This document shows positions 1 through 64,000 of a stretch of DNA of 64,000 nt, piece after piece. The stretch comes from Umezawaea beigongshangensis (GTDB taxonomy: Bacteria > Actinomycetota > Actinomycetes > Mycobacteriales > Pseudonocardiaceae), in assembly GCF_016464305.1 (NCBI RefSeq), contig NZ_JAEIOJ010000003.1, positions 310,001-374,000 of the forward strand. Reading direction: 5' to 3'. Each line of letters opens with the position of its first letter. Position 1 is the first letter of the stretch. The translations under genes and the position numbers were made by a program. Under the pieces are notes generated by a model. That model did not search any database. It saw nothing but the letters and a program-made list of their open reading frames with translations, and was not told the origin of the DNA.

Positions 1-39
1 GAACTGGTCTACGAGCAGGTGCTGGCCACCGCTTCCTGA
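1..39 (+). CDS. C-terminal end of a truncated upstream gene
   Basis: The first 36 bases read in frame as ELVYEQVLATAS followed by TGA, and a new gene with its own promoter-like hexamer starts 15 bases later. The fragment is too short to assign. It is called a coding end because codon use looks like the neighbours (G/C third bases) and the stop sits just where a gene boundary is expected. Everything upstream lies outside the window. Confidence 0.4.
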   Translation, partial: ELVYEQVLATAS

Positions 40-41
40 CC

Positions 42-47
42 TACGGT
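42..47 (+). promoter_or_regulatory. -10 hexamer of a probable leaderless promoter
   Basis: TACGGT lies 7 nt before the ATG at 55, the spacing expected when transcription starts at or next to the start codon. A CGGAGGC tract between hexamer and ATG could instead act as a short Shine-Dalgarno. Confidence 0.35.
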
Positions 48-54
48 CGGAGGC

Positions 55-702
55 ATGAGAGTTGTCGTCGCCGGGGGCCACGGGAAGATCGCGCTCCACC
101 TGGAGCGCCTGCTGGCCACCCGAGGAGATCTGATCACCGCGCTCGTGCGCAATCCCGACCACTTCGCCGACGTGCGGGACGCCGGGGCCGTACCGGTCCA
201 CTGCGATCTCGAATCCGTCGAAGCGGGTGCTCTCGCCGAGTACATGACGAGCGCGGACGCCGCGGTGTTCGCCGCCGGGGCGGGGCCGGGCAGCGGAACT
301 GCCCGAAAGGACACGGTCGACCGCGGTGCGGCGGCGCTGTTCGCCGAGGCGGCACAGCTCGCGGGTGTCCGGCGGTTCGTCCAGGTGGGCTCGATGGGAG
401 TCGACCGGGCCGACGACCCCGGAGTCGACGAGGTGTTCGCCGCCTACCTGCGAGCCAAGCGCGCGGCCGAGGAAGACCTGCGGGAACGCGACCTCGACTG
501 GACGATCCTGCGTCCGGGCGGGCTGACCGACGACGCGCCGACCGGGCGCGTGACGCTGGCCGCCGGGGTGGAGGGCGGCACGGTGCCGCGAGCCGACGTG
601 GCCGCGGTCCTGGTGGCGCTGCTGGACGCCGCGGGAACGATCGGTCGCACCCTGGAGCTGACGAGCGGCGACACCCCGATCGAGGAAGCCGTCCGCCTCT
701 GA
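55..702 (+). CDS. NAD(P)H-binding atypical short-chain dehydrogenase
   Basis: A 215-residue Rossmann-fold protein of the atypical/extended SDR type (NAD(P)H-binding, NmrA-like). The dinucleotide motif GGHGKIA is at residues 7-13, the YxxxK pair is Y131/K135 (YLRAK), and DWTILRPGGLTDD at 149-161 is the usual substrate-side loop of this family. Members act as soluble NAD(P)-dependent sugar epimerases, isomerases or redox-sensing regulators; the substrate here cannot be read from sequence. The ATG at 55 is preceded by TACGGT and CGGAGG. It stands alone, convergent with the oxidase at 748-2043. Confidence 0.85.
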   Translation: MRVVVAGGHGKIALHLERLLATRGDLITALVRNPDHFADVRDAGAVPVHCDLESVEAGALAEYMTSADAAVFAAGAGPGSGTARKDTVDRGAAALFAEAAQLAGVRRFVQVGSMGVDRADDPGVDEVFAAYLRAKRAAEEDLRERDLDWTILRPGGLTDDAPTGRVTLAAGVEGGTVPRADVAAVLVALLDAAGTIGRTLELTSGDTPIEEAVRL

Positions 703-747
703 CCCCGAGCCGGGTCGTGTCCGATCGCCGCGCCCTCGTCGCGGGGG

Positions 748-2043
748 TCAGACACGACCCAGCACCCGGTCCAGGTACGGGTTCGTGAAGCGGCCCTCCG
801 GGTCCACGGCCGCGCGGACGCGGCGGAAGTCGTCGAAGTGCGGGTAGCGCTCGCGCAGGACCGCCGCGTCGAGGCTGTGCATCTTGCCCCAGTGCGGCCG
901 GCCGCCGACCGAGCAGGCGATCTGCTCGAACGTGTCGAAGTACTGCCGGTACGGCATGCCGAGGAACTGGTGCACGGCGACGTAGGCGGTGTCGCGGCCG
1001 TGCGCCGTCGACAGCCAGACGTCGTCGGCCCGCGCGACCCGCACCTCGACCGGCACGATCACGCCGTGGTCCAGCCGGGCCACCGCCGAGCGCAGTTCGC
1101 GCAGGACGCCGTGCAGCGCCTCGCGGGGCAGCGCGTACTCGGTCTCCACGAACCGCACGCGGCGCGGCGTCGTGAACACGCGGTGGGAGACGTCGTCGTA
1201 GACCCGCTCGGACACCAGTGATCCGCACACCCGGTTGAGCCGCCGGGTCGTGGACGGCACGGCGCGGGCCAGGTGGCACACCAGCCCGAAGGCCGCGTTC
1301 TCCACCACCTCGTACTCGTAGAACCGGCGCAGCGCCGACAGCGGGCGCCGCTCGGCGTCGGCGGGCAGCCGGTTGTTGCGCTTCACGATCACGTGGTCGC
1401 CGTGCGGGAACCAGTGGAACTCCACGTGGTCCTCGGCGGCGGTGAGGGCGTCGAACTCCTCCAGGACCGCGTCCAGGCGGCCGGGGGACTCGCACGCGTG
1501 CAGCGCGAAGGCGGGCACGCACCGCAGCGTGAGCGTCGTGATGATGCCGAGCGCGCCGAGGCCGACGCGCGCCGCGCTGAACAGGTCGGGGCGCTCGGTG
1601 GCCGAGCAGCGCACGACCGAGCCGTCGGCCAGCACGAGTTCCAGCGCCGCGACCAGGGTGGCCAGGCCGCCGAGCTCCGCGCCGGTGCCGTGGGTGCCGG
1701 TCGACACGGCTCCCGCGACGGTCTGCGCGTCGATGTCGCCCAGGTTGGGCAGGGCGAGCCCGAGCCGGTCCAGTGCGGCGTTCAGCTCGCGCAGGGTGGT
1801 GCCGGAGCGCACCGTGACCAGGCACGCGTCCCGGTCCACGTCGACCACGCCGGTCCAGGCGTCCAGGTCGACGGCCACGCCGGGGGCGACGGCGATGCCC
1901 GTGAAGGAGTGGCCGCTGCCGCGCGGCCGGACCGCGGGCGCGCTCGTCACCGCCTCGACGATCGCCTCGACGCTCGCCGGGTGCTCGACCCGCTGGGGGT
2001 TCGCGAAGGCCGTGCGCGACCAGTTCGTCCACGACGTGCCCAT
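748..2043 (-). CDS. D-arabinono-1,4-lactone oxidase / aldonolactone oxidase (FAD-linked)
   Basis: A 431-residue flavoprotein of the vanillyl-alcohol-oxidase superfamily, aldonolactone oxidase branch. The N-terminal FAD domain carries RPRGSGHSFTGI (residues 39-50), where H45 is the position that covalently binds FAD in this family. The C-terminal HWGK motif (about 384-387) is the family signature, and the ending YLDRVLGR is also typical. Known relatives oxidise L-gulono-, L-galactono- or D-arabinono-1,4-lactone using O2 or another acceptor; the substrate here is not determinable. The ATG at 2043 is chosen over an upstream in-frame GTG at 2073 because GGAGG sits 5 nt before it. The gene is divergent from the deaminase/aldolase, with a palindromic operator between them. 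Confidence 0.85.
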   Translation of the reverse strand: MGTSWTNWSRTAFANPQRVEHPASVEAIVEAVTSAPAVRPRGSGHSFTGIAVAPGVAVDLDAWTGVVDVDRDACLVTVRSGTTLRELNAALDRLGLALPNLGDIDAQTVAGAVSTGTHGTGAELGGLATLVAALELVLADGSVVRCSATERPDLFSAARVGLGALGIITTLTLRCVPAFALHACESPGRLDAVLEEFDALTAAEDHVEFHWFPHGDHVIVKRNNRLPADAERRPLSALRRFYEYEVVENAAFGLVCHLARAVPSTTRRLNRVCGSLVSERVYDDVSHRVFTTPRRVRFVETEYALPREALHGVLRELRSAVARLDHGVIVPVEVRVARADDVWLSTAHGRDTAYVAVHQFLGMPYRQYFDTFEQIACSVGGRPHWGKMHSLDAAVLRERYPHFDDFRRVRAAVDPEGRFTNPYLDRVLGRV

Positions 2044-2078
2044 GCGACCTCCGAAGAGTGATGTGACCCACACACGTT

Positions 2079-2097
2079 AGGTGAATGGTATTCACCT
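2079..2097. promoter_or_regulatory. Perfect palindromic operator in the divergent intergenic region
   Basis: AGGTGAATGGTATTCACCT is a perfect inverted repeat with 8-bp arms (2079-2086, 2090-2097) around a 3-bp centre. It lies between the divergent oxidase and deaminase starts and covers TTCACC at 2091-2096, the candidate -35 of the plus-strand promoter. Size and symmetry suit a TetR-family dimer, and a TetR gene lies at 3293-3955. Binding by that protein is inference. Confidence 0.65.
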
Positions 2098-2120
2098 TTC
2101 AAGGAGGTTCGTCGTACCGT
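2091..2120 (+). promoter_or_regulatory. Predicted promoter of the deaminase/aldolase gene
   Basis: TTCACC (2091-2096) and TACCGT (2115-2120) are separated by 18 bp, and TACCGT ends 6 nt before the GTG at 2127, fitting a leaderless transcript. The -35 is inside the palindromic operator, so occupancy would block RNA polymerase. Confidence 0.5.
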
Positions 2121-2126
2121 GGGACG

Positions 2127-3323
2127 GTGAACCCCACGCGCTGGCGGATGCTGCTCGACACCGCGACGAAGGACCTCGATCCTCCGTTCGCGGTCGTCGA
2201 CCTGGACGCGTTCGAGCACAACGCGGCCGACCTGGTCCGCCGTGCCGCCGGGCGACCGATCCGGGTGGCCAGCAAGTCCGTGCGCGTGCGTCACCTCCTG
2301 GACCAGGTGCTCGCGATGCCGGGCTACGCCGGGGTCATGTGCTACTCGCTCCCCGAGGCGCTCTGGCTGTCCGGGCACGACACCAGCGACGACCTGCTCG
2401 TCGCCTACCCCACGGTCGACCACGCCGCGCTGCGCAGACTCGCCGCGGACGACGTCGCGCGCGCCCGCACCACCCTCGTGGTCGACTCGACCGCTCACCT
2501 CGACCTGATCGACGCCGCGCTGGGTCTGCACCACCCCGAGATCCGCGTCTGCCTCGAACTCGACGCGTCCTGGCGACCGCTGCCGGGGCTGCACGTCGGT
2601 CCGCGGCGCTCGCCGGTGCACTCCGCGCGGGACGCCGGCCGCCTGGCTCAGCGGATCGCCGACCGCGCCGGATTCACCCTGGTGGGGGTCATGGCCTACG
2701 AGGGACAGATCGCCGGACTGGGGGACGCCCCACCGGGGCGCCCGCTGCGCGCGACGGCTCTGCGGTGGATGCAGCGGCGCTCGGCGGCCGAACTCCTGGA
2801 TCGCCGTGCCGCCGCGGTCGCGGCCGTGCGGGCGCAGGCGCACCTGGAGTTCGTCAACGGCGGCGGCACCGGCAGCCTGGAGACGACCGCCGCAGACGGG
2901 TCCGTCACCGAGCTCGCCGCCGGATCGGGCCTGCTCGCGCCGACCCTCTTCGACGCCTACCGCGCGTTCACGCCCCGGCCGGCGGCCCTGTTCGCCCTCC
3001 CGGTCGTCCGCCGCCCCGGCCACAAGACCGCGACGCTGTTCGCCGGTGGCTACCCGGCCTCGGGCACGGCGACGCCGGACCGGCTGCCCCGGCCGCACCT
3101 GCCGGAGGGGCTGAAGCTGCTCGGGCTGGAGGGCGCGGGAGAGGTGCAGACCCCGGTCGTGGGCCGTGCCGCGGACTCGCTGCGCCTCGGCGACCGCGTG
3201 TGGATGCGGCACGCCAAGGCGGGGGAGCTGGCCGAGAGGTTCTCGCGGTTCCACCTCGTGCGCGGCGACGCGGTGCAGGGCGCGGTGCCGACCTACCGCG
3301 GCGAGGGAGTCGACTTCGGCTGA
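2127..3323 (+). CDS. PLP-dependent amino acid deaminase/aldolase (alanine racemase N-terminal fold)
   Basis: A 398-residue fold-type III PLP enzyme related to D-threonine aldolase and D-serine dehydratase-like proteins. The PLP lysine is K50 in IRVASKSVRV; the barrel continues through VMAYEGQIAG and EFVNGGGTGS, and a C-terminal beta domain contains RRPGHKTATLFAGGYPASG. Such enzymes cleave or deaminate D-3-hydroxy amino acids; the substrate is unknown. GTG 2127 is preferred over ATG 2085 because the latter lies inside the palindromic operator and because TACCGT lies 6 nt before 2127. AAGGAGG at 2101-2107 would be 19 nt away, too far to serve 2127. The 3' end overlaps the convergent TetR gene by 31 bp. 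Confidence 0.75.
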   Translation: MNPTRWRMLLDTATKDLDPPFAVVDLDAFEHNAADLVRRAAGRPIRVASKSVRVRHLLDQVLAMPGYAGVMCYSLPEALWLSGHDTSDDLLVAYPTVDHAALRRLAADDVARARTTLVVDSTAHLDLIDAALGLHHPEIRVCLELDASWRPLPGLHVGPRRSPVHSARDAGRLAQRIADRAGFTLVGVMAYEGQIAGLGDAPPGRPLRATALRWMQRRSAAELLDRRAAAVAAVRAQAHLEFVNGGGTGSLETTAADGSVTELAAGSGLLAPTLFDAYRAFTPRPAALFALPVVRRPGHKTATLFAGGYPASGTATPDRLPRPHLPEGLKLLGLEGAGEVQTPVVGRAADSLRLGDRVWMRHAKAGELAERFSRFHLVRGDAVQGAVPTYRGEGVDFG

Positions 3324-3955
3324 CCGTCCGCCGTCGGCTGCCGCGTGTCGATGCGGCTGGACAGGTAGCCCCTGACCAGCTCCTTCGCCTCCGCGAGCAC
3401 GCCGGGATCACCGTCGGGGTCGCGGCGGAAGGCGAGCTTCAGCACGCCGTCGGCCGCCTCCACGGCGATGGAGATCGGCAGTTGCAGCTCGTGCAGCGGG
3501 ATGCCGAACTTCGCGGCGATCAGCTCCGAGAGCCGGTCGGAGATCACCGCGTTGTTGTCGCGCTGGTCGTCGAGCAGCCGCATGTCCACGACGTCGCCGA
3601 AGTGCAGCCGGGAGAACGCGGGCACCTCGCGGTGCATCGCGACGTACACGTCGAAGATCGAGTCGACGGCGTCCCACCAGTGTTCGAGGACCGTGGTGGA
3701 GAAGCGCGCGGTGATCGTCTCCATGAACTTCTCCAGGTTGCGCAGGGTCAGCGACTGCACGACCGCGCGCTTGTCCGGGAAGAACTGGTAGAGCGAACCG
3801 ACGGCGACACCGGCGCGTTCCGCGATGAGCGTGGTCGTCACCCCGTCGTAGCCCACCTCGTCGATCAAGGACGCGCACGCCTCGACCATGCGCTCGACGC
3901 GCTTGGCACTGCGCTGCTGAACCGGCTGCCTGCGCAACGGGGTGGCACTGGTCAC
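3293..3955 (-). CDS. TetR/AcrR-family transcriptional regulator
   Basis: A 220-residue TetR regulator. The N-terminal helix-turn-helix spans about residues 15-65, with TLIAERAGVAVGSLYQFFPDKRAVV as its core split between helices 2 and 3; the ligand-binding half follows. GTG at 3955 is chosen because AGGAG lies about 5 nt before it; an in-frame opening to 4078 adds a low-complexity stretch without family resemblance. It is convergent with the deaminase/aldolase, and the two genes share 31 bp at their 3' ends. The palindrome at 2079-2097 is the best candidate operator, which would make this the local repressor of the oxidase/deaminase pair. That link is inference. Confidence 0.85.
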   Translation of the reverse strand: MTSATPLRRQPVQQRSAKRVERMVEACASLIDEVGYDGVTTTLIAERAGVAVGSLYQFFPDKRAVVQSLTLRNLEKFMETITARFSTTVLEHWWDAVDSIFDVYVAMHREVPAFSRLHFGDVVDMRLLDDQRDNNAVISDRLSELIAAKFGIPLHELQLPISIAVEAADGVLKLAFRRDPDGDPGVLAEAKELVRGYLSSRIDTRQPTADGQPKSTPSPR

Positions 3956-4076
3956 GGCGACTCCTGAAGTGGCGGTGGTCAGGTCATCTAACCCGTTTTG
4001 CGCTGCACGTACTTCCACGTCACCACCATCCGGCCCACTATCCGATCCGCTTTCACGTCTGGCCGCCGAAAAGATC

Positions 4077-5042
4077 ACCCGGAGGCGCTACGCGGCCCTG
4101 CCCGACCGTTTCCCGCGGGGTGTTTCCACCTCGGCCTTCCGGAGCGAGGTCGGGGTGGCCGAGGACGGTCGCGGCCCCACCGTCCGGGACACGGTCACCG
4201 CCGCTCCGGGCCGGGTCCGCGAGGGGCAGAACGCCGACGTCGCGTGCGACCACCACCGCCGCCGGCGCGAGGACGTCGCCCTGCTCAAGGACCAGGACGT
4301 GGACGTCCACCGCTTCTCCATCGCCTGGTCACGCGTGCGGCCGACCGGCAGCGGGCCCGTCGAGCCGCGCGGTCCCGACCTCTGCGACCGGCTCGTCGAC
4401 GCACTCGCCGACGCGGGGGTCGAACCCGTCGTCACGCCGTACCACCGGCACACCCCGCAGCCGCTGGAGGACGCGGGTGGACAGCTCGTCCGCGACACGG
4501 CGGAGCTGTTCGCGGAATGCGCGGGGGTGACCGCCGATCGGTTGGCTGATCGGGTGAAACACGGGATTCCCCTGAACGGGCCAGCGATAGTAACCCTTCT
4601 GGGGTACGCAATCGGTCTGCACGCTCCCGGCCGGACCCTGCTGCACGGCGCGCTGCCCACCGCGCTGCCCCCTGCTCACCACCAGAACCTCGCGCACGGG
4701 CTCGCCGTGCGGTCCCTGCGCGCCGCCGGGGCCGAGAACGTCGGCACCGCCGACGACCGCACGCCCGCGTGGGCCGCGAGCGACTCGCGCCGCGGGACCG
4801 GGCGGTGGCCGACACCGGCAACGCGCCGCACGACCGGCTCTACGCCGATCCGCTGCTCACCGGCCGCTACTCCGACGAATTCGCCGACCGCTTGTCCGTC
4901 CTGGACGGCGATCTGGCGACGATCGCCGCACGACCAGCGGCGGATCGACTACCCGGCCGCGCACGCCGAGGCCGCCAGGAGGGTCGGGGCACGCGGCTGC
5001 TTCGTCTGGTCGGTCATCGGCGACGTCGAGTGGGCCTGGTGC
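4077..5042 (+). pseudogene. Decayed GH1 beta-glucosidase
   Basis: Reading the frame of base 4077, the translation follows GH1 beta-glucosidases from the N terminus (ALPDRFPRG, EDVALLKDQDVDVHRFSIAW, PVVTPYH) up to about 4740. The catalytic acid/base segment, normally TLNEP, reads PLNGPA, so the glutamate is lost. Similarity then moves to the frame of 4769 (DRLYADPLLTGRYSDEFADR) and back to the first frame for GCFVWSVIGDVEWAW, the near-C-terminal GYFVWSLLDNFEWAW block. At least two frameshifts, no good start codon (ATC where a start is expected) and lost active-site residues show a dead gene. It runs straight into a transporter remnant. Confidence 0.75.
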
Positions 5043-5278
5043 TGCCACTTCGCGATCAACCTCGGCAACGCCTTCGGCACCCCGTCCGACCGCTCCGGCC
5101 GCCGCCCGTACGTCCTGCTCTCCGCCGGGGTCGTGGCCGTCGCCGCGCTGCTGCTCGTCGCGTGGCGGACCGGGACGGCCGCGCTGATCGCCGCGCCGCC
5201 GGATGTCGCGGGCTGTTCGCCGTGTCCGCGGTGGCCACGCTCGTCGCAGGCGCGTGCATCGCGCGTTCCGTGTCCTGA
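5043..5278 (+). pseudogene. Remnant of an MFS transporter C terminus
   Basis: Directly after the GH1 remnant, hydrophobic segments resembling the last helices of a major facilitator carrier appear in two frames: FAINLGNAFGT and YVLLSAGVVAVAALLLVAW in the first, GLFAVSAVATLVAGACIARS in another, ending at TGA 5276-5278. No frame carries the whole segment and the rest of the carrier is absent. The junction with the GH1 remnant suggests that a deletion fused the ends of two formerly neighbouring genes. The assignment rests on helix pattern and a short NLGN-type match. Confidence 0.45.
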
Positions 5279-5527
5279 CCCCGGGTGCCGTGGTGACCGC
5301 GGACCGGTGTCGGTCGAGGAGGGAAGGTGTGCACGACACCGGTCCGCGGGAGCACGGTCACGACGGCGGGCAGTGGCACCTGCCGGTGCCGTCGTGTCAT
5401 TCGGTTGGTCTGTGGCCGGCCGGCGGCCCGGTTCGTCGCGGTCGGGGGTTCGCACGTCCCGGACCGCCGGCCGGTGGGCGGTTGCTCGACCAGTCGTGTC
5501 GGGGGAACGACAGGTCGGGGCCGCCCG
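5279..5527. other. Non-coding stretch after the pseudogene block
   Basis: I see no convincing gene, RNA or repeat here. Open frames exist only because of the high GC content. It may be further decayed sequence. Confidence 0.4.
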
Positions 5528-5884
5528 TCAGTGGGCTCTGGCCACCGCGCGACGGGCACGGGTGACCGCGCCGGTCACGGTCGCCGAGCGCTGGCGAGCC
5601 GGGCGTGGAGCGAGACCGCCGACGACGAGGTGGTCGTAGGCCGCCCGCCAGACGGAGCACGGGGCCTTCTGCTGCCGCCAGCGACCGGAGCACTCGGGGC
5701 AGTTGCCCTTGTCGTCCGGTTCGTGGGCGGCGAGCAGGGCACGCCAGCCGTCCGTCAGCTTCGGCAGCTCGGAGCGAGCCACCGAGAGCAGGGAGGGGGC
5801 GTCAGCGCGTGTGGCCAGCTCCGTCAGGAGATCGAGCCGCTCCCACACCGCGTTGCGAAGAACTTGTCCGAGGATCTCGTCCAC
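5528..5884 (-). CDS. Conserved small protein with a Cys-rich CPEC segment
   Basis: A 118-residue soluble protein of unknown function. The recognisable core is residues 1-90, with NCPECSGRW and a third cysteine in APCSVWRAAYDHL, a possible metal-binding cluster of three cysteines. The C-terminal 25 residues are basic and low in complexity. GTG 5884 is chosen because GGAAAGGTGA, at the end of the preceding gene, supplies a ribosome site and because upstream codons belong to that gene. It is second in a two-gene operon with 5898-6224, divergent from the XRE-TPR regulator, which may control it. Confidence 0.6.
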   Translation of the reverse strand: MDEILGQVLRNAVWERLDLLTELATRADAPSLLSVARSELPKLTDGWRALLAAHEPDDKGNCPECSGRWRQQKAPCSVWRAAYDHLVVGGLAPRPARQRSATVTGAVTRARRAVARAH

Positions 5885-5897
5885 CGAAACGTCACCG

Positions 5898-6224
5898 TCA
5901 CCTTTCCGCCTGCTCGGCGGCTTCGCGTAGAGCTGCCCTGAGCGCAACGAGCTGATCTGCCGACAGAACCGCAGTCTCACCCGGCGGACCCACGAGCACC
6001 ACTCGGTCCTCGTCCACCATCACGGTGAGACACCTGTCCCGGTCGACGACGTCACCGCAGCTGATCCGCCACCAGCGGCGCTCGCCGGTCGTTCCACGCC
6101 TCGTGGAGTCGAGGGCCGACTCCACGTACGAGCTCGCGGGAGAGGAACCGGGGTCCGTCGTGGCGACGGCAGACGCTGCCGGGCCACCGGGGGTGGTGGT
6201 CACCGTCCGCTCGATCAGATCCAC
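5898..6224 (-). CDS. Conserved hypothetical protein (108 aa)
   Basis: A 108-residue soluble protein of unknown function. After a low-complexity N-terminal half (about 1-50), the C-terminal half reads as a small beta-rich unit followed by a helix (DRDRCLTVMVDEDRVVLVGPP, SADQLVALRAALREAAEQAE, quoted in parts). GTG 6224 has GGAGAGGAA about 8 nt upstream. Its TGA lies 14 nt before the next start, so the two genes are probably co-translated. Divergent promoters with the regulator at 6442 suggest shared control. Confidence 0.6.
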   Translation of the reverse strand: MDLIERTVTTTPGGPAASAVATTDPGSSPASSYVESALDSTRRGTTGERRWWRISCGDVVDRDRCLTVMVDEDRVVLVGPPGETAVLSADQLVALRAALREAAEQAER

Positions 6225-6351
6225 GTCGGAAGTTCCTCTCCGTGCTCACTCGCTCACCGGATCCCAGATTGCGATGATTCCCACAGCAACGGGGCGCCTG
6301 CGCGGTGGCCGGTGGCACTTCCACGACGAGCGGTCGGCGAACTTCGGCAGA

Positions 6352-6373
6352 GCCGATCAGCCTCGCCGATCAG
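6352..6373. repeat. Short direct repeat upstream of the XRE-TPR regulator
   Basis: GCCGATCAG occurs at 6352-6360 and 6365-6373 (period 13) in the divergent intergenic region. It could be an operator for the XRE protein, but a 9-bp duplication in GC-rich DNA may be chance. Confidence 0.3.
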
Positions 6374-6441
6374 CACTTCTCGCGGTCGGTGGAGTGCCCC
6401 TACTCTGCGAACGACGCCCAATGGACTGTGAGGGGGCGCAA

Positions 6442-7824
6442 TTGAACACCATCGGTTCCCAGGGCTCTCCTGTTACCCCGGAGGTCTGGGATCAGCAGGA
6501 GATGCGCGAAGCGCTGGCGAAGCGGGAGATCAGTTCGGTCTACCGGCTGCTTCGCCGGCACGGCGTGTCCCAGCGCCAGATCGCCGCTCTCACGGGCCAG
6601 TCGCAGTCCGAGGTGTCCGAGATCCTCAAGGGTCGTCAGGTCATGGCCTACGACGTCCTGACGCGGATCGCGCTCGGTCTGGGCGTTCCCAGGGGGTACA
6701 TGGGCCTCGCCTACGACGAGGCCACGGCAGTTCGGGTGGCTGCGACGCAGGAGTCACCCCATTCGGAGGAGGACGAGTCGGTGAAGCGTCGGAAGTTCCT
6801 CGCGCACGCCGCCGCCGTTACGGTGGGCGCGGCCGTGCTCGGTGCGGACTCCGGGTCGTGGGTCTCGAACCCCACACAGACTCCGGCTCCGGGACGCATC
6901 GGCATGACCGACGTCCGGCAGGTCGAAGCGGCCACCCGCGCCCTGCGCGCCCTCGACTACCAGTACGGCGGTGGCTCCTGCCGCGACGCCGTCGTCGCCC
7001 AGCTCTCCTGGGGTCAGCAGATGCTCGGCGCGACCGCGACGGACCTCGTGCGCGAGCGCCTCTACGTCGCGCTGGCCGACCTGCACAACCTGGCCGGGTG
7101 GACGTCGTTCGACACCGGCCTGATGGACTCGGCCCGCAACCACTTCGGCCAGGCGCTCGACCTCGCCAAGCAGGGCGGCAACGAGGCGCTGGTCGCCAAC
7201 ATCCTCTACCGCATGGGCCGCGTCTACCTGCACCAGGACGCTCCGGACGACGCGCTGAAGGTGTTCCAGCTCGGTCAGCTGGCCGCGCAGAACTCCGGCT
7301 CCGAACTGGCGGTGGGCATCCTGTGCGCCAACGAGGCGTGGGCCTACGCGAAGATGGGCTCCGACGACCAGGCCATGCGCCTGCTGGGCCGGGCGCGCGA
7401 CGAGTTCGCGCGGGCCAACATCAGCGAGGCGCCCGCGTGGGCGAAGTTCTTCAACGAGATGGACCTGTCGTCCATGATCGGCACGGTCCACACCGAGCTG
7501 GCCCAGACGGTCGACCCGAAGTACACGCGCACCGCCATCCCCGCGCTGTCCAAGGCGATCAGCAGCTACGGCGAGGAGATGAGCCGCAACCGCTCGTTCA
7601 ACCTCACGTCGCTGTCGATCAACCACCTGCTGGAGGGCGACGTCGAGTACGGGGCCAAGATCGGCCGCCAGGCGGTCGAGCTCTCCGAGGGCTTGAAGTC
7701 CAAGCGCACGCGCGACCGCATGAGGCCGCTCCAGCTCCAGGCGGAGAAGCGGCGCAACAACCCGGAGGCGCGCGAGCTGGCCGACCGGCTCGCCAAGTTC
7801 ACCGGAAGCGACACGGCGGCATGA
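6442..7824 (+). CDS. XRE-family regulator with Tat-like segment and TPR-like C terminus
   Basis: A 460-residue protein. An XRE helix-turn-helix occupies about residues 30-85 (GVSQRQIAALTGQSQSEVSE). A linker then carries KRRKFL (115-120) and a hydrophobic stretch to about 135, which looks like a twin-arginine signal placed inside the protein. The rest (about 150-455) is helical repeats of tetratricopeptide type, such as ARNHFGQALDLAKQGGNEAL and ALKVFQLGQLAAQNSGSELA. TTG 6442 is chosen because GAGGGGG precedes it by 5-6 nt; ATG 6421 has no ribosome site. It is followed, after 28 bp, by the phosphotransferase, probably in one transcript. The ligand and targets are unknown. Confidence 0.8.
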   Translation: MNTIGSQGSPVTPEVWDQQEMREALAKREISSVYRLLRRHGVSQRQIAALTGQSQSEVSEILKGRQVMAYDVLTRIALGLGVPRGYMGLAYDEATAVRVAATQESPHSEEDESVKRRKFLAHAAAVTVGAAVLGADSGSWVSNPTQTPAPGRIGMTDVRQVEAATRALRALDYQYGGGSCRDAVVAQLSWGQQMLGATATDLVRERLYVALADLHNLAGWTSFDTGLMDSARNHFGQALDLAKQGGNEALVANILYRMGRVYLHQDAPDDALKVFQLGQLAAQNSGSELAVGILCANEAWAYAKMGSDDQAMRLLGRARDEFARANISEAPAWAKFFNEMDLSSMIGTVHTELAQTVDPKYTRTAIPALSKAISSYGEEMSRNRSFNLTSLSINHLLEGDVEYGAKIGRQAVELSEGLKSKRTRDRMRPLQLQAEKRRNNPEARELADRLAKFTGSDTAA

Positions 7825-7852
7825 GCGTGCGCGCCGAGGAGCGGCCGGGGCG

Positions 7853-8767
7853 ATGACCACGACCGCGGCGGCTCGACCCGGGGGGCGGTTCACCGCCGGG
7901 AAGCTGCACGCGGTCCTGGAGGACGTCTGCTCGGGTCTCGGCCTCGACCACCGCGGCGCGCGGCTGATCAAGTTCACCAGCAACGCCGTGTTCCACCTCG
8001 CGCACGACCCCGTCGTCGTGCGGATCGTCGGGTCGGTGGGGCTGCGGCACCGCGCGTCCAAGGTCGTGGACGTGGCCCGCTGGCTGGAGGAGCACGACGT
8101 CCCGGCCGTACGCCTGCTGCCGGGCGTCCGGCAGCCCGTCGTCGCGGGTGATCACCTCGTCACGGTCTGGTCCGCCGTCCCCGCCACGGGACGCGCGCTG
8201 ACCGGCCGCGACCTCGGCCGGGTGCTGCGCAGGCTGCACGAACTGCCCGCTCCCACCTTCGCCCTGCCCCGGTGGGCGCCGCTGGACGACGTACGGCGTC
8301 GACTCGCCGACGCCGAGGAGCTGGCCGACGACGACCGCGCCTTCCTGGAGGAGCGGTGCGCCGACCTCGCGGTCCGCCTCGCGTCGCTGCGGCCGGTGCT
8401 GCCGACCGGCGTGCTGCACGGGGACGCGCACCTGGGCAACCTCATCCCGAGCCCGCGCGGTCCGGTGCTGTGCGACTTCGACTCCGTCTCGCTCGGCCCC
8501 CGCGAGTGGGACCTGACCGTGCTGCCCGTCGGCGTCGCCCGCTTCGGGCACGCCGCGCACCTCAACCGTCAGCTCGTGCGGTCCTACCGCTTCGATGTCA
8601 CCCGATGGGATGGCTTTGGCGTTTTGCGTGCTGTGCGTGAGCTGAAGCTCACGACCGCGGTGCTGCCGATCCTGCGCAGCAACCCCGTCGTACGCTCTGA
8701 GCTGCGACGACGCCTCGACGCTCTGCGGCGCGGCGACACCCGGTCCAGGTGGACCCCTTACCGCTGA
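7853..8767 (+). CDS. Aminoglycoside phosphotransferase (APH)-family kinase
   Basis: A 304-residue protein-kinase-like phosphotransferase. The catalytic loop HGDAHLGN is at residues 189-196 and the metal-binding DFD at 208-210, followed by GPREWD as in APH and choline/fructosamine-kinase-like families. The substrate cannot be inferred, and resistance is not implied. ATG 7853 follows GAGGAG at suitable distance. It sits 28 bp after the XRE-TPR gene, so co-expression with that regulator is likely. Confidence 0.8.
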   Translation: MTTTAAARPGGRFTAGKLHAVLEDVCSGLGLDHRGARLIKFTSNAVFHLAHDPVVVRIVGSVGLRHRASKVVDVARWLEEHDVPAVRLLPGVRQPVVAGDHLVTVWSAVPATGRALTGRDLGRVLRRLHELPAPTFALPRWAPLDDVRRRLADAEELADDDRAFLEERCADLAVRLASLRPVLPTGVLHGDAHLGNLIPSPRGPVLCDFDSVSLGPREWDLTVLPVGVARFGHAAHLNRQLVRSYRFDVTRWDGFGVLRAVRELKLTTAVLPILRSNPVVRSELRRRLDALRRGDTRSRWTPYR

Positions 8768-8889
8768 TCACTCTCCGCGTGCGCGGCTGTTCGGTAACGT
8801 GGGTCGTCCCGAACACGAATGCAGCATCGACGGACTCGTTCGACCGTGTCAGGGTTCTGGTGCGGACGACGGTGAGGTGGGCGACCCGG

Positions 8890-9174
8890 GTGAACGCGTT
8901 GGTGAGTCGACTGGGACTGCGGCGCTGGCGCGCTCGACGCGCACTGCGGCACGCGCTCGTGCTGGACCAGATCGTCGACACGGAGCTTCCGCTCCTGGCC
9001 GCCTTCGACGAGGAACGCCGCCGCAGATCCGCCGACCACCTCGCCGAACTGCTCGAACTCGCCCGCGACTACCGCTACTACGCGAACGGCTGGATAGACG
9101 GCCGAGAGCTGGACCGCCGCGGCCAACAGGTGGTCGAACGCCTGGAAGAACTCCGCACCTGCCGAGCCAAATGA
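8890..9174 (+). CDS. Conserved hypothetical helical protein
   Basis: About 94 residues, basic at the N terminus (RLGLRRWRARRALRH) and strongly helical afterwards (LDQIVDTELPLLAAFDEERRRR, quoted in part; HLAELLELARDYRYYANGWID). No known domain recognised. The start is uncertain: GTG 8890 follows GGTGAGGTGG, but in-frame GTGs at 8860 and 8749 are open too, the last overlapping the kinase gene. It is likely the third gene of the regulator-kinase transcript. Confidence 0.5.
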   Translation: MNALVSRLGLRRWRARRALRHALVLDQIVDTELPLLAAFDEERRRRSADHLAELLELARDYRYYANGWIDGRELDRRGQQVVERLEELRTCRAK

Positions 9175-9216
9175 TCGCCCGCTCCTCCAAACGCTTCTGC
9201 CCACCACCCCCGTGCG

Positions 9217-9280
9217 CGAGTTGAGCGTTCAGGCACCCCGAGTTGAGCGTTCGGGCACCGCGAGGTGAGCGTTCGTGCAC
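9217..9280. repeat. 22-bp tandem repeat, locus A (three copies)
   Basis: Three near-identical copies of CGAGTTGAGCGTTCRGGCACC at 9217-9237, 9239-9259 and 9261-9280, period 22. The same unit recurs at 53310-53368, so this is a dispersed intergenic family rather than a local slippage product. Function unknown. Confidence 0.75.
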
Positions 9281-9296
9281 GGCCCTCGGTGGCGAC

Positions 9297-9310
9297 GTTC
9301 TACGTGAAAC
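9297..9310. promoter_or_regulatory. Near-parS sequence
   Basis: GTTCTACGTGAAAC matches 12 of 14 bases of the ParB site GTTTCACGTGAAAC; one half-site is perfect. It lies between the 22-bp repeats and two DnaA boxes. Real ParB binding is uncertain. Confidence 0.3.
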
Positions 9311-9319
9311 AATTCCGGG

Positions 9320-9340
9320 TTGTCCACAGGGTTGTCCACA
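9320..9340 (+). promoter_or_regulatory. Two perfect DnaA boxes in tandem
   Basis: TTGTCCACA, the high-GC actinobacterial DnaA box, occurs perfectly at 9320-9328 and 9332-9340, 12 bp apart and in the same orientation. No replication genes are nearby, so this is not oriC; it could titrate DnaA or be chance. Confidence 0.45.
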
Positions 9341-9352
9341 GGGGTGGACGAG

Positions 9353-10372
9353 TCAGCTCACCGGGGCTCTGGACAGGACGACGGCCAGGCCGAAGGCCAC
9401 TCCCATGATCGTCAGCTCCAGCGCGGCCCAGCCGATCACGGCCGTCGTCCGGTGCTGCGCGACGTGCGGCATCAGGCGCCAGCGGATGTTCGCGCCCAGC
9501 GCGGCCAGCAGTGCCGAGCACACGATCTTGCCCACCAGCACCAGGCCGTAGCTCGTGGTGAACAGCGACTCCGGAAGCTCCACGACCGGGTTCAGATTCA
9601 GCTCCAGCAGGCCGTTGAACAGGCCCGTTGCCGAAACCAGGATCAGTGAGACGGTCGCCAGCTTCGAGAACTTCGGCAGCGCGTCGGCCAGCAGTCCACG
9701 CCGGTGCGCGACCAGGACCACGAGCGCTCCGAGCCCTCCCGTCCACACCGCCGCACCCACCACGTGCAGCTCCATGGAGATCATCGAGTAGTCGTGGTAC
9801 TTCCAGTTCGACGCGTGTCCGGTGATCGGCAGCGGCAGCAGTCCGAACACCGCGACGAGGATTCTCAGCTCGGCCGGAACGGACTCCCCGGAGCGCACGG
9901 CGAGCACGGCGATCCACAGGGAGACGAGGGCGCAGACGGCGCTGAACAGCAGCCCCTGCCCGGCCCCGACCTGGCGCACGTAGTCCACGGCCGAACCGAT
10001 CGTGATCGTGGTTCCGGGCCGCAGTTCCGCGGCCTGGAGCACGATCGACAGCAGCGCGCACAGCACCCACACGGCGGCGGCGACCACGGCCGCCCGGCGG
10101 GCGATCCGCATCACCGGCTCCGTGAGGGCCGGACGCGAGAAGCCCAGCAGCTTCGGCAGCAGGCTCAGCCCCACGGCGGCGGTGGCCGCCAGGTCGAGCA
10201 CGACGCGCACCAGCGGAAGACCCAACCGGACCGCGAGCCCCGGCTCCGCCACCCCCGGCACGGGGTCCTGGGCGGCGAGGAGCAGCCCGAGGAGCACGCC
10301 CAGCACACCGCCGAGCGTGGTGACCAGGAGCACGAAGTGCCTGGTGGGGAGCGCGGTCCGGTTGGTCGTCAT
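9353..10372 (-). CDS. copD: CopD-family copper transport membrane protein
   Basis: A 339-residue integral membrane protein with about eight hydrophobic helices, of the copper resistance D family. HASNWKYHDYSMISMELHVVG in the middle, quoted as HASNWKYHDYSM plus MELHVV, supplies the His and Met residues expected of a copper permease. It is thought to move copper delivered by CopC across the inner membrane. ATG 10372 overlaps the TGA of copC (ATGA), chosen over an upstream in-frame start inside copC. It is the last gene of the copper operon. Confidence 0.85.
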   Translation of the reverse strand: MTTNRTALPTRHFVLLVTTLGGVLGVLLGLLLAAQDPVPGVAEPGLAVRLGLPLVRVVLDLAATAAVGLSLLPKLLGFSRPALTEPVMRIARRAAVVAAAVWVLCALLSIVLQAAELRPGTTITIGSAVDYVRQVGAGQGLLFSAVCALVSLWIAVLAVRSGESVPAELRILVAVFGLLPLPITGHASNWKYHDYSMISMELHVVGAAVWTGGLGALVVLVAHRRGLLADALPKFSKLATVSLILVSATGLFNGLLELNLNPVVELPESLFTTSYGLVLVGKIVCSALLAALGANIRWRLMPHVAQHRTTAVIGWAALELTIMGVAFGLAVVLSRAPVS

Positions 10373-10944
10373 GCCCGGCCGTCCTCCTTGCCGCCACCGC
10401 CGCGCAGCGCGAGGAACACGCCTCCGCCGAGCAGCACCACCGCGGCGACGATCCACGGCCAGATCGGCATTCCGCTCCCGCCGTCGGGAGAGTTGGACGC
10501 CGAGCCGCTCGCGGCGGACCCGGTCGCCCTGATCTCCGACTCCGGCGCCGGGGTGCCGGTGCCGGCCGTGGTGAGGGTGAACTTCACCGAGCCGGTCACG
10601 GGGTGGCCGTCGGCGGACAGGATCCGGTAGCCGACGGTGTACTCGGCGGCCGGGCCGAGCGGCCTGACCTGCGCCGTCACCACGTTGTCCTTGATGGTGG
10701 GGGCGCTGGCGGCTTCCCAGTGACTCCCGTCCGGACCGATCACGGTGACGGTGTTGATGTCCTCACCGCCCTGCACCGGCTGGTCGAACGTCAGGGTCAG
10801 CTGCCGCGGACCGGCGTCGACCGACGAGCCGTTCGCGGGATCGCTGCCGATCAGGACGTTGTGCGCCAGGGCGGGACCGGCGGTTCCGAGCGCCATCGCG
10901 CCGGCGATCACCGCGGACGCGAGGAGGGACGGCCAGCGCCTCAT
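10369..10944 (-). CDS. copC: CopC-domain copper-binding protein, membrane anchored
   Basis: A 191-residue exported protein: signal peptide to about residue 27 (PALA|HNVLIGSDPANG), CopC beta-barrel (about 28-125), a Ser/Gly linker and a C-terminal helix (about 163-182) that anchors it outside the membrane. Cleavage after ALA would leave histidine as the first mature residue, the residue that starts the CopC copper site. A DGHPVTGSVKF block is also typical. Start ATG 10944 overlaps the end of ycnI by 4 bp, and its own end overlaps copD. Confidence 0.88.
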   Translation of the reverse strand: MRRWPSLLASAVIAGAMALGTAGPALAHNVLIGSDPANGSSVDAGPRQLTLTFDQPVQGGEDINTVTVIGPDGSHWEAASAPTIKDNVVTAQVRPLGPAAEYTVGYRILSADGHPVTGSVKFTLTTAGTGTPAPESEIRATGSAASGSASNSPDGGSGMPIWPWIVAAVVLLGGGVFLALRGGGGKEDGRA

Positions 10945-11720
10945 GCCCCGGAGCCCCCACCGCTGCGGCGGGACCGCAGGACAGCGCCCACGCCGACGCC
11001 GAGCCCGAGCGCGCCGACGGCGAGACCGGCTCCGGCCAGGTAGCGGGCGGTGGTGTCCTCACCGGTGGAGGACTCCGCGTGGGAGTCCTGTTCGGTGGAC
11101 GCGGTGCCGGTGGACGCGGTGTTGGCGGCCGTGCCGTGGTGGTCGTCGCCCTCGGCGGCGTCCACCAGGTTCACGACGGGGGCCGGGTGCTCCGGCTCCT
11201 CGGCGCCCTCGGCGGGAGGCGGCGCGTCCCACGCGACGACCTCGCCGTTGTCGTAGGTCTGCGTGGCGACGAGCAGCAGGCTGTCGGTGTTCTCCGGCAG
11301 CGGGCCGACCGAGATGTCGAACTCGTTGAACTGGCCGGGCTCGATCCGGGTGCCGGGGTCGGCGGTCCAGGTGATGGTCCTGGCGGCCTCGGTGATCTCG
11401 GTGCCGTGGGACGTGATCGGGGTGTCGAGCGCGGCCTTGACGACCTCGCCCTTCCAGCCGGGAACCGGCTTCGTGCTCACCGAGGCCAGCGGGTGCTCGG
11501 CGGGGAGGGTGATCTCCAGCTTCACGGTGCCCGCGTTGGGGCGCTCGTTCGGCACGCGCAGGGTGATCTTGCTGTAGCCGCCCTTGACGGCGTCCTTCGG
11601 CGTGGAGGCCGTGACGTGCGCGGACGCCGTGCCGGCGGTGCTGAGGGCGACGACGCCGGCGACGCCGAGCACGGCGCAGCCGCGGGCGATCGTGCGCACG
11701 CCATATCGATTTGTCGACAT
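10941..11720 (-). CDS. ycnI: YcnI-family copper-binding protein (DUF1775)
   Basis: A 259-residue exported protein with signal peptide (about 1-34, GTASA|HVTAS), a DUF1775/YcnI domain (about 35-175, including SKITLRVPNE and EVVAWDAPPP), an acidic Ser/Thr linker and a C-terminal helix plus RSRR anchor. The mature N terminus would be histidine, which in characterised YcnI domains co-ordinates Cu(II). ATG 11720 has AGGAG about 10 nt upstream. The gene overlaps copC by 4 bp, so YcnI-CopC-CopD form one copper acquisition/handling unit. Confidence 0.88.
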   Translation of the reverse strand: MSTNRYGVRTIARGCAVLGVAGVVALSTAGTASAHVTASTPKDAVKGGYSKITLRVPNERPNAGTVKLEITLPAEHPLASVSTKPVPGWKGEVVKAALDTPITSHGTEITEAARTITWTADPGTRIEPGQFNEFDISVGPLPENTDSLLLVATQTYDNGEVVAWDAPPPAEGAEEPEHPAPVVNLVDAAEGDDHHGTAANTASTGTASTEQDSHAESSTGEDTTARYLAGAGLAVGALGLGVGVGAVLRSRRSGGGSGA

Positions 11721-11768
11721 TGAGTTGTTGCTCCTGAGATCCAGAGGGGTGCGGGGAAGGATTCGGAA

Positions 11769-12305
11769 TCAGGAGAACAGCGGCGGGCCGCGCCGCCCGT
11801 GCACGCGGCACAGCAGCGCACCGGCGAGCACGTGCGGTCGCAGGTCGACGGGGGCCGCGCCGACGCGCAGCGGCGCGGACGCGGGTGGCGGCGCGAGCCT
11901 CCTCGGCACGAGCCGGGACACGGCGGCCACCAGGGAGAGCAGCGCCCGGTCCGCCCTGGCCAGCAGCAGGCCCGTGAGCAGGGCGGCCAGCGCGTGGGCG
12001 GCCGTCATCTGCCACGGGTCGATCAGCGGCTCGCGACCCGCGTGCTGGTGCCGGCCGACCGAGGTGAGCAGGGCGTGCTGGGCGATCTGCGCCGCGCCGA
12101 GCACGAGCAGGACCGACCGCGCGTCCCGCCGCCGGTCGGCCAGCGCGGTGCTCGCGGCTCCCGCCAGCACGGCCAGCGGCAGGGCGGGCAGGAACTCCGA
12201 CGGCGAGCCACCGCCGACGCCGTGCGCCGTCACGGTGAGCGCGGAGGACGTGACGGCCAGCAGCACTCCGCGCAGCACGCGGGTGGGAGCAGGCCGTCCG
12301 GTCAC
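11769..12305 (-). CDS. Small integral membrane protein leading the copper operon
   Basis: A 178-residue protein with about four hydrophobic segments. The middle, AQHALLTSVGRHQHAGREPL and PWQMTAAHALAALLTG, is rich in His and Met for a membrane protein, which with its place ahead of ycnI suggests a role in copper handling. I do not recognise a named family. GTG 12305 has no Shine-Dalgarno, but TAGGCT ends 6 nt upstream, fitting a leaderless start. The gap to ycnI is 48 bp. Confidence 0.65.
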   Translation of the reverse strand: MTGRPAPTRVLRGVLLAVTSSALTVTAHGVGGGSPSEFLPALPLAVLAGAASTALADRRRDARSVLLVLGAAQIAQHALLTSVGRHQHAGREPLIDPWQMTAAHALAALLTGLLLARADRALLSLVAAVSRLVPRRLAPPPASAPLRVGAAPVDLRPHVLAGALLCRVHGRRGPPLFS

Positions 12306-12311
12306 GCCCCG

Positions 12312-12317
12312 AGCCTA
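12312..12317 (-). promoter_or_regulatory. -10 hexamer before the copper operon
   Basis: On the minus strand TAGGCT lies 6 nt before GTG 12305, consistent with leaderless transcription of the membrane-protein/ycnI/copC/copD operon. Confidence 0.4.
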
Positions 12318-12573
12318 GGAGACCGGGCACCCCCGGCGGGAGCCGGTTCTCCCGCTCACCGCGGGGCGCGGGACGAAAGGGCAGATTCGCAGAACGCTCG
12401 TACTATTTCTATTGGTGCGTTTCCCCAGGTCACAAGAGGGGAATCAGGCGGGCGGGTGCGCGCGTCGACTTGCCCTGTTCACTCGAATGGTCCACGGTGG
12501 TCGGGCTGCTGGCGGTCGGGGGATTGGCCAGAACGCCTCGGTCGCCTTGCCGATGAACGGGAAGGCACGCCAC

Positions 12574-14286
12574 GTGACAACAAGTGAACACCCGGTGGGA
12601 CAACCACTTCCGGGCACACCGCCACCGGACCGGCGGGGTCCGGCGGACGGGACGCGAAGCCCCGCCCGCACCGATCCCGTGGTGTTCGCCGTCGCCGCGG
12701 GCCTCGTGCTGGCCTTCGTCGGCTGGGGCGTCCTCGGCACGGACTCGCTGGCCTCGGCGTCCACGAGCGCGCTGAACTGGATCATCCGCAACCTGGGCTG
12801 GGCGTTCGTGCTGACGGCCTCGGGGTTCGTCGTCTTCGCGCTGTGGCTGGCCCTGAGCCGCTACGGGCGCGTCCCGCTGGGCCGCGACGACGAGGCTCCC
12901 GAGTTCTCCACGGTCTCCTGGGTCGCGATGATGTTCAGCGCGGGCATGGGCATCGGCCTGATGTTCTACGGCGTCAACGAGCCGCTCACGCACTTCGTGA
13001 CCCCGCCGCCCGGCACCGTCGAGGGCGGATCGGACCAGGCCGTGCAGACCGCGATGGCGACCACGATGTTCCACTGGACGCTGCACCCGTGGGCGATCTA
13101 CGCCGTCGTCGGCCTCGCCATCGCCTACGGCAGCTTCCGCCGCGGCCGCAAGCAGCTCATCAGCTCGGCGTTCGCACCGCTGCTCGGCGAGCGCCGCGCC
13201 GACGGCGGCGCGGGCAGGGCCATCGACGTCCTCGCGATCGTCGCCACCCTCTTCGGCTCGGCCGCCTCGCTCGGCCTCGGCGCGCTCCAGATCGGCAGCG
13301 GCCTGGAGGTCGCCGGCTGGGCCGGTGAGATCGGCAACGCCGTCCTCGTCGGGGTGATCGCCGTGCTCACGGCCGCGTTCATCGCCTCGGCGGTGTCCGG
13401 CGTGGCCAAGGGCGTGCAGTGGCTGTCGAACGTCAACATGGTGCTCGCCGTGGTGCTGGCGGCGTTCGTCTTCGTGGTCGGCCCGACGGTCTTCGTCCTG
13501 AACCTCGTCCCCACCGCGATCGGCGACTACTTCCGCGAGCTGGCCGACATGGCCGGTCGCACCGCGGCGTCCGGCGGCGACGCCACCGAGAAGTGGCTGT
13601 CCGGCTGGACGATCTTCTACTGGGCGTGGTGGATCTCCTGGACGCCGTTCGTCGGCATGTTCATCGCCAGGATCAGCCGCGGCCGCACGATCAGGCAGTT
13701 CGTCGCGGGCGTCATCCTCGTGCCGAGCGGCGTGAGCCTGGTGTGGTTCGTGATCCTCGGCGGCAGCGCGATCCACGCCCAGCGCGGCGGCACGGACGTC
13801 GCCGGTCGCTCGACGCCGGAGGCGCAGCTGTTCGGGCTGCTCGACACGTTCCCGTGGGCCGGGCTCACCACCGTGCTGGTGATGCTGCTCGTGGCGATCT
13901 TCTTCGTGTCCGGCGCGGACGCCGCGTCGGTCGTCATGGGGACGCTGACGCAGCGCGGCTCCATCGCGCCGAGCAGGGGCGTCGTCGTCTTCTGGGGCGC
14001 TCTCACCGGCCTCGTCGCGGCGGTGATGCTGCTGCTCGGAGGCTCGGACGCGCTGAAGGGTCTCCAGAACACCACGATCATCGCGGCCCTGCCGTTCGTC
14101 GTGGTGATGATCGGGCTGTGCGTGTCGCTCGCCAAGGACCTGCGCAGTGATCCGCTGATCCGCAAGGAGGAGCGCGTGGCCGAGGTCATGGACGAGGTGA
14201 CCACCCGCATCGACGACCCGGAGCACCCCGGTGACACCATCCCGGTGGTCGACGAGCCGGTCGCCGAGCGGGCGGGCCGCCCGTGA
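12574..14286 (+). CDS. BCCT-family glycine betaine/choline/carnitine transporter
   Basis: A 570-residue, 12-helix secondary carrier of the betaine/carnitine/choline transporter family. The signature WAWWISWTPFVGMF is at about residues 349-362, and MMFSAGMGIGLMFYGVNEP at about 125-143 is the glycine-rich substrate-site helix. It takes up compatible solutes with Na+ or H+ and protects against osmotic stress. GTG 12574 is chosen because GGGAAGG lies 8 nt upstream and the preceding open stretch lacks family character. It overlaps the next gene (GTGA), so it is co-translated with an ABC importer for the same class of solutes. Confidence 0.93.
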   Translation: MTTSEHPVGQPLPGTPPPDRRGPADGTRSPARTDPVVFAVAAGLVLAFVGWGVLGTDSLASASTSALNWIIRNLGWAFVLTASGFVVFALWLALSRYGRVPLGRDDEAPEFSTVSWVAMMFSAGMGIGLMFYGVNEPLTHFVTPPPGTVEGGSDQAVQTAMATTMFHWTLHPWAIYAVVGLAIAYGSFRRGRKQLISSAFAPLLGERRADGGAGRAIDVLAIVATLFGSAASLGLGALQIGSGLEVAGWAGEIGNAVLVGVIAVLTAAFIASAVSGVAKGVQWLSNVNMVLAVVLAAFVFVVGPTVFVLNLVPTAIGDYFRELADMAGRTAASGGDATEKWLSGWTIFYWAWWISWTPFVGMFIARISRGRTIRQFVAGVILVPSGVSLVWFVILGGSAIHAQRGGTDVAGRSTPEAQLFGLLDTFPWAGLTTVLVMLLVAIFFVSGADAASVVMGTLTQRGSIAPSRGVVVFWGALTGLVAAVMLLLGGSDALKGLQNTTIIAALPFVVVMIGLCVSLAKDLRSDPLIRKEERVAEVMDEVTTRIDDPEHPGDTIPVVDEPVAERAGRP

Positions 14287-14933
14287 GCTTCTCCGACTAC
14301 GTCGCCTCCCGCTGGGAGCAGTTGCTGACCGACTCGTGGCTGCACGTCAGCGGGGTCGTGCAGGCCACCGTCCTGGCGACGGTCCTGAGCCTGCTGATCG
14401 GCGTCGCGGTCTACCGCAGTCCCGTCGGCTCGGCCGTCGCGACGGCGCTGACCAGCGCGATCCTCACCATCCCGTCGTTCGCCATGCTCGGCCTGCTGAT
14501 CCCCGTGCTGGGGCTCGGCGTCGCGCCGACGATGACGGCGCTGGTGCTCTACGCGCTGCTGCCGATCGTGCGGAACACCATCGTCGGACTGTCCGGCGTG
14601 GACCCGGCGGTCGTGGACGCGGCGCGCGGCATCGGCATGAGCCGCTTCGACGTCCTGACCAGGATCGAGCTGCGGCTCGCGTGGCCCGCGGTCCTCGCCG
14701 GGATGCGGGTGTCCACGCAGATGCTCATGGGAATCGCGGCCATCGCCGCCTACGCCAAGGGCTTCGGCCTCGGCAACGTCATCTTCAGCGGGCTGGCCAG
14801 GGTCGGCAGCGCGAACGCGGTGAACTCTGCTCTCGCGGGCACGGTGCTCGTGGTGCTCCTCGCGCTCGTGCTCGACGGGCTGTTCGCGCTGTTCGGCCGA
14901 CTGACCACTTCGAGGGGGACACGTGGGCGTTGA
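14283..14933 (+). CDS. Osmoprotectant ABC importer, permease (OpuCB/ProW type)
   Basis: A 216-residue membrane permease of the binding-protein-dependent family, with five to six helices and the EAA loop VDAARGIGMSRFDVLTRIEL at about residues 116-135, which docks on the ATPase. GTG 14283 overlaps the stop of the BCCT gene. It is the first of two permeases in a four-gene OpuC-type set (permease, ATPase, permease, lipoprotein). Confidence 0.92.
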   Translation: MSFSDYVASRWEQLLTDSWLHVSGVVQATVLATVLSLLIGVAVYRSPVGSAVATALTSAILTIPSFAMLGLLIPVLGLGVAPTMTALVLYALLPIVRNTIVGLSGVDPAVVDAARGIGMSRFDVLTRIELRLAWPAVLAGMRVSTQMLMGIAAIAAYAKGFGLGNVIFSGLARVGSANAVNSALAGTVLVVLLALVLDGLFALFGRLTTSRGTRGR

Positions 14934-16053
14934 GATCAGGTTGGACGAGGTCACCAAGCGCTACCCGGGGCAGAAGGAGCCCGCGGTCGACCGCTTCTCG
15001 ATGACGATTCCCGAGGGGGAGATCGTCGTGTTCGTCGGGCCGTCCGGCTGCGGCAAGACGACCACCATGAAGATGATCAACCGGTTGATCGAGCCCACGT
15101 CGGGCACGATCACGATCGGCGGCGAGGACGCGCTGTCGATCGACCCGGACGAGCTGCGCCGCAGCATCGGCTACGCGATCCAGCAGGCCGGGCTGTTCCC
15201 GCACCTCACGGTCGCGCAGAACGTCGCCGTCGTGCCCGGACTGCTCCGGTGGGACAAGAAGAGGGTGTCCGACCGGGTGGACGAGATGCTCGACCTCGTC
15301 GGGCTGGACGCCGGTGAGTTCCGCGACCGCTACCCGCGCCAGCTCTCCGGCGGGCAGCAGCAGCGCGTCGGCGTGGCCCGCGCGCTCGCGGCCGACCCGC
15401 CGGTCCTGCTCATGGACGAGCCGTTCGGCGCGGTCGACCCCATCACCAGGGGGAACCTCCAGGACGAGCTGATGAGCCTGCAGGCGGAGCTGCACAAGAC
15501 GATCGTCTTCGTCACGCACGACTTCGACGAGGCCGTGAAGCTCGGCGACCGCATCGCCGTGCTCGGGCCGCGCTCGACGATCCTCCAGTACGACACGCCG
15601 GAGGCGATCCTCGCCAACCCGGCGGACGACACCGTGGCCGGGTTCGTCGGCGCGGGCGCGTCGCTCAAGCAGCTCACCCTGCAACGGGTGCGCGACGTCG
15701 AGCTGAGCGAGGTGCCCACGGCGTCGGTCGGCGACGACCCCGCCGCCCTGCGCGCCGCGCTGGGCTCCCGGCGCGGCGCGATCGGCCTGGTGCTGGACGT
15801 GCGGCGACGTCCGATGCGCTGGGTGTCCTCGCACGACCTGGCCGGTGCCGCGTCCCTGGGCGCGGCGGGTCGCGCGGTCGAGGACACCGTGTCCACCCAG
15901 TCGACGCTCCAGGACGCGCTGGAGGCGATCCTCACCGACGACGGCGGCCTGGCCGTCGTGGTGAAGGCGCGCGGCGAGTACGCGGGCGTCGTCACCATCG
16001 ACACGCTGATGGCGACGATCCGGCAGATCCGGGAGGAGGCGGTCGCCCGGTGA
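14923..16053 (+). CDS. opuCA: Osmoprotectant ABC importer, ATPase with CBS-type tail (OpuCA/ProV)
   Basis: A 376-residue ABC ATPase. Walker A is GPSGCGKTTT (39-48), the signature LSGGQQQRVGVARAL starts near 141, Walker B ends VLLMDEPFGAVDP (about 160-172) and the switch region is IVFVTHDFDEA. The C-terminal third (about 250-376) is the regulatory CBS-like region that senses ionic strength in OpuCA-type proteins. GTG 14923 overlaps the previous gene by 11 bp. Confidence 0.93.
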   Translation: MGVEIRLDEVTKRYPGQKEPAVDRFSMTIPEGEIVVFVGPSGCGKTTTMKMINRLIEPTSGTITIGGEDALSIDPDELRRSIGYAIQQAGLFPHLTVAQNVAVVPGLLRWDKKRVSDRVDEMLDLVGLDAGEFRDRYPRQLSGGQQQRVGVARALAADPPVLLMDEPFGAVDPITRGNLQDELMSLQAELHKTIVFVTHDFDEAVKLGDRIAVLGPRSTILQYDTPEAILANPADDTVAGFVGAGASLKQLTLQRVRDVELSEVPTASVGDDPAALRAALGSRRGAIGLVLDVRRRPMRWVSSHDLAGAASLGAAGRAVEDTVSTQSTLQDALEAILTDDGGLAVVVKARGEYAGVVTIDTLMATIRQIREEAVAR

Positions 16054-16814
16054 CCGCCGAGTTCACCCCCGACTCCGGGTCGAGGCGTGCCGAGCGGCTG
16101 CGGCTGTTCGCGCAGCCGGTCGTCGTGCTGCTGATCCTCGCCGGTGTGCTGCTGTGGGCGTTCAGCCGCGACCTCGACGAGATCGAGGCGCGCAACCTCA
16201 ACGCCGCGAACATCCTGACGCTGACCTGGCAGCACCTGCTGCTGACGGTGACCGTCGCGGCGATCGTGCTCGTCGTGGCGGTGCCGCTCGGCGTGGTGCT
16301 GACCCGCCGCTGGGCCCGTCCCGTCGCACCGCTGTTCCTGATCGTCGCCAACATCGGCCAGGCCGCGCCCGCCGTGGGCCTGCTGGTGCTGTTCTTCCTG
16401 TTCACGGGGAACGTCGGCTTCTGGGTGGGCGTCGGCCCGATCGCGCTCTACGCGCTGCTGCCGGTCCTGCGCAACACGATGGTGGGCCTCCAGCAGGTCG
16501 ATCCGGCGCTCGTCGAGGCCGGTCGCGGCATCGGCATGTCGTCGTTCTCGGTGCTGCGCCGCATCGAGTTCCCGCTGGCGGTCCCGTACGTCCTCGCCGG
16601 TCTGCGCACGGCGCTGGTGCTCGCCGTCGGCACGGCGACGCTGGTGTTCCTCATCAGCGCGGGCGGCCTGGGCGTGCTGATCGACACCGGCTACAAGCTG
16701 GACCGGCCGTCGGTGCTGGTGGTGGGCGCGACGCTCGCCGGGACGCTGGCGCTGCTCGTCGACTGGCTCGGCAACCTCGCCGAGCAGCGACTCGGACCGA
16801 GGGGGCTGCGATGA
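16050..16814 (+). CDS. Osmoprotectant ABC importer, second permease (OpuCD type)
   Basis: A 254-residue permease with six predicted helices and an EAA loop at about residues 155-175 (VEAGRGIGMSSFSVLRRIEF). Its loop closely matches that of 14283-14933, showing that the pair arose by duplication. GTG 16050 overlaps the ATPase stop (GTGA). It is compatible with a heterodimeric membrane channel together with the first permease. Confidence 0.92.
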   Translation: MTAEFTPDSGSRRAERLRLFAQPVVVLLILAGVLLWAFSRDLDEIEARNLNAANILTLTWQHLLLTVTVAAIVLVVAVPLGVVLTRRWARPVAPLFLIVANIGQAAPAVGLLVLFFLFTGNVGFWVGVGPIALYALLPVLRNTMVGLQQVDPALVEAGRGIGMSSFSVLRRIEFPLAVPYVLAGLRTALVLAVGTATLVFLISAGGLGVLIDTGYKLDRPSVLVVGATLAGTLALLVDWLGNLAEQRLGPRGLR

Positions 16815-17782
16815 GGCGACCGGTCGCGACACGGCTCGCCGGAGCGCTCGCGGTCGTCGGCCTGCTGTCGGGCTGCGGCCTGTCACCGGGGTCCGCCGTG
16901 CCGCTGGACGTCGGTCCCGGCTCCATCACGCCGGTCCTGGACGGCGTCGAGGTGACCGTCGGCTCGAAGGACTTCACCGAGAACATCGTCCTCGGCTACG
17001 TCGCCGAGTTCGCCCTCCAGGCGGCGGGCGCCGAGGTCAGCGATCTGACGAACATCCAGGGCTCGCAGAGCGCGCGGCAGGCGCTGCTCACCGGCCAGGT
17101 CGACCTGTACTGGGACTACACCGGCACGGCGTGGATCACCTACCTGGGCAACACCGACCCGATCCCCGACGGGCGGGAGCAGTTCGAGGCGGTGCGCGCG
17201 GCGGACGTGGGCAACGGCGTCGCCTGGCAGAACTACACGGCGTTGAACAACACCTACTCGTTCGGCGTGGACAAGGAGGTGGCGGCGCGTCTGGGCGTCA
17301 CCACCATCTCCGACCTGGCCCGGCTCGCCCGCGAGCGGCCGGAGGAGGCGACGTTCTGCCTGGAGACGGAGTTCGCCAGCCGCAACGACGGGATGCCGGG
17401 GTTGCAGCGGGCGTACGAGTTCACCGTGCCGCAGGACAACGTCCGCATCCTCGGCACCGGCCCGATCTACCAGGCCGCGGCCGACGCCGACGTGTGCAAC
17501 TTCGGCGAGATCTTCACGACCGACGGCCGCATCCTGGCCCTGGACCTCCAGGTGCTCGTCGACGACCGGAAGTTCTTCCCGCAGTACAACGCGGCGCTCG
17601 CCGTCCGGCGGGCGAAGCTGGACGAGGACCCGCGCATCGCGGAGGTGCTCGCGCCCGTCGCCGCGAAGCTGGACAACGACGTCATGCTCCGGCTGAACGC
17701 CAGGGTGGACGTGGACGGCGAGGACCCGGCCGACGTGGCCCGCGACTGGCTGGTGGCCGAGGGCTTCGTCACGAAGGGCTGA
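16811..17782 (+). CDS. Osmoprotectant-binding lipoprotein (OpuCC/ProX type)
   Basis: A 323-residue solute-binding lipoprotein. The lipobox LLSGC places the acylated cysteine at residue 22. The mature part begins the OpuAC fold with VTVGSKDFTENIVLGY, and aromatic residues such as DLYWDYTGTAW and YTALNNTYSF are typical of the quaternary-amine aromatic cage. ATG 16811 overlaps the second permease (ATGA). The operon ends here at a strong hairpin. Confidence 0.92.
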   Translation: MRRPVATRLAGALAVVGLLSGCGLSPGSAVPLDVGPGSITPVLDGVEVTVGSKDFTENIVLGYVAEFALQAAGAEVSDLTNIQGSQSARQALLTGQVDLYWDYTGTAWITYLGNTDPIPDGREQFEAVRAADVGNGVAWQNYTALNNTYSFGVDKEVAARLGVTTISDLARLARERPEEATFCLETEFASRNDGMPGLQRAYEFTVPQDNVRILGTGPIYQAAADADVCNFGEIFTTDGRILALDLQVLVDDRKFFPQYNAALAVRRAKLDEDPRIAEVLAPVAAKLDNDVMLRLNARVDVDGEDPADVARDWLVAEGFVTKG

Positions 17783-17787
17783 GCGGG

Positions 17788-17819
17788 GCGGTCGGCCTCG
17801 CGACCGCGAGGCCGACCGC
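17788..17819. terminator. Bidirectional hairpin terminator
   Basis: A perfect 13-bp stem (17788-17800 with 17807-17819) around a 6-nt loop CGACCG, between the convergent osmoprotectant operon and the DUF6474-like gene. It lacks a clear T-run on either side, as is common in this group. Confidence 0.8.
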
Positions 17820-18266
17820 TCAGCCGACGCCCAGGCGGCGGAGCAGGTCGGCCTCCAAGGCGTCCAGGTCCGTCGCCACGGCCCGGTGGGCCGCCTTGCG
17901 CCGCGACGTGGGCATCCGCTCCGCCGCGCGCACCGCGGCCAGGAGCTTCACCAGGCGCGACTCCGTCTCCTCCACGTACACCCGGTCCTTCGCGCGCAGC
18001 TCGTCCAGCGCGCCCGCGAAACCCGCGATGCGCGCGTGCAGCCGGGCGCCCCTGCCGCTGTAGAGCGGCAGCTCGTCCACCGCGACGCCCAGCCGCGACG
18101 CCCGGTACCGGTCGTACCGGTCGGCCAGCACTCCGGCGGTCCGCGCCACGAACGGCATCATCACCGGGACGAGAGCGGGAGCCACCACCTTCGCCACACC
18201 GATCAGGTTCTTCGCCCTGCCCGGAGTGATCCTGGGACCCTCCGGGGTCACCTTCTTGCGCGCCAT
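17820..18266 (-). CDS. DUF6474-like conserved protein
   Basis: A 148-residue basic protein starting MARKKVTPEGPRITPGRAKN, with a short hydrophobic segment (about 24-44, VAKVVAPALVPVMMPFVA) and a helical C-terminal half. It resembles what I know as DUF6474, an actinobacterial family of unknown role; this was not verified by search. ATG 18266 has GGAGG about 9 nt upstream. The gene ends at the shared hairpin. Confidence 0.7.
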   Translation of the reverse strand: MARKKVTPEGPRITPGRAKNLIGVAKVVAPALVPVMMPFVARTAGVLADRYDRYRASRLGVAVDELPLYSGRGARLHARIAGFAGALDELRAKDRVYVEETESRLVKLLAAVRAAERMPTSRRKAAHRAVATDLDALEADLLRRLGVG

Positions 18267-18349
18267 CGAGGCCCCACCTCCTACCCGGAACAGTACAAAA
18301 GATCCAGATCAACGGAGGGGTCCGCTCCACATCCTCCGCTGAACGGACA

Positions 18350-18355
18350 TACCCT
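18350..18355 (+). promoter_or_regulatory. -10 hexamer of a probable leaderless promoter
   Basis: TACCCT ends 6 nt before GTG 18362, which has no Shine-Dalgarno. Confidence 0.45.
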
Positions 18356-18361
18356 GCAGGG

Positions 18362-20002
18362 GTGACTTCCCAGGTGCAGCTCGACGCCGGCGTGGTCACT
18401 CGTTGTCGGCGGCGGGTGCACCTCGAAAACGATCCGGACGTGGTCCAGGCGCAGTCGGCGCCTCCCGATCTCGTCGCGGAGCAGCGGAAGGCGGACGCGG
18501 CCGCGCACCGCCGGGGCGTGGCGACCGCGCTCGGCCGGATCGTCGGCTCCGATCTCATGGAGATCCCGACGGGCCCCGACGTGCGCACGGCCGACCGCGA
18601 ACGGGTGACCCTCGCCGCGATGCAGGCCGGAACGCAGTTCATCTGGGGAGCCGTGCTGCCCCGCGACGAGTCCGGCGGACGCCGCGGCGGCATCGACCTG
18701 CTGGTCAAGGACTCGACCGGGTACGTGCCGGTGCTCGTCGTCCGCCACAAGATCACCGATCCGGGACAGGGCGCGCGCACGTCGTCGCTGGCCTACCCGC
18801 TGCCCGGCGCCAGCCGCGCCGACCCGCTGCGCAGGGTCCGGCCGCAGCCGCGCGACCAGCTCCGGCTGGCCCACGCCCAGCGCCAGCTCCAGGCCGCCGG
18901 GTACGCCGTGCGCGGCCGGGCGTCCGGCGGCGTGATCGGCATGGACGCCGACGTGGTGCTGTGGCACGACCTGGAGGCGCCGACCTGGCCCGGCGGGCGC
19001 ACGGCGCTGTCCGAGTACGACGCGCGGTTCTCCGACCGGTTGTCGGTCGCCCACGCCGCCGCGGGCGGGGCCGAGCCGCTGGCGCGGCCGTCGCGGATCG
19101 TGGAGTGCAAGAGCTGCCCGTGGTGGCCGAACTGCGAGCAGGACCTGCGGCGCGGCCGGGACGTGAGCCTCGTCGTGCGCGGCGAGGACGCCGTGGTGCT
19201 GCGCCGGGTGGGCGTGCCCACGGTGGACGCGCTGGCCGCGCTGGACCCGGCGAAGGAGCTGACGCCCCTGGTGGGGATGCCGTTCTCCGACGCGGTGGTC
19301 CTGGCGCGGGCGTGGCTGCGGGACCTCGCGGTCGTGCGGCGCGTGCCGCGGGTGGACGTGCCGCGCGCCGACGTCGAGGTCGACGTGGACATGGAGAGCT
19401 TCGCCGACCTGGGCGCGTACCTGTGGGGCAGCCTGCTGTCGGGGGCCGACGTCGGCGAGGAGCACGGCTACCGCGCGTTCGCGACCTGGGAGCCGCTGCC
19501 CACGAACGACGAGGGGCGCTCGTTCGGGGAGTTCTGGACCTGGCTGACGGGCGTGCGGCTGCGGGCCCGCGCGCGGGGCCTGACGTTCCGCGCCTACTGC
19601 TACAACGAGCTGGCGGAGAACCGCTGGCTGCTGGCGTCCGCCGAGCGCTTCGCCGGTCAGCCGGGAGTGCCGACCATCGCGCAGGTCAAGGAGTTCATCA
19701 CCTCCGACGCGTGGGTCGACCTGTTCGGCATCGTGCGCGAGCAGTTCATCTGCGCCCACGGCAAGGGCCTGAAGACGATCGCTCCGGTCGCCGGGTTCAC
19801 CTGGCGCGACCCGGAGGCGGGCGGCGAGAACTCGATGCGCTGGTACCGCGACGCGGTGGGCATGGACGACGGCGAGCCGAACGACCCGCAGCGGCTGCGC
19901 CTGCTGGAGTACAACGAGGACGACGTGCGCGCCACCCACGCCCTGCGCGAGTGGATGACCTCGGACGCGATGGCCCGGCTGCCCTTCGCCGGAGACCTGT
20001 AG
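18362..20002 (+). CDS. TM0106-family RecB-like putative nuclease
   Basis: A 546-residue protein of the TM0106 RecB-like family. The N-terminal half is a RecB-type nuclease fold with cysteines C15 and CKSCPWWPNC (about 249-258), a pattern that in relatives holds an iron-sulphur cluster. The C-terminal half is an RNase H-like/exonuclease fold starting at VDVDMESFADLG and ending with YNEDDVRATHAL (about 517-528). It probably acts in DNA processing; the substrate is unknown. The GTG start follows the -10-like TACCCT. Confidence 0.85.
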   Translation: MTSQVQLDAGVVTRCRRRVHLENDPDVVQAQSAPPDLVAEQRKADAAAHRRGVATALGRIVGSDLMEIPTGPDVRTADRERVTLAAMQAGTQFIWGAVLPRDESGGRRGGIDLLVKDSTGYVPVLVVRHKITDPGQGARTSSLAYPLPGASRADPLRRVRPQPRDQLRLAHAQRQLQAAGYAVRGRASGGVIGMDADVVLWHDLEAPTWPGGRTALSEYDARFSDRLSVAHAAAGGAEPLARPSRIVECKSCPWWPNCEQDLRRGRDVSLVVRGEDAVVLRRVGVPTVDALAALDPAKELTPLVGMPFSDAVVLARAWLRDLAVVRRVPRVDVPRADVEVDVDMESFADLGAYLWGSLLSGADVGEEHGYRAFATWEPLPTNDEGRSFGEFWTWLTGVRLRARARGLTFRAYCYNELAENRWLLASAERFAGQPGVPTIAQVKEFITSDAWVDLFGIVREQFICAHGKGLKTIAPVAGFTWRDPEAGGENSMRWYRDAVGMDDGEPNDPQRLRLLEYNEDDVRATHALREWMTSDAMARLPFAGDL

Positions 20003-20003
20003 C

Positions 20004-20034
20004 GGACGCGGCCGGGACGCCCCCGGCCGCGTCC
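20004..20034. terminator. Bidirectional hairpin terminator
   Basis: A perfect 13-bp GC-rich stem (20004-20016 with 20022-20034) with a 5-nt loop between the convergent nuclease and SDR genes. Confidence 0.75.
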
Positions 20035-20041
20035 TGGCAGG

Positions 20042-20806
20042 TCAGCGGGGGGACATCCGGATGCCGCCGTCCATCCGGATCACTTCGCCGTTGAGGTAGT
20101 CGTGCTCCACGACCGACACGGCGAGCTGCGCGTACTCCTCCGGCAGCGCGAGGCGCTTGGGGAACGGCACGGCGGCGGCGAGCCCCTCCCGGTACTCGTC
20201 GGCGACGGTCGCCATCATCGGCGTGTCCACGATGCCGGGGGCGATGGTCATGACCCGGATGCCGGTGGACGACAGGTCGCGCGCGGCGGGCAGCGTCAGG
20301 CCGACCACGCCGCCCTTGGACGCGGAGTAGGCGATCTGACCGATCTGGCCCTCGAACGCGGCGACCGACGCGGTGTTGATCACGACGCCGCGCGCGCCGT
20401 CGGTCAGCGGCTCCGTCCGGCCGATGGCCTCGGCGGCCAGGCGCAGCACGTTGAACGTGCCGATCAGGTTGATCTCGACGACCTTGCGGAACAGGTCGAG
20501 GTCGTGCGGCCCCCTCTTGCCGACGGTCCGGCTCGACGGCCCGATGCCCGCGCAGTTCACGACGATCCGCAGCGGGTGCTCGGCGGAGGCGGCGGCCGCG
20601 GTGTCCACGGCGAGCTGCACCTGCTCGGCGGACGTCACGTCCGCTTCGAGGTAGGTGACCCCGTCGATCGCCGGAGCCTTCTCCACGCCGGCGGCCAGGT
20701 CCAGCGCGAACACCCGCGCCCCGCGCTCGGCCAGCGCGCGCACCGTCGCACCGCCCAGGCCGGACGCCCCACCCGTGACGATCGCCGCGGTACCCCTGAT
20801 CTCCAT
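20042..20806 (-). CDS. SDR family 3-hydroxyacyl-CoA dehydrogenase-like protein
   Basis: A 254-residue classical SDR. TGGASGLGG (11-19) binds the cofactor, NCAGIG is at 84-89, and the catalytic set is S147, Y160 and K164 (YSASKGG). The overall pattern is closest to type II 3-hydroxyacyl-CoA dehydrogenases (HSD17B10-like), which act in fatty acid or branched-chain acyl-CoA oxidation using NAD. The ATG at 20806 is preceded by a strong GAGGAGGAG. Confidence 0.85.
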   Translation of the reverse strand: MEIRGTAAIVTGGASGLGGATVRALAERGARVFALDLAAGVEKAPAIDGVTYLEADVTSAEQVQLAVDTAAAASAEHPLRIVVNCAGIGPSSRTVGKRGPHDLDLFRKVVEINLIGTFNVLRLAAEAIGRTEPLTDGARGVVINTASVAAFEGQIGQIAYSASKGGVVGLTLPAARDLSSTGIRVMTIAPGIVDTPMMATVADEYREGLAAAVPFPKRLALPEEYAQLAVSVVEHDYLNGEVIRMDGGIRMSPR

Positions 20807-20887
20807 GCCACTCCTCCTCGACGCGCTGCGTGCCGTCCAGGAGGTTAACGGGCGTTCAGGGGTGGTGCGGAGCGACCGTGCTCGGGG

Positions 20888-21001
20888 TCATCCGCGTCTG
20901 GTGCTCGTGGGCGAACCGGCGAGGTGCAGCAGGGCGACCAGCGGCACGGCGGCCAGGACCGCGAGCCCGACGAACAGTGCGGCGATGGCGAGAAGCTCCA
21001 T
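20888..21001 (-). CDS. Small single-span membrane protein (37 aa)
   Basis: A 37-residue peptide MELLAIAALFVGLAVLAAVP followed by LVALLHLAGSPTSTRRG: one clean transmembrane helix and a short charged tail. AAAGGGG lies about 13 nt before the ATG, a rather long spacing. The clean hydrophobic pattern ending in a polar tail and its own stop argues for a real gene; no function is suggested. Confidence 0.45.
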   Translation of the reverse strand: MELLAIAALFVGLAVLAAVPLVALLHLAGSPTSTRRG

Positions 21002-21162
21002 GTGGTGAACAGTGCCCCTTTCAGGGGTTTCGGCGCGTCGTCCTCCGGTGGTGATTCGTTCTCCACCCGAGGGACTACCCAGATCACGCTCCGCTACAAC
21101 CATCGTTTCTGAGAGTGGTGGCGATCTCGTTAGCGGGGGTAACAAAACCGCGCGCGCAGACG

Positions 21163-21168
21163 TAGGTT
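21163..21168 (+). promoter_or_regulatory. -10 hexamer of a probable leaderless promoter
   Basis: TAGGTT ends 6 nt before GTG 21175; no Shine-Dalgarno is present. Confidence 0.45.
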
Positions 21169-21174
21169 GTCCTG

Positions 21175-22974
21175 GTGTTCACCACCCGGCCGGAACTCGT
21201 CGGCACCCACGGCATGGTCGCCTCCACCCACTGGCTCGCCTCCTCGGCGGGCATGGCGGTGCTGGAGGACGGCGGCAACGCGTTCGACGCCGCGGTCACC
21301 GCGGGCTTCGTCCTCCAGGTCGTCGAACCGCACCTCAACGGCCCCGGCGGCGAGGTGCCCGTCCTGTTCGCCCGCGCGGACGACCCCGTGCCGCGCGTCC
21401 TCGCCGGTCAGGGCGTCGCGCCCGCCGGTGCGACGATCGAGCACTACACCGGTCTCGGCCTGGACCTCGTGCCCGGCAGCGGCCTGCTCGCCGCCACCGT
21501 GCCCGGCGCGTGGGACGCCTGGCTGACGCTGCTGCGCGACCACGGCACCAGGTCGCTGCGCGACGTCCTCGGCCACGCGATCGGCTACGCCCGCGACGGC
21601 TTCCCGCTGATCGAGCGCGTCTCCACCACGATCGCCACCGTCTCCGACCTGTTCCGCGACCACTGGCCGACCTCCGCCGCCCGCTGGATGCCCGGCGGCC
21701 GTCCTCCCGCGCCGGGCTCGCGCTTCCGCAACACCGCGCTCGCCGACACGTGGGAGTGGCTGCTCGCCGCCGCCGAGGCCGCCGGTTCCGACCGCGAGGC
21801 GCAGATCGAGGCCGCGCGGCGCGCGTGGTCGCAGGGCTTCGTCGCCGCGCACGTCGACGAGTTCGCCCGCACCGCGTTCCGCGACGACTCCGGCCGCGAC
21901 CACGCCGGCGTGCTGACCGGCGAGGACATGGCGAACTGGGAGGCCACCTACGAGGACGCGGTGTCCGCGGAGTTCGGCGACCTGACGCTCGCCAAGCCCG
22001 GCGGCTGGACCCAGGGCCCGGTGCTGCTCCAGCAGCTCCTGCTGCTGGAGGGCTTCGCCGACCGCCTGTCCCACGTCGACGGCGTGCCCACCGCCGAGAC
22101 GATCCACCTCGCCACCGAGTGCGCCAAGCTCGCGTTCGCCGACCGCGAGGCCTGGTACGGCGACACCGGAGAGGTGCCGCTGGACGTGCTGCTCTCCCGC
22201 TCCTACGCGGCCGAGCGGCGCGCGCTCGTCACCGACCGGGCGTCCCTCGACCTGCGTCCCGGCTCGCCGAACGGCGTCGAGCCCGTCCTGCCGGGCCACG
22301 TCCTGCGCGGACCCGGCGCCCGCGGGACCACCGCGACGGGCGGCGCCATCGGCGAGCCCACGGTCTCGCGCACCGGCACCACGCGCGGCGACACCGTGCA
22401 CGTCGACGTCGTGGACCGCTGGGGCAACATCGTCTCCGCCACGCCGTCCGGCGGCTGGCTCCAGTCGTCGCCCACGATCCCGTCGCTCGGCTTCTGCCTG
22501 GGCAGCCGCGCGCAGATGTTCTGGCTGGACGAGGGCCTGCCCAACTCCCTCGCGCCGGGCAAGCGACCCCGCATCACCCTGTCGCCGTCCCTCGCCCTGC
22601 GCGACGGCGCACCGGCGATCGGCTTCGGCACCCCCGGCGGCGACCAGCAGGACCAGTGGCAGCTCGGGTTCTGGCTCGCGCACGTCGTGGGCGGCCTGAA
22701 CCTCCAGGCGGCCATCGACTCGCCGATGTGGCACAGCAACGCGTTCCCCAGCTCGTTCTTCCCGCGCGCCTGGACCCCCGGTGAGCTGGTCGTGGAGTCC
22801 CGGATCGGCGCGGCGGCGATGGACGACCTCCGCGCCAGGGGGCACTCGGTCGTGGACGCCGGCGAGTGGGCGCTGGGCCGCCTGTCGGCCGTGGCGCGCG
22901 ACGCCGGGCCGGACGGGCTGCTCCGCGCCGCCGCCAACGCCCGCGGTGCGCAGGGCTACGCCGTCGGCCGCTGA
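21175..22974 (+). CDS. Gamma-glutamyltransferase family protein
   Basis: A 599-residue Ntn-hydrolase of the gamma-glutamyltransferase family. The autocatalytic nucleophile is T407 in RGDTVHVDVVD, at the expected start of the small subunit. GGNAFDAAV near the N terminus and the GTPGGDQQDQW block match family positions. Relatives transfer or hydrolyse gamma-glutamyl groups (glutathione, poly-glutamate) or cleave acylated substrates. No signal peptide is visible, unlike most secreted forms, so a cytoplasmic role is likely. The downstream hairpin ends the transcript. Confidence 0.88.
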   Translation: MFTTRPELVGTHGMVASTHWLASSAGMAVLEDGGNAFDAAVTAGFVLQVVEPHLNGPGGEVPVLFARADDPVPRVLAGQGVAPAGATIEHYTGLGLDLVPGSGLLAATVPGAWDAWLTLLRDHGTRSLRDVLGHAIGYARDGFPLIERVSTTIATVSDLFRDHWPTSAARWMPGGRPPAPGSRFRNTALADTWEWLLAAAEAAGSDREAQIEAARRAWSQGFVAAHVDEFARTAFRDDSGRDHAGVLTGEDMANWEATYEDAVSAEFGDLTLAKPGGWTQGPVLLQQLLLLEGFADRLSHVDGVPTAETIHLATECAKLAFADREAWYGDTGEVPLDVLLSRSYAAERRALVTDRASLDLRPGSPNGVEPVLPGHVLRGPGARGTTATGGAIGEPTVSRTGTTRGDTVHVDVVDRWGNIVSATPSGGWLQSSPTIPSLGFCLGSRAQMFWLDEGLPNSLAPGKRPRITLSPSLALRDGAPAIGFGTPGGDQQDQWQLGFWLAHVVGGLNLQAAIDSPMWHSNAFPSSFFPRAWTPGELVVESRIGAAAMDDLRARGHSVVDAGEWALGRLSAVARDAGPDGLLRAAANARGAQGYAVGR

Positions 22975-22983
22975 CCACCCTCC

Positions 22984-23022
22984 GTGACGCGGCCCGGTCC
23001 GGGGGGCACCGGGCCGCGTCAC
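22984..23022. terminator. Strong hairpin terminator
   Basis: A perfect 15-bp stem (22984-22998 with 23008-23022) and 9-nt loop right after the gamma-glutamyltransferase stop. Confidence 0.8.
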
Positions 23023-23111
23023 CCGTCCGGTGCCGTTGCCGCCGTGAGAATCCCACTGCGCGACTCCGTCTGGAACCGTTCGGCGATCGGGCGAGGACGA
23101 GGAGGTCACCG

Positions 23112-23900
23112 GTGGAGACGACGTTCCGGCAGCGGCGGCTGGGGAAGGCGTTGCGGGTGCTGCGCGAGCGGGCGCGGCTCACGCAGATCGAGGCGGCGCG
23201 GGGGCTGCGGTACGACCACCGCAAGCTGAGCAGGATCGAGAACGGCCAGCGCCCGGAGTACCACGCGTTCCGCGCGATGCTCGACCTCTACGGCCTCACG
23301 GTCCCGGAGTGGGAGCCCTACCTCGACCTGTACGACCGCGCCTGCGAGAAGGGATGGTGGCAGGCGTACGGCCTGGAGGACCAGGGCTTCATCAGCGTCG
23401 AGAACGACGCCACGGCCGTGCGCGAGTTCCAGCTCGGCTACGTGCCGGGCCTCCTCCAGACGGAGGACTACATGCGCGAGGTGTTCGGTTCGTCCAGCGT
23501 CGCCCGGTCGGAGAAGTGGATCGACGCGCAGGTGGAGATCCGGCTGCGGCGGCAGCAGCGCCTGATCGAGCCGGAGCCGCTGCGGCTGCACGCGATCGTC
23601 GCGGAGAGCGCGCTGCGGACGAGCGACCGGCAGCGGCGCGTCGTCCGGCGGCGGATGGAGCTGCCCAACGTGACCGTGCAGGTCCTCCCGTCCGGCTTCC
23701 ACGACGGCCTGCTCGGCTCCTTCACCGTGCTCGACCTGCCCGAACACCACGGGATCGTCTACGTCGAGCACGTCGCGGGGTCCGTGCACATCGACGGCCC
23801 AGAACGGGTCGGGGCCACTAGGCTGCTGTTCGAGCACCTCTCGGAGCGAGCGCTGACTCCCGAGCAGTCCGCCGCGTGGATCGAGGGGCAACGGGGATGA
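23112..23900 (+). CDS. Scr1-family XRE transcriptional regulator
   Basis: A 262-residue regulator: helix-turn-helix at about residues 8-62 (LTQIEAARGLRYDHRKLSRI), then the DUF5753/Scr1 domain with VPGLLQTEDYMR and a VQVLPSGFH block. Such proteins are typically encoded next to small DUF397 proteins, and together they affect development or antibiotic production in streptomycetes. GTG 23112 has GGAGG 7 nt upstream. The DUF397 partner follows within 1 bp. Confidence 0.9.
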   Translation: METTFRQRRLGKALRVLRERARLTQIEAARGLRYDHRKLSRIENGQRPEYHAFRAMLDLYGLTVPEWEPYLDLYDRACEKGWWQAYGLEDQGFISVENDATAVREFQLGYVPGLLQTEDYMREVFGSSSVARSEKWIDAQVEIRLRRQQRLIEPEPLRLHAIVAESALRTSDRQRRVVRRRMELPNVTVQVLPSGFHDGLLGSFTVLDLPEHHGIVYVEHVAGSVHIDGPERVGATRLLFEHLSERALTPEQSAAWIEGQRG

Positions 23901-23901
23901 G

Positions 23902-24138
23902 GTGTCGGCGGTGAACGGTCTTCGGTGGCGCAAGAGCACCCGCAGCGGCAGTGGCGGCAACGGGAACTGCGTCGAGGTGGCGCACACCGGCGCGATCCGC
24001 GACACGAAGAACCCGGCCGTGGTGCTGACGGCCGACTGGCCCGCGTTCCTCGCGGCGGCCAAGAGCGGCGTCTTCGACGCGGGTACGCCGGGAAGCGCAG
24101 GCGGGGGCTGCGCTGCTCGGGGGACGAGCGGACGCTGA
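23902..24138 (+). CDS. DUF397 small partner protein
   Basis: A 78-residue DUF397 protein with the usual WRKSTRSGSGGNGNCVEVA and AIRDTKNP motifs. It pairs with the Scr1-family regulator immediately upstream; in known pairs the small protein binds or counteracts the regulator. GTG 23902 or 23911 could be the start. The C-terminal 15 residues are low in complexity and may not be conserved. Confidence 0.85.
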   Translation: MSAVNGLRWRKSTRSGSGGNGNCVEVAHTGAIRDTKNPAVVLTADWPAFLAAAKSGVFDAGTPGSAGGGCAARGTSGR

Positions 24139-24146
24139 ACCCGGCG

Positions 24147-24152
24147 TAGCGT
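24147..24152 (+). promoter_or_regulatory. -10 hexamer before the NarL-type two-component operon
   Basis: TAGCGT lies 5-7 nt before the overlapping GTG codons at 24158 and 24160, suggesting that the kinase gene can be transcribed leaderless and independently of DUF397. Confidence 0.35.
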
Positions 24153-24159
24153 CGCCGGT

Positions 24160-25044
24160 GTGCGCCGGCGTCGGCTGTTCATCGTCCCCCCGGCGGTGTT
24201 CGCGCTGGTCGGGGCCACGGCCAGCCGCGGCTGGGAGCCGCCGCACCCCCTGGTCCACCTGTGGATCACCGGCACGTTCGCCCTGCTGGCGCTGCCGCAG
24301 CGGTACCGGTTCGCCGTCGTCGTCGCCACCGCGGCGTCCGCGTACCTCTACCACGCCGTCGCCCACCAGGGCGGGCCGCTCGTCCTCGCCCCGCTGATCG
24401 CCCTGTTCGTGCTGCGCCGGGACCAGGTGGTGGAACGCCGCCGCGCCCGCCAGCAGGAGGAGCGCGCCCGGATCGCCCGCGAGGTCCACGACGTCGTGGC
24501 GCACAGCCTCGCGATGATCAACGTTCAGGCGGGCGTGGCCGCGCACGTCGCCGACCGGCGGCCGGAGGAGGCGGTCACGGCGCTGCTCGCGATCAAGGAG
24601 GCCAGCCGGACCGCGCTGGTCGACCTGCGGGCCGCGCTCGGGATGCTGCGCTCCGGTGACGGCACCAGCCCCGTGCCGGGCCTGGCGAGGCTGTCCGAGC
24701 TGATCGGACCGGTCGGCCTGCCGGTCGAGGTGCGCGGGGAGCCGGGCGAGCTGCCGGCGCACCTCGACGCCACCGCGTACCGGATCGTGCAGGAGGCGCT
24801 CACCAACGTCGTGCGGCACGCGCGCGGAGCCACCCGCGTCACCGTGGCGTTCGACCGCGAGGACGACGTGCTGCGGCTGACCGTGTCCGACGACGGGACC
24901 GGCGCCGGCGACGCGGGGCCGGGCAACGGCGTCCGCGGGATGCGCGAGCGCGTCGAGGCCGTCGGCGGCGTGCTGGACGCGGGAGGATTCCCCGGTGGCG
25001 GCTTCCGGGTGCGAGCCGTCCTGCCCGTGGGAGGCGCGCGGTGA
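24160..25044 (+). CDS. Two-component sensor histidine kinase (NarL/DesK-type)
   Basis: A 294-residue kinase with about four short hydrophobic segments in the first 85 residues, a HisKA_3 dimerisation domain with phospho-acceptor H110 (REVHDVVAHSLAM) and a compact HATPase domain (QEALTNVVRHARGA, then GNGVRGMRERV). Typical of kinases paired with NarL-type regulators. GTG 24160 follows a TAGCGT hexamer. The stop overlaps the regulator gene (GTGA). The signal is unknown. Confidence 0.9.
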   Translation: MRRRRLFIVPPAVFALVGATASRGWEPPHPLVHLWITGTFALLALPQRYRFAVVVATAASAYLYHAVAHQGGPLVLAPLIALFVLRRDQVVERRRARQQEERARIAREVHDVVAHSLAMINVQAGVAAHVADRRPEEAVTALLAIKEASRTALVDLRAALGMLRSGDGTSPVPGLARLSELIGPVGLPVEVRGEPGELPAHLDATAYRIVQEALTNVVRHARGATRVTVAFDREDDVLRLTVSDDGTGAGDAGPGNGVRGMRERVEAVGGVLDAGGFPGGGFRVRAVLPVGGAR

Positions 25045-25703
25045 TCAGGGTCGTGCTGGCCGACGACCAGGCGCTCGTGCGCGCCGGGTTCCGGCTGCTG
25101 CTGGAGACCGAGGACGGCTTCACCGTCGTCGGCGAGGCCGGCGACGGGGAGCGGGCCGTCGAGCTGGCCCGCGAGCACCGGCCCGACGTGGTCGTGATGG
25201 ACGTCAGGATGCCCGGCGTCGACGGACTGGAGGCGACCGGGCGCATCGCGGGCGACCCCGGTCTGGCGGGGGTGCGGGTGCTGGTGCTGACGACGTTCGA
25301 CGTCGACGAGTACGTGTTCGAGGCGCTGCGCGCCGGGGCCAGCGGGTTCCTGCTGAAGGACACCGAGCCGGTCGACCTGCTGCGCGCGCTGCGCGTCGTG
25401 GCGGCGGGGGACGCGCTGCTCGCGCCGAGCGTGACCCGCAGGCTCATCGCGGAGTACGCGGCACGCCCCGAGCACCGCCGGCCGGACCACGCGACGCTGC
25501 GGGAGCTGACGACGCGGGAGCGCGAGGTGCTGGCGCTGGTGGCGGGCGGGTTGTCCAACGACGAGATCGCGGCCCACCTGGTGATCAGCCCGGCGACGGC
25601 GCGCACGCACGTCAGCCGCACCATGGTCAAGGTGGGCGCGCGCGACCGCGCGCAACTGGTGGTGCTGGCCTACGAGTCGAAGCTGGTGGTTCCCCGGAGC
25701 TAG
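25041..25703 (+). CDS. Two-component response regulator, NarL/LuxR family
   Basis: A 220-residue regulator: receiver domain with phosphorylatable D54 (VVMDVRMPGVDG) and a LuxR helix-turn-helix near residues 155-215 (LTTREREVLALVAGGLSNDE). It is translationally coupled to the kinase upstream. The 3' end overlaps by 4 bp with the convergent gene at 25700-26074. Targets are unknown. Confidence 0.92.
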   Translation: MIRVVLADDQALVRAGFRLLLETEDGFTVVGEAGDGERAVELAREHRPDVVVMDVRMPGVDGLEATGRIAGDPGLAGVRVLVLTTFDVDEYVFEALRAGASGFLLKDTEPVDLLRALRVVAAGDALLAPSVTRRLIAEYAARPEHRRPDHATLRELTTREREVLALVAGGLSNDEIAAHLVISPATARTHVSRTMVKVGARDRAQLVVLAYESKLVVPRS

Positions 25704-26074
25704 GCGATGGCGCCGGGCGGCAGCTTCAGCCGGAACGGCAGCGTCGTCACCACGGCCAGGTCGGACGCCGTCCGCCGCATGAGCGTCGGCGCGTTGCGCG
25801 CGCCGGGCTCGGGGAGGTCGATCAACCGGTCCACGGCCTCGATCAGAGGCCCCTCGTAGATCCACACGGCCTGGGCCGGACGGCCGGAGTCGCGCACCAC
25901 GGGCAACCTGCCGGCGCGGGCCTCGGTCTCCGACCAGAACAGGATCGAGTCGATGAAGCCTCTGCGCTGCTTGAACGCCATGATCCGGTCGAGCTGGCCG
26001 TCGTCGTCCCGCAGGTGCAGGAACTGAAAGCCGCTTTCGCGCAACTCGATGACCTTGCTGAGCGCTTGGTCCAC
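25700..26074 (-). CDS. Conserved hypothetical protein (124 aa)
   Basis: A 124-residue soluble alpha/beta protein without a recognised domain (VDQALSKVIELRESGFQFLH, FKQRRGFIDSILFWSETEA). GTG 26074 has GAGGTAGGT about 6 nt upstream. It is transcribed divergently from the glycan operon through an AT-rich stretch at about 26110-26170, which is probably its promoter. Confidence 0.6.
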   Translation of the reverse strand: MDQALSKVIELRESGFQFLHLRDDDGQLDRIMAFKQRRGFIDSILFWSETEARAGRLPVVRDSGRPAQAVWIYEGPLIEAVDRLIDLPEPGARNAPTLMRRTASDLAVVTTLPFRLKLPPGAIA

Positions 26075-26109
26075 GGCGCACCTACCTCTTCGAGGTCCCC
26101 TGTAGGCAC

Positions 26110-26170
26110 AGGCAGTCGTATGACTCAAAATGATCGTACGCTAAGTGCACAATAGACCATAAGATCTAGG
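26110..26170. promoter_or_regulatory. AT-rich divergent promoter region
   Basis: This segment (tcaaaatgatcgtacgctaa and following) is markedly richer in A/T than its surroundings and lies upstream of the minus-strand hypothetical gene. On the minus strand TACGAT and TATTGT are possible -10 elements. The plus-strand operon has its own hexamer at 26325-26330. Confidence 0.35.
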
Positions 26171-26324
26171 CCGACCGGGTGTTGCAGCACGATCAACTCT
26201 GACTGTCCGTCCCCGTTTTCCTGCTGTTCATCTTCCGCGGCGAGCACGGCCCGACGCACGTGCGACGGGAGCGCGGCCGTCCGCGATTCGACCAGAACCT
26301 CGCGCGACCCCCTGCCCGGCTGAT

Positions 26325-26330
26325 TAGGCT
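26325..26330 (+). promoter_or_regulatory. -10 hexamer before the glycan operon
   Basis: TAGGCT ends 7 nt before GTG 26338; no Shine-Dalgarno is seen. Confidence 0.4.
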
Positions 26331-26337
26331 GCCGCTC

Positions 26338-27651
26338 GTGATGGTCGAACCGGGTGGTGCGCCTTCGCAGAAGAGGTCTGCGTTGCCCCCGCTCCACGAG
26401 TCGTTCCTGCCGCGCGAGCACGGGCTCTACCGCCCGCGCCACGGCACCCGCCAGGGCACCGCGCGCGGGGCGGCGGTCGTGTTCTTCTTCGTGCCGCTGC
26501 TGCTGCTCGTCCTGGGTGTGCGTCCCCCGGCCTTCGAGAACCGGGCGCTCGCCGCCTTCCCGTCCGTCACCGACGGCTGGGGCTTCTTCACCGGTTTCGA
26601 CCGCTGGGCCACCGATCACCTGCCGCTGCGCGACAGGGCGGTGACCGCGGCCGACGGCATCAGCCGCGGCGTGTTCGGCGAAGCGCCGAAGCTCCAGCGG
26701 AAGACCGACGTCGGCCCGGTCCAGGCCCCGCCCGCTGCGACGGAGCCGGAGGAGGACCGCGACACCCCGCTGCCGTCGGACTACCCGGCCGTGATCGAGG
26801 GACGCAGGGGGTGGCTCTACTACGGGGTGGACGTCCAGGGCGCGTGCACGCCGGACCTGCCGCTGGACGAGGTGATGAGCAGGCTCCAGCGGCTCCGCTC
26901 GGTCGTGGAGGGATCGGGACGGCAGTTCGTCCTCGTGGTCGCCCCGAACAAGACGACGATGGTGCCGGAGAACCTGCCCACCCAGTACTACGGCTCCGAG
27001 TGCGCCGAACCCGTCCGCGACGAGTTCTGGAACCGGATCAGCGCCGAGGCCGGAGCCGTGGACCTGCGTCCCGCCCTGCGCCAGGCGGCGGCCGAGGCGG
27101 GAGCGCCCGTCTACTCCAAGTACGACACGCACTGGACGCACGAGGGCGGGCTGGCCATGAGCCGGGCGGTCGCCGAGCAGGTCAAGCCGGGCGTGACCGC
27201 GACCTGGAAGATCTCGAAGGCCGACGTCAGCGAGGTCCCGGCCGACCTGCCCAAGCTCCTGGGGCAGAGCAAGAGCGTCTCCCTCCAGAACTACGACCTG
27301 GCTCCCGACGGTGCCAGGGTGCGCAGCAAGCCGGTCCCCAGGCCCCTGTCCAACGCGAAGCGCTTCGTCCAGCTGCCCGGAACCGGGCTGGTGAGCACGG
27401 GGGTGGCGATGATCGGCGACTCCTTCACCTACTACGTGCTGAGCGACGTGGTCGCGGCCTTCTCCGACATCACCGTGCAGGACAGCGACAAGATCCCCGC
27501 CGATCCGCGCGAGGTCGGCGAGCTGCTGGCGCAGCAGGACGTCGTCGTGGTCGAGGCGGCCGAGCGCACCCTCGTGAACGGGACGCACCCGCTGCTCAAC
27601 ACCGAGATCGTCGACGCGCTCGCCGCCGAGCTGGCCGAGCGGCCGAGGTGA
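26338..27651 (+). CDS. AlgX/AlgJ-like SGNH O-acetylation protein
   Basis: A 437-residue protein with one N-terminal membrane helix (about 44-62) and an extracytoplasmic SGNH-type domain like the alginate O-acetylation proteins AlgX/AlgJ. The catalytic set fits: D263 and H265 in YSKYDTHWTHEG, and S362 in MIGDSFTYY. In alginate and related systems such proteins move acetyl groups, supplied by a membrane acyltransferase, onto a polysaccharide. Here the likely acyl suppliers are the acyltransferase-3-like proteins at 33433-35669. GTG 26338 and ATG 26341 are adjacent; the -10-like TAGGCT supports 26338. It leads a three-gene glycan operon. Confidence 0.8.
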   Translation: MMVEPGGAPSQKRSALPPLHESFLPREHGLYRPRHGTRQGTARGAAVVFFFVPLLLLVLGVRPPAFENRALAAFPSVTDGWGFFTGFDRWATDHLPLRDRAVTAADGISRGVFGEAPKLQRKTDVGPVQAPPAATEPEEDRDTPLPSDYPAVIEGRRGWLYYGVDVQGACTPDLPLDEVMSRLQRLRSVVEGSGRQFVLVVAPNKTTMVPENLPTQYYGSECAEPVRDEFWNRISAEAGAVDLRPALRQAAAEAGAPVYSKYDTHWTHEGGLAMSRAVAEQVKPGVTATWKISKADVSEVPADLPKLLGQSKSVSLQNYDLAPDGARVRSKPVPRPLSNAKRFVQLPGTGLVSTGVAMIGDSFTYYVLSDVVAAFSDITVQDSDKIPADPREVGELLAQQDVVVVEAAERTLVNGTHPLLNTEIVDALAAELAERPR

Positions 27652-27692
27652 CGAGATCGGCGGACCCGTGCCGATCGTTCACCCGGTCTCAC

Positions 27693-27698
27693 TAGAGT
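27693..27698 (+). promoter_or_regulatory. -10 hexamer before the pyruvyl transferase gene
   Basis: TAGAGT ends 7 nt before GTG 27706, suggesting an internal leaderless promoter. Confidence 0.4.
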
Positions 27699-27705
27699 CG
27701 CCGAC

Positions 27706-29190
27706 GTGAGCAGCAGCGAGAACACTCGACCGACGGGCACGGTCGCGGTGTGGGGGACGTTCGACCTCGACAACTTCGGGGACCACCTCTTTCCGCGAGT
27801 GACCGAGCAGGAGATCACCCGACGCCTGGAGGGATGGCGGGTCAGGCCCTTCTCGCCGTACGGCGAGCAACACCCGTGCCGGATGGACGGGGGTTTCCTG
27901 GCCGAGGCGCTCGACGACTGGAGCCCCCTGCGCGTCGAGCAGCTCTCACGTCTCGCCGACCTCACGCTGATCGGCGGCGGGGAGATCATCCACTTCCAGG
28001 ACCACGTCCTGGCGGGGGCGTACCACGCCTCGGAGGAGAAGCTCGCCGCCAGGGCCCCCTCCCGCTACTTCGTGGACGGCCTGGGCGCGGACTTCGAGCG
28101 CGCGCACCCGGTGGTGTGGAACGCGGTCGGCATCCCGTTCGCCCCGGAACCCGCACAGGCCGGGATGATCAGGGACGCCGTCGAGCGCCGCGAGTACACC
28201 TCCGTGCGCGACGAGCTGTCCCTGGAGCGCCTGCGGGCCTGCGGTGTCGAGAAGGACGTCGCGGTCGTCCCCGACATCGGGTTCCTGCTGGACCGCCTGG
28301 TCGCGCCCGAGGTGCTCGACGAGCGCCTGCGCTACCTCAAGTTCATGGAGTGGTACCCCAGCGACCGCCCGGCGCTGATCGTGCACGCCAACCGCTCGGC
28401 CGTGCACCGCGCCGCCGAGGTGGCGAAGACGATCGAGTGGGCGCTGGACGAGGCCGTGTCCGCCGACGTCGTGCTGCTGGAGACCGGCCCCGTGCACGGT
28501 GACGGTCTCTTCGCGGACGCGCTCGCGGCACGCCTGACGGGCCGCCGGATCTACCGGTTGCCCGCCGGGCTGCCGCCCGAGGACGTGCTCGCGGCCGTCC
28601 ACGGTTCCGCCGGTGTGATCGCCATGAGCTTCCACGCCAACATCGCGGCCTTCGTCTTCGGCAAGCCGTGGGTCGTGCTCGACCTGAGCGACCAGAGCAA
28701 GCTCCGGGCGCTCGCCGAGACGATGGGAGCGCCGGACCAGCGCGCGGTGGACGCCGACACGCTCGCCAACGCCGTGCGCGCGGCGTTCGGGCGCACACCG
28801 GACCGGGAGCGGCTGCGCGCCCTCCAGGCGCGGGTCGACGCCCACTTCGACCGCGTGGCCGACATGGCCCTGCGCGCCCGCGAGGAACGCGGTGGCGACA
28901 CCGCGGCGCGGATCGCCGACCTCGACCGGCAGAACGGGCTGCTGCGGCAGGCGTACCAGCAGTTGCGCCGCCGCCAGTTCGCCGAGCGGGTCGCCCTGGT
29001 GACCGAGCTGGAGAAGACGCGGTCCGAGCTGGAGCAGATGCGGGCCCGCTGGAACTCCGCGGTGAGCGAGTTGCAGGACCGCGCGGCGCACGACAGCCGT
29101 GAGCTGGAAGCGCTGCGCAACACCAAGCTCGTCCGCTGGAGCGAGCCGGCCCGCACCGTCTACGGCCGGATCAGGAGGTCCGGATCGTGA
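27706..29190 (+). CDS. Polysaccharide pyruvyl transferase family protein with coiled-coil tail
   Basis: A 494-residue protein. The N-terminal part (about 10-385) is a GT-B-like polysaccharide pyruvyl transferase: WGTFDLDNFGDHLF, LIGGGEIIH (about 87-95), YTSVRDELSLERL and SFHANIAAFVFGKPWV. Relatives add pyruvate ketals from phosphoenolpyruvate to cell-wall or secreted glycans. The last 110 residues are a heptad-rich coiled coil (AERVALVTELEKTRSELEQM), probably for oligomerisation or tethering. GTG 27706 follows TAGAGT. The TGA overlaps the next gene (GTGA). Confidence 0.82.
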   Translation: MSSSENTRPTGTVAVWGTFDLDNFGDHLFPRVTEQEITRRLEGWRVRPFSPYGEQHPCRMDGGFLAEALDDWSPLRVEQLSRLADLTLIGGGEIIHFQDHVLAGAYHASEEKLAARAPSRYFVDGLGADFERAHPVVWNAVGIPFAPEPAQAGMIRDAVERREYTSVRDELSLERLRACGVEKDVAVVPDIGFLLDRLVAPEVLDERLRYLKFMEWYPSDRPALIVHANRSAVHRAAEVAKTIEWALDEAVSADVVLLETGPVHGDGLFADALAARLTGRRIYRLPAGLPPEDVLAAVHGSAGVIAMSFHANIAAFVFGKPWVVLDLSDQSKLRALAETMGAPDQRAVDADTLANAVRAAFGRTPDRERLRALQARVDAHFDRVADMALRAREERGGDTAARIADLDRQNGLLRQAYQQLRRRQFAERVALVTELEKTRSELEQMRARWNSAVSELQDRAAHDSRELEALRNTKLVRWSEPARTVYGRIRRSGS

Positions 29191-31145
29191 TCGACCCGGC
29201 CTACGACACCCCGGTCCCGCCACTGGTGTCGATCGTGCTCGTGTCCTACGGCGGCCGAGCCATGCTGAACCGCTGCCTCTACCTCGTGGAGCAGCACACG
29301 AGCGTGCCCCACGAGGTGATCGTCGTCGACAGCGGTTCGCTCGACGGCACCGACGAGTGGGTCGGCAAGCACCTGCGCGGAGCCCGCGGCCACGTGATCG
29401 GTCGCAACGTGGGCTTCGGCGCGGGGTCGAACCGAGGCGTGCTGGACGCGCGAGCGCCGTACGTCTGCTTCCTGAACGCCGACGTCGAGGTCTCGCCGGG
29501 CTGGCTCCAGCCGCTGGTCGACGTGCTCGACCGGCACCCGGAGACCGGCGCGGTGGCTCCGGTCCTGCGGGAGTCCTCCGGGGAGATCCAGGAGTTCGGC
29601 TCGGTCGTCGGCGCCGACGGGTGGTGCCGCGCCTGGGGCGACGGCGCACCCGTCGGCGACGAGGACGCCCTCTTCCCGCACGAGGTCGACTACGCCTCCG
29701 CGGCCTGCCTGCTCGTGCGGCGACGGGCCTTCAACGAGGTCGGCGGGTTCTCCACCGACTACGGCGTGGCCTACTTCGAGGACGTGGACCTCGCGTTCGG
29801 CCTGCGGGCCGCCGGGTGGAGCACGCGCGTCGAACCCCGCAGCACGGTCGTGCACCAGCGGCACGGCTCCTCCGACGGCAAGACCGCCAAGGAGCTGATG
29901 GAGCTCAACCACAGCACGTTCCTGCGGCGGTGGGGGTCCACTCTGGACGGCCGGCCGACGCTGCCGCCGAAGGGGGAGCGCCCGCACCTGTTCTACTTCG
30001 CGCGCGACGTGCTCGCCGACGAGCGCGTCCTCGTGGTCGACGACCGCGTGCCCAACGCCGACCGGGGCAGCGGCGACCCGCGGACGATGCGGTTGCTCGA
30101 AGCCCTCGCCGCGCCGGGACGCCGCGTCACGTTCCTCGCCCGCGACCGGCTGCGCGCCGAGGCGTACGCGCCCGGACTGCTGGAGCTCGGCGTGGAGGTG
30201 GTGTGGCAGCACGCCAACCCGTTCCAGGTCATGCGGGAACGAGCGGGCCTCTACGACGTCGCGTTCGTGATGCGGCCGCACAACTTCGAGTGGATCGCCG
30301 AGGCGCTGGCCGAGAGCCAGCCGCAGGCGGTGAAGGTGTACGACTCCGAGTCCCTGTTCCACCGCCGCGCGGAGCAGTACGTCGGTGTCGCGCGGAGCGA
30401 GTCCGCGCGCCGCGCCGCGCGCCGCGAGGCCGACGAGCTGCGGCGGCTGGAGGAGGCCGCGTTCCGCTGGGCCGACGTCGGTGTCTGCGTCACCGAGATC
30501 GAGGCGGACTGGGCGCGGTCGATCGCGCCGGACACCTCGATCCGCGTGGTGGGCTACCCCACGGACGTCTCACCCGCGGTGCCCGGTCTGGAGGACCGCA
30601 GCGGCATCTCGTTCTTCGGCGGTTTCATGGCGGGGCCGGGAAGCCCCAACGAGGTCGCGGTGCTGGAACTCGTCGGCGAGGTGCTGCCCGAGCTGTCGCG
30701 CACGCACCCCGACGTCCAGCTGTCGATCATCGGAGCCGACCCGACCCCGGACGTGCTGGCTCTGGAGTCCGACCGCGTCCAGGTGATCGGTCGCGTGCCC
30801 AGCCCGGCCCTGTGGCTGGGGCGTTCCCGGTTGCAGGTCGTCCCCATGCACCTCGGGGCGGGCATCAAGCTGAAGTTCCTCGACTCGATGGCGGCCGGGC
30901 TGCCGTTCGTGACGACGACCGTCGGCGCGGAGGGGCTGCGGCTCGGGGCGTTCGCCAAGCACCTCGTGGCCGACTCGCCCGCCGAGATGGCGGAGCTGGC
31001 CGCCGCGCTGCTGTCCGACGACGCCCTGTGGCTGGAGGCCCACCACGAGGTGCTGCGCATCGCCCGCGAGTGGTTCTCCTGGCGGGCGTTCCGCGGCGAG
31101 CTGGACGAGGTGCTCGTGGACTGCGGAGTGGCGCCGAGGTTCTGA
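29187..31145 (+). CDS. Bifunctional glycosyltransferase, GT2 fused to GT4
   Basis: A 652-residue fusion. Residues about 10-245 are a GT2 enzyme of rhamnosyltransferase type (SIVLVSYGGRAMLNRCL, NVGFGAGSNRGV, FLNADVEVSPGW with the metal-binding DxD-like NAD, YFEDVDLAFGLRAAGW). Residues about 275-645 are a GT-B glycosyltransferase (LVVDDRVPNADRGSGDPRTM, then VPMHLGAGIKLKFLDSMAAG, the nucleotide-sugar site). The fusion should add two sugars in sequence to one acceptor glycan. GTG 29187 overlaps the pyruvyl transferase stop. The operon ends at a perfect palindrome 4 bp after the stop. Confidence 0.88.
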   Translation: MIDPAYDTPVPPLVSIVLVSYGGRAMLNRCLYLVEQHTSVPHEVIVVDSGSLDGTDEWVGKHLRGARGHVIGRNVGFGAGSNRGVLDARAPYVCFLNADVEVSPGWLQPLVDVLDRHPETGAVAPVLRESSGEIQEFGSVVGADGWCRAWGDGAPVGDEDALFPHEVDYASAACLLVRRRAFNEVGGFSTDYGVAYFEDVDLAFGLRAAGWSTRVEPRSTVVHQRHGSSDGKTAKELMELNHSTFLRRWGSTLDGRPTLPPKGERPHLFYFARDVLADERVLVVDDRVPNADRGSGDPRTMRLLEALAAPGRRVTFLARDRLRAEAYAPGLLELGVEVVWQHANPFQVMRERAGLYDVAFVMRPHNFEWIAEALAESQPQAVKVYDSESLFHRRAEQYVGVARSESARRAARREADELRRLEEAAFRWADVGVCVTEIEADWARSIAPDTSIRVVGYPTDVSPAVPGLEDRSGISFFGGFMAGPGSPNEVAVLELVGEVLPELSRTHPDVQLSIIGADPTPDVLALESDRVQVIGRVPSPALWLGRSRLQVVPMHLGAGIKLKFLDSMAAGLPFVTTTVGAEGLRLGAFAKHLVADSPAEMAELAAALLSDDALWLEAHHEVLRIAREWFSWRAFRGELDEVLVDCGVAPRF

Positions 31146-31148
31146 TCG

Positions 31149-31194
31149 GAACGAGGAGGGGGACCGGGCGCGCGCCCGGTCCCCCTCCTCGTTC
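31149..31194. terminator. Perfect 46-bp palindromic bidirectional terminator
   Basis: Arms of 23 nt (31149-31171 and 31172-31194) are exact reverse complements, with no spacer. It ends the glycan operon on the plus strand and the membrane-anchored/acyltransferase set on the minus strand. Confidence 0.85.
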
Positions 31195-31202
31195 GACGTC
31201 CG

Positions 31203-32369
31203 TCAGCCGGCCGGGAACTCGTCCACCTGGCGCTGGAGCAGCGTCTTGTACGCCTTGGAGGCCACGTCCTCCGACGGCGCGTACGACTCGACCCGCACCA
31301 CGAACCCGTCTGTGACGTAGTGGGCCCGGTACGTGGCGGTCTTGTTCACGTCGGTGAGCGGCAGGTGCCGTCCCAGGACGCCGGTCGGGCTGTCGTTCAG
31401 CGCTTCGAAGCTGGCCGCCTGGTACAGCTCGTCCACCTGCGTCAGCACCGCGGCGGCGTCGTTCGCCTTGAACGCCCAGATGCCCTGGACGAGACCCGTG
31501 TTCTCGTCCCTGCTGACGACGAAGCGGACCTCGGTCACCCCGGCCTGCTGGAGGATCTGCGCCTCCTCGACCGTGGGGACCTTCGCGTCGAGCGCCGCCT
31601 GGATGGGCAGGCTCTTGAACTGCACGGTCTTGCTCGGCAGTTCGACGAACGGACCGTCCGGCACCTTCTTGGGCACGGTGGTCGTGGTCGTCGGCGCGGG
31701 CTGCGCGGTGTTCGTGTCGCCCGTACCGCCGCTGCCGTTCCTGCCCCAGATGAAGTAGGCGCCGACGCCCGCGCCGACGAGCAGCACGAGGACCAGCACG
31801 ATCGCGATGATCTTCCCCTTGCCGCCGCCGGTGCCCTCGTCGAAGACCTCCGGCCCCTGCTTGACGCCCCAGGCGCTCGCGGCGTCGAGCGAGGGGAAGT
31901 CGGTGTTGCCCCAGGGCGGAGCGGAGGAGTTGCCCCAGTTCGGCGCGTTGGGCGGGCCGGGCACCTGCTGCGCCGGGAAACCGCCGCTCTGTGCCGCTCC
32001 CTGGTTGCCGATCCCCGGAACGACCTGGGTGCGGTCGGAGTCCTGCGGGCCGTTGGTGCGCACGACCTGCGTGCGTTCCGCGTCCTGCGGGCCGTTGGTG
32101 CGCACGACCTGCGTGCGTTCCGCGTTGTCCTGCGGCTGGCCGCCGCTCTGCGCAGCGCCCTGACCGCCGCCCGGCGTCGCGTCCGGAGGACCCGCCTGCC
32201 AGGAGAAGGGGGGCGGGAACGGCGATCGTGATTGCGGCGCGGGTGGTTCTGCGGCCGACGGAGCCGCGGACGCGAGCAGCTCGTCACGACGGCGCCGGTA
32301 CTCGTCCGCGGAGATACTCCCGCCAGCCAGCGCGCTGTCGAGCTCTTGCAAGTCCTCTTGCCAGGACAT
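31203..32369 (-). CDS. Membrane-anchored paralogue 1 with SHOCT-like N terminus and ERTQVV repeats
   Basis: A 388-residue protein of an unrecognised family. Order: an amphipathic SHOCT-like helical pair (1-35, SWQEDLQELDSALAGGSISA), a Pro/Gly/Gln linker with ERTQVV at 84-89 and 98-103 and DRTQVV at 112-117, QGPEVF (171-176), one membrane helix (187-208), then an extracellular domain (about 236-388) ending VRVESYAPSEDVASKAYK. Topology should be inside-N, outside-C. A 42-bp exact DNA duplication encodes two of the motifs. ATG 32369 has GGGAGGGG upstream. The extracellular domain matches those of 32484-33497 and 35802-36425. Confidence 0.75.
   Translation of the reverse strand: MSWQEDLQELDSALAGGSISADEYRRRRDELLASAAPSAAEPPAPQSRSPFPPPFSWQAGPPDATPGGGQGAAQSGGQPQDNAERTQVVRTNGPQDAERTQVVRTNGPQDSDRTQVVPGIGNQGAAQSGGFPAQQVPGPPNAPNWGNSSAPPWGNTDFPSLDAASAWGVKQGPEVFDEGTGGGKGKIIAIVLVLVLLVGAGVGAYFIWGRNGSGGTGDTNTAQPAPTTTTTVPKKVPDGPFVELPSKTVQFKSLPIQAALDAKVPTVEEAQILQQAGVTEVRFVVSRDENTGLVQGIWAFKANDAAAVLTQVDELYQAASFEALNDSPTGVLGRHLPLTDVNKTATYRAHYVTDGFVVRVESYAPSEDVASKAYKTLLQRQVDEFPAG
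32041..32124. repeat. Exact 42-bp direct repeat inside a coding region
   Basis: Bases 32041-32082 and 32083-32124 are identical. On the minus strand they encode two copies of the 14-residue unit DAERTQVVRTNGPQ in the linker of the 31203-32369 protein. Perfect identity suggests recent duplication. Confidence 0.9.
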
Positions 32370-32483
32370 CTGCGCCCCTCCCGGTGAAACTCAGGCAGAG
32401 GCCATTCTCACCGATGGCCTCCGCCACTCGTGTTCCGCCTCCCGGATCGCAACCTCCTTGTGAGAACCGGGGGCGGCACACCA

Positions 32484-33497
32484 CTACTTCGCCGGCACCT
32501 TCGCGATCACCTGGTCGAGGAACGCGGTGAACGCCGCCTGCGCCTCCTGCTCCCCGAACGCCTTCGGAGCCGCCGTCCCCACCCTGATCGTCGTGCTGCC
32601 CATGACGTAGACCGCGCGGAACAGGAACTGGTCCTGGTGCTGCCCCTTCGTGGTGGACACGCTCTCCGGGACGTCCTGCGCCTGGAAGGGGGTGAGGCCG
32701 ATGGTGGTGTGCGTCTGGATGAAGGCGTTGCCGAGCTCGATCGCGGCGTCCTCGTCCTTCGCGCCGAACACCGCGACCGCGTAGCCGAGCCCGCGGTCCG
32801 ACCCCGACTTCTGCACGACGTCCGTCACGCCCGCCGTCTGCGCGGCCTTGAAGTCGGCCTCTCCCAGAACCTTGCGGTTCTTGGCGTCGTCGACGCCGTA
32901 CTCGCCGGTGTTCGCGTTGGGCTTGCCGGGCGGGTCGGGCAGGTCGTCGAGCCCCGGCGTCCGCGCCTGCTCGGCCGTCGTGGACGTCTGCTGGGCGGCC
33001 GGGGTGGTATTGCCGTCCCTGAAGCCGAACCACCACGTGGAACCGCCGACGAGCGCCAGCACCAGCACGGCGACGAGCACCCACAGCCCGGTCCGCTTCT
33101 TCCCCGTCGCCTCGAAGACCTCGGGACCCTGCATGCCCTGGTTCCAGGGCGTGCCCTGCTGGAAGCCCTGCTGTTGCTGCTGGGCGGCCCAGGGCGGTGG
33201 GGTGGCCTGCTGCTGCTGGCCGCCCGCCGGTGGCCAGTTGTTCGGGGGCGGGGGGAAGGCCGGCGGCCGGATGAACGCGGTGGCCCCAGCGTCTCCCGAC
33301 GTGACCACCTGGGTCCGCTCCGCGTCGCCGGACGGCTCCTGGTTCCCGGGAGCCTGCGCCTGCCAGCGCAGGCCCTGAGGCGCCCCGCCGGTCGCGCTCG
33401 CCAGCACCTCGTCACGGCGTGCCCGGTGCTGATCAGGCGATATCTGCCCCTTGGCGAGCGCTTCGTCCAGCGTCCGCACCTCGTCCTGCCAGCCCAT
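32484..33497 (-). CDS. Membrane-anchored paralogue 2 with SHOCT-like N terminus
   Basis: A 337-residue relative of the 31203-32369 protein with the same order: SHOCT-like helices (1-35, GWQDEVRTLDEALAKGQIS), a Gln/Pro-rich linker with one ERTQVV (60-65), QGPEVF (123-128), one membrane helix (about 137-157) and an extracellular domain ending FRAVYVMGSTTIRVGTAAP. ATG 33497 is chosen because GGAGG lies 9 nt upstream; an in-frame start at 33533 would extend it into the acyltransferase tail. It overlaps the acyltransferase gene by 65 bp and is probably co-transcribed with it. Function unknown. Confidence 0.75.
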   Translation of the reverse strand: MGWQDEVRTLDEALAKGQISPDQHRARRDEVLASATGGAPQGLRWQAQAPGNQEPSGDAERTQVVTSGDAGATAFIRPPAFPPPPNNWPPAGGQQQQATPPPWAAQQQQQGFQQGTPWNQGMQGPEVFEATGKKRTGLWVLVAVLVLALVGGSTWWFGFRDGNTTPAAQQTSTTAEQARTPGLDDLPDPPGKPNANTGEYGVDDAKNRKVLGEADFKAAQTAGVTDVVQKSGSDRGLGYAVAVFGAKDEDAAIELGNAFIQTHTTIGLTPFQAQDVPESVSTTKGQHQDQFLFRAVYVMGSTTIRVGTAAPKAFGEQEAQAAFTAFLDQVIAKVPAK

Positions 33498-34629
33498 CGC
33501 GGTTTCCTCCAGGGGTCGGTTCATCGGTGTCAACAGGGCGTTCGAGGTCCGCGCGCCGTCGGCGTCGGCGGCGCAGCAGGCGTTCGAGCGGGCGTTCGAC
33601 CGCGCGGTAGAACAACTCCGTCGCGACCGCGATCACCAGCACCGAGATCAGCAGTGCCCAGGACGCGCCGATCGCGTCGACGAGCAGTTCGAGCACCGCG
33701 AAGCCGATCGGCATGTGCACCAGGTAGACGCTGTAGGTGCGCCTGGCCAGTGCCCTGGTCCAGCGCGACCGCGCCACCGGGCCGTTGGCAGACATGAACA
33801 GCAGCACCAGCAGCACGATCATCAGCAGCACGTTGTGGTAGCCGCCGCCGGGGGTGAAGATGCCCCGGCTCACCAGGTCTGCGCGCACGAACAGCAGCAG
33901 GTGGACCGCTCCGAGCGCCACGGCGGCACCGAGCCGGACGCGTCCCGCCTGCGCGAGGGAGATCAGCTGTCCGATGAAGACGATCGGGAGGAACGCGACG
34001 ACCGTCCGGACCGGCCCGACCGCGCCCTGCGGCACCAGCGACGTCGTCACCGAGATCAGTGCGGCGGCGACGGCGGACGGAAGCCACGGCCAGCGGCGCA
34101 GCAACGGGATCGTGAGGGCGGTGAAGGCGTAGAAGGCGAGCTGGACGAGCAGGGTCCACACCACGGGGAGCAGCACGGCGCCACCGACGAAGTACGGCCC
34201 GAACCACGCGTTGTTCAGCAGGTGGAGCGCGGTGGCGGCCGACTCCGGCGCCATCTCGCGCACCAGGCCCGTGCTCACGACCGCGAAGGCGAGGATCAGC
34301 GCGGCCCACAGCGGGGGGAGGACGCGGACCGCCCGGCGGCGCAGGAACTCGCCGGGGCTCTCCCGCAACGACACCCTCGTCACCACGAGCCCCGACACCA
34401 GCAGGAACGAGGCCACGCCGATGAAGGCGAGGTCGGGCCGCAGGTGCAGCGGCGACGTCACGGCGTTCACGAGGTCGCCGATCGGCCAGGACCGGTTCTT
34501 GCCGCTGATCCAGCTCGCGAGGTGGGTGTAGACGATGGCGGCGGACGCGACGACGCGCAGCACGTCCAGCCCGTGCAGGTACTCGGAGCGGCCACCGCCC
34601 GCGGTCGGCGGGGTCGTCGGCGTGGTCAC
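33433..34629 (-). CDS. Acyltransferase-3 family membrane protein (OafA-like)
   Basis: A 398-residue protein with about ten hydrophobic helices. YLHGLDVLRVVASAAIVYTH, FLLVSGLVVTR and LRRRAVRVLPPLWAALI are the opening motifs of acyltransferase-3 (OafA/NodX) proteins, which transfer acyl groups from the cytoplasm to glycans. The basic C-terminal tail (RRRRRRADL) stays cytoplasmic. GTG 34629 overlaps the stop of the upstream acyltransferase-like gene (GTGA). With 26338-27651 it could form a glycan O-acylation pathway; that link is inference from proximity. Confidence 0.85.
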   Translation of the reverse strand: MTTPTTPPTAGGGRSEYLHGLDVLRVVASAAIVYTHLASWISGKNRSWPIGDLVNAVTSPLHLRPDLAFIGVASFLLVSGLVVTRVSLRESPGEFLRRRAVRVLPPLWAALILAFAVVSTGLVREMAPESAATALHLLNNAWFGPYFVGGAVLLPVVWTLLVQLAFYAFTALTIPLLRRWPWLPSAVAAALISVTTSLVPQGAVGPVRTVVAFLPIVFIGQLISLAQAGRVRLGAAVALGAVHLLLFVRADLVSRGIFTPGGGYHNVLLMIVLLVLLFMSANGPVARSRWTRALARRTYSVYLVHMPIGFAVLELLVDAIGASWALLISVLVIAVATELFYRAVERPLERLLRRRRRRRADLERPVDTDEPTPGGNRDGLAGRGADAGRSARQGADIA

Positions 34630-35669
34630 GCTTGCCCCCGGACCGGCGCGGTGCGCAGCGCGGTGCTCGCCCGGTGACCGCACTCGGACGCCAGCAGCGT
34701 GGCGGCCGACGCGATCACCAGGGCGAGGAGAGGGGGGAGCGCGGACAGCGCGCTCGCCAGCGCCCAGCCGATCGTCCCGGTGAAGACGAGGATCCAGCGG
34801 CTCCGGCTCGCGAACCAGTCGCCCACCGAGCGGCGGGTGCTCCCGAGGTCCGCTCGCACCAGGGCGGTGAAGAACAGCGCCGCGTAGCACGCGGTCAGGC
34901 CGTACCACCAGCCTTCGAGGTCCGGGAACGCCCGCTCGGTCCATGCGACGAGGCCCCACGCCGCGAGCCCGGCGAGCACCAGCGGCCACAACGGCGCGGC
35001 GCCGCCCGTGCCGCTGGCGACGAGCTGACCGATCACGGCCAGCGGCCAGAAGCACAGCAGGAGCGCGAGGGGCGACGAGGGATCGCAGAACGCCGCGAGA
35101 ACGCCGACGACCGCCAGTTGTGCCAGGGGCGTCCACCAGACCGCTCGGCCGCCGGACCGGGAGATCACGGCGCCGGTCAGGGTCGTGATCAGCTCGACGC
35201 AGACGACCCAGCCGAGCGCCAGCACCGGCGCCGCGCCGGGAGCCAGGTAGTTGATCAGGCCGACGTCGCCGAACGCCCCCGCCGGGCTCAGCTCGCCGGT
35301 GTCCCGGCCCGCCAGCACGTCACCACCGGCGAGCAGCAGAGCCGCGGCGACCGCCGCGCCCACGACGAGCGGGAGGTAGACCCGGACCAGCCGGTCGCGG
35401 ACGGAGCGGCCCGCACCGCTCGCGCGGACCGAGGTGAAGCCGCTCGCGAGCAGCAGCAGCATGATGCCGAGCGGGCCGCCGTCCTCGCCGATGCCCAGCG
35501 GCCGGGAGACCCACTCGCGCGTCTCGTCGACGAGGGCGAGGCGGACTCCCCGCTGATCGCTCCACAGCCCCCACAGGTAGCTGTAGAGGAGGAGGGCTGC
35601 CCCCGCGGCCCGCACGACGCGCGCGGCCCGCACCTGCGCGTGGCGCGCCCCGGCGGAAGCGTGCGACAT
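34626..35669 (-). CDS. Acyltransferase-3-like membrane protein, divergent
   Basis: A 347-residue protein with about ten hydrophobic segments. It keeps parts of the acyltransferase-3 pattern (LLYSYLWGLWSDQRG, LLLLASGFTSVR, VRDRLVRVYLPLVVGA) but the first-helix histidine motif is not evident, so it may be non-catalytic or belong to a divergent branch. ATG 35669 has GAGGAAAG about 6 nt upstream. Its stop overlaps the intact acyltransferase start, so the two are translated together. Confidence 0.7.
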   Translation of the reverse strand: MSHASAGARHAQVRAARVVRAAGAALLLYSYLWGLWSDQRGVRLALVDETREWVSRPLGIGEDGGPLGIMLLLLASGFTSVRASGAGRSVRDRLVRVYLPLVVGAAVAAALLLAGGDVLAGRDTGELSPAGAFGDVGLINYLAPGAAPVLALGWVVCVELITTLTGAVISRSGGRAVWWTPLAQLAVVGVLAAFCDPSSPLALLLCFWPLAVIGQLVASGTGGAAPLWPLVLAGLAAWGLVAWTERAFPDLEGWWYGLTACYAALFFTALVRADLGSTRRSVGDWFASRSRWILVFTGTIGWALASALSALPPLLALVIASAATLLASECGHRASTALRTAPVRGQA

Positions 35670-35801
35670 CGTCTTTCCTCGACCTTCCGGACCGCGGCTC
35701 GGAGGTCCTGTGCCGCGTCAGGGCCGACCCCCGAACGGGCGACCCTGAAAGCGTGTGGAAGGAGGGTAAAACACGACGGTCCGCACTTATGCGAGCTTTG
35801 C

Positions 35802-36425
35802 TCAGAGAACCTGCGGCAGCCGCTCCAGCTGAGCGGCGAGCGCCCCGGCGAACGTCCGCACGACGTGCTCCGAGTCGGTGCCGTAGGCCTCGACGCGCAC
35901 GACGCCGGACGACGACACGTAGTGCCCGCGGCAGGTGACGACACCGTCCGCACCCGGCGGGGGTTCCAGCAGCAACGCCGACGTACCCGGTGGTGTGCTG
36001 CTCAACCGCTGGTAGTCCGAGTCCTCGTAGAACCGCTCGATCCCGGCGACGAGCTCGACGGGGTCGTGGTTCTGCCGGAGTTCGAACAACCAGCTCCCGA
36101 CGGTCACCCCGTCGTCCGCGGCCACCTTGGCGGTGACGTTCCTCACGTGCGGTTCGAGGAGCTCGATCTCGGACCCGGTCAGCACGCGGGCGTTCTCGAC
36201 CACCTGGAACTTCTGGGACAGGTCGAGCACGACCTCTCCCGGCGGGAGGACCACCGGGTCCGCCTGCGAGACGATCGTCGGGCGGCGCGGATCGCCGGTG
36301 ACGACGACGCCCCGCGGAGTGCTGCTGTCCCCGCCGTCGCCGCCCCACGCCCACGCGCCCCAGGCCACCGCGGTCAGCAGCGCGACCGTCAGCGCGGCAC
36401 CGGTCCTGCCGGGCAGTGGCGACAT
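35802..36425 (-). CDS. Membrane-anchored paralogue 3 (short form)
   Basis: A 207-residue protein with an N-terminal membrane helix (about 8-28, [20 protein letters not shown]) and an extracellular domain. The domain matches the two larger proteins downstream: [20 protein letters not shown], then [17 protein letters not shown], then [20 protein letters not shown]. It lacks the SHOCT-like and ERTQVV regions. ATG 36425 is chosen because AGGAG lies about 6 nt upstream, over an in-frame start at 36458. It precedes the acyltransferase pair by 132 bp and may head the same operon. Confidence 0.7.
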
Positions 36426-36481
36426 GGGAACTCCTGGTCCGCGGGTGCTTCGCAGCACGTCCGGTCGACGCGATCGTTCCG

Positions 36482-36487
36482 TATCCT
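36482..36487 (+). promoter_or_regulatory. -10 hexamer of the msrA leaderless promoter
   Basis: TATCCT ends 6 nt before ATG 36494, which has no Shine-Dalgarno. Confidence 0.5.
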
Positions 36488-36493
36488 GGACGC

Positions 36494-37147
<654 letters not shown>

Positions 37148-37160
37148 CGGTCGCGCACGG

Positions 37161-37188
37161 CGTCCGCGCCGCGGGTGCGGCGCGGACG
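37161..37188. terminator. Hairpin terminator after msrA
   Basis: A perfect 12-bp stem (37161-37172 with 37177-37188) with loop GGGT, 14 bp after the msrA stop. Confidence 0.75.
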
Positions 37189-37511
37189 GGTGTGGACGGG
37201 AAGGTCGCAGCGGTCAGCCGCCGGACTCCGGCTGCTCGATCGCGGTGCTCGCCGCGTCGGGGGGCTCCGCGTGCGCCGCGCGGAACTCGACGCGGGTCAC
37301 CGTCCTCGTCGCCCCTCCTCGGCCGCCCGCGGAAACCGTGCGAGCGGGTGCGTCGGCACGGGAAGCGCGCGCGGGCGGGGGTCACCCGGACGAAGGTCCT
37401 CTGATCGGCGTGGGCTACCTTACCTGCGATTACTCGATCACAGGTCGTGTCCAGAGCGGCGCATCGCGAGATCGCGCGCCGGGCGGCGGCCCACCGCTGG
37501 GGAGAAGACAC
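37189..37511. other. Intergenic stretch between msrA and the SdrD_B-type gene
   Basis: No full gene is evident. It contains a weak minus-strand small frame (37214-37300, listed separately), an A/T-richer tract at about 37415-37450 that probably holds the promoter of the surface-protein gene, and the ribosome site GGGGAG at 37499-37504. Confidence 0.4.
37214..37300 (-). CDS. Possible very small protein (28 aa)
   Basis: A short minus-strand frame, [20 protein letters not shown] then IEQPESGG and TGA, with AGGAGGGG 11 nt before its GTG. Length and composition give no function; it may be fortuitous. Confidence 0.2.
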
Positions 37512-39221
37512 TTGTCCACCACCGTCACCGGGGTGGCTAGCAGAGCTGTTGCGCTCGCTGCTGCCCTGACGCTGGGAAGCTGCGCGCTCGCGACCTCCGC
37601 CGTCGCGCAGCCGACCGGTGACCCGAGCAGCACGCCGACCACCACCACCCCGACCGCCACCTCGACGTCGGCGCAGGTCCCGGCGCCGGTGGCCCGGCCG
37701 GACCTGCGCGTCTCCGCCACGGCGGCCCCCGGCGGGCACCTCGTCGGGGAGCGGGTCGCGGTGACCGTCACCATCGTCAACGCGGGCCCCGTCGCCGCCA
37801 CCGGCGTCAAGGCCACCACCTACCGCCGCTCCGGCTCACCGTTCTTCGTGGACTCGCAGTCGTGGGGCGACCTGGACGTCTTCGGCCCCGGCACGACCGT
37901 CCCGGCGGGGGCCACCACCGTGGTCGAGGTCGTCGGCTCCGTGCCCGGCTGGGACGGCGGCGACCCGCAGTTCACCGTGGACGTCCGCGCCGACGACGAC
38001 GTCGAGCGCGCCGACAACCAGGCGCAGGTCACGTTCGGCCTCGTGCCGTCGACCACCACCGGCACCGTGTCCGGCGCGGTCTTCGGCGACCGCGACGGCG
38101 ACGGCGCGTTCGGCGACGGCGAGGGGCTCGGCGGCGTGACCGTCGTGCTGTCCGGCAACGGCCGGAGCTTCGAGGGCACGACCGCCGCCGACGGGAGCTT
38201 CAGCGTCACCGGGGTGCCGGCGCGGGTCTACTCCGTCTCGCACCGCAACGTCCCGGACGGCTGGGTCGTCCCGCACTCGGCCGAGCAGGTCGGTGTCGAG
38301 AGCGGCACGTCGGAGCTGCTGGTCCGCGCGGTGCGCCCGCTGTCCGACGTGCTGAGCGCCGACGTGGAGTTCACGGCCGACTCGTACCGGGCCGGTGCCG
38401 AGGCGCGCGTCCGCGTCACGCTCACCAACAGCGGCCCGGTGGCGCTGCCGGGCGTGCACGTCGGGTGCGACCGCAGCGGCGACGGGCCGCACGTGCTCCT
38501 CGCCGACGTCGAGGACGTCGGCGACCTGCACTGGTCGCGACCCGGTGTGACCGTCGGCGCCGGGGTGACCTGGACGTTCGAGGCGCGCGGGACGGTGCCG
38601 GACGAGGCGGACCGCTACGGCTCGGTCTTCGCGTCCTGCGACTTCGGCAGCGCGAACTTCGACCAGAGCGGCTTCCCGAAGGCGTTCGACACGGCGAGGG
38701 TGCCCGGCGTCTCCGCGAACACCGACGGCCTGATCCACCACGACGCCGACGGCGACGGGGCGTTCGGCGAGGGCGAGGGCGTCGCGGACACCACCGTCGG
38801 CCTGGTCGACCCCGACAGCGGCCTGGTCGTCGCGGAGTCCACCACCGGGTCGGACGGTCGCGTCGAGTTCACCGCCGTGCCAGCGGGCATGTACCACCTG
38901 AGGCTGTCCGGGCCGTGGCGCTGGGAGGGCGGGACGGCGCCGTTCATCTACGTCGGCACCTGTCCGCTGTACTGCGGCGGCGGCTGGGAGTGGCGCGTCG
39001 TGCCCGGCGCGGCGGAGCGCGCGGTGGACCCCGTCGCGGCGGTGCCGGCGACGGGACTGCCGCGCGCGGCGCCGACGGTCCGCAGCAGCGGTGGCGGCGG
39101 TACGACGTCGGACGACCTGGCGTTCACCGGCGTCGACGTGGCGGGGCTGTTCTTCGCCGGTCTGCTGGCGCTGGTCGCCGGGATCGGCGCGGTCGTGATC
39201 GGTCGCCGCCGCAGCGCGTGA
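37512..39221 (+). CDS. SdrD_B-type surface protein with LAxTG sorting signal
   Basis: A 569-residue secreted, wall-anchored protein. Signal peptide to about residue 32 (AVA|Q), a Thr/Pro linker, CARDB-like beta domains (about 60-160 and 285-385), and two SdrD_B/prealbumin-like units with Ca-binding style DRDGDGAFGDGE (about 195-206) and DADGDGAFGEGE (about 412-423). The C terminus has LAFTG (536-540), a hydrophobic helix and RRR, the class E sortase signal. TTG 37512 is chosen for GGGGAG 7 nt upstream and because the signal peptide starts there. No sortase is in the window. Confidence 0.8.
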   Translation: MSTTVTGVASRAVALAAALTLGSCALATSAVAQPTGDPSSTPTTTTPTATSTSAQVPAPVARPDLRVSATAAPGGHLVGERVAVTVTIVNAGPVAATGVKATTYRRSGSPFFVDSQSWGDLDVFGPGTTVPAGATTVVEVVGSVPGWDGGDPQFTVDVRADDDVERADNQAQVTFGLVPSTTTGTVSGAVFGDRDGDGAFGDGEGLGGVTVVLSGNGRSFEGTTAADGSFSVTGVPARVYSVSHRNVPDGWVVPHSAEQVGVESGTSELLVRAVRPLSDVLSADVEFTADSYRAGAEARVRVTLTNSGPVALPGVHVGCDRSGDGPHVLLADVEDVGDLHWSRPGVTVGAGVTWTFEARGTVPDEADRYGSVFASCDFGSANFDQSGFPKAFDTARVPGVSANTDGLIHHDADGDGAFGEGEGVADTTVGLVDPDSGLVVAESTTGSDGRVEFTAVPAGMYHLRLSGPWRWEGGTAPFIYVGTCPLYCGGGWEWRVVPGAAERAVDPVAAVPATGLPRAAPTVRSSGGGGTTSDDLAFTGVDVAGLFFAGLLALVAGIGAVVIGRRRSA

Positions 39222-39231
39222 GCCGGTCAGC

Positions 39232-39678
39232 TCAGGGGTGCAGGCGGGTGACTCGCTCGTCCGGGTCCGGCGGCGGGTTGCGGTAGCGGCGCACCGCCTC
39301 GTCCACCGGCGCGGCCAGCGTGATCAGCTCGTCCTCGTACTCGGGCAGCGTCTCGACGAGGTGGTCCAGCCGCGCCTTCAGCTCCGGACCGGCCTCCCAG
39401 AACGACTCGTCGACGTTCAGCAGCGCCACGAGCACGTCACCGGGGTACAGGCCGCCGCAGGAGTACGGGGAGCGGTCGATCTCGTCCAGCACGACGGGCA
39501 CCAGGTGCGCCAGCCCGACCTGCTGCTGGAGCAGCACCACCAGGTCGACCGGCCGCAGCTCGGCCAGCGGCTTCTGCCAGGCCTCGAAGACCGCCCTCGT
39601 CACCTCCGTGGTGGGCGAGAGCGGCCGGCCCCACTGCTCTCCCTCCAGGTCCTGGAGGGAGAGCGCGCGGTCGTCCAC
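39232..39678 (-). CDS. CdiI-type contact-dependent inhibition immunity protein homologue
   Basis: A 148-residue protein matching the CdiI_2-type immunity family: LQDLEGEQWGRPL, KPLAELRPVDLVVLLQQQVG, LVPVVLDEI and GGLYPGDVLVALLNVD in the family order. Such proteins neutralise toxin tips of contact-dependent systems; here no toxin or CdiB gene is nearby. GTG 39678 lies 2 nt after the stop of the OsmC gene, so the two are one transcript. It could protect against foreign toxins or have another role. Confidence 0.7.
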   Translation of the reverse strand: MDDRALSLQDLEGEQWGRPLSPTTEVTRAVFEAWQKPLAELRPVDLVVLLQQQVGLAHLVPVVLDEIDRSPYSCGGLYPGDVLVALLNVDESFWEAGPELKARLDHLVETLPEYEDELITLAAPVDEAVRRYRNPPPDPDERVTRLHP

Positions 39679-39680
39679 CG

Positions 39681-40106
39681 TCAGGCCAGCGATGCTTCCA
39701 GCGTGATGGTGGTGCCGGTCAGCGCCTGGCTGACGGGGCAGTTCTGCTTGGCGTCCTCGGCGGCCGCGGCGAAGTCCTCGGCGCTCAGGCCGGGAACGGT
39801 GCCGACCACGGTCAGCTTGATGCCGGTGATGCCCTGACCGGGCTGGAACGTCACGTCGGCGGTGGTGTCCAGCGCCTGCGGCGGGGTGCCGGCCTTGGCG
39901 AGACCGTTGGACAGCGCCATCGAGAAGCACGACGAGTGCGCCGCCGCGATGAGCTCCTCCGGGCTGGTCTTGCCGTTCGGCTCCTCGGAGCGCGCGGGCC
40001 AGCTCACGGGGTAGGAACCGATGCCGGAGGACTGGAGCTCCACGACTCCGTTGCCCTTGAGCAGGTCGCCCTCCCAGTGGGTGGTCGCCTTGCGCGTGGT
40101 TGCCAT
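39681..40106 (-). CDS. osmC: OsmC-family peroxiredoxin
   Basis: A 141-residue OsmC/Ohr protein. Peroxidatic C60 (AAHSSCFSMAL) and resolving C123 (NCPVSQAL) are both present, with the family's SPEELIAAAH block. It reduces organic hydroperoxides. ATG 40106 is chosen with GGAG 9 nt upstream; an in-frame GTG at 40112 is too close to that site. It is followed by the CdiI-like gene. Confidence 0.92.
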   Translation of the reverse strand: MATTRKATTHWEGDLLKGNGVVELQSSGIGSYPVSWPARSEEPNGKTSPEELIAAAHSSCFSMALSNGLAKAGTPPQALDTTADVTFQPGQGITGIKLTVVGTVPGLSAEDFAAAAEDAKQNCPVSQALTGTTITLEASLA

Positions 40107-40208
40107 CTTCACGACTCCGTCTCGACGAGTTCCGGTGGATCCACCAGAACCGTAGCCGCTGCGAGCGCGGCCGACCGGCCGGGAGAGAAGATCGAGAGCG
40201 CAACACGA

Positions 40209-40238
40209 AGAAGCCGGTGCCCGAAGGCACCGGCTTCT
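40209..40238. terminator. Hairpin terminator after tRNA-Gly
   Basis: A perfect 13-bp stem (40209-40221 with 40226-40238) and CGAA tetraloop, just 3' of the tRNA on the minus strand, before the osmC promoter. Confidence 0.8.
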
Positions 40239-40244
40239 CTGCTG

Positions 40245-40317
40245 AGCGGATGACGAGACTCGAACTCGCGACCCTCACCTTGGCAAGGTGATGCGCTACC
40301 AACTGCGCTACATCCGC
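40245..40317 (-). tRNA. tRNA-Gly (anticodon GCC)
   Basis: A 73-nt cloverleaf on the minus strand: acceptor GCGGATG/CATCCGC, D arm GCGC-AGTTGGTA-GCGC, anticodon stem TCACC/GGTGA with loop TTGCCAA (anticodon GCC), T loop TTCGAGT and discriminator U. CCA is not encoded. A hairpin terminator follows directly. Confidence 0.95.
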
Positions 40318-40359
40318 CTGTACTGCCTGCACCGGTCGTTCTCTCCGGTACGTGGAGAA

Positions 40360-40770
40360 CTATAGCGGATGTTCCGCCGGGGTTTCACCGGGGGGTCGGA
40401 CGGACAGCAGCAGGCGGTCCACCTCGGCCAGCCGCTCGGTCGACCACCGCCACTCCCACAGCGGCCTGACCTTCTCCACGACCTCGGCCGGCAGCCGTCG
40501 CGCCACCTCGTCGCGCAGCTCCCAGTCGTCGAACACGTGCTCGTAGAAGCTCACCACGGCGGCGTTGGAGAGGAACTGCTCCGGCTGCTGGAAGCACCAG
40601 TGCGCGAAGTCGTACGCGCGGCGCAGCGTCCCCCGGTCCTCCTCGCGGTGCGCGTCGAGGGCCAGGCGCCACAGCTCCGACAGGAACACGTGGCAGGACC
40701 AGGAGCTGTGCTCGACCACGGAGACCAGTTCGGGGAACTGAGCCGAAGCTCTCTCGCGCCAGTCGGCCAC
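40360..40770 (-). CDS. Conserved hypothetical protein (136 aa)
   Basis: A 136-residue soluble helical protein (ADWRERASAQFPELVSVVEH, EEDRGTLRRAYDFAHWCFQQ, LWEWRWSTERLAEVDRLLLS). I do not recognise a function. GTG 40770 is taken because the recognisable part begins there; ATG 40851 is in frame but neither has a clear ribosome site. Transcribed toward the tRNA. Confidence 0.55.
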   Translation of the reverse strand: MADWRERASAQFPELVSVVEHSSWSCHVFLSELWRLALDAHREEDRGTLRRAYDFAHWCFQQPEQFLSNAAVVSFYEHVFDDWELRDEVARRLPAEVVEKVRPLWEWRWSTERLAEVDRLLLSVRPPGETPAEHPL

Positions 40771-41016
40771 GACGAGGCAGGCTACCCGCCACCACCGGCG
40801 GTGGCGCGGTGACGGGGCCCGAGCGACGTCCAGACGTGACCGGTCCGTCATCGCGGGTCGCCGCGCACCGTCGGCGTCCGGCCGCCGGGACTGCTCCGCC
40901 CGGCGGACGCCGGAAGTATGGTCTTGTGCTCGCGACGTCCGGGGCCGGTCGGCGGGCCGACCGCGCTGTGGCATGTTCGGGCAGACTGAGGACCGGGTGA
41001 GGAGGTGCCGCGCCGC

Positions 41017-42513
41017 ATGGTCGCTGACGCTGTAGCGCCGAGGCGCGCACCGGACGGTCCCCCCGACGACCTCGAACTGCTCGCCAGGGTCAGGGCGGGC
41101 GACGACACGGCGTTCGGCGAGCTGTTCGCCCGGCACTCCGAGGTGGTCCGCCGCTTCGCGCTGCGGCACGTCGGCGCGGCCGCGGAGGCCGACGACCTGA
41201 CCGCGGAGACCTTCTTCCGCGTCCTGCAAGCGGTCCGCCGCGGCTCCGGGCCGCGCGACCACTTCCGCACCTACCTGCTCACGGTCACCCGCCGCGTCGC
41301 CTGGGAGTGGAGCGCGCGCCGCAGGGACGTCCCGGTGGACGACGAGGAGCTGTTCCGCCGCGTCGAGCCGTTCGCCGACACCGCGGGCCGCCGCGCCGAG
41401 CACACCCTGATCACCCGCGCGTTCGCGAGCCTGCCCGAGCGCTGGCGCACCGTGCTGTGGCGGGTCGAGGTGGAGGGCGAGCGCCCGGCGACGGTCGCGC
41501 CGCACTTCGGGCTGAGTCCCAACGCGATGGCGGCGCTGGCCCGCCGCGCCCGCGAGGGGCTGCGGGCCGCGTACCTCCAGGCGCACCTGGCCGAGGGACG
41601 CGGCGGTCGCTCCTGCCGCTCGGTGCTGACCAAGCTCGGCACCTACACCGCCGGTGGCGCGCGGGGGTCGGAGGAGCAGCGCATCCGGCAGCACCTGGAG
41701 ACGTGCTCGTCGTGCCGCTCGCTGCACGACGAGCTGGTGGAGGTGTGCTCCGCGCTGCGCGCCCACGCGCCGCTGATCGCGCTGCCGGCCGCCGCGCTGG
41801 CCGGTGGGCACGCCTCGGCGGTGCTGGGCGAGCTGTCCCTGCTGGCGGGACGGGCGAAGCTGGCCGTCGTGGCCGCGTCCACCGCCGCGCTCGGCCTGTT
41901 CGGGGTGGCTGCGCTGCTGCCGGACGGCGGCCCGGCCGCCGTGCTGCTGCAACCCGATCAGCGGGCGAGCGGCGTGCTGGAGCTGTCGACGCCGAACTCA
42001 TCGGCGGGGAGGAGCACCACGGCGCCCGGTGACGCCGACGCTCCCGCCGAGCCGGGGACCGGGGCGCCGGTCGCCGTCGTGCCGGGACACCGGGACGGCG
42101 CGGGCCGGACGACGCCGCCCGCCGGGGTGACGCGGCGGGACGGGGAACCGGTGCGGACGGGAGAGCTGGTCGCCCCCGTCGTGGTGTCCGCGCCGTCCTC
42201 GGTCGCGCGGGACGCGGGCGTGCGGGACGCGGGCGTGCGGGACGCGGTCGTGCGGGACGCGGTCGCGCGGGACACGACGTCGCCGGTCGTGCCGTCGGAG
42301 GAGCCCGGCGGGGTCGGCGTCCGGAGCGAGCCGGCGTCCAGCGCGTCGGCGTCCAGCACGTCGGCGTCCGGTTCCCCGAGCACCTCGGAGGCCGCCCCGA
42401 CCTCGGAGCGCCAGGGGGTGAGGTCGTCGCCCTCGATCACCACCACCAGCGTCCGGCTCCGCCCGACGCCGCTGTCGCACCCGGCGGACGCGGACGCTCA
42501 GCGCGCTCCGTAG
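41017..42513 (+). CDS. ECF sigma factor fused to zinc-finger anti-sigma and membrane anchor
   Basis: A 498-residue fusion. Residues about 15-185 are an ECF sigma factor: region 2 (DDLTAETFFRVLQAV) and region 4 (LPERWRTVLWRVEVEGERPA, SPNAMAALARRAREGL). A zinc-binding anti-sigma segment follows, with C200 and H227, C231 and C234 (QHLETCSSC). One membrane helix is at about 281-300, then a long disordered Ser/Thr/Pro tail that should lie outside the cell and includes five-residue RDAGV/RDAVV repeats. ATG 41017 with GGAGG 11 nt upstream is preferred over GTG 41005, which overlaps that site. Release by proteolysis is plausible, as for other membrane-held sigma factors. Confidence 0.8.
   Translation: MVADAVAPRRAPDGPPDDLELLARVRAGDDTAFGELFARHSEVVRRFALRHVGAAAEADDLTAETFFRVLQAVRRGSGPRDHFRTYLLTVTRRVAWEWSARRRDVPVDDEELFRRVEPFADTAGRRAEHTLITRAFASLPERWRTVLWRVEVEGERPATVAPHFGLSPNAMAALARRAREGLRAAYLQAHLAEGRGGRSCRSVLTKLGTYTAGGARGSEEQRIRQHLETCSSCRSLHDELVEVCSALRAHAPLIALPAAALAGGHASAVLGELSLLAGRAKLAVVAASTAALGLFGVAALLPDGGPAAVLLQPDQRASGVLELSTPNSSAGRSTTAPGDADAPAEPGTGAPVAVVPGHRDGAGRTTPPAGVTRRDGEPVRTGELVAPVVVSAPSSVARDAGVRDAGVRDAVVRDAVARDTTSPVVPSEEPGGVGVRSEPASSASASSTSASGSPSTSEAAPTSERQGVRSSPSITTTSVRLRPTPLSHPADADAQRAP
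42208..42273. repeat. 15-bp tandem repeat in the sigma-factor tail
   Basis: Four copies plus a partial fifth of CGGGACGCGGGCGTG (42208-42222, 42223-42237, 42238-42252, 42253-42267), encoding RDAGV-type pentads in the extracellular tail. Confidence 0.85.
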
Positions 42514-42612
42514 TCGTCGCGGCGGCCGGTGTTTCACCCGCGGGGTTCATCCGTGGAACGGTACGGTTGGGGCGCTCGCAGGTGACGAGCGTTCGAGCCG
42601 AGGAGACGGTTG

Positions 42613-43050
42613 ATGACGCGGCTGGTGCGCGGAGCGGACGGCCGGATGTGGACGGTCCGCAGCCGGGTGGAGTGGCGCAACCCGAGTGCCACCGACGACT
42701 TCGAGCACGACGTCAGCGGCGGTCACACGCCCGGCGTCGTGATGTTCGGAATTCTGATCGTCATGGGTGTCCTGCTGGTCGCGTGGACCCCCGAGGAGGT
42801 CGTCGTCCCGGCGTGGCTGATCTTCGCGCTGATCCTGCTGTTCCTGTTCTTCCCCGTCCGGTGGTCGCTGCGCAGGCCGTGGACGCTGGTCGCGGAGTCC
42901 AAGGCGACGGCCGACGACCAGCCGCCGGAGCTGTGGGTCGGGCAGGTGCGCGGTGTGCTGGCGGTGCGCCAGGAGGCGTCGAACGTCGTCCGCAACATCG
43001 AGATGTACTCGCTGCCGAACGTGGACGGCCCGCTCCAGCCGGTCGACTGA
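42613..43050 (+). CDS. Conserved two-helix membrane protein
   Basis: A 145-residue protein with two closely spaced membrane helices (about 44-60 and 67-82, VVMFGILIVMGVLLVAW and AWLIFALILLFLFFPV), a polar N terminus and a C-terminal domain ending SNVVRNIEMYSLPNVDGPL. No named family recognised. ATG 42613 has AGGAG 8 nt upstream. It precedes the Fpg/Nei gene by 27 bp and may share its transcript. Confidence 0.7.
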   Translation: MTRLVRGADGRMWTVRSRVEWRNPSATDDFEHDVSGGHTPGVVMFGILIVMGVLLVAWTPEEVVVPAWLIFALILLFLFFPVRWSLRRPWTLVAESKATADDQPPELWVGQVRGVLAVRQEASNVVRNIEMYSLPNVDGPLQPVD

Positions 43051-43077
43051 TCGCCGCCACCGGGTGACACTGGTCGG

Positions 43078-43941
43078 GTGCCGGAACTCCCCGAGGTCGA
43101 GGCTCTCGCCCACCACCTGCGCGAACACGCCGCGGGCCGGGTGGTGCACCGCGTCGACGTGGTGTCGCTCCAGGTCTTGAAGACGGTGCTGCCGCCGTGG
43201 ACCGAGCTGCACGGCCGGACGGTCACCGGCGCCGGTCGGCACGGCAAGCACCTGGACCTCGACTGCGACGGGCTGCACCTCGTCGTGCACCTGGCGCGTG
43301 CCGGGTGGTTGCGCTGGTCGGACACGCTGGCCGCGCCGCCGCCCAAGCAGGGCAGGGGTCCGCTGGCGCTGCGCGCGCACCTCGGGCCGCCCGGCGCGGG
43401 ACCGGGCTTCGACCTGACCGAGGCGGGCACGAAGAAGGGGCTGGCCGCGTGGATCGTGCGCGACCCGGCCGAGGTGCCGGGCGTCGCCCGGCTCGGCCCC
43501 GACGCGCTGTCGATCGGCCGCGCGCGGCTCGGCGAGCTGTTCGCCGGCCGGTCCGACCGGCTGAAGACGGCGCTGACCGACCAGACGCTGATCGCGGGGC
43601 TCGGCAACGCCTACTCCGACGAGGTCCTGCACGTGGCGCGGCTGTCGCCGTACGCCACGGCCGGGCGGCTGCCGGCCGACGCGCTGGACCGGCTGCACGA
43701 GGCGCTGACCGGCGTCCTCACCGACGCGGTGAGCCGTTCGGTGGGCCAGGACGCGGCCCGGCTCAAGGGGGAGAAGCGGTCCGGCCTGCGGGTGCACGCC
43801 CGGACCGGCCTGCCGTGCCCGGTGTGCGGGGACACCGTCCGCGAGGTGTCGTTCGCGGACCGGGCGTTCCAGTACTGCCCGACCTGCCAGACCGGTGGCG
43901 AGCCGCTGGCGGACCGCAGGACGTCCCGCTTCCTGAGGTGA
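43078..43941 (+). CDS. Fpg/Nei-family DNA glycosylase
   Basis: A 287-residue bifunctional DNA glycosylase/AP lyase. PELPEVE (2-8) places the catalytic proline right after the start codon, with E3; the H2TH region includes LIAGLGNAYSDEVL, and a C-terminal zinc finger has CPVC and YCPTCQ. It removes oxidised bases. Whether it is Fpg- or Nei-type is not decided. The GTG at 43078 is required by the N-terminal proline. Confidence 0.92.
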   Translation: MPELPEVEALAHHLREHAAGRVVHRVDVVSLQVLKTVLPPWTELHGRTVTGAGRHGKHLDLDCDGLHLVVHLARAGWLRWSDTLAAPPPKQGRGPLALRAHLGPPGAGPGFDLTEAGTKKGLAAWIVRDPAEVPGVARLGPDALSIGRARLGELFAGRSDRLKTALTDQTLIAGLGNAYSDEVLHVARLSPYATAGRLPADALDRLHEALTGVLTDAVSRSVGQDAARLKGEKRSGLRVHARTGLPCPVCGDTVREVSFADRAFQYCPTCQTGGEPLADRRTSRFLR

Positions 43942-44081
43942 GGATGATCACGCGCGGTTCGGTGACGGCGTCCTGGTGTGCGGCGAGCCACCGATCGGCG
44001 CAGGAGAGATCCACCGGTCGGGTGAACAAGGCGGGCGTTGGTGACCGCGGACCCTTGCCACCGGAGAGCCGGGAGAACAGC

Positions 44082-44105
44082 ATGGACCCGTGGGTGACCT
44101 TCTGA
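44082..44105 (+). CDS. Possible seven-residue leader ORF overlapping the LytS kinase start
   Basis: ATG 44082 has GGGAG (44071-44075) 6 nt upstream and encodes MDPWVTF then TGA. The kinase GTG at 44090 lies within it in another frame and is 14 nt from the same ribosome site. It may couple kinase translation to the mini-ORF, or the spacing may be fortuitous. Confidence 0.25.
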   Translation: MDPWVTF

Positions 44106-45343
44106 CCGAGCGCGCGGTACTCGGTGTCATCGCGACGCTGGCCGTTCTCGGTCTCTTCGTGATGCTGTGCCGGGCCCGCCGAGTGAGCACCTCGGTCGAG
44201 GACGCCGTGATGGACATGCTGCACCGCATGTCGAGGGCGTCGTCCGACCTCCGCGAGGGCCTGACCGAGGAGGCCGCCAACAAGGCGACGCCGCACCTGC
44301 GCGAGATGCTGCGGTGCGTCGCAGTCGGCCTCACCGACGCCGACGGCACCCTCCTGTCGTGGGACGGCGGCGCCGCGGAGCACTACGCGCCGTTGCGCGA
44401 GTACGTGGAGCGGTCGATCCGGGAGCACCAGAAGGAGCACGTCGAGCACCGCAAGCTCGACTGCGAGCTGCCGGGACCGTGCGCGCTGCACAGCGCCGTG
44501 ATCGTTCCCCTGTTCGTGGAGGGCGACGTCGCGGGCACGCTGATCGTCGTCAGCGGGGTCGCGAACAAGCGCCAGGTGCGCATGGCGGAGGAGACCGCGC
44601 GGTTCGTCTCGACGCAGCTGGAGCTGGAGGTGCTCCAGAAGTCGCGGCAGGCGCTGGCCCAGGCCGAGGTGAAGGCGCTGCGCGCGCAGATCTCGCCGCA
44701 CTTCGTCTACAACGCGCTGAACACGATCTCCTCGCTGATCCGCACCGACCCGGCGCACGCCCGCGAACTGCTCCAGGAGTTCGCCGAGTTCACCCGGTAC
44801 TCCTTCCGCACGGACGGCTTCTTCACGACGCTGTCCGACGAGCTGAACAACATCCACCGCTACCTGACGATCGAGCAGGCCCGCTACGGCGAGCGGCTGA
44901 ACGTGCGGCTGCGCGTCGCTCCCGAGGTGCTCCAGGTGGTGCTGCCGTTCCTGGTGCTGCAACCGCTGGTGGAGAACGCGGTGCGGCACGGCCTGGCGAA
45001 GAAGCCGGGCGGCGGGCTGCTGACGATCACCGCGGAGGACAACGGCGCCGAGGCGCTGATCAGCGTCGAGGACGACGGCGTCGGCATGGACCCCGACCGG
45101 CTGTTCGACGACCTGAAGGACGCGCACCAGACGGGGGCGCACGTGGGCCTGGGCAACATCAACAACCGGATGCGGTCGGTGTTCGGCGACGAGTACGCCC
45201 TGGTGGTGGAGACCGCGCCGGGCGCGGGCATGAAGACGATCATCAAGGTGCCGAAGTTCAGCCGCGGCGTGCGGCCGAACCTGACGCTGGTGCAGCCGCA
45301 GGAGGAGCCGAACACCGCCGAGCAGCCGGTGATCCGGGCCTGA
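44090..45343 (+). CDS. LytS-type sensor histidine kinase
   Basis: A 417-residue kinase: N-terminal membrane helix (about 8-27), a GAF-like sensor (about 55-190, with cysteines in RKLDCELPGPCALHSAV), a His_kinase domain with H204 (QISPHFVYNALNTISSL) and HATPase motifs LVENAVRHG and GVGLGN-like HVGLGNINNRM. It belongs to the LytS/YehU type that pairs with LytTR regulators; the matching regulator is at 46561-47406. GTG 44090 is the only start compatible with the helix. Neighbouring symporters suggest a small carboxylate signal; this is inference. Confidence 0.88.
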   Translation: MGDLLTERAVLGVIATLAVLGLFVMLCRARRVSTSVEDAVMDMLHRMSRASSDLREGLTEEAANKATPHLREMLRCVAVGLTDADGTLLSWDGGAAEHYAPLREYVERSIREHQKEHVEHRKLDCELPGPCALHSAVIVPLFVEGDVAGTLIVVSGVANKRQVRMAEETARFVSTQLELEVLQKSRQALAQAEVKALRAQISPHFVYNALNTISSLIRTDPAHARELLQEFAEFTRYSFRTDGFFTTLSDELNNIHRYLTIEQARYGERLNVRLRVAPEVLQVVLPFLVLQPLVENAVRHGLAKKPGGGLLTITAEDNGAEALISVEDDGVGMDPDRLFDDLKDAHQTGAHVGLGNINNRMRSVFGDEYALVVETAPGAGMKTIIKVPKFSRGVRPNLTLVQPQEEPNTAEQPVIRA

Positions 45344-45355
45344 CCGGCCGCGCGC

Positions 45356-45520
45356 TCAGGAGGCGACGGCGAGGACGGTCACGAACATCACGACGCACAC
45401 GCCCCAGAGGATCCACATCCAGTAGACGTTCATCGGAGTGGGGCCGTCCGGGTGCTGGCGGCTGCGGTCGTCCCACCACTCGACGTAGCGTTCGAGCCAC
45501 TTCACCGGGTTGAACGTCAC
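45356..45520 (-). CDS. Small membrane protein (54 aa)
   Basis: A 54-residue frame: VTFNPVKWLERYVEWWDDRS, then RQHPDGPTPMNVYWMWILWG, then VCVVMFVTVLAVAS and TGA. A Trp-rich amphipathic N terminus is followed by one membrane helix (about 32-53). AGGTGG lies about 6 nt before the GTG. Clear protein-like composition and its place between the LytS kinase and S49 peptidase genes, opposite strand, argue that it is real. No function known. Confidence 0.65.
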   Translation of the reverse strand: MTFNPVKWLERYVEWWDDRSRQHPDGPTPMNVYWMWILWGVCVVMFVTVLAVAS

Positions 45521-45581
45521 TGCCCACCTCGCCGCGGTCCGACCACGATGCTAACGGGTGCGACCCCGCGTCCCGTGCACG

Positions 45582-45587
45582 TAGGGT
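45582..45587 (+). promoter_or_regulatory. -10 hexamer of a probable leaderless promoter
   Basis: TAGGGT ends 7 nt before ATG 45595; no Shine-Dalgarno. Confidence 0.45.
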
Positions 45588-45594
45588 CGGTGGC

Positions 45595-46461
45595 ATGAGC
45601 GTGACGGACAAGATCACCGCACGGTTGCCCAAGATCGTCGCCGAGCGCGGTGACCGGCCCCCGGTGGTGGCGGCCGTCCGGTTGCACGGCGTGATCACGC
45701 CGACCCCCGCGCCGGTGGCGCGCAACACGATCAGCCTGCAGGCGCTGGAGTCCGCGCTCACCCGCGCGTTCGACCACGACCGCCTCGTCGCGGTCGCCCT
45801 GCTGATCAACTCGCCGGGCGGGGCGCCGACCCAGTCCGCGCTCGTCGCGGAGCGCGTCCGCGAACTGGCGGAGCGGAAGAAGGTGCCCGTGCTGGCGTTC
45901 TGCGAGGACCTCGCGGCGTCCGGCGGCTACTGGCTCGCGTGCGCGGGCGACGAGATCTACGCCCACGGCACGTCGATGGTCGGTTCGATCGGCGTCGTCA
46001 GCTCGGGCTTCGGCCTGAACGGCCTGCTGGAGCGCTGGGGGGTCGAGCGCCGGGTGCACACGGCCGGGCAGAACAAGGTGCGTCTCGACCCGTTCCAGCC
46101 GGAGAAGCCGGAGGACGTCGAGTGGCTGAGGGGTCTGCACACCCAGTTGCACGAGCAGTTCGTCGCGTGGGTTCGGCAGCGGCGCGGGGAGAAGCTCGCC
46201 GGCACCGACGAGGAGCTGTTCTCCGGTGAGGTGTGGACGGGCGCGCGGGCCGTCGAACTCGGTCTCGTGGACGGGCTCGGCACGGTGCGCAGCGTGGTCG
46301 CCGACCGCTTCCCGGACGCCGTGATCTCCGTCGCCGAGCCGCGCCGCCCGCTGCTCGCCCGGCTGGGGATGGCGGGAGCGACCACACGATCGGGCGACCT
46401 CCTGCTCACCAACCTGGCGGCACTGGAACACCGGGCGCACTGGTCTCGTTTCGGCCTGTGA
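45595..46461 (+). CDS. S49-family serine peptidase (SppA/SohB-like)
   Basis: A 288-residue peptidase with the ClpP-like fold of family S49. The nucleophile is S109 in EDLAASGGYWLACAG; SMVGSIGVVSSGFGL and the downstream lysine in AGQNKVRLDPF complete the Ser-Lys site. It lacks an evident membrane helix, so it may be cytoplasmic. Relatives degrade signal peptides or misfolded membrane proteins. It separates the LytS and LytTR genes. Confidence 0.88.
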   Translation: MSVTDKITARLPKIVAERGDRPPVVAAVRLHGVITPTPAPVARNTISLQALESALTRAFDHDRLVAVALLINSPGGAPTQSALVAERVRELAERKKVPVLAFCEDLAASGGYWLACAGDEIYAHGTSMVGSIGVVSSGFGLNGLLERWGVERRVHTAGQNKVRLDPFQPEKPEDVEWLRGLHTQLHEQFVAWVRQRRGEKLAGTDEELFSGEVWTGARAVELGLVDGLGTVRSVVADRFPDAVISVAEPRRPLLARLGMAGATTRSGDLLLTNLAALEHRAHWSRFGL

Positions 46462-46560
46462 GCTGTGGGTGGATCGATCGGGTGACGAGTGCGCAGCGGT
46501 GGTCATCACCCGGACGGACCGCCCGCGGAACGTAGACACGACGTGGTCCGGGTGGGCAAG

Positions 46561-47406
46561 ATGCCCGACACAGTGAGCACCCAGGAGAGCGCCGGCCTCC
46601 TCGTCCTGGCGGTGGACGACGAGGCACCCGGTCTGAGCGAGATCAAGTACCTGCTGGAGAGCAGCCCGCACATCCGCCGTGTGCTGACCGCCTTCGACGC
46701 GGCCGAGGCGCTGCGCATCCTGCGCGGTGACTACGACGTCGAGGTGATGGACCGCACGAAGGCCGGGCTGCCACCGGTGGACGCGGTCTTCGCGGACATC
46801 AACATGCCCGGGTTGAGCGGCACCGACCTCGCCAGGGTCCTCAACGCGTTCCGCGCGCCGCCCGCGCTGGTGTTCGTCACCGGTGTGGAGCACTCGGAGG
46901 CGGTCGTCGCCTTCGAGGTCGGCGCGCTGGACTTCGTCACGAAGCCGATCAACGACGACCGCGTGAACAAGGCGATCGAGCGCGTGGTCCAGCGGGTCGG
47001 CTCGGTGCCGGCGACGGTGCCGGAGCCGGTCGCCGAACCGCAGGACGAGGAGGTCATCCCCGTCGAGCTGGGCGGGACGATCAAGCTCGTGCCGCGCGCG
47101 TCGGTGCGCTACGTGGAGGCGCAGGGCGACTACGCCCGCCTGCACACCGCCGAGGGCAGCCACCTCGTGCGCATCCCGCTCGCGCAGCTCGAGGAGCGCT
47201 GGGAGAGCGCCGGGTTCGTCCGCATCCACCGCTCGTACCTGGTGTCGCTGCCCCTGGTGAGCGAGCTGCGGATGACCTCCAACGGTTACGCCGTGATCAT
47301 CGGCACCGGCACGGACGCCAAGGAGCTGCCGGTGAGCCGCCGCCACACCAGGGAGTTGAAGGAACGCATCGTCCGGCCGCCGAAGAGCGGCTGGAGCGGT
47401 GGCTGA
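46561..47406 (+). CDS. LytTR-family response regulator
   Basis: A 281-residue regulator: receiver domain with D79 (AVFADINMPGLSG) and K in FVTKPI, then a LytTR DNA-binding domain (about 160-275) with VRYVEAQGDYARLHT and RIHRSYLVSLPLV. It probably partners the LytS-type kinase at 44090. ATG 46561 is favoured; GTG 46543, 46552 and 46573 are also open. Its TGA overlaps the next start (TGATG-type), linking it to the symporter genes. Confidence 0.9.
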   Translation: MPDTVSTQESAGLLVLAVDDEAPGLSEIKYLLESSPHIRRVLTAFDAAEALRILRGDYDVEVMDRTKAGLPPVDAVFADINMPGLSGTDLARVLNAFRAPPALVFVTGVEHSEAVVAFEVGALDFVTKPINDDRVNKAIERVVQRVGSVPATVPEPVAEPQDEEVIPVELGGTIKLVPRASVRYVEAQGDYARLHTAEGSHLVRIPLAQLEERWESAGFVRIHRSYLVSLPLVSELRMTSNGYAVIIGTGTDAKELPVSRRHTRELKERIVRPPKSGWSGG

Positions 47407-47864
47407 TGAGCCGTCACGACGGTGCTGCCCGTCCTCCCGGCCAGCCCGAACAGCCCCTGCCCGCCGCCCGTGACGCCTCGATGCCGGTGCCCTCGACGAA
47501 GCCGCCGAGACGCCGCCGCGTCGTCCTGGCCGAGTCGCGCGGCAAGGGCGGCACGGCCCGCGCGCGCACGATCGTCGAGCTGGAGGAGCAGACGAGTGTC
47601 GGCGAGAAGCTGGTTCGTGATCTGATCAAGCAGCAGTTGCGGACCGCGCTCGGCCTCGCCGGACTGGTCCTGCTCCTGCTGGGGTGGATGCCGGTCGCGT
47701 TCTACCTGGTCCCCGCGCTGTCGGAGGCCAGGCTGTTCGGGGTCCCGCTGCCCTGGTTGCTGATGGGACTGGTGCCGTTCCCCCTGCTGTACGCGGCGGG
47801 GTACTGGTACCGCAGGAAGGCCGAGCACCACGAGCGCGACTTCGTGAACATGGTCGACCGCTGA
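47406..47864 (+). CDS. DUF485-like two-helix partner of the symporter
   Basis: A 152-residue protein with a basic, disordered N terminus (about 1-55) and two membrane helices (about 78-98 and 113-133). Its size, topology and place before a sodium:solute symporter resemble the DUF485/MctB proteins that accompany ActP/MctC carriers. ATG 47406 overlaps the regulator stop by one base. Confidence 0.75.
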   Translation: MSRHDGAARPPGQPEQPLPAARDASMPVPSTKPPRRRRVVLAESRGKGGTARARTIVELEEQTSVGEKLVRDLIKQQLRTALGLAGLVLLLLGWMPVAFYLVPALSEARLFGVPLPWLLMGLVPFPLLYAAGYWYRRKAEHHERDFVNMVDR

Positions 47865-47888
47865 CCAGGAGAGGCCGGACGACGCGGC

Positions 47889-49670
47889 GTGATCGAGAAC
47901 CTGTGGAGCCTCACCGGTGTGCTGTGCGTGGCCGGTCTCACGTTCCTGCTGGGCTTCGTCGGCTCGCGCAGGGCGAACACCACCCCGGACTTCCTGGTCG
48001 CCCGCCGCGCCATCCCGACCAGCCGCAACGCCGCCGCGATCTCCGGTGAGTACCTGTCGGCCGCCTCGTTCCTGGGCGTCGCGGGACTGGTGCTGAAGGA
48101 CGGCGCGGACGCGCTGTGGTTCCCGATCGGCTTCACGGCCGGGTACCTCGCGCTGATGCTGTTCGTGGCCGCGCCGCTGCGCCGCTCCGGCGCCTACACG
48201 CTGCCCGACTTCGCCGAGGCCAGGCTGGGCTCCACGACGCTGCGCCACTTCTGCACGTTCTTCGTCGTCTGCATCGGCGTGCTCTACCTGGTGCCGCAGT
48301 TGCAGAGCGCCGGGCTGACGCTCACCACGATCACGGGGCTGCCCGGCTGGATCGGCGGGGTCGTCGTCATCGTCGTCGTGGTGGTCAACGTCCTCGGCGG
48401 CGGGATGCGGGCGATCACCCTGGTGCAGGCGTTCCAGTACTGGGGCAAGCTCTTCGCCATCGCCGCGCCGACGTTCGTGCTGTTCGCGGTCTTCCTGTCC
48501 AACCCGTCCAACGGCTCCCGCCCGCTGACCGACGAGGGCGCGCCGCGGTTCACCGAGACGGCGCGGGTGGTGCTCCAGGAGCCCGTCGTGCTGGACGTGC
48601 ACGAGCCGACGCGGCTGGAGGCCACCGGCACCGTCGAGGGCTCGCCGGTCGACGGCCCCGTCTACTGGGCGCCCGGCCGGACCTACCGGGTCGGGACCGG
48701 GACGGAGCTGGTGTTCGCCCCCGGCACGCCGGTGCCCGTCGTGGACGGCTCGCCCAGCACCAACGCCGAGTGGCTGCGCGCCGAGAACGACGGCCTGTCC
48801 GGGATGTTCGAGACGTACTCGCTGATCTTCGCGACGTTCCTCGGCACGATGGGCCTGCCGCACGTGCTGGTCCGCTTCTACACCAACCCCGACGGCAGGG
48901 CCGCGCGGCGGACGGCCATGCACGTCATCTACCTGCTCGGCCTGTTCTACGTGTTCCCGCTGATCCTGGGCGTGCTGTCGCGGGAGTACCTGCCGCGGCT
49001 GCTCGTGCACGGCCGCACGGACGCCGCCGTGCTGCTGCTGCCGGGGGAGATGCTGCCGAACGTCTTCGGCCAGATCCTCGGCGCGATCGTGGCCGCCGGC
49101 GCGTTCGCCGCGTTCCTGTCGACGTCGTCGGGGCTGGTCGTGAGCGTGGCCGGGGTGGTGTCGACCGACCTGCTGCCGGGCAAGGTGCGGGACTTCCGCT
49201 GGGCGACGCTGTTCACCGGCGCGGTGGCGATCGGGCTCGCGCTGCTGCTGCCGCGCAGCGACGCCTCGCTCACGGTGGCGGTGTCGTTCGCGCTGGCCGC
49301 CTCGACGTTCTGCCCGCTGCTGGTGCTGGGCATCTGGTGGCGCAAGCTCACCTGGGTCGGCGCGGTGTGGGGGTTGTGCGTGGGCGGCGGCCTGGTGCTG
49401 AGCGCGCTGGTCGTGAACGTCGTCAGCTCGTTCACCGGTGACTGGGCGCCGGACGTGCTGCTGCAACCGGCGCTGATCACCGTGCCGATCGCGTTCGCCA
49501 CGATGATCGCGGTGAGCCGGGCGACGGCCCGCAGGCTGCCGGAGGACGTGAACACGATCCTGCTGCGCCTGCACGCCCCCGATCCGCTGGGCTTCATCCA
49601 GGACCGGGACGTGCAGCGGTTCGGCACCGCGGAGGAGAGGGCCTCGCAGGGCCGCCGCCGATCGCGCTGA
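47889..49670 (+). CDS. Sodium:solute symporter (ActP/MctC-like) with large extracellular insert
   Basis: A 593-residue carrier of the SSS family with about 13 helices. ISGEYLSAASFLGVAGLVL, LGTMGLPHVLVRFYTNPDG and SLTVAVSFALAASTFCPLL match acetate/pyruvate symporters. Residues about 203-300, between two helices, form an extra hydrophilic beta-rich insert (VVLQEPVVLDVHEPTRLEAT and PGRTYRVGTGTELVFAPGTP) that the paralogue at 50288 lacks. GTG 47889 is the start, 24 bp after the partner gene. Confidence 0.85.
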   Translation: MIENLWSLTGVLCVAGLTFLLGFVGSRRANTTPDFLVARRAIPTSRNAAAISGEYLSAASFLGVAGLVLKDGADALWFPIGFTAGYLALMLFVAAPLRRSGAYTLPDFAEARLGSTTLRHFCTFFVVCIGVLYLVPQLQSAGLTLTTITGLPGWIGGVVVIVVVVVNVLGGGMRAITLVQAFQYWGKLFAIAAPTFVLFAVFLSNPSNGSRPLTDEGAPRFTETARVVLQEPVVLDVHEPTRLEATGTVEGSPVDGPVYWAPGRTYRVGTGTELVFAPGTPVPVVDGSPSTNAEWLRAENDGLSGMFETYSLIFATFLGTMGLPHVLVRFYTNPDGRAARRTAMHVIYLLGLFYVFPLILGVLSREYLPRLLVHGRTDAAVLLLPGEMLPNVFGQILGAIVAAGAFAAFLSTSSGLVVSVAGVVSTDLLPGKVRDFRWATLFTGAVAIGLALLLPRSDASLTVAVSFALAASTFCPLLVLGIWWRKLTWVGAVWGLCVGGGLVLSALVVNVVSSFTGDWAPDVLLQPALITVPIAFATMIAVSRATARRLPEDVNTILLRLHAPDPLGFIQDRDVQRFGTAEERASQGRRRSR

Positions 49671-49875
49671 GTGAACTATGTCTCGTTCGGGTGACGAGAA
49701 CCTCACCGATCTGGTTAACGGGCCTTTGTTGCACGGGAGCGGTTGTTCGTCTCCGTGCACCTACCGCTCATCGCTTCACCCGGCGTCCCCGTCGCACGTG
49801 GTGGACCGGAGGGTTACGAACGTGACCCACGTCTCTCTACGGTGCTGCCGGTACCGGACGCACAGGAGGCATCAC

Positions 49876-49929
49876 GTGCCCGTCACGCCGCTGACACAAC
49901 CGCCGAGTAGCGCGAGGAGGGGACAGTGA
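49876..49929 (+). CDS. 17-residue leader ORF coupled to the DUF485 gene
   Basis: GTG 49876 has CAGGAGG 6 nt upstream and encodes MPVTPLTQPPSSARRGQ. Its TGA (49927-49929) overlaps the GTG of the DUF485 gene (GTGA). The strong ribosome site and stop/start overlap suggest a translated leader that couples initiation; a GAGGAGG inside its end also serves the downstream gene. Confidence 0.4.
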   Translation: MPVTPLTQPPSSARRGQ

Positions 49930-50291
49930 GCACGACCGAGAGCAGCTCGGCGGGTTCCGACCCGACAGCACCCGACCCCGACGCGCAGAAGTGGATCGAG
50001 CTCCAGCAGAGCCCCGACTTCGTGGAGCTGCGAGCCCGGCTGAGGAAGTTCGTCTTCCCGGCGACCGGCCTGTTCCTGGCCTGGTACGTCCTCTACGTGC
50101 TCCTCGCGGACTACGCGCACGAGTTCATGGCGACCAAGGTCGTCGGCAACATCAACGTCGGCCTGATCCTCGGGCTCCTCCAGTTCGTCTCGACGTTCGC
50201 ACTGACCACGCTGTACGTCCGGTACGCCAACAAGAGGCTCGACCCGGCCGCCGAGAAGATCCGCACCGAGGTCGAGGGGAGCGCGCCGTGA
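49926..50291 (+). CDS. DUF485 membrane protein (MctB-like)
   Basis: A 121-residue DUF485 protein with two helices (about 43-62 and 78-97; FPATGLFLAWYVLYVLLADY, ILGLLQFVSTFALTTLYV). The conserved FVELRARLRKFVFPATG precedes the first helix. In Corynebacterium such a gene (mctB) precedes the monocarboxylate carrier gene mctC, as here. GTG 49926 has GAGGAGG about 6 nt upstream. It overlaps the symporter gene (GTGA). Confidence 0.9.
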   Translation: MSTTESSSAGSDPTAPDPDAQKWIELQQSPDFVELRARLRKFVFPATGLFLAWYVLYVLLADYAHEFMATKVVGNINVGLILGLLQFVSTFALTTLYVRYANKRLDPAAEKIRTEVEGSAP

Positions 50292-51868
50292 ACAGCAACC
50301 CGGTTCTGAACATCGGCATCTTCGGACTGTTCGTCGTCGTCACGCTCGTCGTGGTGTTCCGCGCCAGCCGCAACACCAAGACCGCGTCGGACTACTACGC
50401 CGCTGGCCGGGCGTTCACCGGCCCCCAGAACGGCATCGCCATCGCGGGCGACTACCTCTCCGCCGCGTCGTTCCTCGGCATCGCGGGCGCCATCGCCGTC
50501 TACGGCTACGACGGCTTCATGTACTCCATCGGCTTCCTCGTGGCGTGGCTCGTGGCCCTGCTGCTGGTCGCCGAGCTGCTGCGCAACACCGGCAAGTACA
50601 CGATGGGCGACGTCCTGAGCTTCCGGATGCGGCAGCGCCCGGTGCGCGCCGCCGCCGCGACGTCCACCCTCGTCGTGTCGTTCTTCTACCTGCTCGCGCA
50701 GATGGCGGGCGCCGGTGGCCTGGTCGCCCTGCTGCTCGGCATCACCAACAAGGCCGGTCAGGCCGCGGTGATCGCCGTCGTGGGCGCGCTGATGATCGTC
50801 TACGTGCTGATCGGCGGCATGAAGGGCACCACCTGGGTGCAGATCATCAAGGCGATCCTGCTGATCGTGGGCGCCGGCGTGATGACGCTCTGGGTGCTCG
50901 GCAAGTACGGCATGAACCTGTCCGGCCTGCTCGGCGCGGCGGCCGACGCCTCCGCGGGCAAGGACGTGCTCGGCCCCGGCCTGCAGTACGGCGCGACCGG
51001 CACCTCCAAGCTGGACTTCCTGTCCCTGGGCATCGCCCTGGTGCTGGGCACCGCCGGTCTGCCGCACATCCTGATGCGCTTCTACACCGTGCCCACGGCC
51101 AAGGAGGCCCGCCGCTCGGTCGTCTGGGCGATCTGGCTGATCGGCCTGTTCTACCTGTTCACGCTGGTCCTGGGCTACGGCGCGAACGCCCTCGTCGGCG
51201 CCGGCACGATCACGTCGGCGCCGGGCGGCGTGAACTCCGCCGCCCCGCTGCTGGCCGAGGTCCTGGGCGGCCCGGTCCTGCTGGGCTTCATCTCGGCGGT
51301 CGCGTTCGCCACGATCCTCGCGGTCGTCGCCGGGCTCACGATCACCGCGTCGGCGTCGTTCGCCCACGACATCTACGCCAACGTGATCAAGAAGGGCGTG
51401 GTCGAGGACAAGGACGCCGAGGTCAGGGTGGCCCGTCGCACCGCGGTCGTCATCGGCGCCGTCGCCATCCTCGGCGGCATCGCGGCCAACGGCCAGAACG
51501 TCGCGTTCCTCGTGGCGCTCGCGTTCGCGGTCGCCGCCTCGGCCAACCTGCCGGTGATCCTCTACTCGCTGTTCTGGAAGAGGTTCAACACCTCGGGCGC
51601 GCTGTGGAGCATCTACGGCGGTCTCACGATCACGATCCTGCTGATCCTGTTCTCCCCGGCGGTGTCCGGCAAGAAGACCTCGATGTTCCCGAACGCGGAC
51701 TTCGACCTCTTCCCGCTGTCCAACCCCGGTCTGGTGTCCATCCCGCTGTCGTTCCTGCTGGGCTACCTGGGCACGGTCCTGTCCAAGGAGCACAACGCGC
51801 CCAAGTACGCCGAGATGGAGGTCCGCGCGCTGACCGGCATCGGGGCCGAGAAGGCCACCGCGCACTGA
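50288..51868 (+). CDS. actP: Cation:acetate symporter (ActP/MctC-like)
   Basis: A 526-residue sodium:solute symporter with about 13 helices. IAGDYLSAASFLGIAGAIAV, YLLAQMAGAGGLVALLLGIT, GTAGLPHILMRFYTVPTAKE and AVAASANLPVILYSLFWKRF are family blocks for acetate/pyruvate/propionate carriers. Compared with the upstream paralogue it has the normal length. GTG 50288 overlaps the DUF485 stop. A strong hairpin follows. Confidence 0.92.
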   Translation: MNSNPVLNIGIFGLFVVVTLVVVFRASRNTKTASDYYAAGRAFTGPQNGIAIAGDYLSAASFLGIAGAIAVYGYDGFMYSIGFLVAWLVALLLVAELLRNTGKYTMGDVLSFRMRQRPVRAAAATSTLVVSFFYLLAQMAGAGGLVALLLGITNKAGQAAVIAVVGALMIVYVLIGGMKGTTWVQIIKAILLIVGAGVMTLWVLGKYGMNLSGLLGAAADASAGKDVLGPGLQYGATGTSKLDFLSLGIALVLGTAGLPHILMRFYTVPTAKEARRSVVWAIWLIGLFYLFTLVLGYGANALVGAGTITSAPGGVNSAAPLLAEVLGGPVLLGFISAVAFATILAVVAGLTITASASFAHDIYANVIKKGVVEDKDAEVRVARRTAVVIGAVAILGGIAANGQNVAFLVALAFAVAASANLPVILYSLFWKRFNTSGALWSIYGGLTITILLILFSPAVSGKKTSMFPNADFDLFPLSNPGLVSIPLSFLLGYLGTVLSKEHNAPKYAEMEVRALTGIGAEKATAH

Positions 51869-51884
51869 GCCCGCGTCCCACCCC

Positions 51885-51923
51885 CGCCGAGGGCCGTCTC
51901 CCACCGGGAGGCGGCCCTCGGCG
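51885..51923. terminator. Hairpin terminator after the symporter operon
   Basis: Arms 51885-51902 and 51906-51923 pair over 18 positions, with one G-T wobble and a 3-nt loop, 16 bp after the stop. Confidence 0.8.
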
Positions 51924-52061
51924 CGCGACGCGGTGGGACGGGAGGAGTTCACCGAGAGGCGCCGGAGGACCGCGACGGCGTCGGTGGTGAGCTTCTTCGC
52001 CGACGGACTCCGACCGCGCGGCTCACGCGCGTCCGACGGGGTGACGTGGCAGCATTGCGGT

Positions 52062-52397
52062 GTGACCGTTCCGACCGTTCAGGTGTCCGACGTGCCCGGT
52101 GAGCTGCCCGAGGGCGCGGTGCTGCTCGACGTCCGCGAGGACGACGAGTGGGCCGCGGGCCACGCGCCCGGCGCGCTGCACGTCCCCATGAGCGAGATCG
52201 CGTCCCGCCTCGACGAGCTGCCCCCCGACGCCGAGCTGTTCGTGATCTGCCGCTCCGGCGGCCGCTCTGCCCGCGTGACGCAGTTCCTCAACGCCAACGG
52301 CTGGGACGCCGTGAACGTCGACGGCGGCATGTCCCACTGGGCCGCCACCGGCCGTCCGCTGGTGGGAGAGGGCGACACCGCGCCCGAGGTCCTCTGA
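52062..52397 (+). CDS. Rhodanese-like domain protein
   Basis: A 111-residue single rhodanese domain: LLDVREDDEWAAGHAPGALH, active-site C63 in ICRSGGRSAR, and NVDGGMSHWAATGRPL. It probably transfers sulphane sulphur, or handles related small molecules. GTG 52062 is chosen to give the normal domain length. The DUF4328 gene starts 2 bp after its stop. Confidence 0.9.
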   Translation: MTVPTVQVSDVPGELPEGAVLLDVREDDEWAAGHAPGALHVPMSEIASRLDELPPDAELFVICRSGGRSARVTQFLNANGWDAVNVDGGMSHWAATGRPLVGEGDTAPEVL

Positions 52398-52399
52398 CG

Positions 52400-53305
52400 A
52401 TGCGTCCGCAGCCGCCGATGCGGGTGGACTGGGTGGCGAGCCCGCCGCCCGGCGCCTACCAGCACCGCCCGGCGCCCCGCGCGCCGCGCTACGGCGGCCC
52501 CCCGTCCTACCCGGCGCCGCCGCGGTGGGGCTTCCCGCTGCTGGCGTGGCGCTGGCCGACGTCGGTGCTGGGCTCGCCGGACTCCCCGGTGGACTCGGTC
52601 GACCGGGTCAGGTCGCTGGCCCGCACGGCGAACAGCGCGCTCGGCCTGACGGCCGTGACGGCCCTGTGGGCCTTCGGCAGCGAGGTCTGGCGGTACGTGC
52701 TGGTCGCGATGAGCCGCTACGGCGCGCTCTCCGCGTCCGCGGTCGGCGTCTCCGACGCGATGGTCGTGTCGTCGTCGGTGGTGACGTTCGTGGCCGCCGG
52801 CGTGTCGGCCGTGCTGGTGCTGCTGTGGCTGCGCCGCGCCCGGTCGGTCGCCGCGCTGTCGGCGGGCTACGGCCCGTCGCGCTCGGACACCGCCGTCGTC
52901 GTGGGCCTGCTGGTGCCGGGGATGAACCTCGTCGTGCCGGGCTCGGTCGTGGCCGAGCTGGAGCACGCCGCGCTGCGCCAGCCGGCCGACCGGCGACCGG
53001 CGCCGTCGCGTCCGGTGCTGGTCTGGTGGGCGCTGTGGGCGGCGAGCGCCCTGCTGGTGCTCGCGAACGTCGTCGCCTCGTTCTTCACCAGCACCCAGGC
53101 CCTGGCGAACGGCATCGTCCTGCACGCCCTGTCCGACCTGGTCGCGGCGGCCACGGCGGTGGCCGCGCTGCTGGTCGTCCGCAGGATCACGACCCTGATC
53201 CTGCCGGTGGACACGGCGGCCCTGCGCTTCCTGCGCGTGCTGCGCGTGGACGACGCCCCCGCACCCCCGCTGCGCGCCTCCCGCACGGTCCCGTCCCCCC
53301 GCTGA
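52400..53305 (+). CDS. DUF4328 membrane protein
   Basis: A 301-residue protein with a Pro-rich N terminus (about 1-45), then about five to six helices. The central WLRRARSVAALSAG and the AVVVGLLVPGMNLVVPGSVV blocks fit DUF4328, a family of actinobacterial membrane proteins of unknown role. ATG 52400 follows the rhodanese stop by 2 nt, so the two are co-transcribed. Confidence 0.75.
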   Translation: MRPQPPMRVDWVASPPPGAYQHRPAPRAPRYGGPPSYPAPPRWGFPLLAWRWPTSVLGSPDSPVDSVDRVRSLARTANSALGLTAVTALWAFGSEVWRYVLVAMSRYGALSASAVGVSDAMVVSSSVVTFVAAGVSAVLVLLWLRRARSVAALSAGYGPSRSDTAVVVGLLVPGMNLVVPGSVVAELEHAALRQPADRRPAPSRPVLVWWALWAASALLVLANVVASFFTSTQALANGIVLHALSDLVAAATAVAALLVVRRITTLILPVDTAALRFLRVLRVDDAPAPPLRASRTVPSPR

Positions 53306-53309
53306 TCCA

Positions 53310-53368
53310 CGAGTTGAGCGTTCCAGCACCACGAGTGGAGCGTTCGAGCACCGCGAGTGGAGCACCCC
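53310..53368. repeat. 22-bp tandem repeat, locus B (two and a half copies)
   Basis: CGAGTTGAGCGTTCCAGCACC (21 nt, ends quoted as CGAGTTGAGC and AGCACC) at 53310-53330, a second copy at 53332-53352 and a shortened third at 53354-53368. The unit and the 22-bp period match locus A at 9217-9280, 44 kb away. It sits between the DUF4328 stop and the phosphodiesterase gene. Confidence 0.75.
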
Positions 53369-53422
53369 GATCGGACAGCTCGCCGACACCGCACGTCCAC
53401 CTCGCCGTGCCAGGGTGGTCCG

Positions 53423-54454
53423 GTGCGAGCACTCGTCGCGGTCGTCGCCGTCCTGGCCGGTCTCCTCACGCCGGGGACGGCCGCCGCCCACCACCACCGG
53501 CAGTTCGACCTCCAGGCGCACCGGGGCGGCATCGGCCTCACGGTGGAGAGCACGATCGCCGCGTTCTCCACGGCGCTCGAACTCGGCGTGACGACACTGG
53601 AGCTGGACGTCCAGATCACCTCGGACGGCCGGGACGTGATCACCCACGACCGGCGGACGAACCCGGCGAAGTGCAGCGACACCGAGCCGGCGTTCCCCGG
53701 TGACCCGGCGTTCCCCTACGTCGGCAAGTACATGAAGGACCTGGCGTTCGCCCAGGTCAGGACGCTGGACTGCGGGTCGAAGCGCTGGTCGCAGTACCCC
53801 GGCCAGGAGCTGTCGCCCGGCGCGCGGATGCCCACGCTGGCCGAGGTGTTCGCCCTCGCGCGGTCCTACCGCGCGAAGGACGTCCGCTTCAACGTCGAGA
53901 CCAAGGTCGAGGCCGCAGCGCCGCACGAGACCGCGCCGCGCGAGCAGTTCGTGCAGGTCGCGGCGAAGGAGATCCGCAGGTCCGGCTACCTGCGCAACGT
54001 CACGGTGCAGAGCTTCGACTGGGGCGCCCTGGTGCGGATGCGTCAGGTGGAGCCGCGCATCGCGCTCGTCGCGCTGACCCAGCCGGAGTTCCTGCACGGC
54101 CCGAACGGCACGCCGTCGCCGTGGCTCGGCGGCCTGGACGTGGACGACTTCGGCGGCAGCGTCGTGCGGGCCGCGCGCAGCATCGGCGTCAGCGCCCTGT
54201 CACCCGTGCACGGCAACCCGCAGGGCGGCGCCGTCACCGATCCGGGCTACGTGCCGTTCACGACGCGGGCGCTGGTCGTGGAGGCGCACCGGGCCGGGCT
54301 GAAGGTGATCCCGTGGACCGTGAACGACCGCGCCACGATGAACGCGCTGGTGGACGCCGGGGTGGACGGCATCATCACCGACTACCCGGACGTGCTGCGC
54401 CAGGTGATGGCCGAGCGCGGCCTGCCCCTGCCGAGGCCGTACCACCGCCGCTGA
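53423..54454 (+). CDS. Secreted glycerophosphodiester phosphodiesterase
   Basis: A 343-residue enzyme with a signal peptide (about 1-23, PGTAAA|HHHRQ) and a GDPD TIM barrel. The catalytic histidines lie in LQAHRGG and VITHDRR; metal ligands are in TLELDVQIT and FNVETK. It hydrolyses glycerophosphodiesters to sn-glycerol 3-phosphate outside the membrane. GTG 53423 starts the signal peptide. The gene is convergent with the P450. Confidence 0.9.
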   Translation: MRALVAVVAVLAGLLTPGTAAAHHHRQFDLQAHRGGIGLTVESTIAAFSTALELGVTTLELDVQITSDGRDVITHDRRTNPAKCSDTEPAFPGDPAFPYVGKYMKDLAFAQVRTLDCGSKRWSQYPGQELSPGARMPTLAEVFALARSYRAKDVRFNVETKVEAAAPHETAPREQFVQVAAKEIRRSGYLRNVTVQSFDWGALVRMRQVEPRIALVALTQPEFLHGPNGTPSPWLGGLDVDDFGGSVVRAARSIGVSALSPVHGNPQGGAVTDPGYVPFTTRALVVEAHRAGLKVIPWTVNDRATMNALVDAGVDGIITDYPDVLRQVMAERGLPLPRPYHRR

Positions 54455-54455
54455 C

Positions 54456-55694
54456 TCAGCCCGACAGACGCAGGTCGTGCAGGCCGCGCATCACGAACTC
54501 CGCCCTGCGACGGGGTTCCGCGGCCAGCTCGGCGGCCGGGAGCTTGCGCACCAGGGCGCTCAGCGCGGCCTCGAACTCGATGCGCGCCAGCGGTGCGCCC
54601 AGGCAGTAGTGGATGCCCGCGCCGAAGCCCAGGTGCGGGTTCGGCGTGCGGCCCACGTCCAGCACCTCGGGGGCGGTGAACACGGCGGGGTCGTGCGCGG
54701 CCGCGCCGAGCAGGGCGGCGATCTTCTCGCCCGGCCGCACCACGTGCCCGGCGATCTCCACCTCGGCCGTCGCCGTGCGCTCGAAGAGCTGCAACGGCGA
54801 GTCGTAGCGGATCAGCTCGTCCACGGCGGTCGGCAGCAGCGACGGGTCGGCGATCAGGCGCTCCCACTGCGAGCGGTTGCGCAGGAGGGCCAGCACGCCG
54901 TTGCCGATGCCGTTGACGGTCGCCTCGTGCCCGGCCATCAGCAGCAGCACGGCGGTGGCGACCAGCTCGTCCTCGGTGAGCTTCGCGCCGTCGGTGTCGG
55001 TGACCGCCACCAGGTCGCTGACGAGGTCCTCGCCCGGCTTCGCGCGCCGCAGCGCCACCAGGTCGCGCAGGTAGGCGACGAACTCGCCCGCCGCCCGCTC
55101 CGCCTCGCGCCGCCGCTCCTCCGGCAGCCCGTACTCGTACATCTTCACGATCGAGTTCGACCACGGCTGGAGCAGGCCGCGGTCGGCGCCCGGCACGCCC
55201 AGCAGCTCGGCGATCACCTCGACGGGCAGCGGAGCGGCGACGCGTTCGAGCAGGTCACCGCTGCCGCCGTCGCGCACGTCGCCCACCAGTTCGTCGACGA
55301 GGCGGTCCGACAGCGCCGCGATCCACGGCCGCAGCCGCTCGACGTGCCCGCGTCCGAAGGCGGCCGCGACGAGCCGCCGCAGCCGGGTGTGGGTGGGCGG
55401 CTCGTTCTCCAGCAGCGAGTTGCGGTGCAGCAGGTTGAACGAGGCGAACGCGTCGATCGGCCGGACGTCGGACCAGACGCGGCCGAGGGACCGGTGGCGC
55501 AGCACCGCGGACGCCGCCGCGTGGGACACGGCGACGGCGAGCCCGAGCCCGTCGTGCCGGTGGACCTCGCCCCGCGAGCGGAGCGCGGCGAAGGCGGGGT
55601 AGGGATCGGCGACGAAGGCCGGGTCCTCCGGGGCGAACGGCGGGGCGACGGTCACGAGCACGGACGGTAGGTCGCGAAGGGCACTCGCGTCCAT
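54456..55694 (-). CDS. Cytochrome P450
   Basis: A 412-residue bacterial class I P450. The haem loop is FGAGIHYCLGAPLAR (cysteine near 363), the I-helix oxygen motif reads AGHEAT, the K-helix ExxR is ELIR, and NEPPTHTRLRRLV is the usual C-helix block. The substrate is unknown, and no ferredoxin or biosynthetic cluster adjoins it. ATG 55694 has GAAGG close upstream; GTG 55724 is an alternative. Confidence 0.93.
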   Translation of the reverse strand: MDASALRDLPSVLVTVAPPFAPEDPAFVADPYPAFAALRSRGEVHRHDGLGLAVAVSHAAASAVLRHRSLGRVWSDVRPIDAFASFNLLHRNSLLENEPPTHTRLRRLVAAAFGRGHVERLRPWIAALSDRLVDELVGDVRDGGSGDLLERVAAPLPVEVIAELLGVPGADRGLLQPWSNSIVKMYEYGLPEERRREAERAAGEFVAYLRDLVALRRAKPGEDLVSDLVAVTDTDGAKLTEDELVATAVLLLMAGHEATVNGIGNGVLALLRNRSQWERLIADPSLLPTAVDELIRYDSPLQLFERTATAEVEIAGHVVRPGEKIAALLGAAAHDPAVFTAPEVLDVGRTPNPHLGFGAGIHYCLGAPLARIEFEAALSALVRKLPAAELAAEPRRRAEFVMRGLHDLRLSG

Positions 55695-55841
55695 GTGACC
55701 TTCGTTGTGCACGCGACTCTCCACCGACCGTCACCCGCCGCGGTTCCAGCTCGTCACCCGGAGGGCATTTACGCCGAACGCCACCGGGCTGCAACGCCGA
55801 CGTCGCCTTCGATTCACCCCCCACCTGGATCTTGAACCATC

Positions 55842-56666
55842 GTGCCGCCCTCCGTGATCGCGCACCGCGGCGCCTCGGCGCACCGCGCGGAACACACCCT
55901 CGCCGCCTACGCGCTCGCCCTCGACCAGGGGGCAGACGGACTGGAGTGCGACGTCCGGCTCAGCCGTGACGGGCACCTCGTCTGCGTGCACGACCGCCGC
56001 GTGGACCGGACCGCCTCCGGCCGCGGCGTGGTCAGCGCCCTGACCCTCGACCAGCTCGCCGCCCTGGACTTCGGTCACTGGCACGACGAGATGCCCTCCT
56101 CGCCGGACGACCTGGTGCGCGTCCCGAGCGCGCTGCCGTCGGCCGAGCCGCACGCCCGCGGGCTGCTCACGCTCGACGCGCTGCTCGGTCTGCTCGCCGA
56201 CACCCGGCCGGACGTGCGGCTCTTCGTCGAGACCAAGCACCCCGTGCGCTACGGCGGCCTCGTGGAGGCCAAGCTCGTCGCCGCCCTCGCCCGGCACGGC
56301 CTGTCGCGCCCGCGCTCCAAGGACGACTCGCGGGTGGTGATGATGTCGTTCTCCTCCCGCGCGGTGCGCCGGATGCGCGAGCACGCGCCGCGCGTGCCCA
56401 CGGTCCTGCTGCTGGACCGGTTCCCGCCGGGCCGCCGCGACGGCACGCTGCCGCCGTGGGCCGACCACACCGGGCCCGGCGTCCACCTGCTGCGCGAGGA
56501 CCCCGGCTACGTGGCGCGCAGCCGCGAGCGCGGCCACGACACGTACTGCTGGACCGTCGACGAGCCGCGAGACGTGGAGCTGTGCGCCCGGCTGGGCGTG
56601 CGGTACCTGGCGACGAACGCCCCGGCGTCGACCCGCGGCCTCCTTGCGGCAGACTTGCCCCTCTGA
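55842..56666 (+). CDS. Cytoplasmic glycerophosphodiester phosphodiesterase
   Basis: A 274-residue GDPD without a signal peptide. Catalytic HRGASAHRAEHT and VCVHDRRVDR, metal ligands in GLECDVRLS and FVETKHPVR. It would act on cytoplasmic glycerophosphodiesters, complementing the secreted enzyme at 53423. GTG 55842 gives the usual N terminus. Confidence 0.9.
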   Translation: MPPSVIAHRGASAHRAEHTLAAYALALDQGADGLECDVRLSRDGHLVCVHDRRVDRTASGRGVVSALTLDQLAALDFGHWHDEMPSSPDDLVRVPSALPSAEPHARGLLTLDALLGLLADTRPDVRLFVETKHPVRYGGLVEAKLVAALARHGLSRPRSKDDSRVVMMSFSSRAVRRMREHAPRVPTVLLLDRFPPGRRDGTLPPWADHTGPGVHLLREDPGYVARSRERGHDTYCWTVDEPRDVELCARLGVRYLATNAPASTRGLLAADLPL

Positions 56667-56689
56667 CCTGCGAGCTCTAGGAGGGCACG

Positions 56690-57640
56690 GTGGCCAAGCG
56701 CACGGCCGTGAAGAAGGCAGCCGAGTCGGCGGACGGGATCAACCCGCGCCAGCCGTGCCCGTGCGGTTCGGGCAAGAGGTACAAGGCGTGCCACGGCTCC
56801 GGTGGTGGTCCCGCCGACGTGCTGGTCCCGCGGCCCTTCGAGGGGCTCGCGGCGGAGTGCGAGCTGATCGCGCTGCGCGAGTTCGTCCCGTCGGCGACGG
56901 TGCGCCTGCCGCTGCGCGAGGGCGACCGGGAGATCACCCTCGCGACGGTGCTGCCGATGGCGGCGGCCGGACTCGTGCGGGGCGACGGCGTCGCGTTCGT
57001 CGGTCTCCAGGTGCAGACGCGCTCCGGCGACATCAGCCGCGACGTCGCGCGCGCCGTGCTGTGGGCGCGGCAGGCGAAGACCGGTGAGGCGCTGCCCGTC
57101 GTGGGCGTCGACACCGGCGCCGACCCCGGCCGCCTCCAGGACCTCGTGGACCCGGACGCGGAGATCGTGCCCGAGCTGAAGACCGACTTCGCGTGGTGGA
57201 TGCCGCCGGACAACGAGCCCACCGGTGACGTCGCGCTGTCGCTGGAGCGGGCGAACGCCGCGATCCTGCCGACCGAGCGCCTCGACGCGCCCGGCGTGCG
57301 GGCGGCCTACTGGGTGGACGCGGGCGACAAGGCGCACCTGCGCTGGGTGCGCCCGGAGCCCGAGGAGAAGCTCCTCGCGGCGATGGCCCGGCTCTCCCAC
57401 CGCGGCGAGCTGGACCTGGGCGAGGGCTCCCGCTACGCGGGCTCGTTCCGCGCGCACGGCCTGCTCGTGCCGGTGTGGGACCTGGACCGCGAGCTGCACG
57501 CGCGCGAGTGGGCCACGCCGGCGCAGGAGCTGGGCGAGCGCCTGGAGGCCGCGCTGGCGAGCCTCGACGACGAGCCGCTCGCAGAGGCGGAGCGCCGGGC
57601 CCGCGACGGTCTGCGCGGCCGGCAGATCACGCTGCGCTAG
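56690..57640 (+). CDS. DUF5926 protein with SEC-C zinc motif
   Basis: A 316-residue protein. A SEC-C metal-binding motif PCPCGSGKRYKACHG is at about residues 22-36, followed by the actinobacterial DUF5926 domain (SATVRLPLREGDREITLATV, DFAWWMPPDNEPTGDVALSL). The SEC-C motif resembles that in SecA; the role is unknown. GTG 56690 has AGGAGG 6 nt upstream. Confidence 0.85.
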   Translation: MAKRTAVKKAAESADGINPRQPCPCGSGKRYKACHGSGGGPADVLVPRPFEGLAAECELIALREFVPSATVRLPLREGDREITLATVLPMAAAGLVRGDGVAFVGLQVQTRSGDISRDVARAVLWARQAKTGEALPVVGVDTGADPGRLQDLVDPDAEIVPELKTDFAWWMPPDNEPTGDVALSLERANAAILPTERLDAPGVRAAYWVDAGDKAHLRWVRPEPEEKLLAAMARLSHRGELDLGEGSRYAGSFRAHGLLVPVWDLDRELHAREWATPAQELGERLEAALASLDDEPLAEAERRARDGLRGRQITLR

Positions 57641-57676
57641 CTGGAGTTCGTGGACGGGTCCGCGGTTGGCCGCGGG

Positions 57677-57723
57677 CCTGTCCACAGCTCTCCCCGTGGT
57701 TGTGCACAGGAGGTGTGGACAGG
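57677..57723 (+). promoter_or_regulatory. Inverted repeat enclosing a ribosome site
   Basis: CCTGTCCACA (57677-57686) and TGTGGACAGG (57714-57723) are perfect reverse complements with AGGAGG (57708-57713) in the loop. The right arm fills the gap between that ribosome site and GTG 57723, so RNA folding could affect initiation. DnaA-box-like sequence occurs in both arms. Confidence 0.4.
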
Positions 57724-58076
57724 TGCTGCTGCACATCAGTTCGCGCGACGAGTGGGCGGAGAGCCGGCGGCGCGGGACGATCGCTCCGCGGTCGCTGACC
57801 GAGGTCGGGTTCGTGCACTGCTCCGACGTCGGGAGCGTGCACCTGCCGGCCAACTCGTTCTACCGGGGCCGCACCGACCTGGTGCTGCTCGTGGTCGACC
57901 CGGCGCGCACCGGGTCGCCCGTGCGCTGGGAGCCGGGACGGCCCGAGCACCCCAGCGGTGTGTGGTTCCCGCACGTGTACGGGCCGATCGCGGTGGACGC
58001 GGTCGTCGCCGTGCACGACTTCCCGCCGTCCGACGACGGCGTGTTCCGGCTGCCGCGAGCGCTCGCGGAGGTCTGA
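57723..58076 (+). CDS. DUF952 family protein
   Basis: A 117-residue DUF952 protein: LLHISSRDEWAESRRRGTIA, VGFVHCSDVGSVHLPANSFY, GVWFPHVYGPI. The family has an RNA 2'-phosphotransferase/ART-like small fold of uncertain function. GTG 57723 is chosen for AGGAGG 9 nt upstream and for family length. It ends at a strong hairpin shared with the ferritin gene. Confidence 0.88.
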   Translation: MLLHISSRDEWAESRRRGTIAPRSLTEVGFVHCSDVGSVHLPANSFYRGRTDLVLLVVDPARTGSPVRWEPGRPEHPSGVWFPHVYGPIAVDAVVAVHDFPPSDDGVFRLPRALAEV

Positions 58077-58083
58077 GCAGCAC

Positions 58084-58127
58084 GACGGCGCCCGCCCCCG
58101 GAGGAACCTCCGGGGGCGGGCGCCGTC
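58084..58127. terminator. Strong bidirectional hairpin terminator
   Basis: Arms of 21 nt (58084-58104 and 58107-58127) are exact reverse complements with only AA between them, between the convergent DUF952 and ferritin genes. Confidence 0.85.
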
Positions 58128-58152
58128 TGGCGCTCACGCGTGTGGCCGGGCG

Positions 58153-58710
58153 CTACAGGACGCCACCGGCGGCGCGCGGGGCGCCGGCGTCGCCCTCGTC
58201 GCCCACGTGCTCGCGGACCAGGAAGTTCTCCACGTGGAACAGGTTGCCCTCGGCGCGGTCGACGACGGTCAGCAGCGTGCTCATCGACGCCACCTCCTCG
58301 ACCTGCTCGGAGAGGAACCACTGGAGGAACTGCTCGCCGATGTAGTCGCCCTCGTCGCGGGCGGTCTTCGCGAGCGTCACGATCTGCTCGGTGACGTCCT
58401 TCTCCTGCTGGAGCGCCAGTTCGATCGGCTCGCGGGCGGAGTTGAAGTCGTTGCGCACCTCGGGAATGCCGGGAATGGTCACCTGGATTCCGTTGTCCAT
58501 GAGGTGCTGCACGATCATCATGGCGTGGTTGCGCTCCTCCAGGGACTGCTTGTAGAAGTGCGCGGCCAGCCGCGGGAGATCGTTGTTGTCGAACCACACG
58601 GCAACCGCGACGTACTGCTGAGACGCCGCGAACTCGTTGCCCACCTGGGCCTGGAGCAGCTCGTGGAACCTGGACTTGCGCGGGGTCAGCTTCTTCACGT
58701 CGAGTGCCAT
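58153..58710 (-). CDS. Ferritin
   Basis: A 185-residue non-haem ferritin. The ferroxidase ligands lie in LLQAQVGNEFAASQQYVAVA, QSLEERNHAMMIVQHLM and the LSEQVEEVAS helix. The short C-terminal tail is unusual for E. coli FtnA but normal in actinobacteria. It stores iron as ferric mineral. ATG 58710 has TACATT 7 nt upstream and no Shine-Dalgarno. Two IdeR-type boxes lie further upstream, the position used for activation of actinobacterial ferritin genes by Fe-loaded IdeR. Confidence 0.92.
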   Translation of the reverse strand: MALDVKKLTPRKSRFHELLQAQVGNEFAASQQYVAVAVWFDNNDLPRLAAHFYKQSLEERNHAMMIVQHLMDNGIQVTIPGIPEVRNDFNSAREPIELALQQEKDVTEQIVTLAKTARDEGDYIGEQFLQWFLSEQVEEVASMSTLLTVVDRAEGNLFHVENFLVREHVGDEGDAGAPRAAGGVL

Positions 58711-58717
58711 GACGGCG

Positions 58718-58723
58718 AATGTA
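58718..58723 (-). promoter_or_regulatory. -10 hexamer of the ferritin promoter
   Basis: On the minus strand TACATT ends 7 nt before ATG 58710, fitting a leaderless transcript. Confidence 0.45.
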
Positions 58724-58747
58724 CGGGAGAATGGCGAAATGCGCACC

Positions 58748-58766
58748 GCAGGTTAGGCTGAATTAT
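58748..58766. promoter_or_regulatory. IdeR/DtxR-type iron box upstream of ferritin
   Basis: GCAGGTTAGGCTGAATTAT resembles the IdeR consensus TTAGGTTAGSCTAACCTAA best in its left half (AGGTTAGGCT exact). It lies just upstream of the expected -35, an activator position. Confidence 0.55.
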
Positions 58767-58772
58767 CTTTGG

Positions 58773-58787
58773 AAAGGCGAGCCTAAG
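58773..58787. promoter_or_regulatory. Second IdeR-type iron box
   Basis: AAAGGCGAGCCTAAG, with AGGC-GA-GCCT symmetry, is a second candidate IdeR site 22 bp further from the ferritin gene, similar to the box at 62825-62838. Confidence 0.5.
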
Positions 58788-58898
58788 GTGGGTGAGCCTT
58801 TCCTCGGTCGCACCGGCTCCGCCCCCGTCTCACGCGGCCGCGCGGCGCCGCCCGATCGCCGGTGCGACCGGGCGGCGCCGCGCGCCGCGGTGGCGCTC

Positions 58899-60146
58899 TC
58901 AGACCAGGGGAGCCCGGTCGATCGGGCACGACATGCAGCGCGGGCCGCCGCGACCGGAGCCCAGCTCCGAGCCGCTGATCCGCAGCACCTCGACGCCCGC
59001 GGCCTCCAGCCGTTCGTTCGTCTCGACGTTGCGCTCGTAGGCCACGACCAGGCCGGGAGCCACGGCGAGGGTGTTGTTGCCGTCGTCCCACTGCTCGCGC
59101 TCGGCCGTCACGACGTCCAGGCCCGTGTCGATGACCCGCAGCCGGTCGATGCCCATCGCCGTCGCCGCCGCCTCCAGGAACGGCACCGGCCCGTCGACCA
59201 GGACACCGCCGTCCCCGTTCGACCGCACCGGGTAGGCGAACAGGTTGTCGCGCACCGCCGGGTACATGACCAGCGCGTCCCGGTCGACCATGGTCAGGAC
59301 GGTGTCCAGGTGCATGGTCGCCCGCTCCTGCGTGATCGGCACGGCCAGCACGGTGTGCGCGAGACCGTCGGCCAGCGCGGAGCGGGCGAACGACTCGGCA
59401 CCGGCCGGGGTGGTGCGCTCGCCGACGCCGATGGCCAGCACGCCCGGCGCGAGCAGCAGCACGTCACCGCCCTCGACCGGCGCGGAGTGCGCGCCGTACG
59501 CGCGGCCCGTCCGCCCGAAGCGCGGGTGGTAGGCGTAGATCAGGTCCGTCAGGGTCGTCTCGCGGTCGCGCGCGGGCAGCGCCAGCGACGTGATCGCGAC
59601 CCGGTCGGCCACCCACACCGACGAGTCCCTGGTGAACAGCAGGTTGGGCAGCGGGTCCACGGCGAAGTCGATCGGGTGGTGCATCCTCCTGACCAGCGAG
59701 GCGCCCTCGCCCGCGGGAAGCTCCTCGAAGGTCATGCCGGCCGTGAGCACGTCGGCCAGCGGCCCGGCGGCGAGGGAGGACAGGTGGGAGCGCAGCGCGT
59801 CCGCCAGGTCGATGCCGAGCCGCCGCTCGTTCACCGCGCTGTGGATGCCCGCGATGCGCGCCCGGTCGTCCGTCAGCGCCTGGACCAGCAGGTCCGACAG
59901 CAGCAGCACCTCGGCTCCGCGCGAGGTCAGCGTCTCGGCGAACGCGTCGTGCTCCTCCTGGGCGCGCGCCACCCACGGCACGCCGTCGAACAGCAGCTGG
60001 TCGTTGTTGCGCGGCGTCAGCCGCTTGAGCTCGGCGCCGGGGCGGTGCAGCAGCACGGTGCGGAGCGGGCCGACCTCGCTGTCGACCCTCGGGGCGGGGA
60101 TCGGCGCGGGCGTGGCTCCGGTGTCGGCGATCGGGTGCGCGGTCAC
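58899..60146 (-). CDS. arcA: Arginine deiminase
   Basis: A 415-residue arginine deiminase, which converts arginine to citrulline and ammonia. [34 protein letters not shown] (H and D of the catalytic site, quoted in part) and the C-terminal catalytic cysteine near 404 in RCMSCPIDR are all present. Other arc genes are absent, so ATP generation by the full pathway is not shown. GTG 60146 is preceded by TAGGCT at 7 nt; no Shine-Dalgarno. Confidence 0.93.
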
Positions 60147-60153
60147 GGAGCCG

Positions 60154-60159
60154 AGCCTA
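60154..60159 (-). promoter_or_regulatory. -10 hexamer before arcA
   Basis: On the minus strand TAGGCT ends 7 nt before GTG 60146, fitting a leaderless transcript. Confidence 0.45.
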
Positions 60160-60352
60160 ACGCGTGACGGAGGAAACAGCCGCTCAGAAGTGTCAGAGCA
60201 GACCAAGTCCATAGCGTTGGTACCTCTGGGCGAAGATTCGTTGCGCAATCGGCGTATCGAGCGGTGATTTCGTTGTTCACCGTCGCACGCCCCGCCGCGC
60301 GCCGACGCAGTACCCTCCGCGCGCCACCCGATCCGAGGGGACAGCGCCACCG

Positions 60353-61201
60353 ATGCCGAGCGTCAGAAGACCCCTGCGCTTCGCGACCGCGAACCACAGG
60401 TTGTCCACCGCACTGGTCCTCGTCCTCGTCGTCAGCTGCAGCGTGTTCGAGGCGTCGGCTCCTCCGCGCCCGGGCGAGCACCTCACCATCGGGATCAAGT
60501 TCGACCAGCCCGGCGTCGGCCACCGCACCGACGAGGGCACCTACGAGGGGATCGACGTCGGCATCGCCCTGCGCGTCGCCGCCGGGATGGGCGTCCCCGA
60601 GCACGCGGTGACCTTCGTCGAGGCCCGCTCCGAGGAGCGGGAGAACCTGCTGGCGCAGCAGAAGGTCGACCTGGTCGTCGCCAGCTACTCGATCACCGAG
60701 CCCCGCAAGCGCTACGTCGACTTCGCCGGGCCGTACTTCACCGCCGGGCAGGCGCTCCTCGTGCGCAGGAAGAACACCGACGTCACCGGTCCGCAGTCCC
60801 TGGACTCGCCCGACTGGCGGCTGTGCTCGGTCATCGGCTCCGCCGCCGCGCACAGGGTCAAGAACCGCTGGGCGCGCAGCGTGACGCTCAAGGAGGTCGA
60901 GTCCTACCGGGAGTGCGTGGACGCGCTGCGCAACGGCGACGTCGACGCCGTGACCACCGACGACGTCGTGCTCGCCGGGTACGTCGCCGCCGAGCCGGAG
61001 AAGTTCAAGCTCGTCGGGCCGCCGTTCTCGCAGGAGCGCTACGGCATCGGGCTGCACCGCGGCGACCCGCGCCGCGCGGCCGTGACCAGGGCGCTGCGCG
61101 TCGCCGTCGAGGACGGGAGCTGGCGGCGGATCATGCGGGAGAACCTGTCGAAGTCGAACTTCCCGATCCCGCCGGTGCCGCAGATCCTGGACTCGCCCTG
61201 A
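60353..61201 (+). CDS. Amino-acid-type ABC solute-binding lipoprotein
   Basis: A 282-residue periplasmic-type binding protein of family 3 (glutamate/polar amino acid). The lipobox LVVSCS puts the acylated cysteine near residue 29; [25 protein letters not shown] and [17 protein letters not shown] are family landmarks. No permease or ATPase adjoins it, so it must use transporters encoded elsewhere, or act as a sensor. Position beside arcA fits an arginine or glutamate ligand, as inference only. Confidence 0.85.
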
Positions 61202-61205
61202 GGTC

Positions 61206-62000
61206 TCAGGGGAGCCAGGAGACCACGCCGCGCAGGGCCGAGTAGCCCACGAACGCCACCACGTCCAGGATCGTGTGCGCGAACACGAGCACCCACAGGC
61301 GGTTCGTGCGCTGCCACACCCGGCCGAACACCAGTCCCATGACCAGGTTCCCCACGAACCCGCCGAAGCCCTGGTACAGGTGGTACGAGCCGCGCAGCAC
61401 GGCGGCCGCCAGCAGCGCCGTGTTCTCCCGCCAGCCGAGCTGCCGCAGCCTGGTCAGCAGGTAGCCGACGACGAGGACCTCCTCGGCCCACGCGTTGCCC
61501 GCCGCGGCCAGGATCAGCACGGCGCTGCGCCACCACGCCTCGTCCAGCGTCGACGGCTGCACCGCGAGGTTCAGGCCCAGGTTCCACGCCACCAGGTAGA
61601 ACGCCAGGCCCGGCAGTCCGATCAGCGCGGCCAGCCCGAGGCTGCCGAGCAGGTCGGGGCCGAGCCGGGCGCGGTCCAGGCCCAGCGCGCCGACCCTGAT
61701 CCCCGTCCGCCACAGCAGGTACAGGCCGAGGCCGCCCCACGCCGCGAGCTGGAGCACGCTCAGCAGTTGCGCCACGAGGTCCAGCAGGCCGAAGTCGGCC
61801 TGCGGCACGTTGATCGCCACCGACTGCTGGTTCAGCGGGACGGGCGTGAGGAGGCTGTCGAGCAGGCGCACGAGGCTGCGCAGCCCGGACAGCCCGAGGG
61901 TGACGCTGAAGACGATCAGCAGTTCGACCTGGAAGCCGCGACGCTCCGACCGCGGGAGCACGGCGGGGAACTCCGGTCGTGCGGGTGCCAGCCAGTTCAC
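61206..62000 (-). CDS. CPBP-family intramembrane protease
   Basis: A 264-residue protein with about eight helices. The motifs EEVLVVGYL (glutamate pair), the RGSYHLYQG block and the later HTILDV histidine form the CPBP/Abi metal site. Such proteases cleave prenylated or membrane substrates, or act in bacteriocin immunity. GTG 62000 follows TAACGT at 6 nt. Convergent with the lipoprotein gene, 4 bp apart. Confidence 0.85.
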   Translation of the reverse strand: MNWLAPARPEFPAVLPRSERRGFQVELLIVFSVTLGLSGLRSLVRLLDSLLTPVPLNQQSVAINVPQADFGLLDLVAQLLSVLQLAAWGGLGLYLLWRTGIRVGALGLDRARLGPDLLGSLGLAALIGLPGLAFYLVAWNLGLNLAVQPSTLDEAWWRSAVLILAAAGNAWAEEVLVVGYLLTRLRQLGWRENTALLAAAVLRGSYHLYQGFGGFVGNLVMGLVFGRVWQRTNRLWVLVFAHTILDVVAFVGYSALRGVVSWLP

Positions 62001-62006
62001 ACCCGC

Positions 62007-62012
62007 ACGTTA
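62007..62012 (-). promoter_or_regulatory. -10 hexamer before the CPBP gene
   Basis: On the minus strand TAACGT ends 6 nt before GTG 62000, within the end of the upstream DUF2470 gene region. Confidence 0.4.
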
Positions 62013-62016
62013 CTCG

Positions 62017-62808
62017 TCAGCCCCGCCTGGTCCGCGCGAGGAACGGGCAGCCCACGAGCCGCCGCAGCTCCGACGCCAGCTCCGCCGCGGTGCTCACCGG
62101 GTGGGAGAACGCGATCCGGACGTCGTGGTCGGTGTCGGCCGCCTCGACCCGCAGCCGCAGGCCGAACCGGTCGAGGCCGAGCGGCCGGACGTGGCCGCCG
62201 CGCAGCTCGTCGGGCAGGTGCTGCGACAGCATCGCCACGACGTCGCGGTGCGACAGCTCCAGGTGCCGCAGCCACTGGTCCTCCTGCCCGCAGAACGGGT
62301 CGGGGGCGGCGGTGGCGAACTGCTCCGGCACGACGGACGACGTGCCCTCGGCGTCCGCGATCACCAGCGACGCCGGGGCCAGGCGCAGGACGGTCGCGCC
62401 GTGACCCGCGTCGAGCAGCCGCGGGTCGGGGCGCTCGTCGACGACCGCCAGCACCTCCTCGCGCGCCTCGACCGCGTCGAGGGCGCGCAGCCAGCCGGTG
62501 ATCCACAGCAGGCCGCGCACGGGCTCGCGCAGCTGCACGGGTGCCTGGTCGGCGAGTTCCAGCACCACCGTCAGCTCGGACCCCGGCGCCTGCCACACGG
62601 CGGCCACGAGCGGGTGGTCGTCGGGCAGCATCAGCATCGCGCTGCCCGAGGGGTGCACGTGGTGCAGCAGCGGCGCGACGCGACAGGACTCGCCCGCGTC
62701 GGCGCCCAGCGACGGCAGCAGCGCGGCGCGGCCGCCCCGCGCCGCGATCGTCCGGGCCCGCTCGGCCGCGTGGGGCGCGGGGGGACGCCGGTGGACGTTG
62801 TCGGTCAC
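62017..62808 (-). CDS. DUF2470 domain protein (HugZ-like), iron regulated
   Basis: A 263-residue protein. The N-terminal half (HHVHPSGSAMLMLPDDHPLV, LREPVRGLLWITGWLRALD) and the C-terminal DUF2470 domain (LELSHRDVVAMLSQHLPDEL, ELRRLVGCPF) match proteins related to HugZ haem oxygenases, where DUF2470 binds haem. A role in haem or iron metabolism is supported by an IdeR box 17 bp upstream of the start. GTG 62808 has AGGAGG about 7 nt upstream. Confidence 0.8.
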   Translation of the reverse strand: MTDNVHRRPPAPHAAERARTIAARGGRAALLPSLGADAGESCRVAPLLHHVHPSGSAMLMLPDDHPLVAAVWQAPGSELTVVLELADQAPVQLREPVRGLLWITGWLRALDAVEAREEVLAVVDERPDPRLLDAGHGATVLRLAPASLVIADAEGTSSVVPEQFATAAPDPFCGQEDQWLRHLELSHRDVVAMLSQHLPDELRGGHVRPLGLDRFGLRLRVEAADTDHDVRIAFSHPVSTAAELASELRRLVGCPFLARTRRG

Positions 62809-62824
62809 TGCTCACCTCCTGGAC

Positions 62825-62838
62825 TTAGGCGAGCCTAA
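62825..62838. promoter_or_regulatory. IdeR/DtxR-type iron box
   Basis: TTAGGCGAGCCTAA is a palindrome with 6-bp arms (TTAGGC, GCCTAA) and a 2-bp centre, the core of the IdeR consensus. It lies between the divergent DUF2470 gene (start 62808) and the frameshifted gene (start about 62853), so iron-dependent control of both is likely. Confidence 0.7.
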
Positions 62839-62852
62839 CTTGCCGAACACCG

Positions 62853-63198
62853 GTGACGGAAGTCCCCCGGTGGTCGTACCGTCTTCAGCACCCGGTGGAG
62901 GTGGCCGTGGCCGTGCGGGACACGCCGTCGACCCGGGTCGACGCGCTCGACGACCGGTGGACCCCGCGCCGCCTCCGGCGGGAGGCGTCGCGCTCGCTGC
63001 GCCGGGCCGCCGCCGGTACGCCTGGCGCTGCACGACGCGGGGCCGCTGGTGCGCGGCCGCATCGCCGGGCACCGGCGCGCGCGGCTCGTCGAACCCGACG
63101 CGAACGGGCACGCGGTGGTCGTCTTCCGCGGTGTGCGGCGTCTCTTCCCCGCCGCGGTGTTTCGCCCGTCGCGCGCACGGATATCCGGTCGGGAGTGA
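62853..63198 (+). pseudogene. Frameshifted paralogue of the downstream membrane-protein gene
   Basis: From GTG 62853 the first frame reads TEVPRWSYRLQHPVEVAVAV and RVDALDDRWTPRRLRREASR to about 63010. Protein-like sequence then continues in the next frame (RLALHDAGPLVRGRIAGHRR, EPDANGHAVVVFRGVRRLFP) to TGA 63196-63198. The ending resembles that of the 63195 protein (GPDDKGHAVVV). One base change in a GCC/GCCG run near 63010 would restore one frame. TGA overlaps the GTG of the next gene (GTGA). It is either a pseudogene or a sequencing error in an intact gene. Confidence 0.55.
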
Positions 63199-63707
63199 AG
63201 ACCACGGCCCCCTCCGCGCACGGCCCCGCGATCAGCGACTCGTGGGCCGCCCGGTGCTCGGCGAACGCCGACCGGCGGGCCGGGGTGCTGCTCGGGCTCG
63301 CGGTGCTCTCGATCATCTTCGTCACCGCCGTGATCCGGGCCGTCGAGTCCCGCTGGTCCTACGTGCTCGTCGTGCTGCTGGTCCCGCTGTGCGTGGAGCT
63401 GGCGGTGCCGGGACTGCGGCACTTCCTCACCAGGTCCAGGACGCGGCTGCTCATGGCGGAGCACAGCTGGCGTCCCGTGGCCGCGGAGTTCGTCCCGGGC
63501 CGCGCCCGCGTCGGCCGGCAGACCTACCTCGACATCGAGGGCTACGACCGCAGCTTCCTGCGGCTGCCGGGCATGCCGGACCGGGTCCGCGAGCAGGTGC
63601 GCCGCTCGGGACGCGTGTGGCTGGCCGGACCGGACGACAAGGGGCACGCGGTGGTAGTCACCGACGCGCGCCCGTTCCTCACCCTGGGCCGGATCGTCGT
63701 CCGCTGA
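63195..63707 (+). CDS. Membrane protein of unknown family (170 aa)
   Basis: A 170-residue protein with two membrane helices (about 30-48 and 56-75, VLLGLAVLSIIFVTAVI and WSYVLVVLLVPLCVELAV) and a C-terminal cytoplasmic domain ending KGHAVVVTDARPFLTLGRIV. GTG 63195 overlaps the stop of the frameshifted upstream gene, which has a related C terminus. The iron box upstream of the pair suggests iron-linked expression. Confidence 0.6.
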   Translation: MKTTAPSAHGPAISDSWAARCSANADRRAGVLLGLAVLSIIFVTAVIRAVESRWSYVLVVLLVPLCVELAVPGLRHFLTRSRTRLLMAEHSWRPVAAEFVPGRARVGRQTYLDIEGYDRSFLRLPGMPDRVREQVRRSGRVWLAGPDDKGHAVVVTDARPFLTLGRIVVR

Positions 63708-63708
63708 G

Positions 63709-64000
63709 TCACCTGCCCACCGGGAGGTCGGAGCGCTCCGCCCACGCGGCCACGTCCTCGCGGCGCAGCGCCGTCGCCAGCAGGTCGGGGAAGCGGTCCG
63801 GCGTGCAGGCGAACGCGGGTGCGCCCAGCTCCGACAGGTGCGCCGCCAGCTCGTGGTCGTAGGACGGGGTGCCGCCGTCCGACAGCGACAGCAGCACCAC
63901 CACCGTCACACCGCTGGACACCAGCTCGCGCACGCGGCGGCGCAGCTCCGCGGCCGATCCGCCCTCGAAGAGGTCGCTGATCAGCACGATCACCGTGTCG
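63709..64000 (-). CDS. C-terminal part of a VWA-domain protein (partial)
   Basis: The gene runs off the right edge. The visible 97 codons start DTVIVLISDLFEGG, the end of a von Willebrand factor A fold of the CoxE-like type, and continue VVLLSLSDGGTPSYDHELAA to the stop. Related proteins act with MoxR AAA+ ATPases in metal insertion or complex assembly. It is convergent with the membrane-protein gene. Confidence 0.65.
   Translation of the reverse strand, partial: DTVIVLISDLFEGGSAAELRRRVRELVSSGVTVVVLLSLSDGGTPSYDHELAAHLSELGAPAFACTPDRFPDLLATALRREDVAAWAERSDLPVGR

Follow-up and report, generated by a model that had tools for sequence, protein, structure and literature searches.

A Pseudonocardiaceae family of single-pass membrane proteins encoded beside the enzymes of variable envelope-glycan loci

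Introduction

The described systems closest to the locus studied here are the extracellular sensor domain of PknH, for the fold of its membrane proteins, and the acyltransferase-3 (AT3) proteins OafB, OatA and Oac, for its acyltransferases. AT3 motifs are R-X10-H and RXXR, as given in the accessible parts of PMC9833829 and PMC9558356. According to the accessible part of PMC3581485, a published test of SHOCT as an oligomerisation domain gave no support, a result compatible with docking of other proteins that nevertheless sets no precedent for it. For phosphothreonine sites, the accessible part of PMC7164672 gives a PknA-depletion pattern with acidic residues at -1 and -3 to -6, Pro at -1/+2, Leu/Val at +3 and a basic residue at +4.

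Here, we analysed a 64,000-nucleotide stretch of Umezawaea beigongshangensis DNA (the window). The species belongs to the Pseudonocardiaceae, a family known for its antibiotic producers, on whose surface-glycan genes our literature search found no paper. A first-pass annotation had proposed that three membrane-anchored paralogues surround two AT3-like genes here and form an undescribed envelope system.

Results

The open reading frames of that annotation are present where it had drawn them (Table 1), and its view that P1, P2 and P3 share an extracellular domain is borne out by BLASTP and clade profiles. P1 matches P2 at E 8e-15, most strongly N-terminally, and P3 at E 8e-11, across the ectodomain; BLASTP gave no significant match between P2 and P3, which clade-profile alignment joins at E 2.9e-9 (P2-P1, 1.5e-18; P3-P1, 8.2e-32). 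From the ectodomain motif that had been described, P2 deviates, with RAVY in place of RxHY, P-E at the Pro-Gly turn and neither FY nor LY. The paralogues do occupy both sides of the acyltransferase pair, P1 and P2 on one and P3 on the other. Duplication within the locus, however, is contradicted by the tree: each of the three clusters with proteins of other genera before it clusters with the others (the fork of P3 with locus L079 has support 82), so recent local duplication is rejected and the paralogues are old lineages.

Table 1. Features of the window locus, with positions counted from the first nucleotide of the window
Feature	Position	Strand	Details
AlgX-like SGNH protein, same glycan locus	26383..27651	+	PF16822 3.5e-18; longer ORF from 26260
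Polysaccharide pyruvyl transferase-like	27706..29190	+	PF04230 3.1e-21
Two-domain glycosyltransferase, GT2 + GT4	29187..31145	+	PF00535 3.2e-20, PF13692 3.1e-16; convergent with P1
P1	31203..32369	-	SHOCT-like hairpin, TQVV linker, QGPEVF, one membrane helix, ectodomain; 388 aa
P1 ectodomain	31206..31715	-	predicted PknH-sensor/PsbP-like fold; AF2 pLDDT 94.4; 4esq Z 11.8
P1 QGPEVF motif, at membrane	31842..31859	-	alignment of 15 sequences
P1 [DE]RTQVV repeats (three)	32019..32120	-	about residues 84-117
P1 N-terminal SHOCT-like segment	32262..32369	-	about residues 1-36; Pfam SHOCT E 0.0015, under cut-off
P2	32484..33497	-	architecture as P1, single ERTQVV; 337 aa
P2 ectodomain	32487..33014	-	predicted fold as P1; AF2 pLDDT 92.8; 7cu8 and 4esq Z 11.2
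P4	33433..34629	-	intact AT3; R-X10-H, RXXR, RTYxxYLxH; PF01757 4.7e-24
P5	34626..35669	-	conserved AT3 homologue, broken R-X10-H (pseudo-AT3)
P3	35802..36425	-	membrane helix and ectodomain, no cytoplasmic SHOCT-like part
Gene taken to be MsrA-like	36494..37147	+	divergent from P3

All three ectodomains align by clade profile, and in the AlphaFold2 models those of P1 and P2 form one confident structure that is a known PknH-sensor/PsbP-like fold, with TiME and the extracellular domain of PknH as its nearest matches; for P3, the fold is assigned by profile to P1 only. A sequence search of solved structures gave a single match, at E 0.78, and nothing useful; Foldseek returned no match at E <= 0.001, and the lipocalins that ranked first by E-value (3sao, 1.3e-3) were dropped because their TM-scores were about 0.2.

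The family profile matches 304 of 390 Pseudonocardiaceae genomes and 0 of 245 other genomes of the same class (E <= 1e-4). A chance or frame artefact is rejected on this distribution, and the family appears restricted to the Pseudonocardiaceae among the genomes searched. That no described family has this architecture agrees with the papers we searched, which yielded no description of it, although the ectodomain fold itself is known.

The N-terminal SHOCT-like segment of P1 is kept in 15/15 aligned homologues. Its likeness to SHOCT had been pointed out before, yet the scores fall under the Pfam cut-off (P1 18.6 and P2 14.7 against 27 bits), so we use the name SHOCT-like only; at E <= 0.01, SHOCT (PF09851) is matched by 4/15 homologues and GvpG by 8/15. 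Matches to GvpG (E 0.00087), FliL, CcmI and TasA were rejected, as they lie under their own cut-offs and are limited to the hairpin or membrane region. [DE]RTQVV and QGPEVF do recur in P1 and P2, with QGPEVF preceding the membrane helix in both, and its columns Q171, G172, P173, E174 and F176 are invariant in 15/15 sequences. Scored for the positive-inside rule, charge is more positive on the N-terminal side of the membrane helix in 102 of 128 SHOCT-bearing members and less so in 12.

Family linkers hold 219 DxTQVV-like repeats against 0.2 in shuffled sequences, counted in 118 of 148 members (the other 30 have no recognised N-terminus in the called start); 29 of the 118 carry no such motif. 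FHA domains prefer pT-x-x-V/I, and the TQVV repeats resemble phosphothreonine/FHA sites that may be phosphorylated, a link for which our literature search found no paper. Against the PknA-depletion pattern in the accessible part of PMC7164672 the fit is partial: Val at +3 agrees, and the acidic residue at -2 differs.

To describe gene context, we used 145 family genes in 80 named loci; these were found by N-terminal patterns, so loci with SHOCT-less members only are undersampled, and gene starts came from a custom-made caller. The co-directional downstream neighbours (127/127) all fall into three kinds, glycosyltransferases, acyltransferases and further family genes: GT_A 50, family 41, AT3 17, GT_B 16 and GT39-like 3. 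An overlap of exactly 8 nt occurs at 42 of 67 junctions with GT_A or acyltransferase genes (GT_A 35/50, AT3 7/17) compared with 16 of 732 other co-directional junctions. Genetic partnering of the family with glycan enzymes is strongly supported. An AT3 cluster is present in 33/80 named loci (fetched flanks), and 18 members lie directly upstream of AT3; the association with acyltransferases that had been expected from the window holds, but across the family the direct partners are more often glycosyltransferases.

Moreover, partner and architecture go together. All 18 intact SHOCT-less members, P3 included, are directly upstream of AT3, a position held by none of 128 SHOCT-bearing ones; SHOCT-less L122 and L123, at contig edges, and three rows from unnamed loci whose gene starts are uncertain are omitted both from the intact counts and from the SHOCT label on the tree. 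The SHOCT-less form as a single clade is rejected (AU p 0.0125). On the ectodomain tree, the partner label changes 4 times over 91/157 rows (minimum of 30 in 200 shuffles) and the GT_A/GT_B label 2 times over 70 rows (shuffle minimum 13). An opposite-strand gene follows 19 SHOCT-bearing members, among them P1. By coordinates, a family gene neighbours 15 of the 16 full-length GT_A matches, the exception, G018:C8, having no family match nearby. One GT_A query found a full-length match in only 14 of the 50 genomes searched, which implies that many family-bearing genomes use other enzymes. Locus content differs between species, with up to four family copies in one locus; the AlgX-like cluster is present in 41/80 loci, and the MsrA-like cluster lies divergently upstream of 21/145 family genes. 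Our literature search found no paper on this gene context.

The two acyltransferase genes are homologous, as had been proposed, but Pfam recognises P4 alone (PF01757, 85.5 against a cut-off of 31 bits); P5 is related to the P4 clade by profile (hhalign 2.6e-37). R-X10-H in helix 1 and RXXR are present in 14/14 aligned P4-type sequences, the window's included, and no SGNH domain of the OafA/OafB fusion type was found on the P4 chain (402 aa; AT3 match 23-339), the AlgX-like SGNH protein being encoded by a separate gene at 26383-27651. P5 itself scores 382 bits with the A6 profile versus 53 with A7, matches nothing in Pfam at E <= 10, has Tyr for the His of R-X10-H and lacks RTYxxYLxH; PF01757 is reached at E <= 0.1 by 2/15 P5-type sequences, the window's not among them. 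Scored by alignment columns, since looser patterns gave stray matches or depended on miscalled starts, R-X10-H is broken in every P5-type sequence that could be read in the window and the named loci (17/17; 15 without the His and 2 without the Arg; an 18th is unreadable there), and RTYxxYLxH is missing from 18/18, as from 15/15 in the alignment. The set's 48 remaining AT3 proteins have R-X10-H in 46 cases and the second motif scored alongside in 45. We infer that P5 has probably lost activity. Downstream of SHOCT-less members, a broken AT3 is usually paired with an intact one: the two are adjacent in 16/18 cases, 15 of them in the usual order. These counts include L079, where the order is swapped, L086, with an AT3 and no pseudo-AT3, and L134, where an opposite-strand gene follows the pseudo-AT3.

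Discussion

Our data favour a family of single-pass membrane partners, each tied to an enzyme of a variable envelope-glycan locus, a reading to which we give a probability of about 60%. It draws on homology, the P1/P2 fold, taxonomic restriction, operonic and overlapping genes, the architecture-partner rule and the conserved TQVV motif, all sequence-based; gene position before glycan enzymes suggests dedicated partners in building an outer sugar coat. Weighing against it are the 19 SHOCT-bearing members with an opposite-strand gene behind them, the 29 linkers free of TQVV-like motifs, the GT_A at G018:C8 and the GT_A match in only 14 of 50 genomes. The first-pass annotation was right in outline, and neither outcome that it had named as refuting, domains that fail to align or homologues that are never beside acyltransferases, was observed; it underestimated the reach of the family, which we widen to glycosyltransferase partners.

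How such partners might work, we infer as follows. The SHOCT-like hairpin would dock a soluble glycosyltransferase at the membrane, and members paired with an acyltransferase, already a membrane protein, would have shed it. The ectodomain may bind the growing or exported glycan, or its lipid carrier, and hand it to the enzyme or the next step. The DxTQVV-like threonines could tune assembly if a PknB-type kinase phosphorylates them and an FHA protein then recognises them. P3, P5 and P4 of the window would form one extracytoplasmic O-acylation module, with P1 and P2 serving glycosyltransferase steps.

It is possible, although we hold this only tentatively, that these features add up to a new design for glycan assembly, in which each glycosyltransferase or O-acylation module has its own co-translated, single-pass ectodomain subunit. 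The cytoplasmic clamp would be retained or lost by enzyme location, kinase/FHA signalling would reach the whole assembly line through repeated TQVV tags, and the O-acylation enzyme would have three subunits: an intact AT3, a catalytically dead one and a PsbP-like ectodomain. If true, this would explain how transfer is completed outside the cell by an AT3 that lacks an SGNH domain, and the locus supplies concrete candidates in one gene run, a conserved broken-motif AT3 homologue and a small ectodomain protein. The locus also offers a rule, testable across the whole family, by which soluble glycosyltransferases may be membrane-tethered, and a possible kinase input to envelope-glycan synthesis in Pseudonocardiaceae.

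An unlikely alternative is that the proteins are sensors, whose ectodomain, PknH-like in fold, picks up a signal from the envelope and whose phosphorylatable linker passes it to kinase/FHA signalling, so that they regulate the glycan enzymes and are not themselves part of the assembly. The PknH domain is the best structural match of P1 and ties for best with P2, the linkers carry TQVV repeats, and PknA/PknB control envelope pathways in M. tuberculosis, as stated in the accessible part of PMC7164672; yet the chains yielded neither a kinase nor an output domain, SHOCT-less members keep ectodomain and partner enzyme without such a linker, and up to four copies share a locus where a single regulator would be enough. 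It is rather improbable that they are extracytoplasmic carriers moving a glycan or glycolipid outwards from the membrane, as LpqN and TtfA beside MmpL3. TiME (Z 11.0) and LpqN (Z 9.7) rank among the top structural matches of P1, and TtfA is needed in the MmpL3 complex in the accessible part of PMC6593404, but the fold is common to proteins of many functions, and no transporter was seen among the neighbour types scanned with Pfam, many clusters being untyped. That the locus is a cassette for conflict or phage exclusion, acting by surface variation, is very improbable: despite variable locus content between species and a GT_A match to PF20706 (GT4-conflict, 9.4e-17), the family is conserved in 304/390 genomes, and PADLOC gave no convincing defence-system match, with none for P1, P3, P4, P5 or GT_A, a weak one of P2 to PD-T4-6 (E 0.0008; residues 86-198, linker and membrane region), one of GT_B to mad2 (2.1e-18) limited to the methyltransferase domain, and a weak one of GT_B to LeoA.

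Among known systems, DUF7373 (PF24088/PF24092) has sequence matches in 7/42 ectodomains at E <= 1, spanning part of the model only, and one of ten rescanned ectodomains exceeds the cut-off (27.7 versus 27 bits); P1-P3 do not match PF24088 at E <= 10, and a literature search by the DUF7373 name found no paper. The PknH sensor family is absent among the 24 Pfam families listed for the 42 ectodomains (E <= 1). The soluble domain of TiME (7cu8/7cu9), LpqN (6e5d), MTC28 (4pws), PsbP and Mog1 share the overall fold (P1, Z 7.6 to 11.0) and differ in architecture and gene context; several of these matches are mycobacterial proteins. The PknH domain (4esq) resembles the P1 model at 3.3 A over 142 residues with 11% identity, but PknH has a kinase domain and the P1-P3 chains have no kinase domain match, the family having instead a cytoplasmic SHOCT-like hairpin, TQVV repeats and a glycan enzyme as gene neighbour. 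Like OafB, OatA and Oac, P4 has PF01757, R-X10-H and RXXR; unlike them, it carries no fused SGNH domain and is partnered with the conserved broken homologue P5 and a family ectodomain protein.

A shared extracellular domain

We find that the three membrane proteins of the locus, P1 and P2 (a cytoplasmic SHOCT-like part, a TQVV linker and an ectodomain) and P3 (a membrane helix and an ectodomain only), share an extracellular domain, as the first-pass annotation had proposed: separate clade profiles align every pair (P2-P3 at 2.9e-9, P2-P1 at 1.5e-18, P3-P1 at 8.2e-32), and BLASTP links P1 to P2 (8e-15) and to P3 (8e-11), with no link between P2 and P3. Iterated searches from each ectodomain, covering the window and 20 loci of relatives, converged on much the same set of proteins, and 42 of these were carried forward; in the window's genome, profile matches, with P1 also run as a query, fell at three places, all within this locus.

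The further claim of a shared structure stands on models for P1 and P2 and on profile similarity for P3. AlphaFold2 models of the P1 ectodomain (pLDDT 94.4, 42 aligned sequences) and the P2 ectodomain (92.8, 15 sequences) have their main elements in the same order, and P3, to judge from its profile match, would have the fold of P1. The best VIA-align matches are the PknH extracellular domain, with Z 11.8 for P1 (142 residues at 3.3 A) and Z 11.2 for P2 (145 at 3.2 A), and TiME, which we take to be TtfA (Z 11.0 and 11.2). Next come LpqN (9.7 with P1), PsbP (9.2 and 8.8) and MTC28 (8.4 and 8.3), at scores similar to those of unrelated proteins. Foldseek returned nothing at E <= 0.001; the PknH structure 4esq came second, with an E-value of 2.3e-3 and a probability of 1.00, and the lipocalin ranked above it had a TM-score near 0.2. 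Seven of the 42 ectodomains matched the Pfam family DUF7373 at E <= 1, and one of ten rescanned passed its cut-off.

Features of the locus and its surroundings
Feature	Coordinates	Strand	Remark
P3	35802-36425	minus	first in gene run 36425 to 31203
P5 (AT3 homologue)	34626-35669	minus	second in run
P4 (intact AT3)	33433-34629	minus	third in run
P2	32484-33497	minus	fourth in run
P1	31203-32369	minus	last in run
MsrA-like gene, presumably msrA	36494-37147		divergent neighbour of P3
Repeat protein (apparent)	37245-39221		LAFTG precedes C-terminal membrane segment; possible sortase-like anchor
Sigma factor-like, long Ser/Thr-rich tail (apparent)	41017-42513		cluster kept nearby in 35 of 80 loci
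Conserved neighbour	42613-43050		cluster kept nearby in 40 of 80 loci
Conserved neighbour	43078-43941		cluster kept nearby in 31 of 80 loci

The end of P4 overlaps the start of P2 by 65 nt (33433-33497), in different frames. A GT2+GT4 glycosyltransferase gene converges on P1, and upstream of it on the plus strand lie, by Pfam, a pyruvyl transferase-like and an AlgX-like SGNH gene. In the named loci, 21 of the 145 family genes have the MsrA-like gene as their immediate divergent neighbour on the upstream side, which suggests a common promoter region or a connection with envelope oxidative stress.

Distribution

At E <= 1e-4, the family profile (A1) had matches in 304 of the 390 genomes from the window's own bacterial family (279 of 338 good genomes, 44 of 46 genera) and none of 245 in the class outside it. 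None of the 18 genomes listed for genus g61 matched; beyond those listed, 66 genomes lacked a match. P1 alone (E <= 0.01) matched 34 of 36 genomes of the family, the weakest two at 0.004 and 0.006, and two of 24 outside it about as weakly (0.001 and 0.007). The named scan retained 80 loci from 185 confirmed stretches, 79 of them titled with genera of Pseudonocardiaceae and one titled Rhodococcus rhodnii (L105, JOAA01000035.1). Both family members of L105 group with those of the Kibdelosporangium loci L107 and L118, and its junction with the glycosyltransferase cluster GT_A does not differ from the one in L107; mislabelling or contamination of the record is probable.

Partner enzymes

Our own gene calls in the 80 loci, clustered by single linkage (BLASTP, E <= 1e-12), gave 145 family genes, 127 followed by a co-directional gene and 18 by one on the opposite strand. 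All 127 co-directional genes were GT_A (50), family (41), acyltransferase-3 (AT3; 17), GT_B (16) or GT39-like membrane protein (3) genes. Pfam identifies the GT_A representatives as GT4-type enzymes 914-1262 aa long, one of them carrying an FkbM methyltransferase domain, and a GT_B representative as a methyltransferase joined to a GT2; the GT39-like cluster has no Pfam match, its label being our reading. Within the fetched flanks, 77 loci had at least one partner or related glycan cluster (exceptions L100, L119 and L128). The expectation that homologues adjoin acyltransferases was borne out by the AT3 cluster in 33 of 80 loci and by AT3 genes directly downstream of 17 family genes; six PF01757 matches in the 6.5 Mb of the window's genome would lead one to expect about 0.02 per 20 kb.

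An exact 8-nt overlap, the downstream ATG sitting within the last codons ahead of the stop (e.g. GATGGCTGA), occurs at 35/50 GT_A and 7/17 AT3 junctions, versus 16/732 other co-directional junctions. One GT_A protein used as query had 16 full-length matches in 14 of 50 chosen genomes, 15 of which have coordinates that place them next to a family match, in two cases upstream of the family gene; the remaining match, G018:C8, had none alongside. The query found nothing in 15 g61 genomes tested, nor in ten or so family-bearing genomes (e.g. G008, G015), and GT_A is therefore one among several partners.

Partner type follows architecture. Among 148 members, window included, the 128 with a SHOCT-like part precede GT_A (50), GT_B (16), GT39-like (3), family (40) or opposite-strand (19) genes and never AT3 (0/128), and 18 of the 20 SHOCT-less members precede AT3, the other two being cut off by contig edges. 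Loci were found through N-terminal patterns, so those with SHOCT-less members only are under-represented, a bias that affects frequencies more than this rule. The SHOCT-less form occupies two places on the ectodomain tree: forcing its 21 rows together, a group defined by architecture after a first tree had been viewed, lowered the log-likelihood by 45 and was rejected (AU p 0.0125). Partner labels (GT_A, GT_B or AT3; 91 of 157 rows) change 4 times on this tree against a minimum of 30 in 200 shuffles, and GT_A versus GT_B (70 rows) twice against 13; ectodomain type thus travels with enzyme type.

The acyltransferase pair

Two overlapping acyltransferase-3-like genes had been described in the locus; the overlap (4 nt) and the homology stand, but P5 has a broken R-X10-H motif. 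P5-type proteins match the P4 clade at 2.6e-37 (hhalign), yet Pfam (E <= 0.1) recognises no more than 2 of 15. R-X10-H, absolutely conserved in AT3 according to PMC9833829, is broken in all 17 readable P5-type sequences (15 without His, 2 without Arg), and the second histidine motif is absent from 18/18; P4-type partners keep both motifs and RXXR in 14/14 aligned. From these residues we infer that P5 is inactive. An adjacent AT3 pair follows 16 of the 18 SHOCT-less members with a downstream AT3, and the P5 profile (E <= 1e-8) had no match among 147 other genomes in the class. Actinophytocola algeriensis L085 (3251-8732) carries the SHOCT-less, pseudo-AT3 and AT3 module twice in tandem, suggesting that these genes move as one unit.

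The linker motif

The 118 linkers (17,719 aa) together hold 219 occurrences of the pattern [DE]xT[QE][VIAFLM][VI], with at least one in 89 of them. By comparison, 200 shuffles averaged 0.2 and non-family genes totalling 524,049 aa held 42. Its consensus is (D/E)-(R/A)-T-Q-V-V, and V/I at +3 is a preference of FHA domains. Saccharopolyspora erythraea belongs to the bacterial family of the named loci, and its GarA was detected in a form phosphorylated at the ETTS motif (PMC12321487); threonine kinases therefore act in this bacterial family, and the TQVV sites are candidate targets.

Proposed working and comparison with known systems

Our strongest inference, drawn from sequence, is that family proteins are enzyme-specific partners. 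The SHOCT-like part would dock soluble enzymes, because it is missing just where the partner is a membrane enzyme (AT3); the three GT39-like neighbours, apparently membrane proteins behind SHOCT members, fit this simple rule poorly. The idea that no family of this architecture has been described agrees with the open-licence literature, where we found no such system among SHOCT membrane proteins of Actinobacteria and no paper on DUF7373 under that name or on this gene context. In PMC3581485 it was proposed that SHOCT might bind a target other than itself when oligomerisation lacked support, and a precedent for an envelope accessory protein in complex with a membrane machine is TtfA with MmpL3 (PMC6593404).
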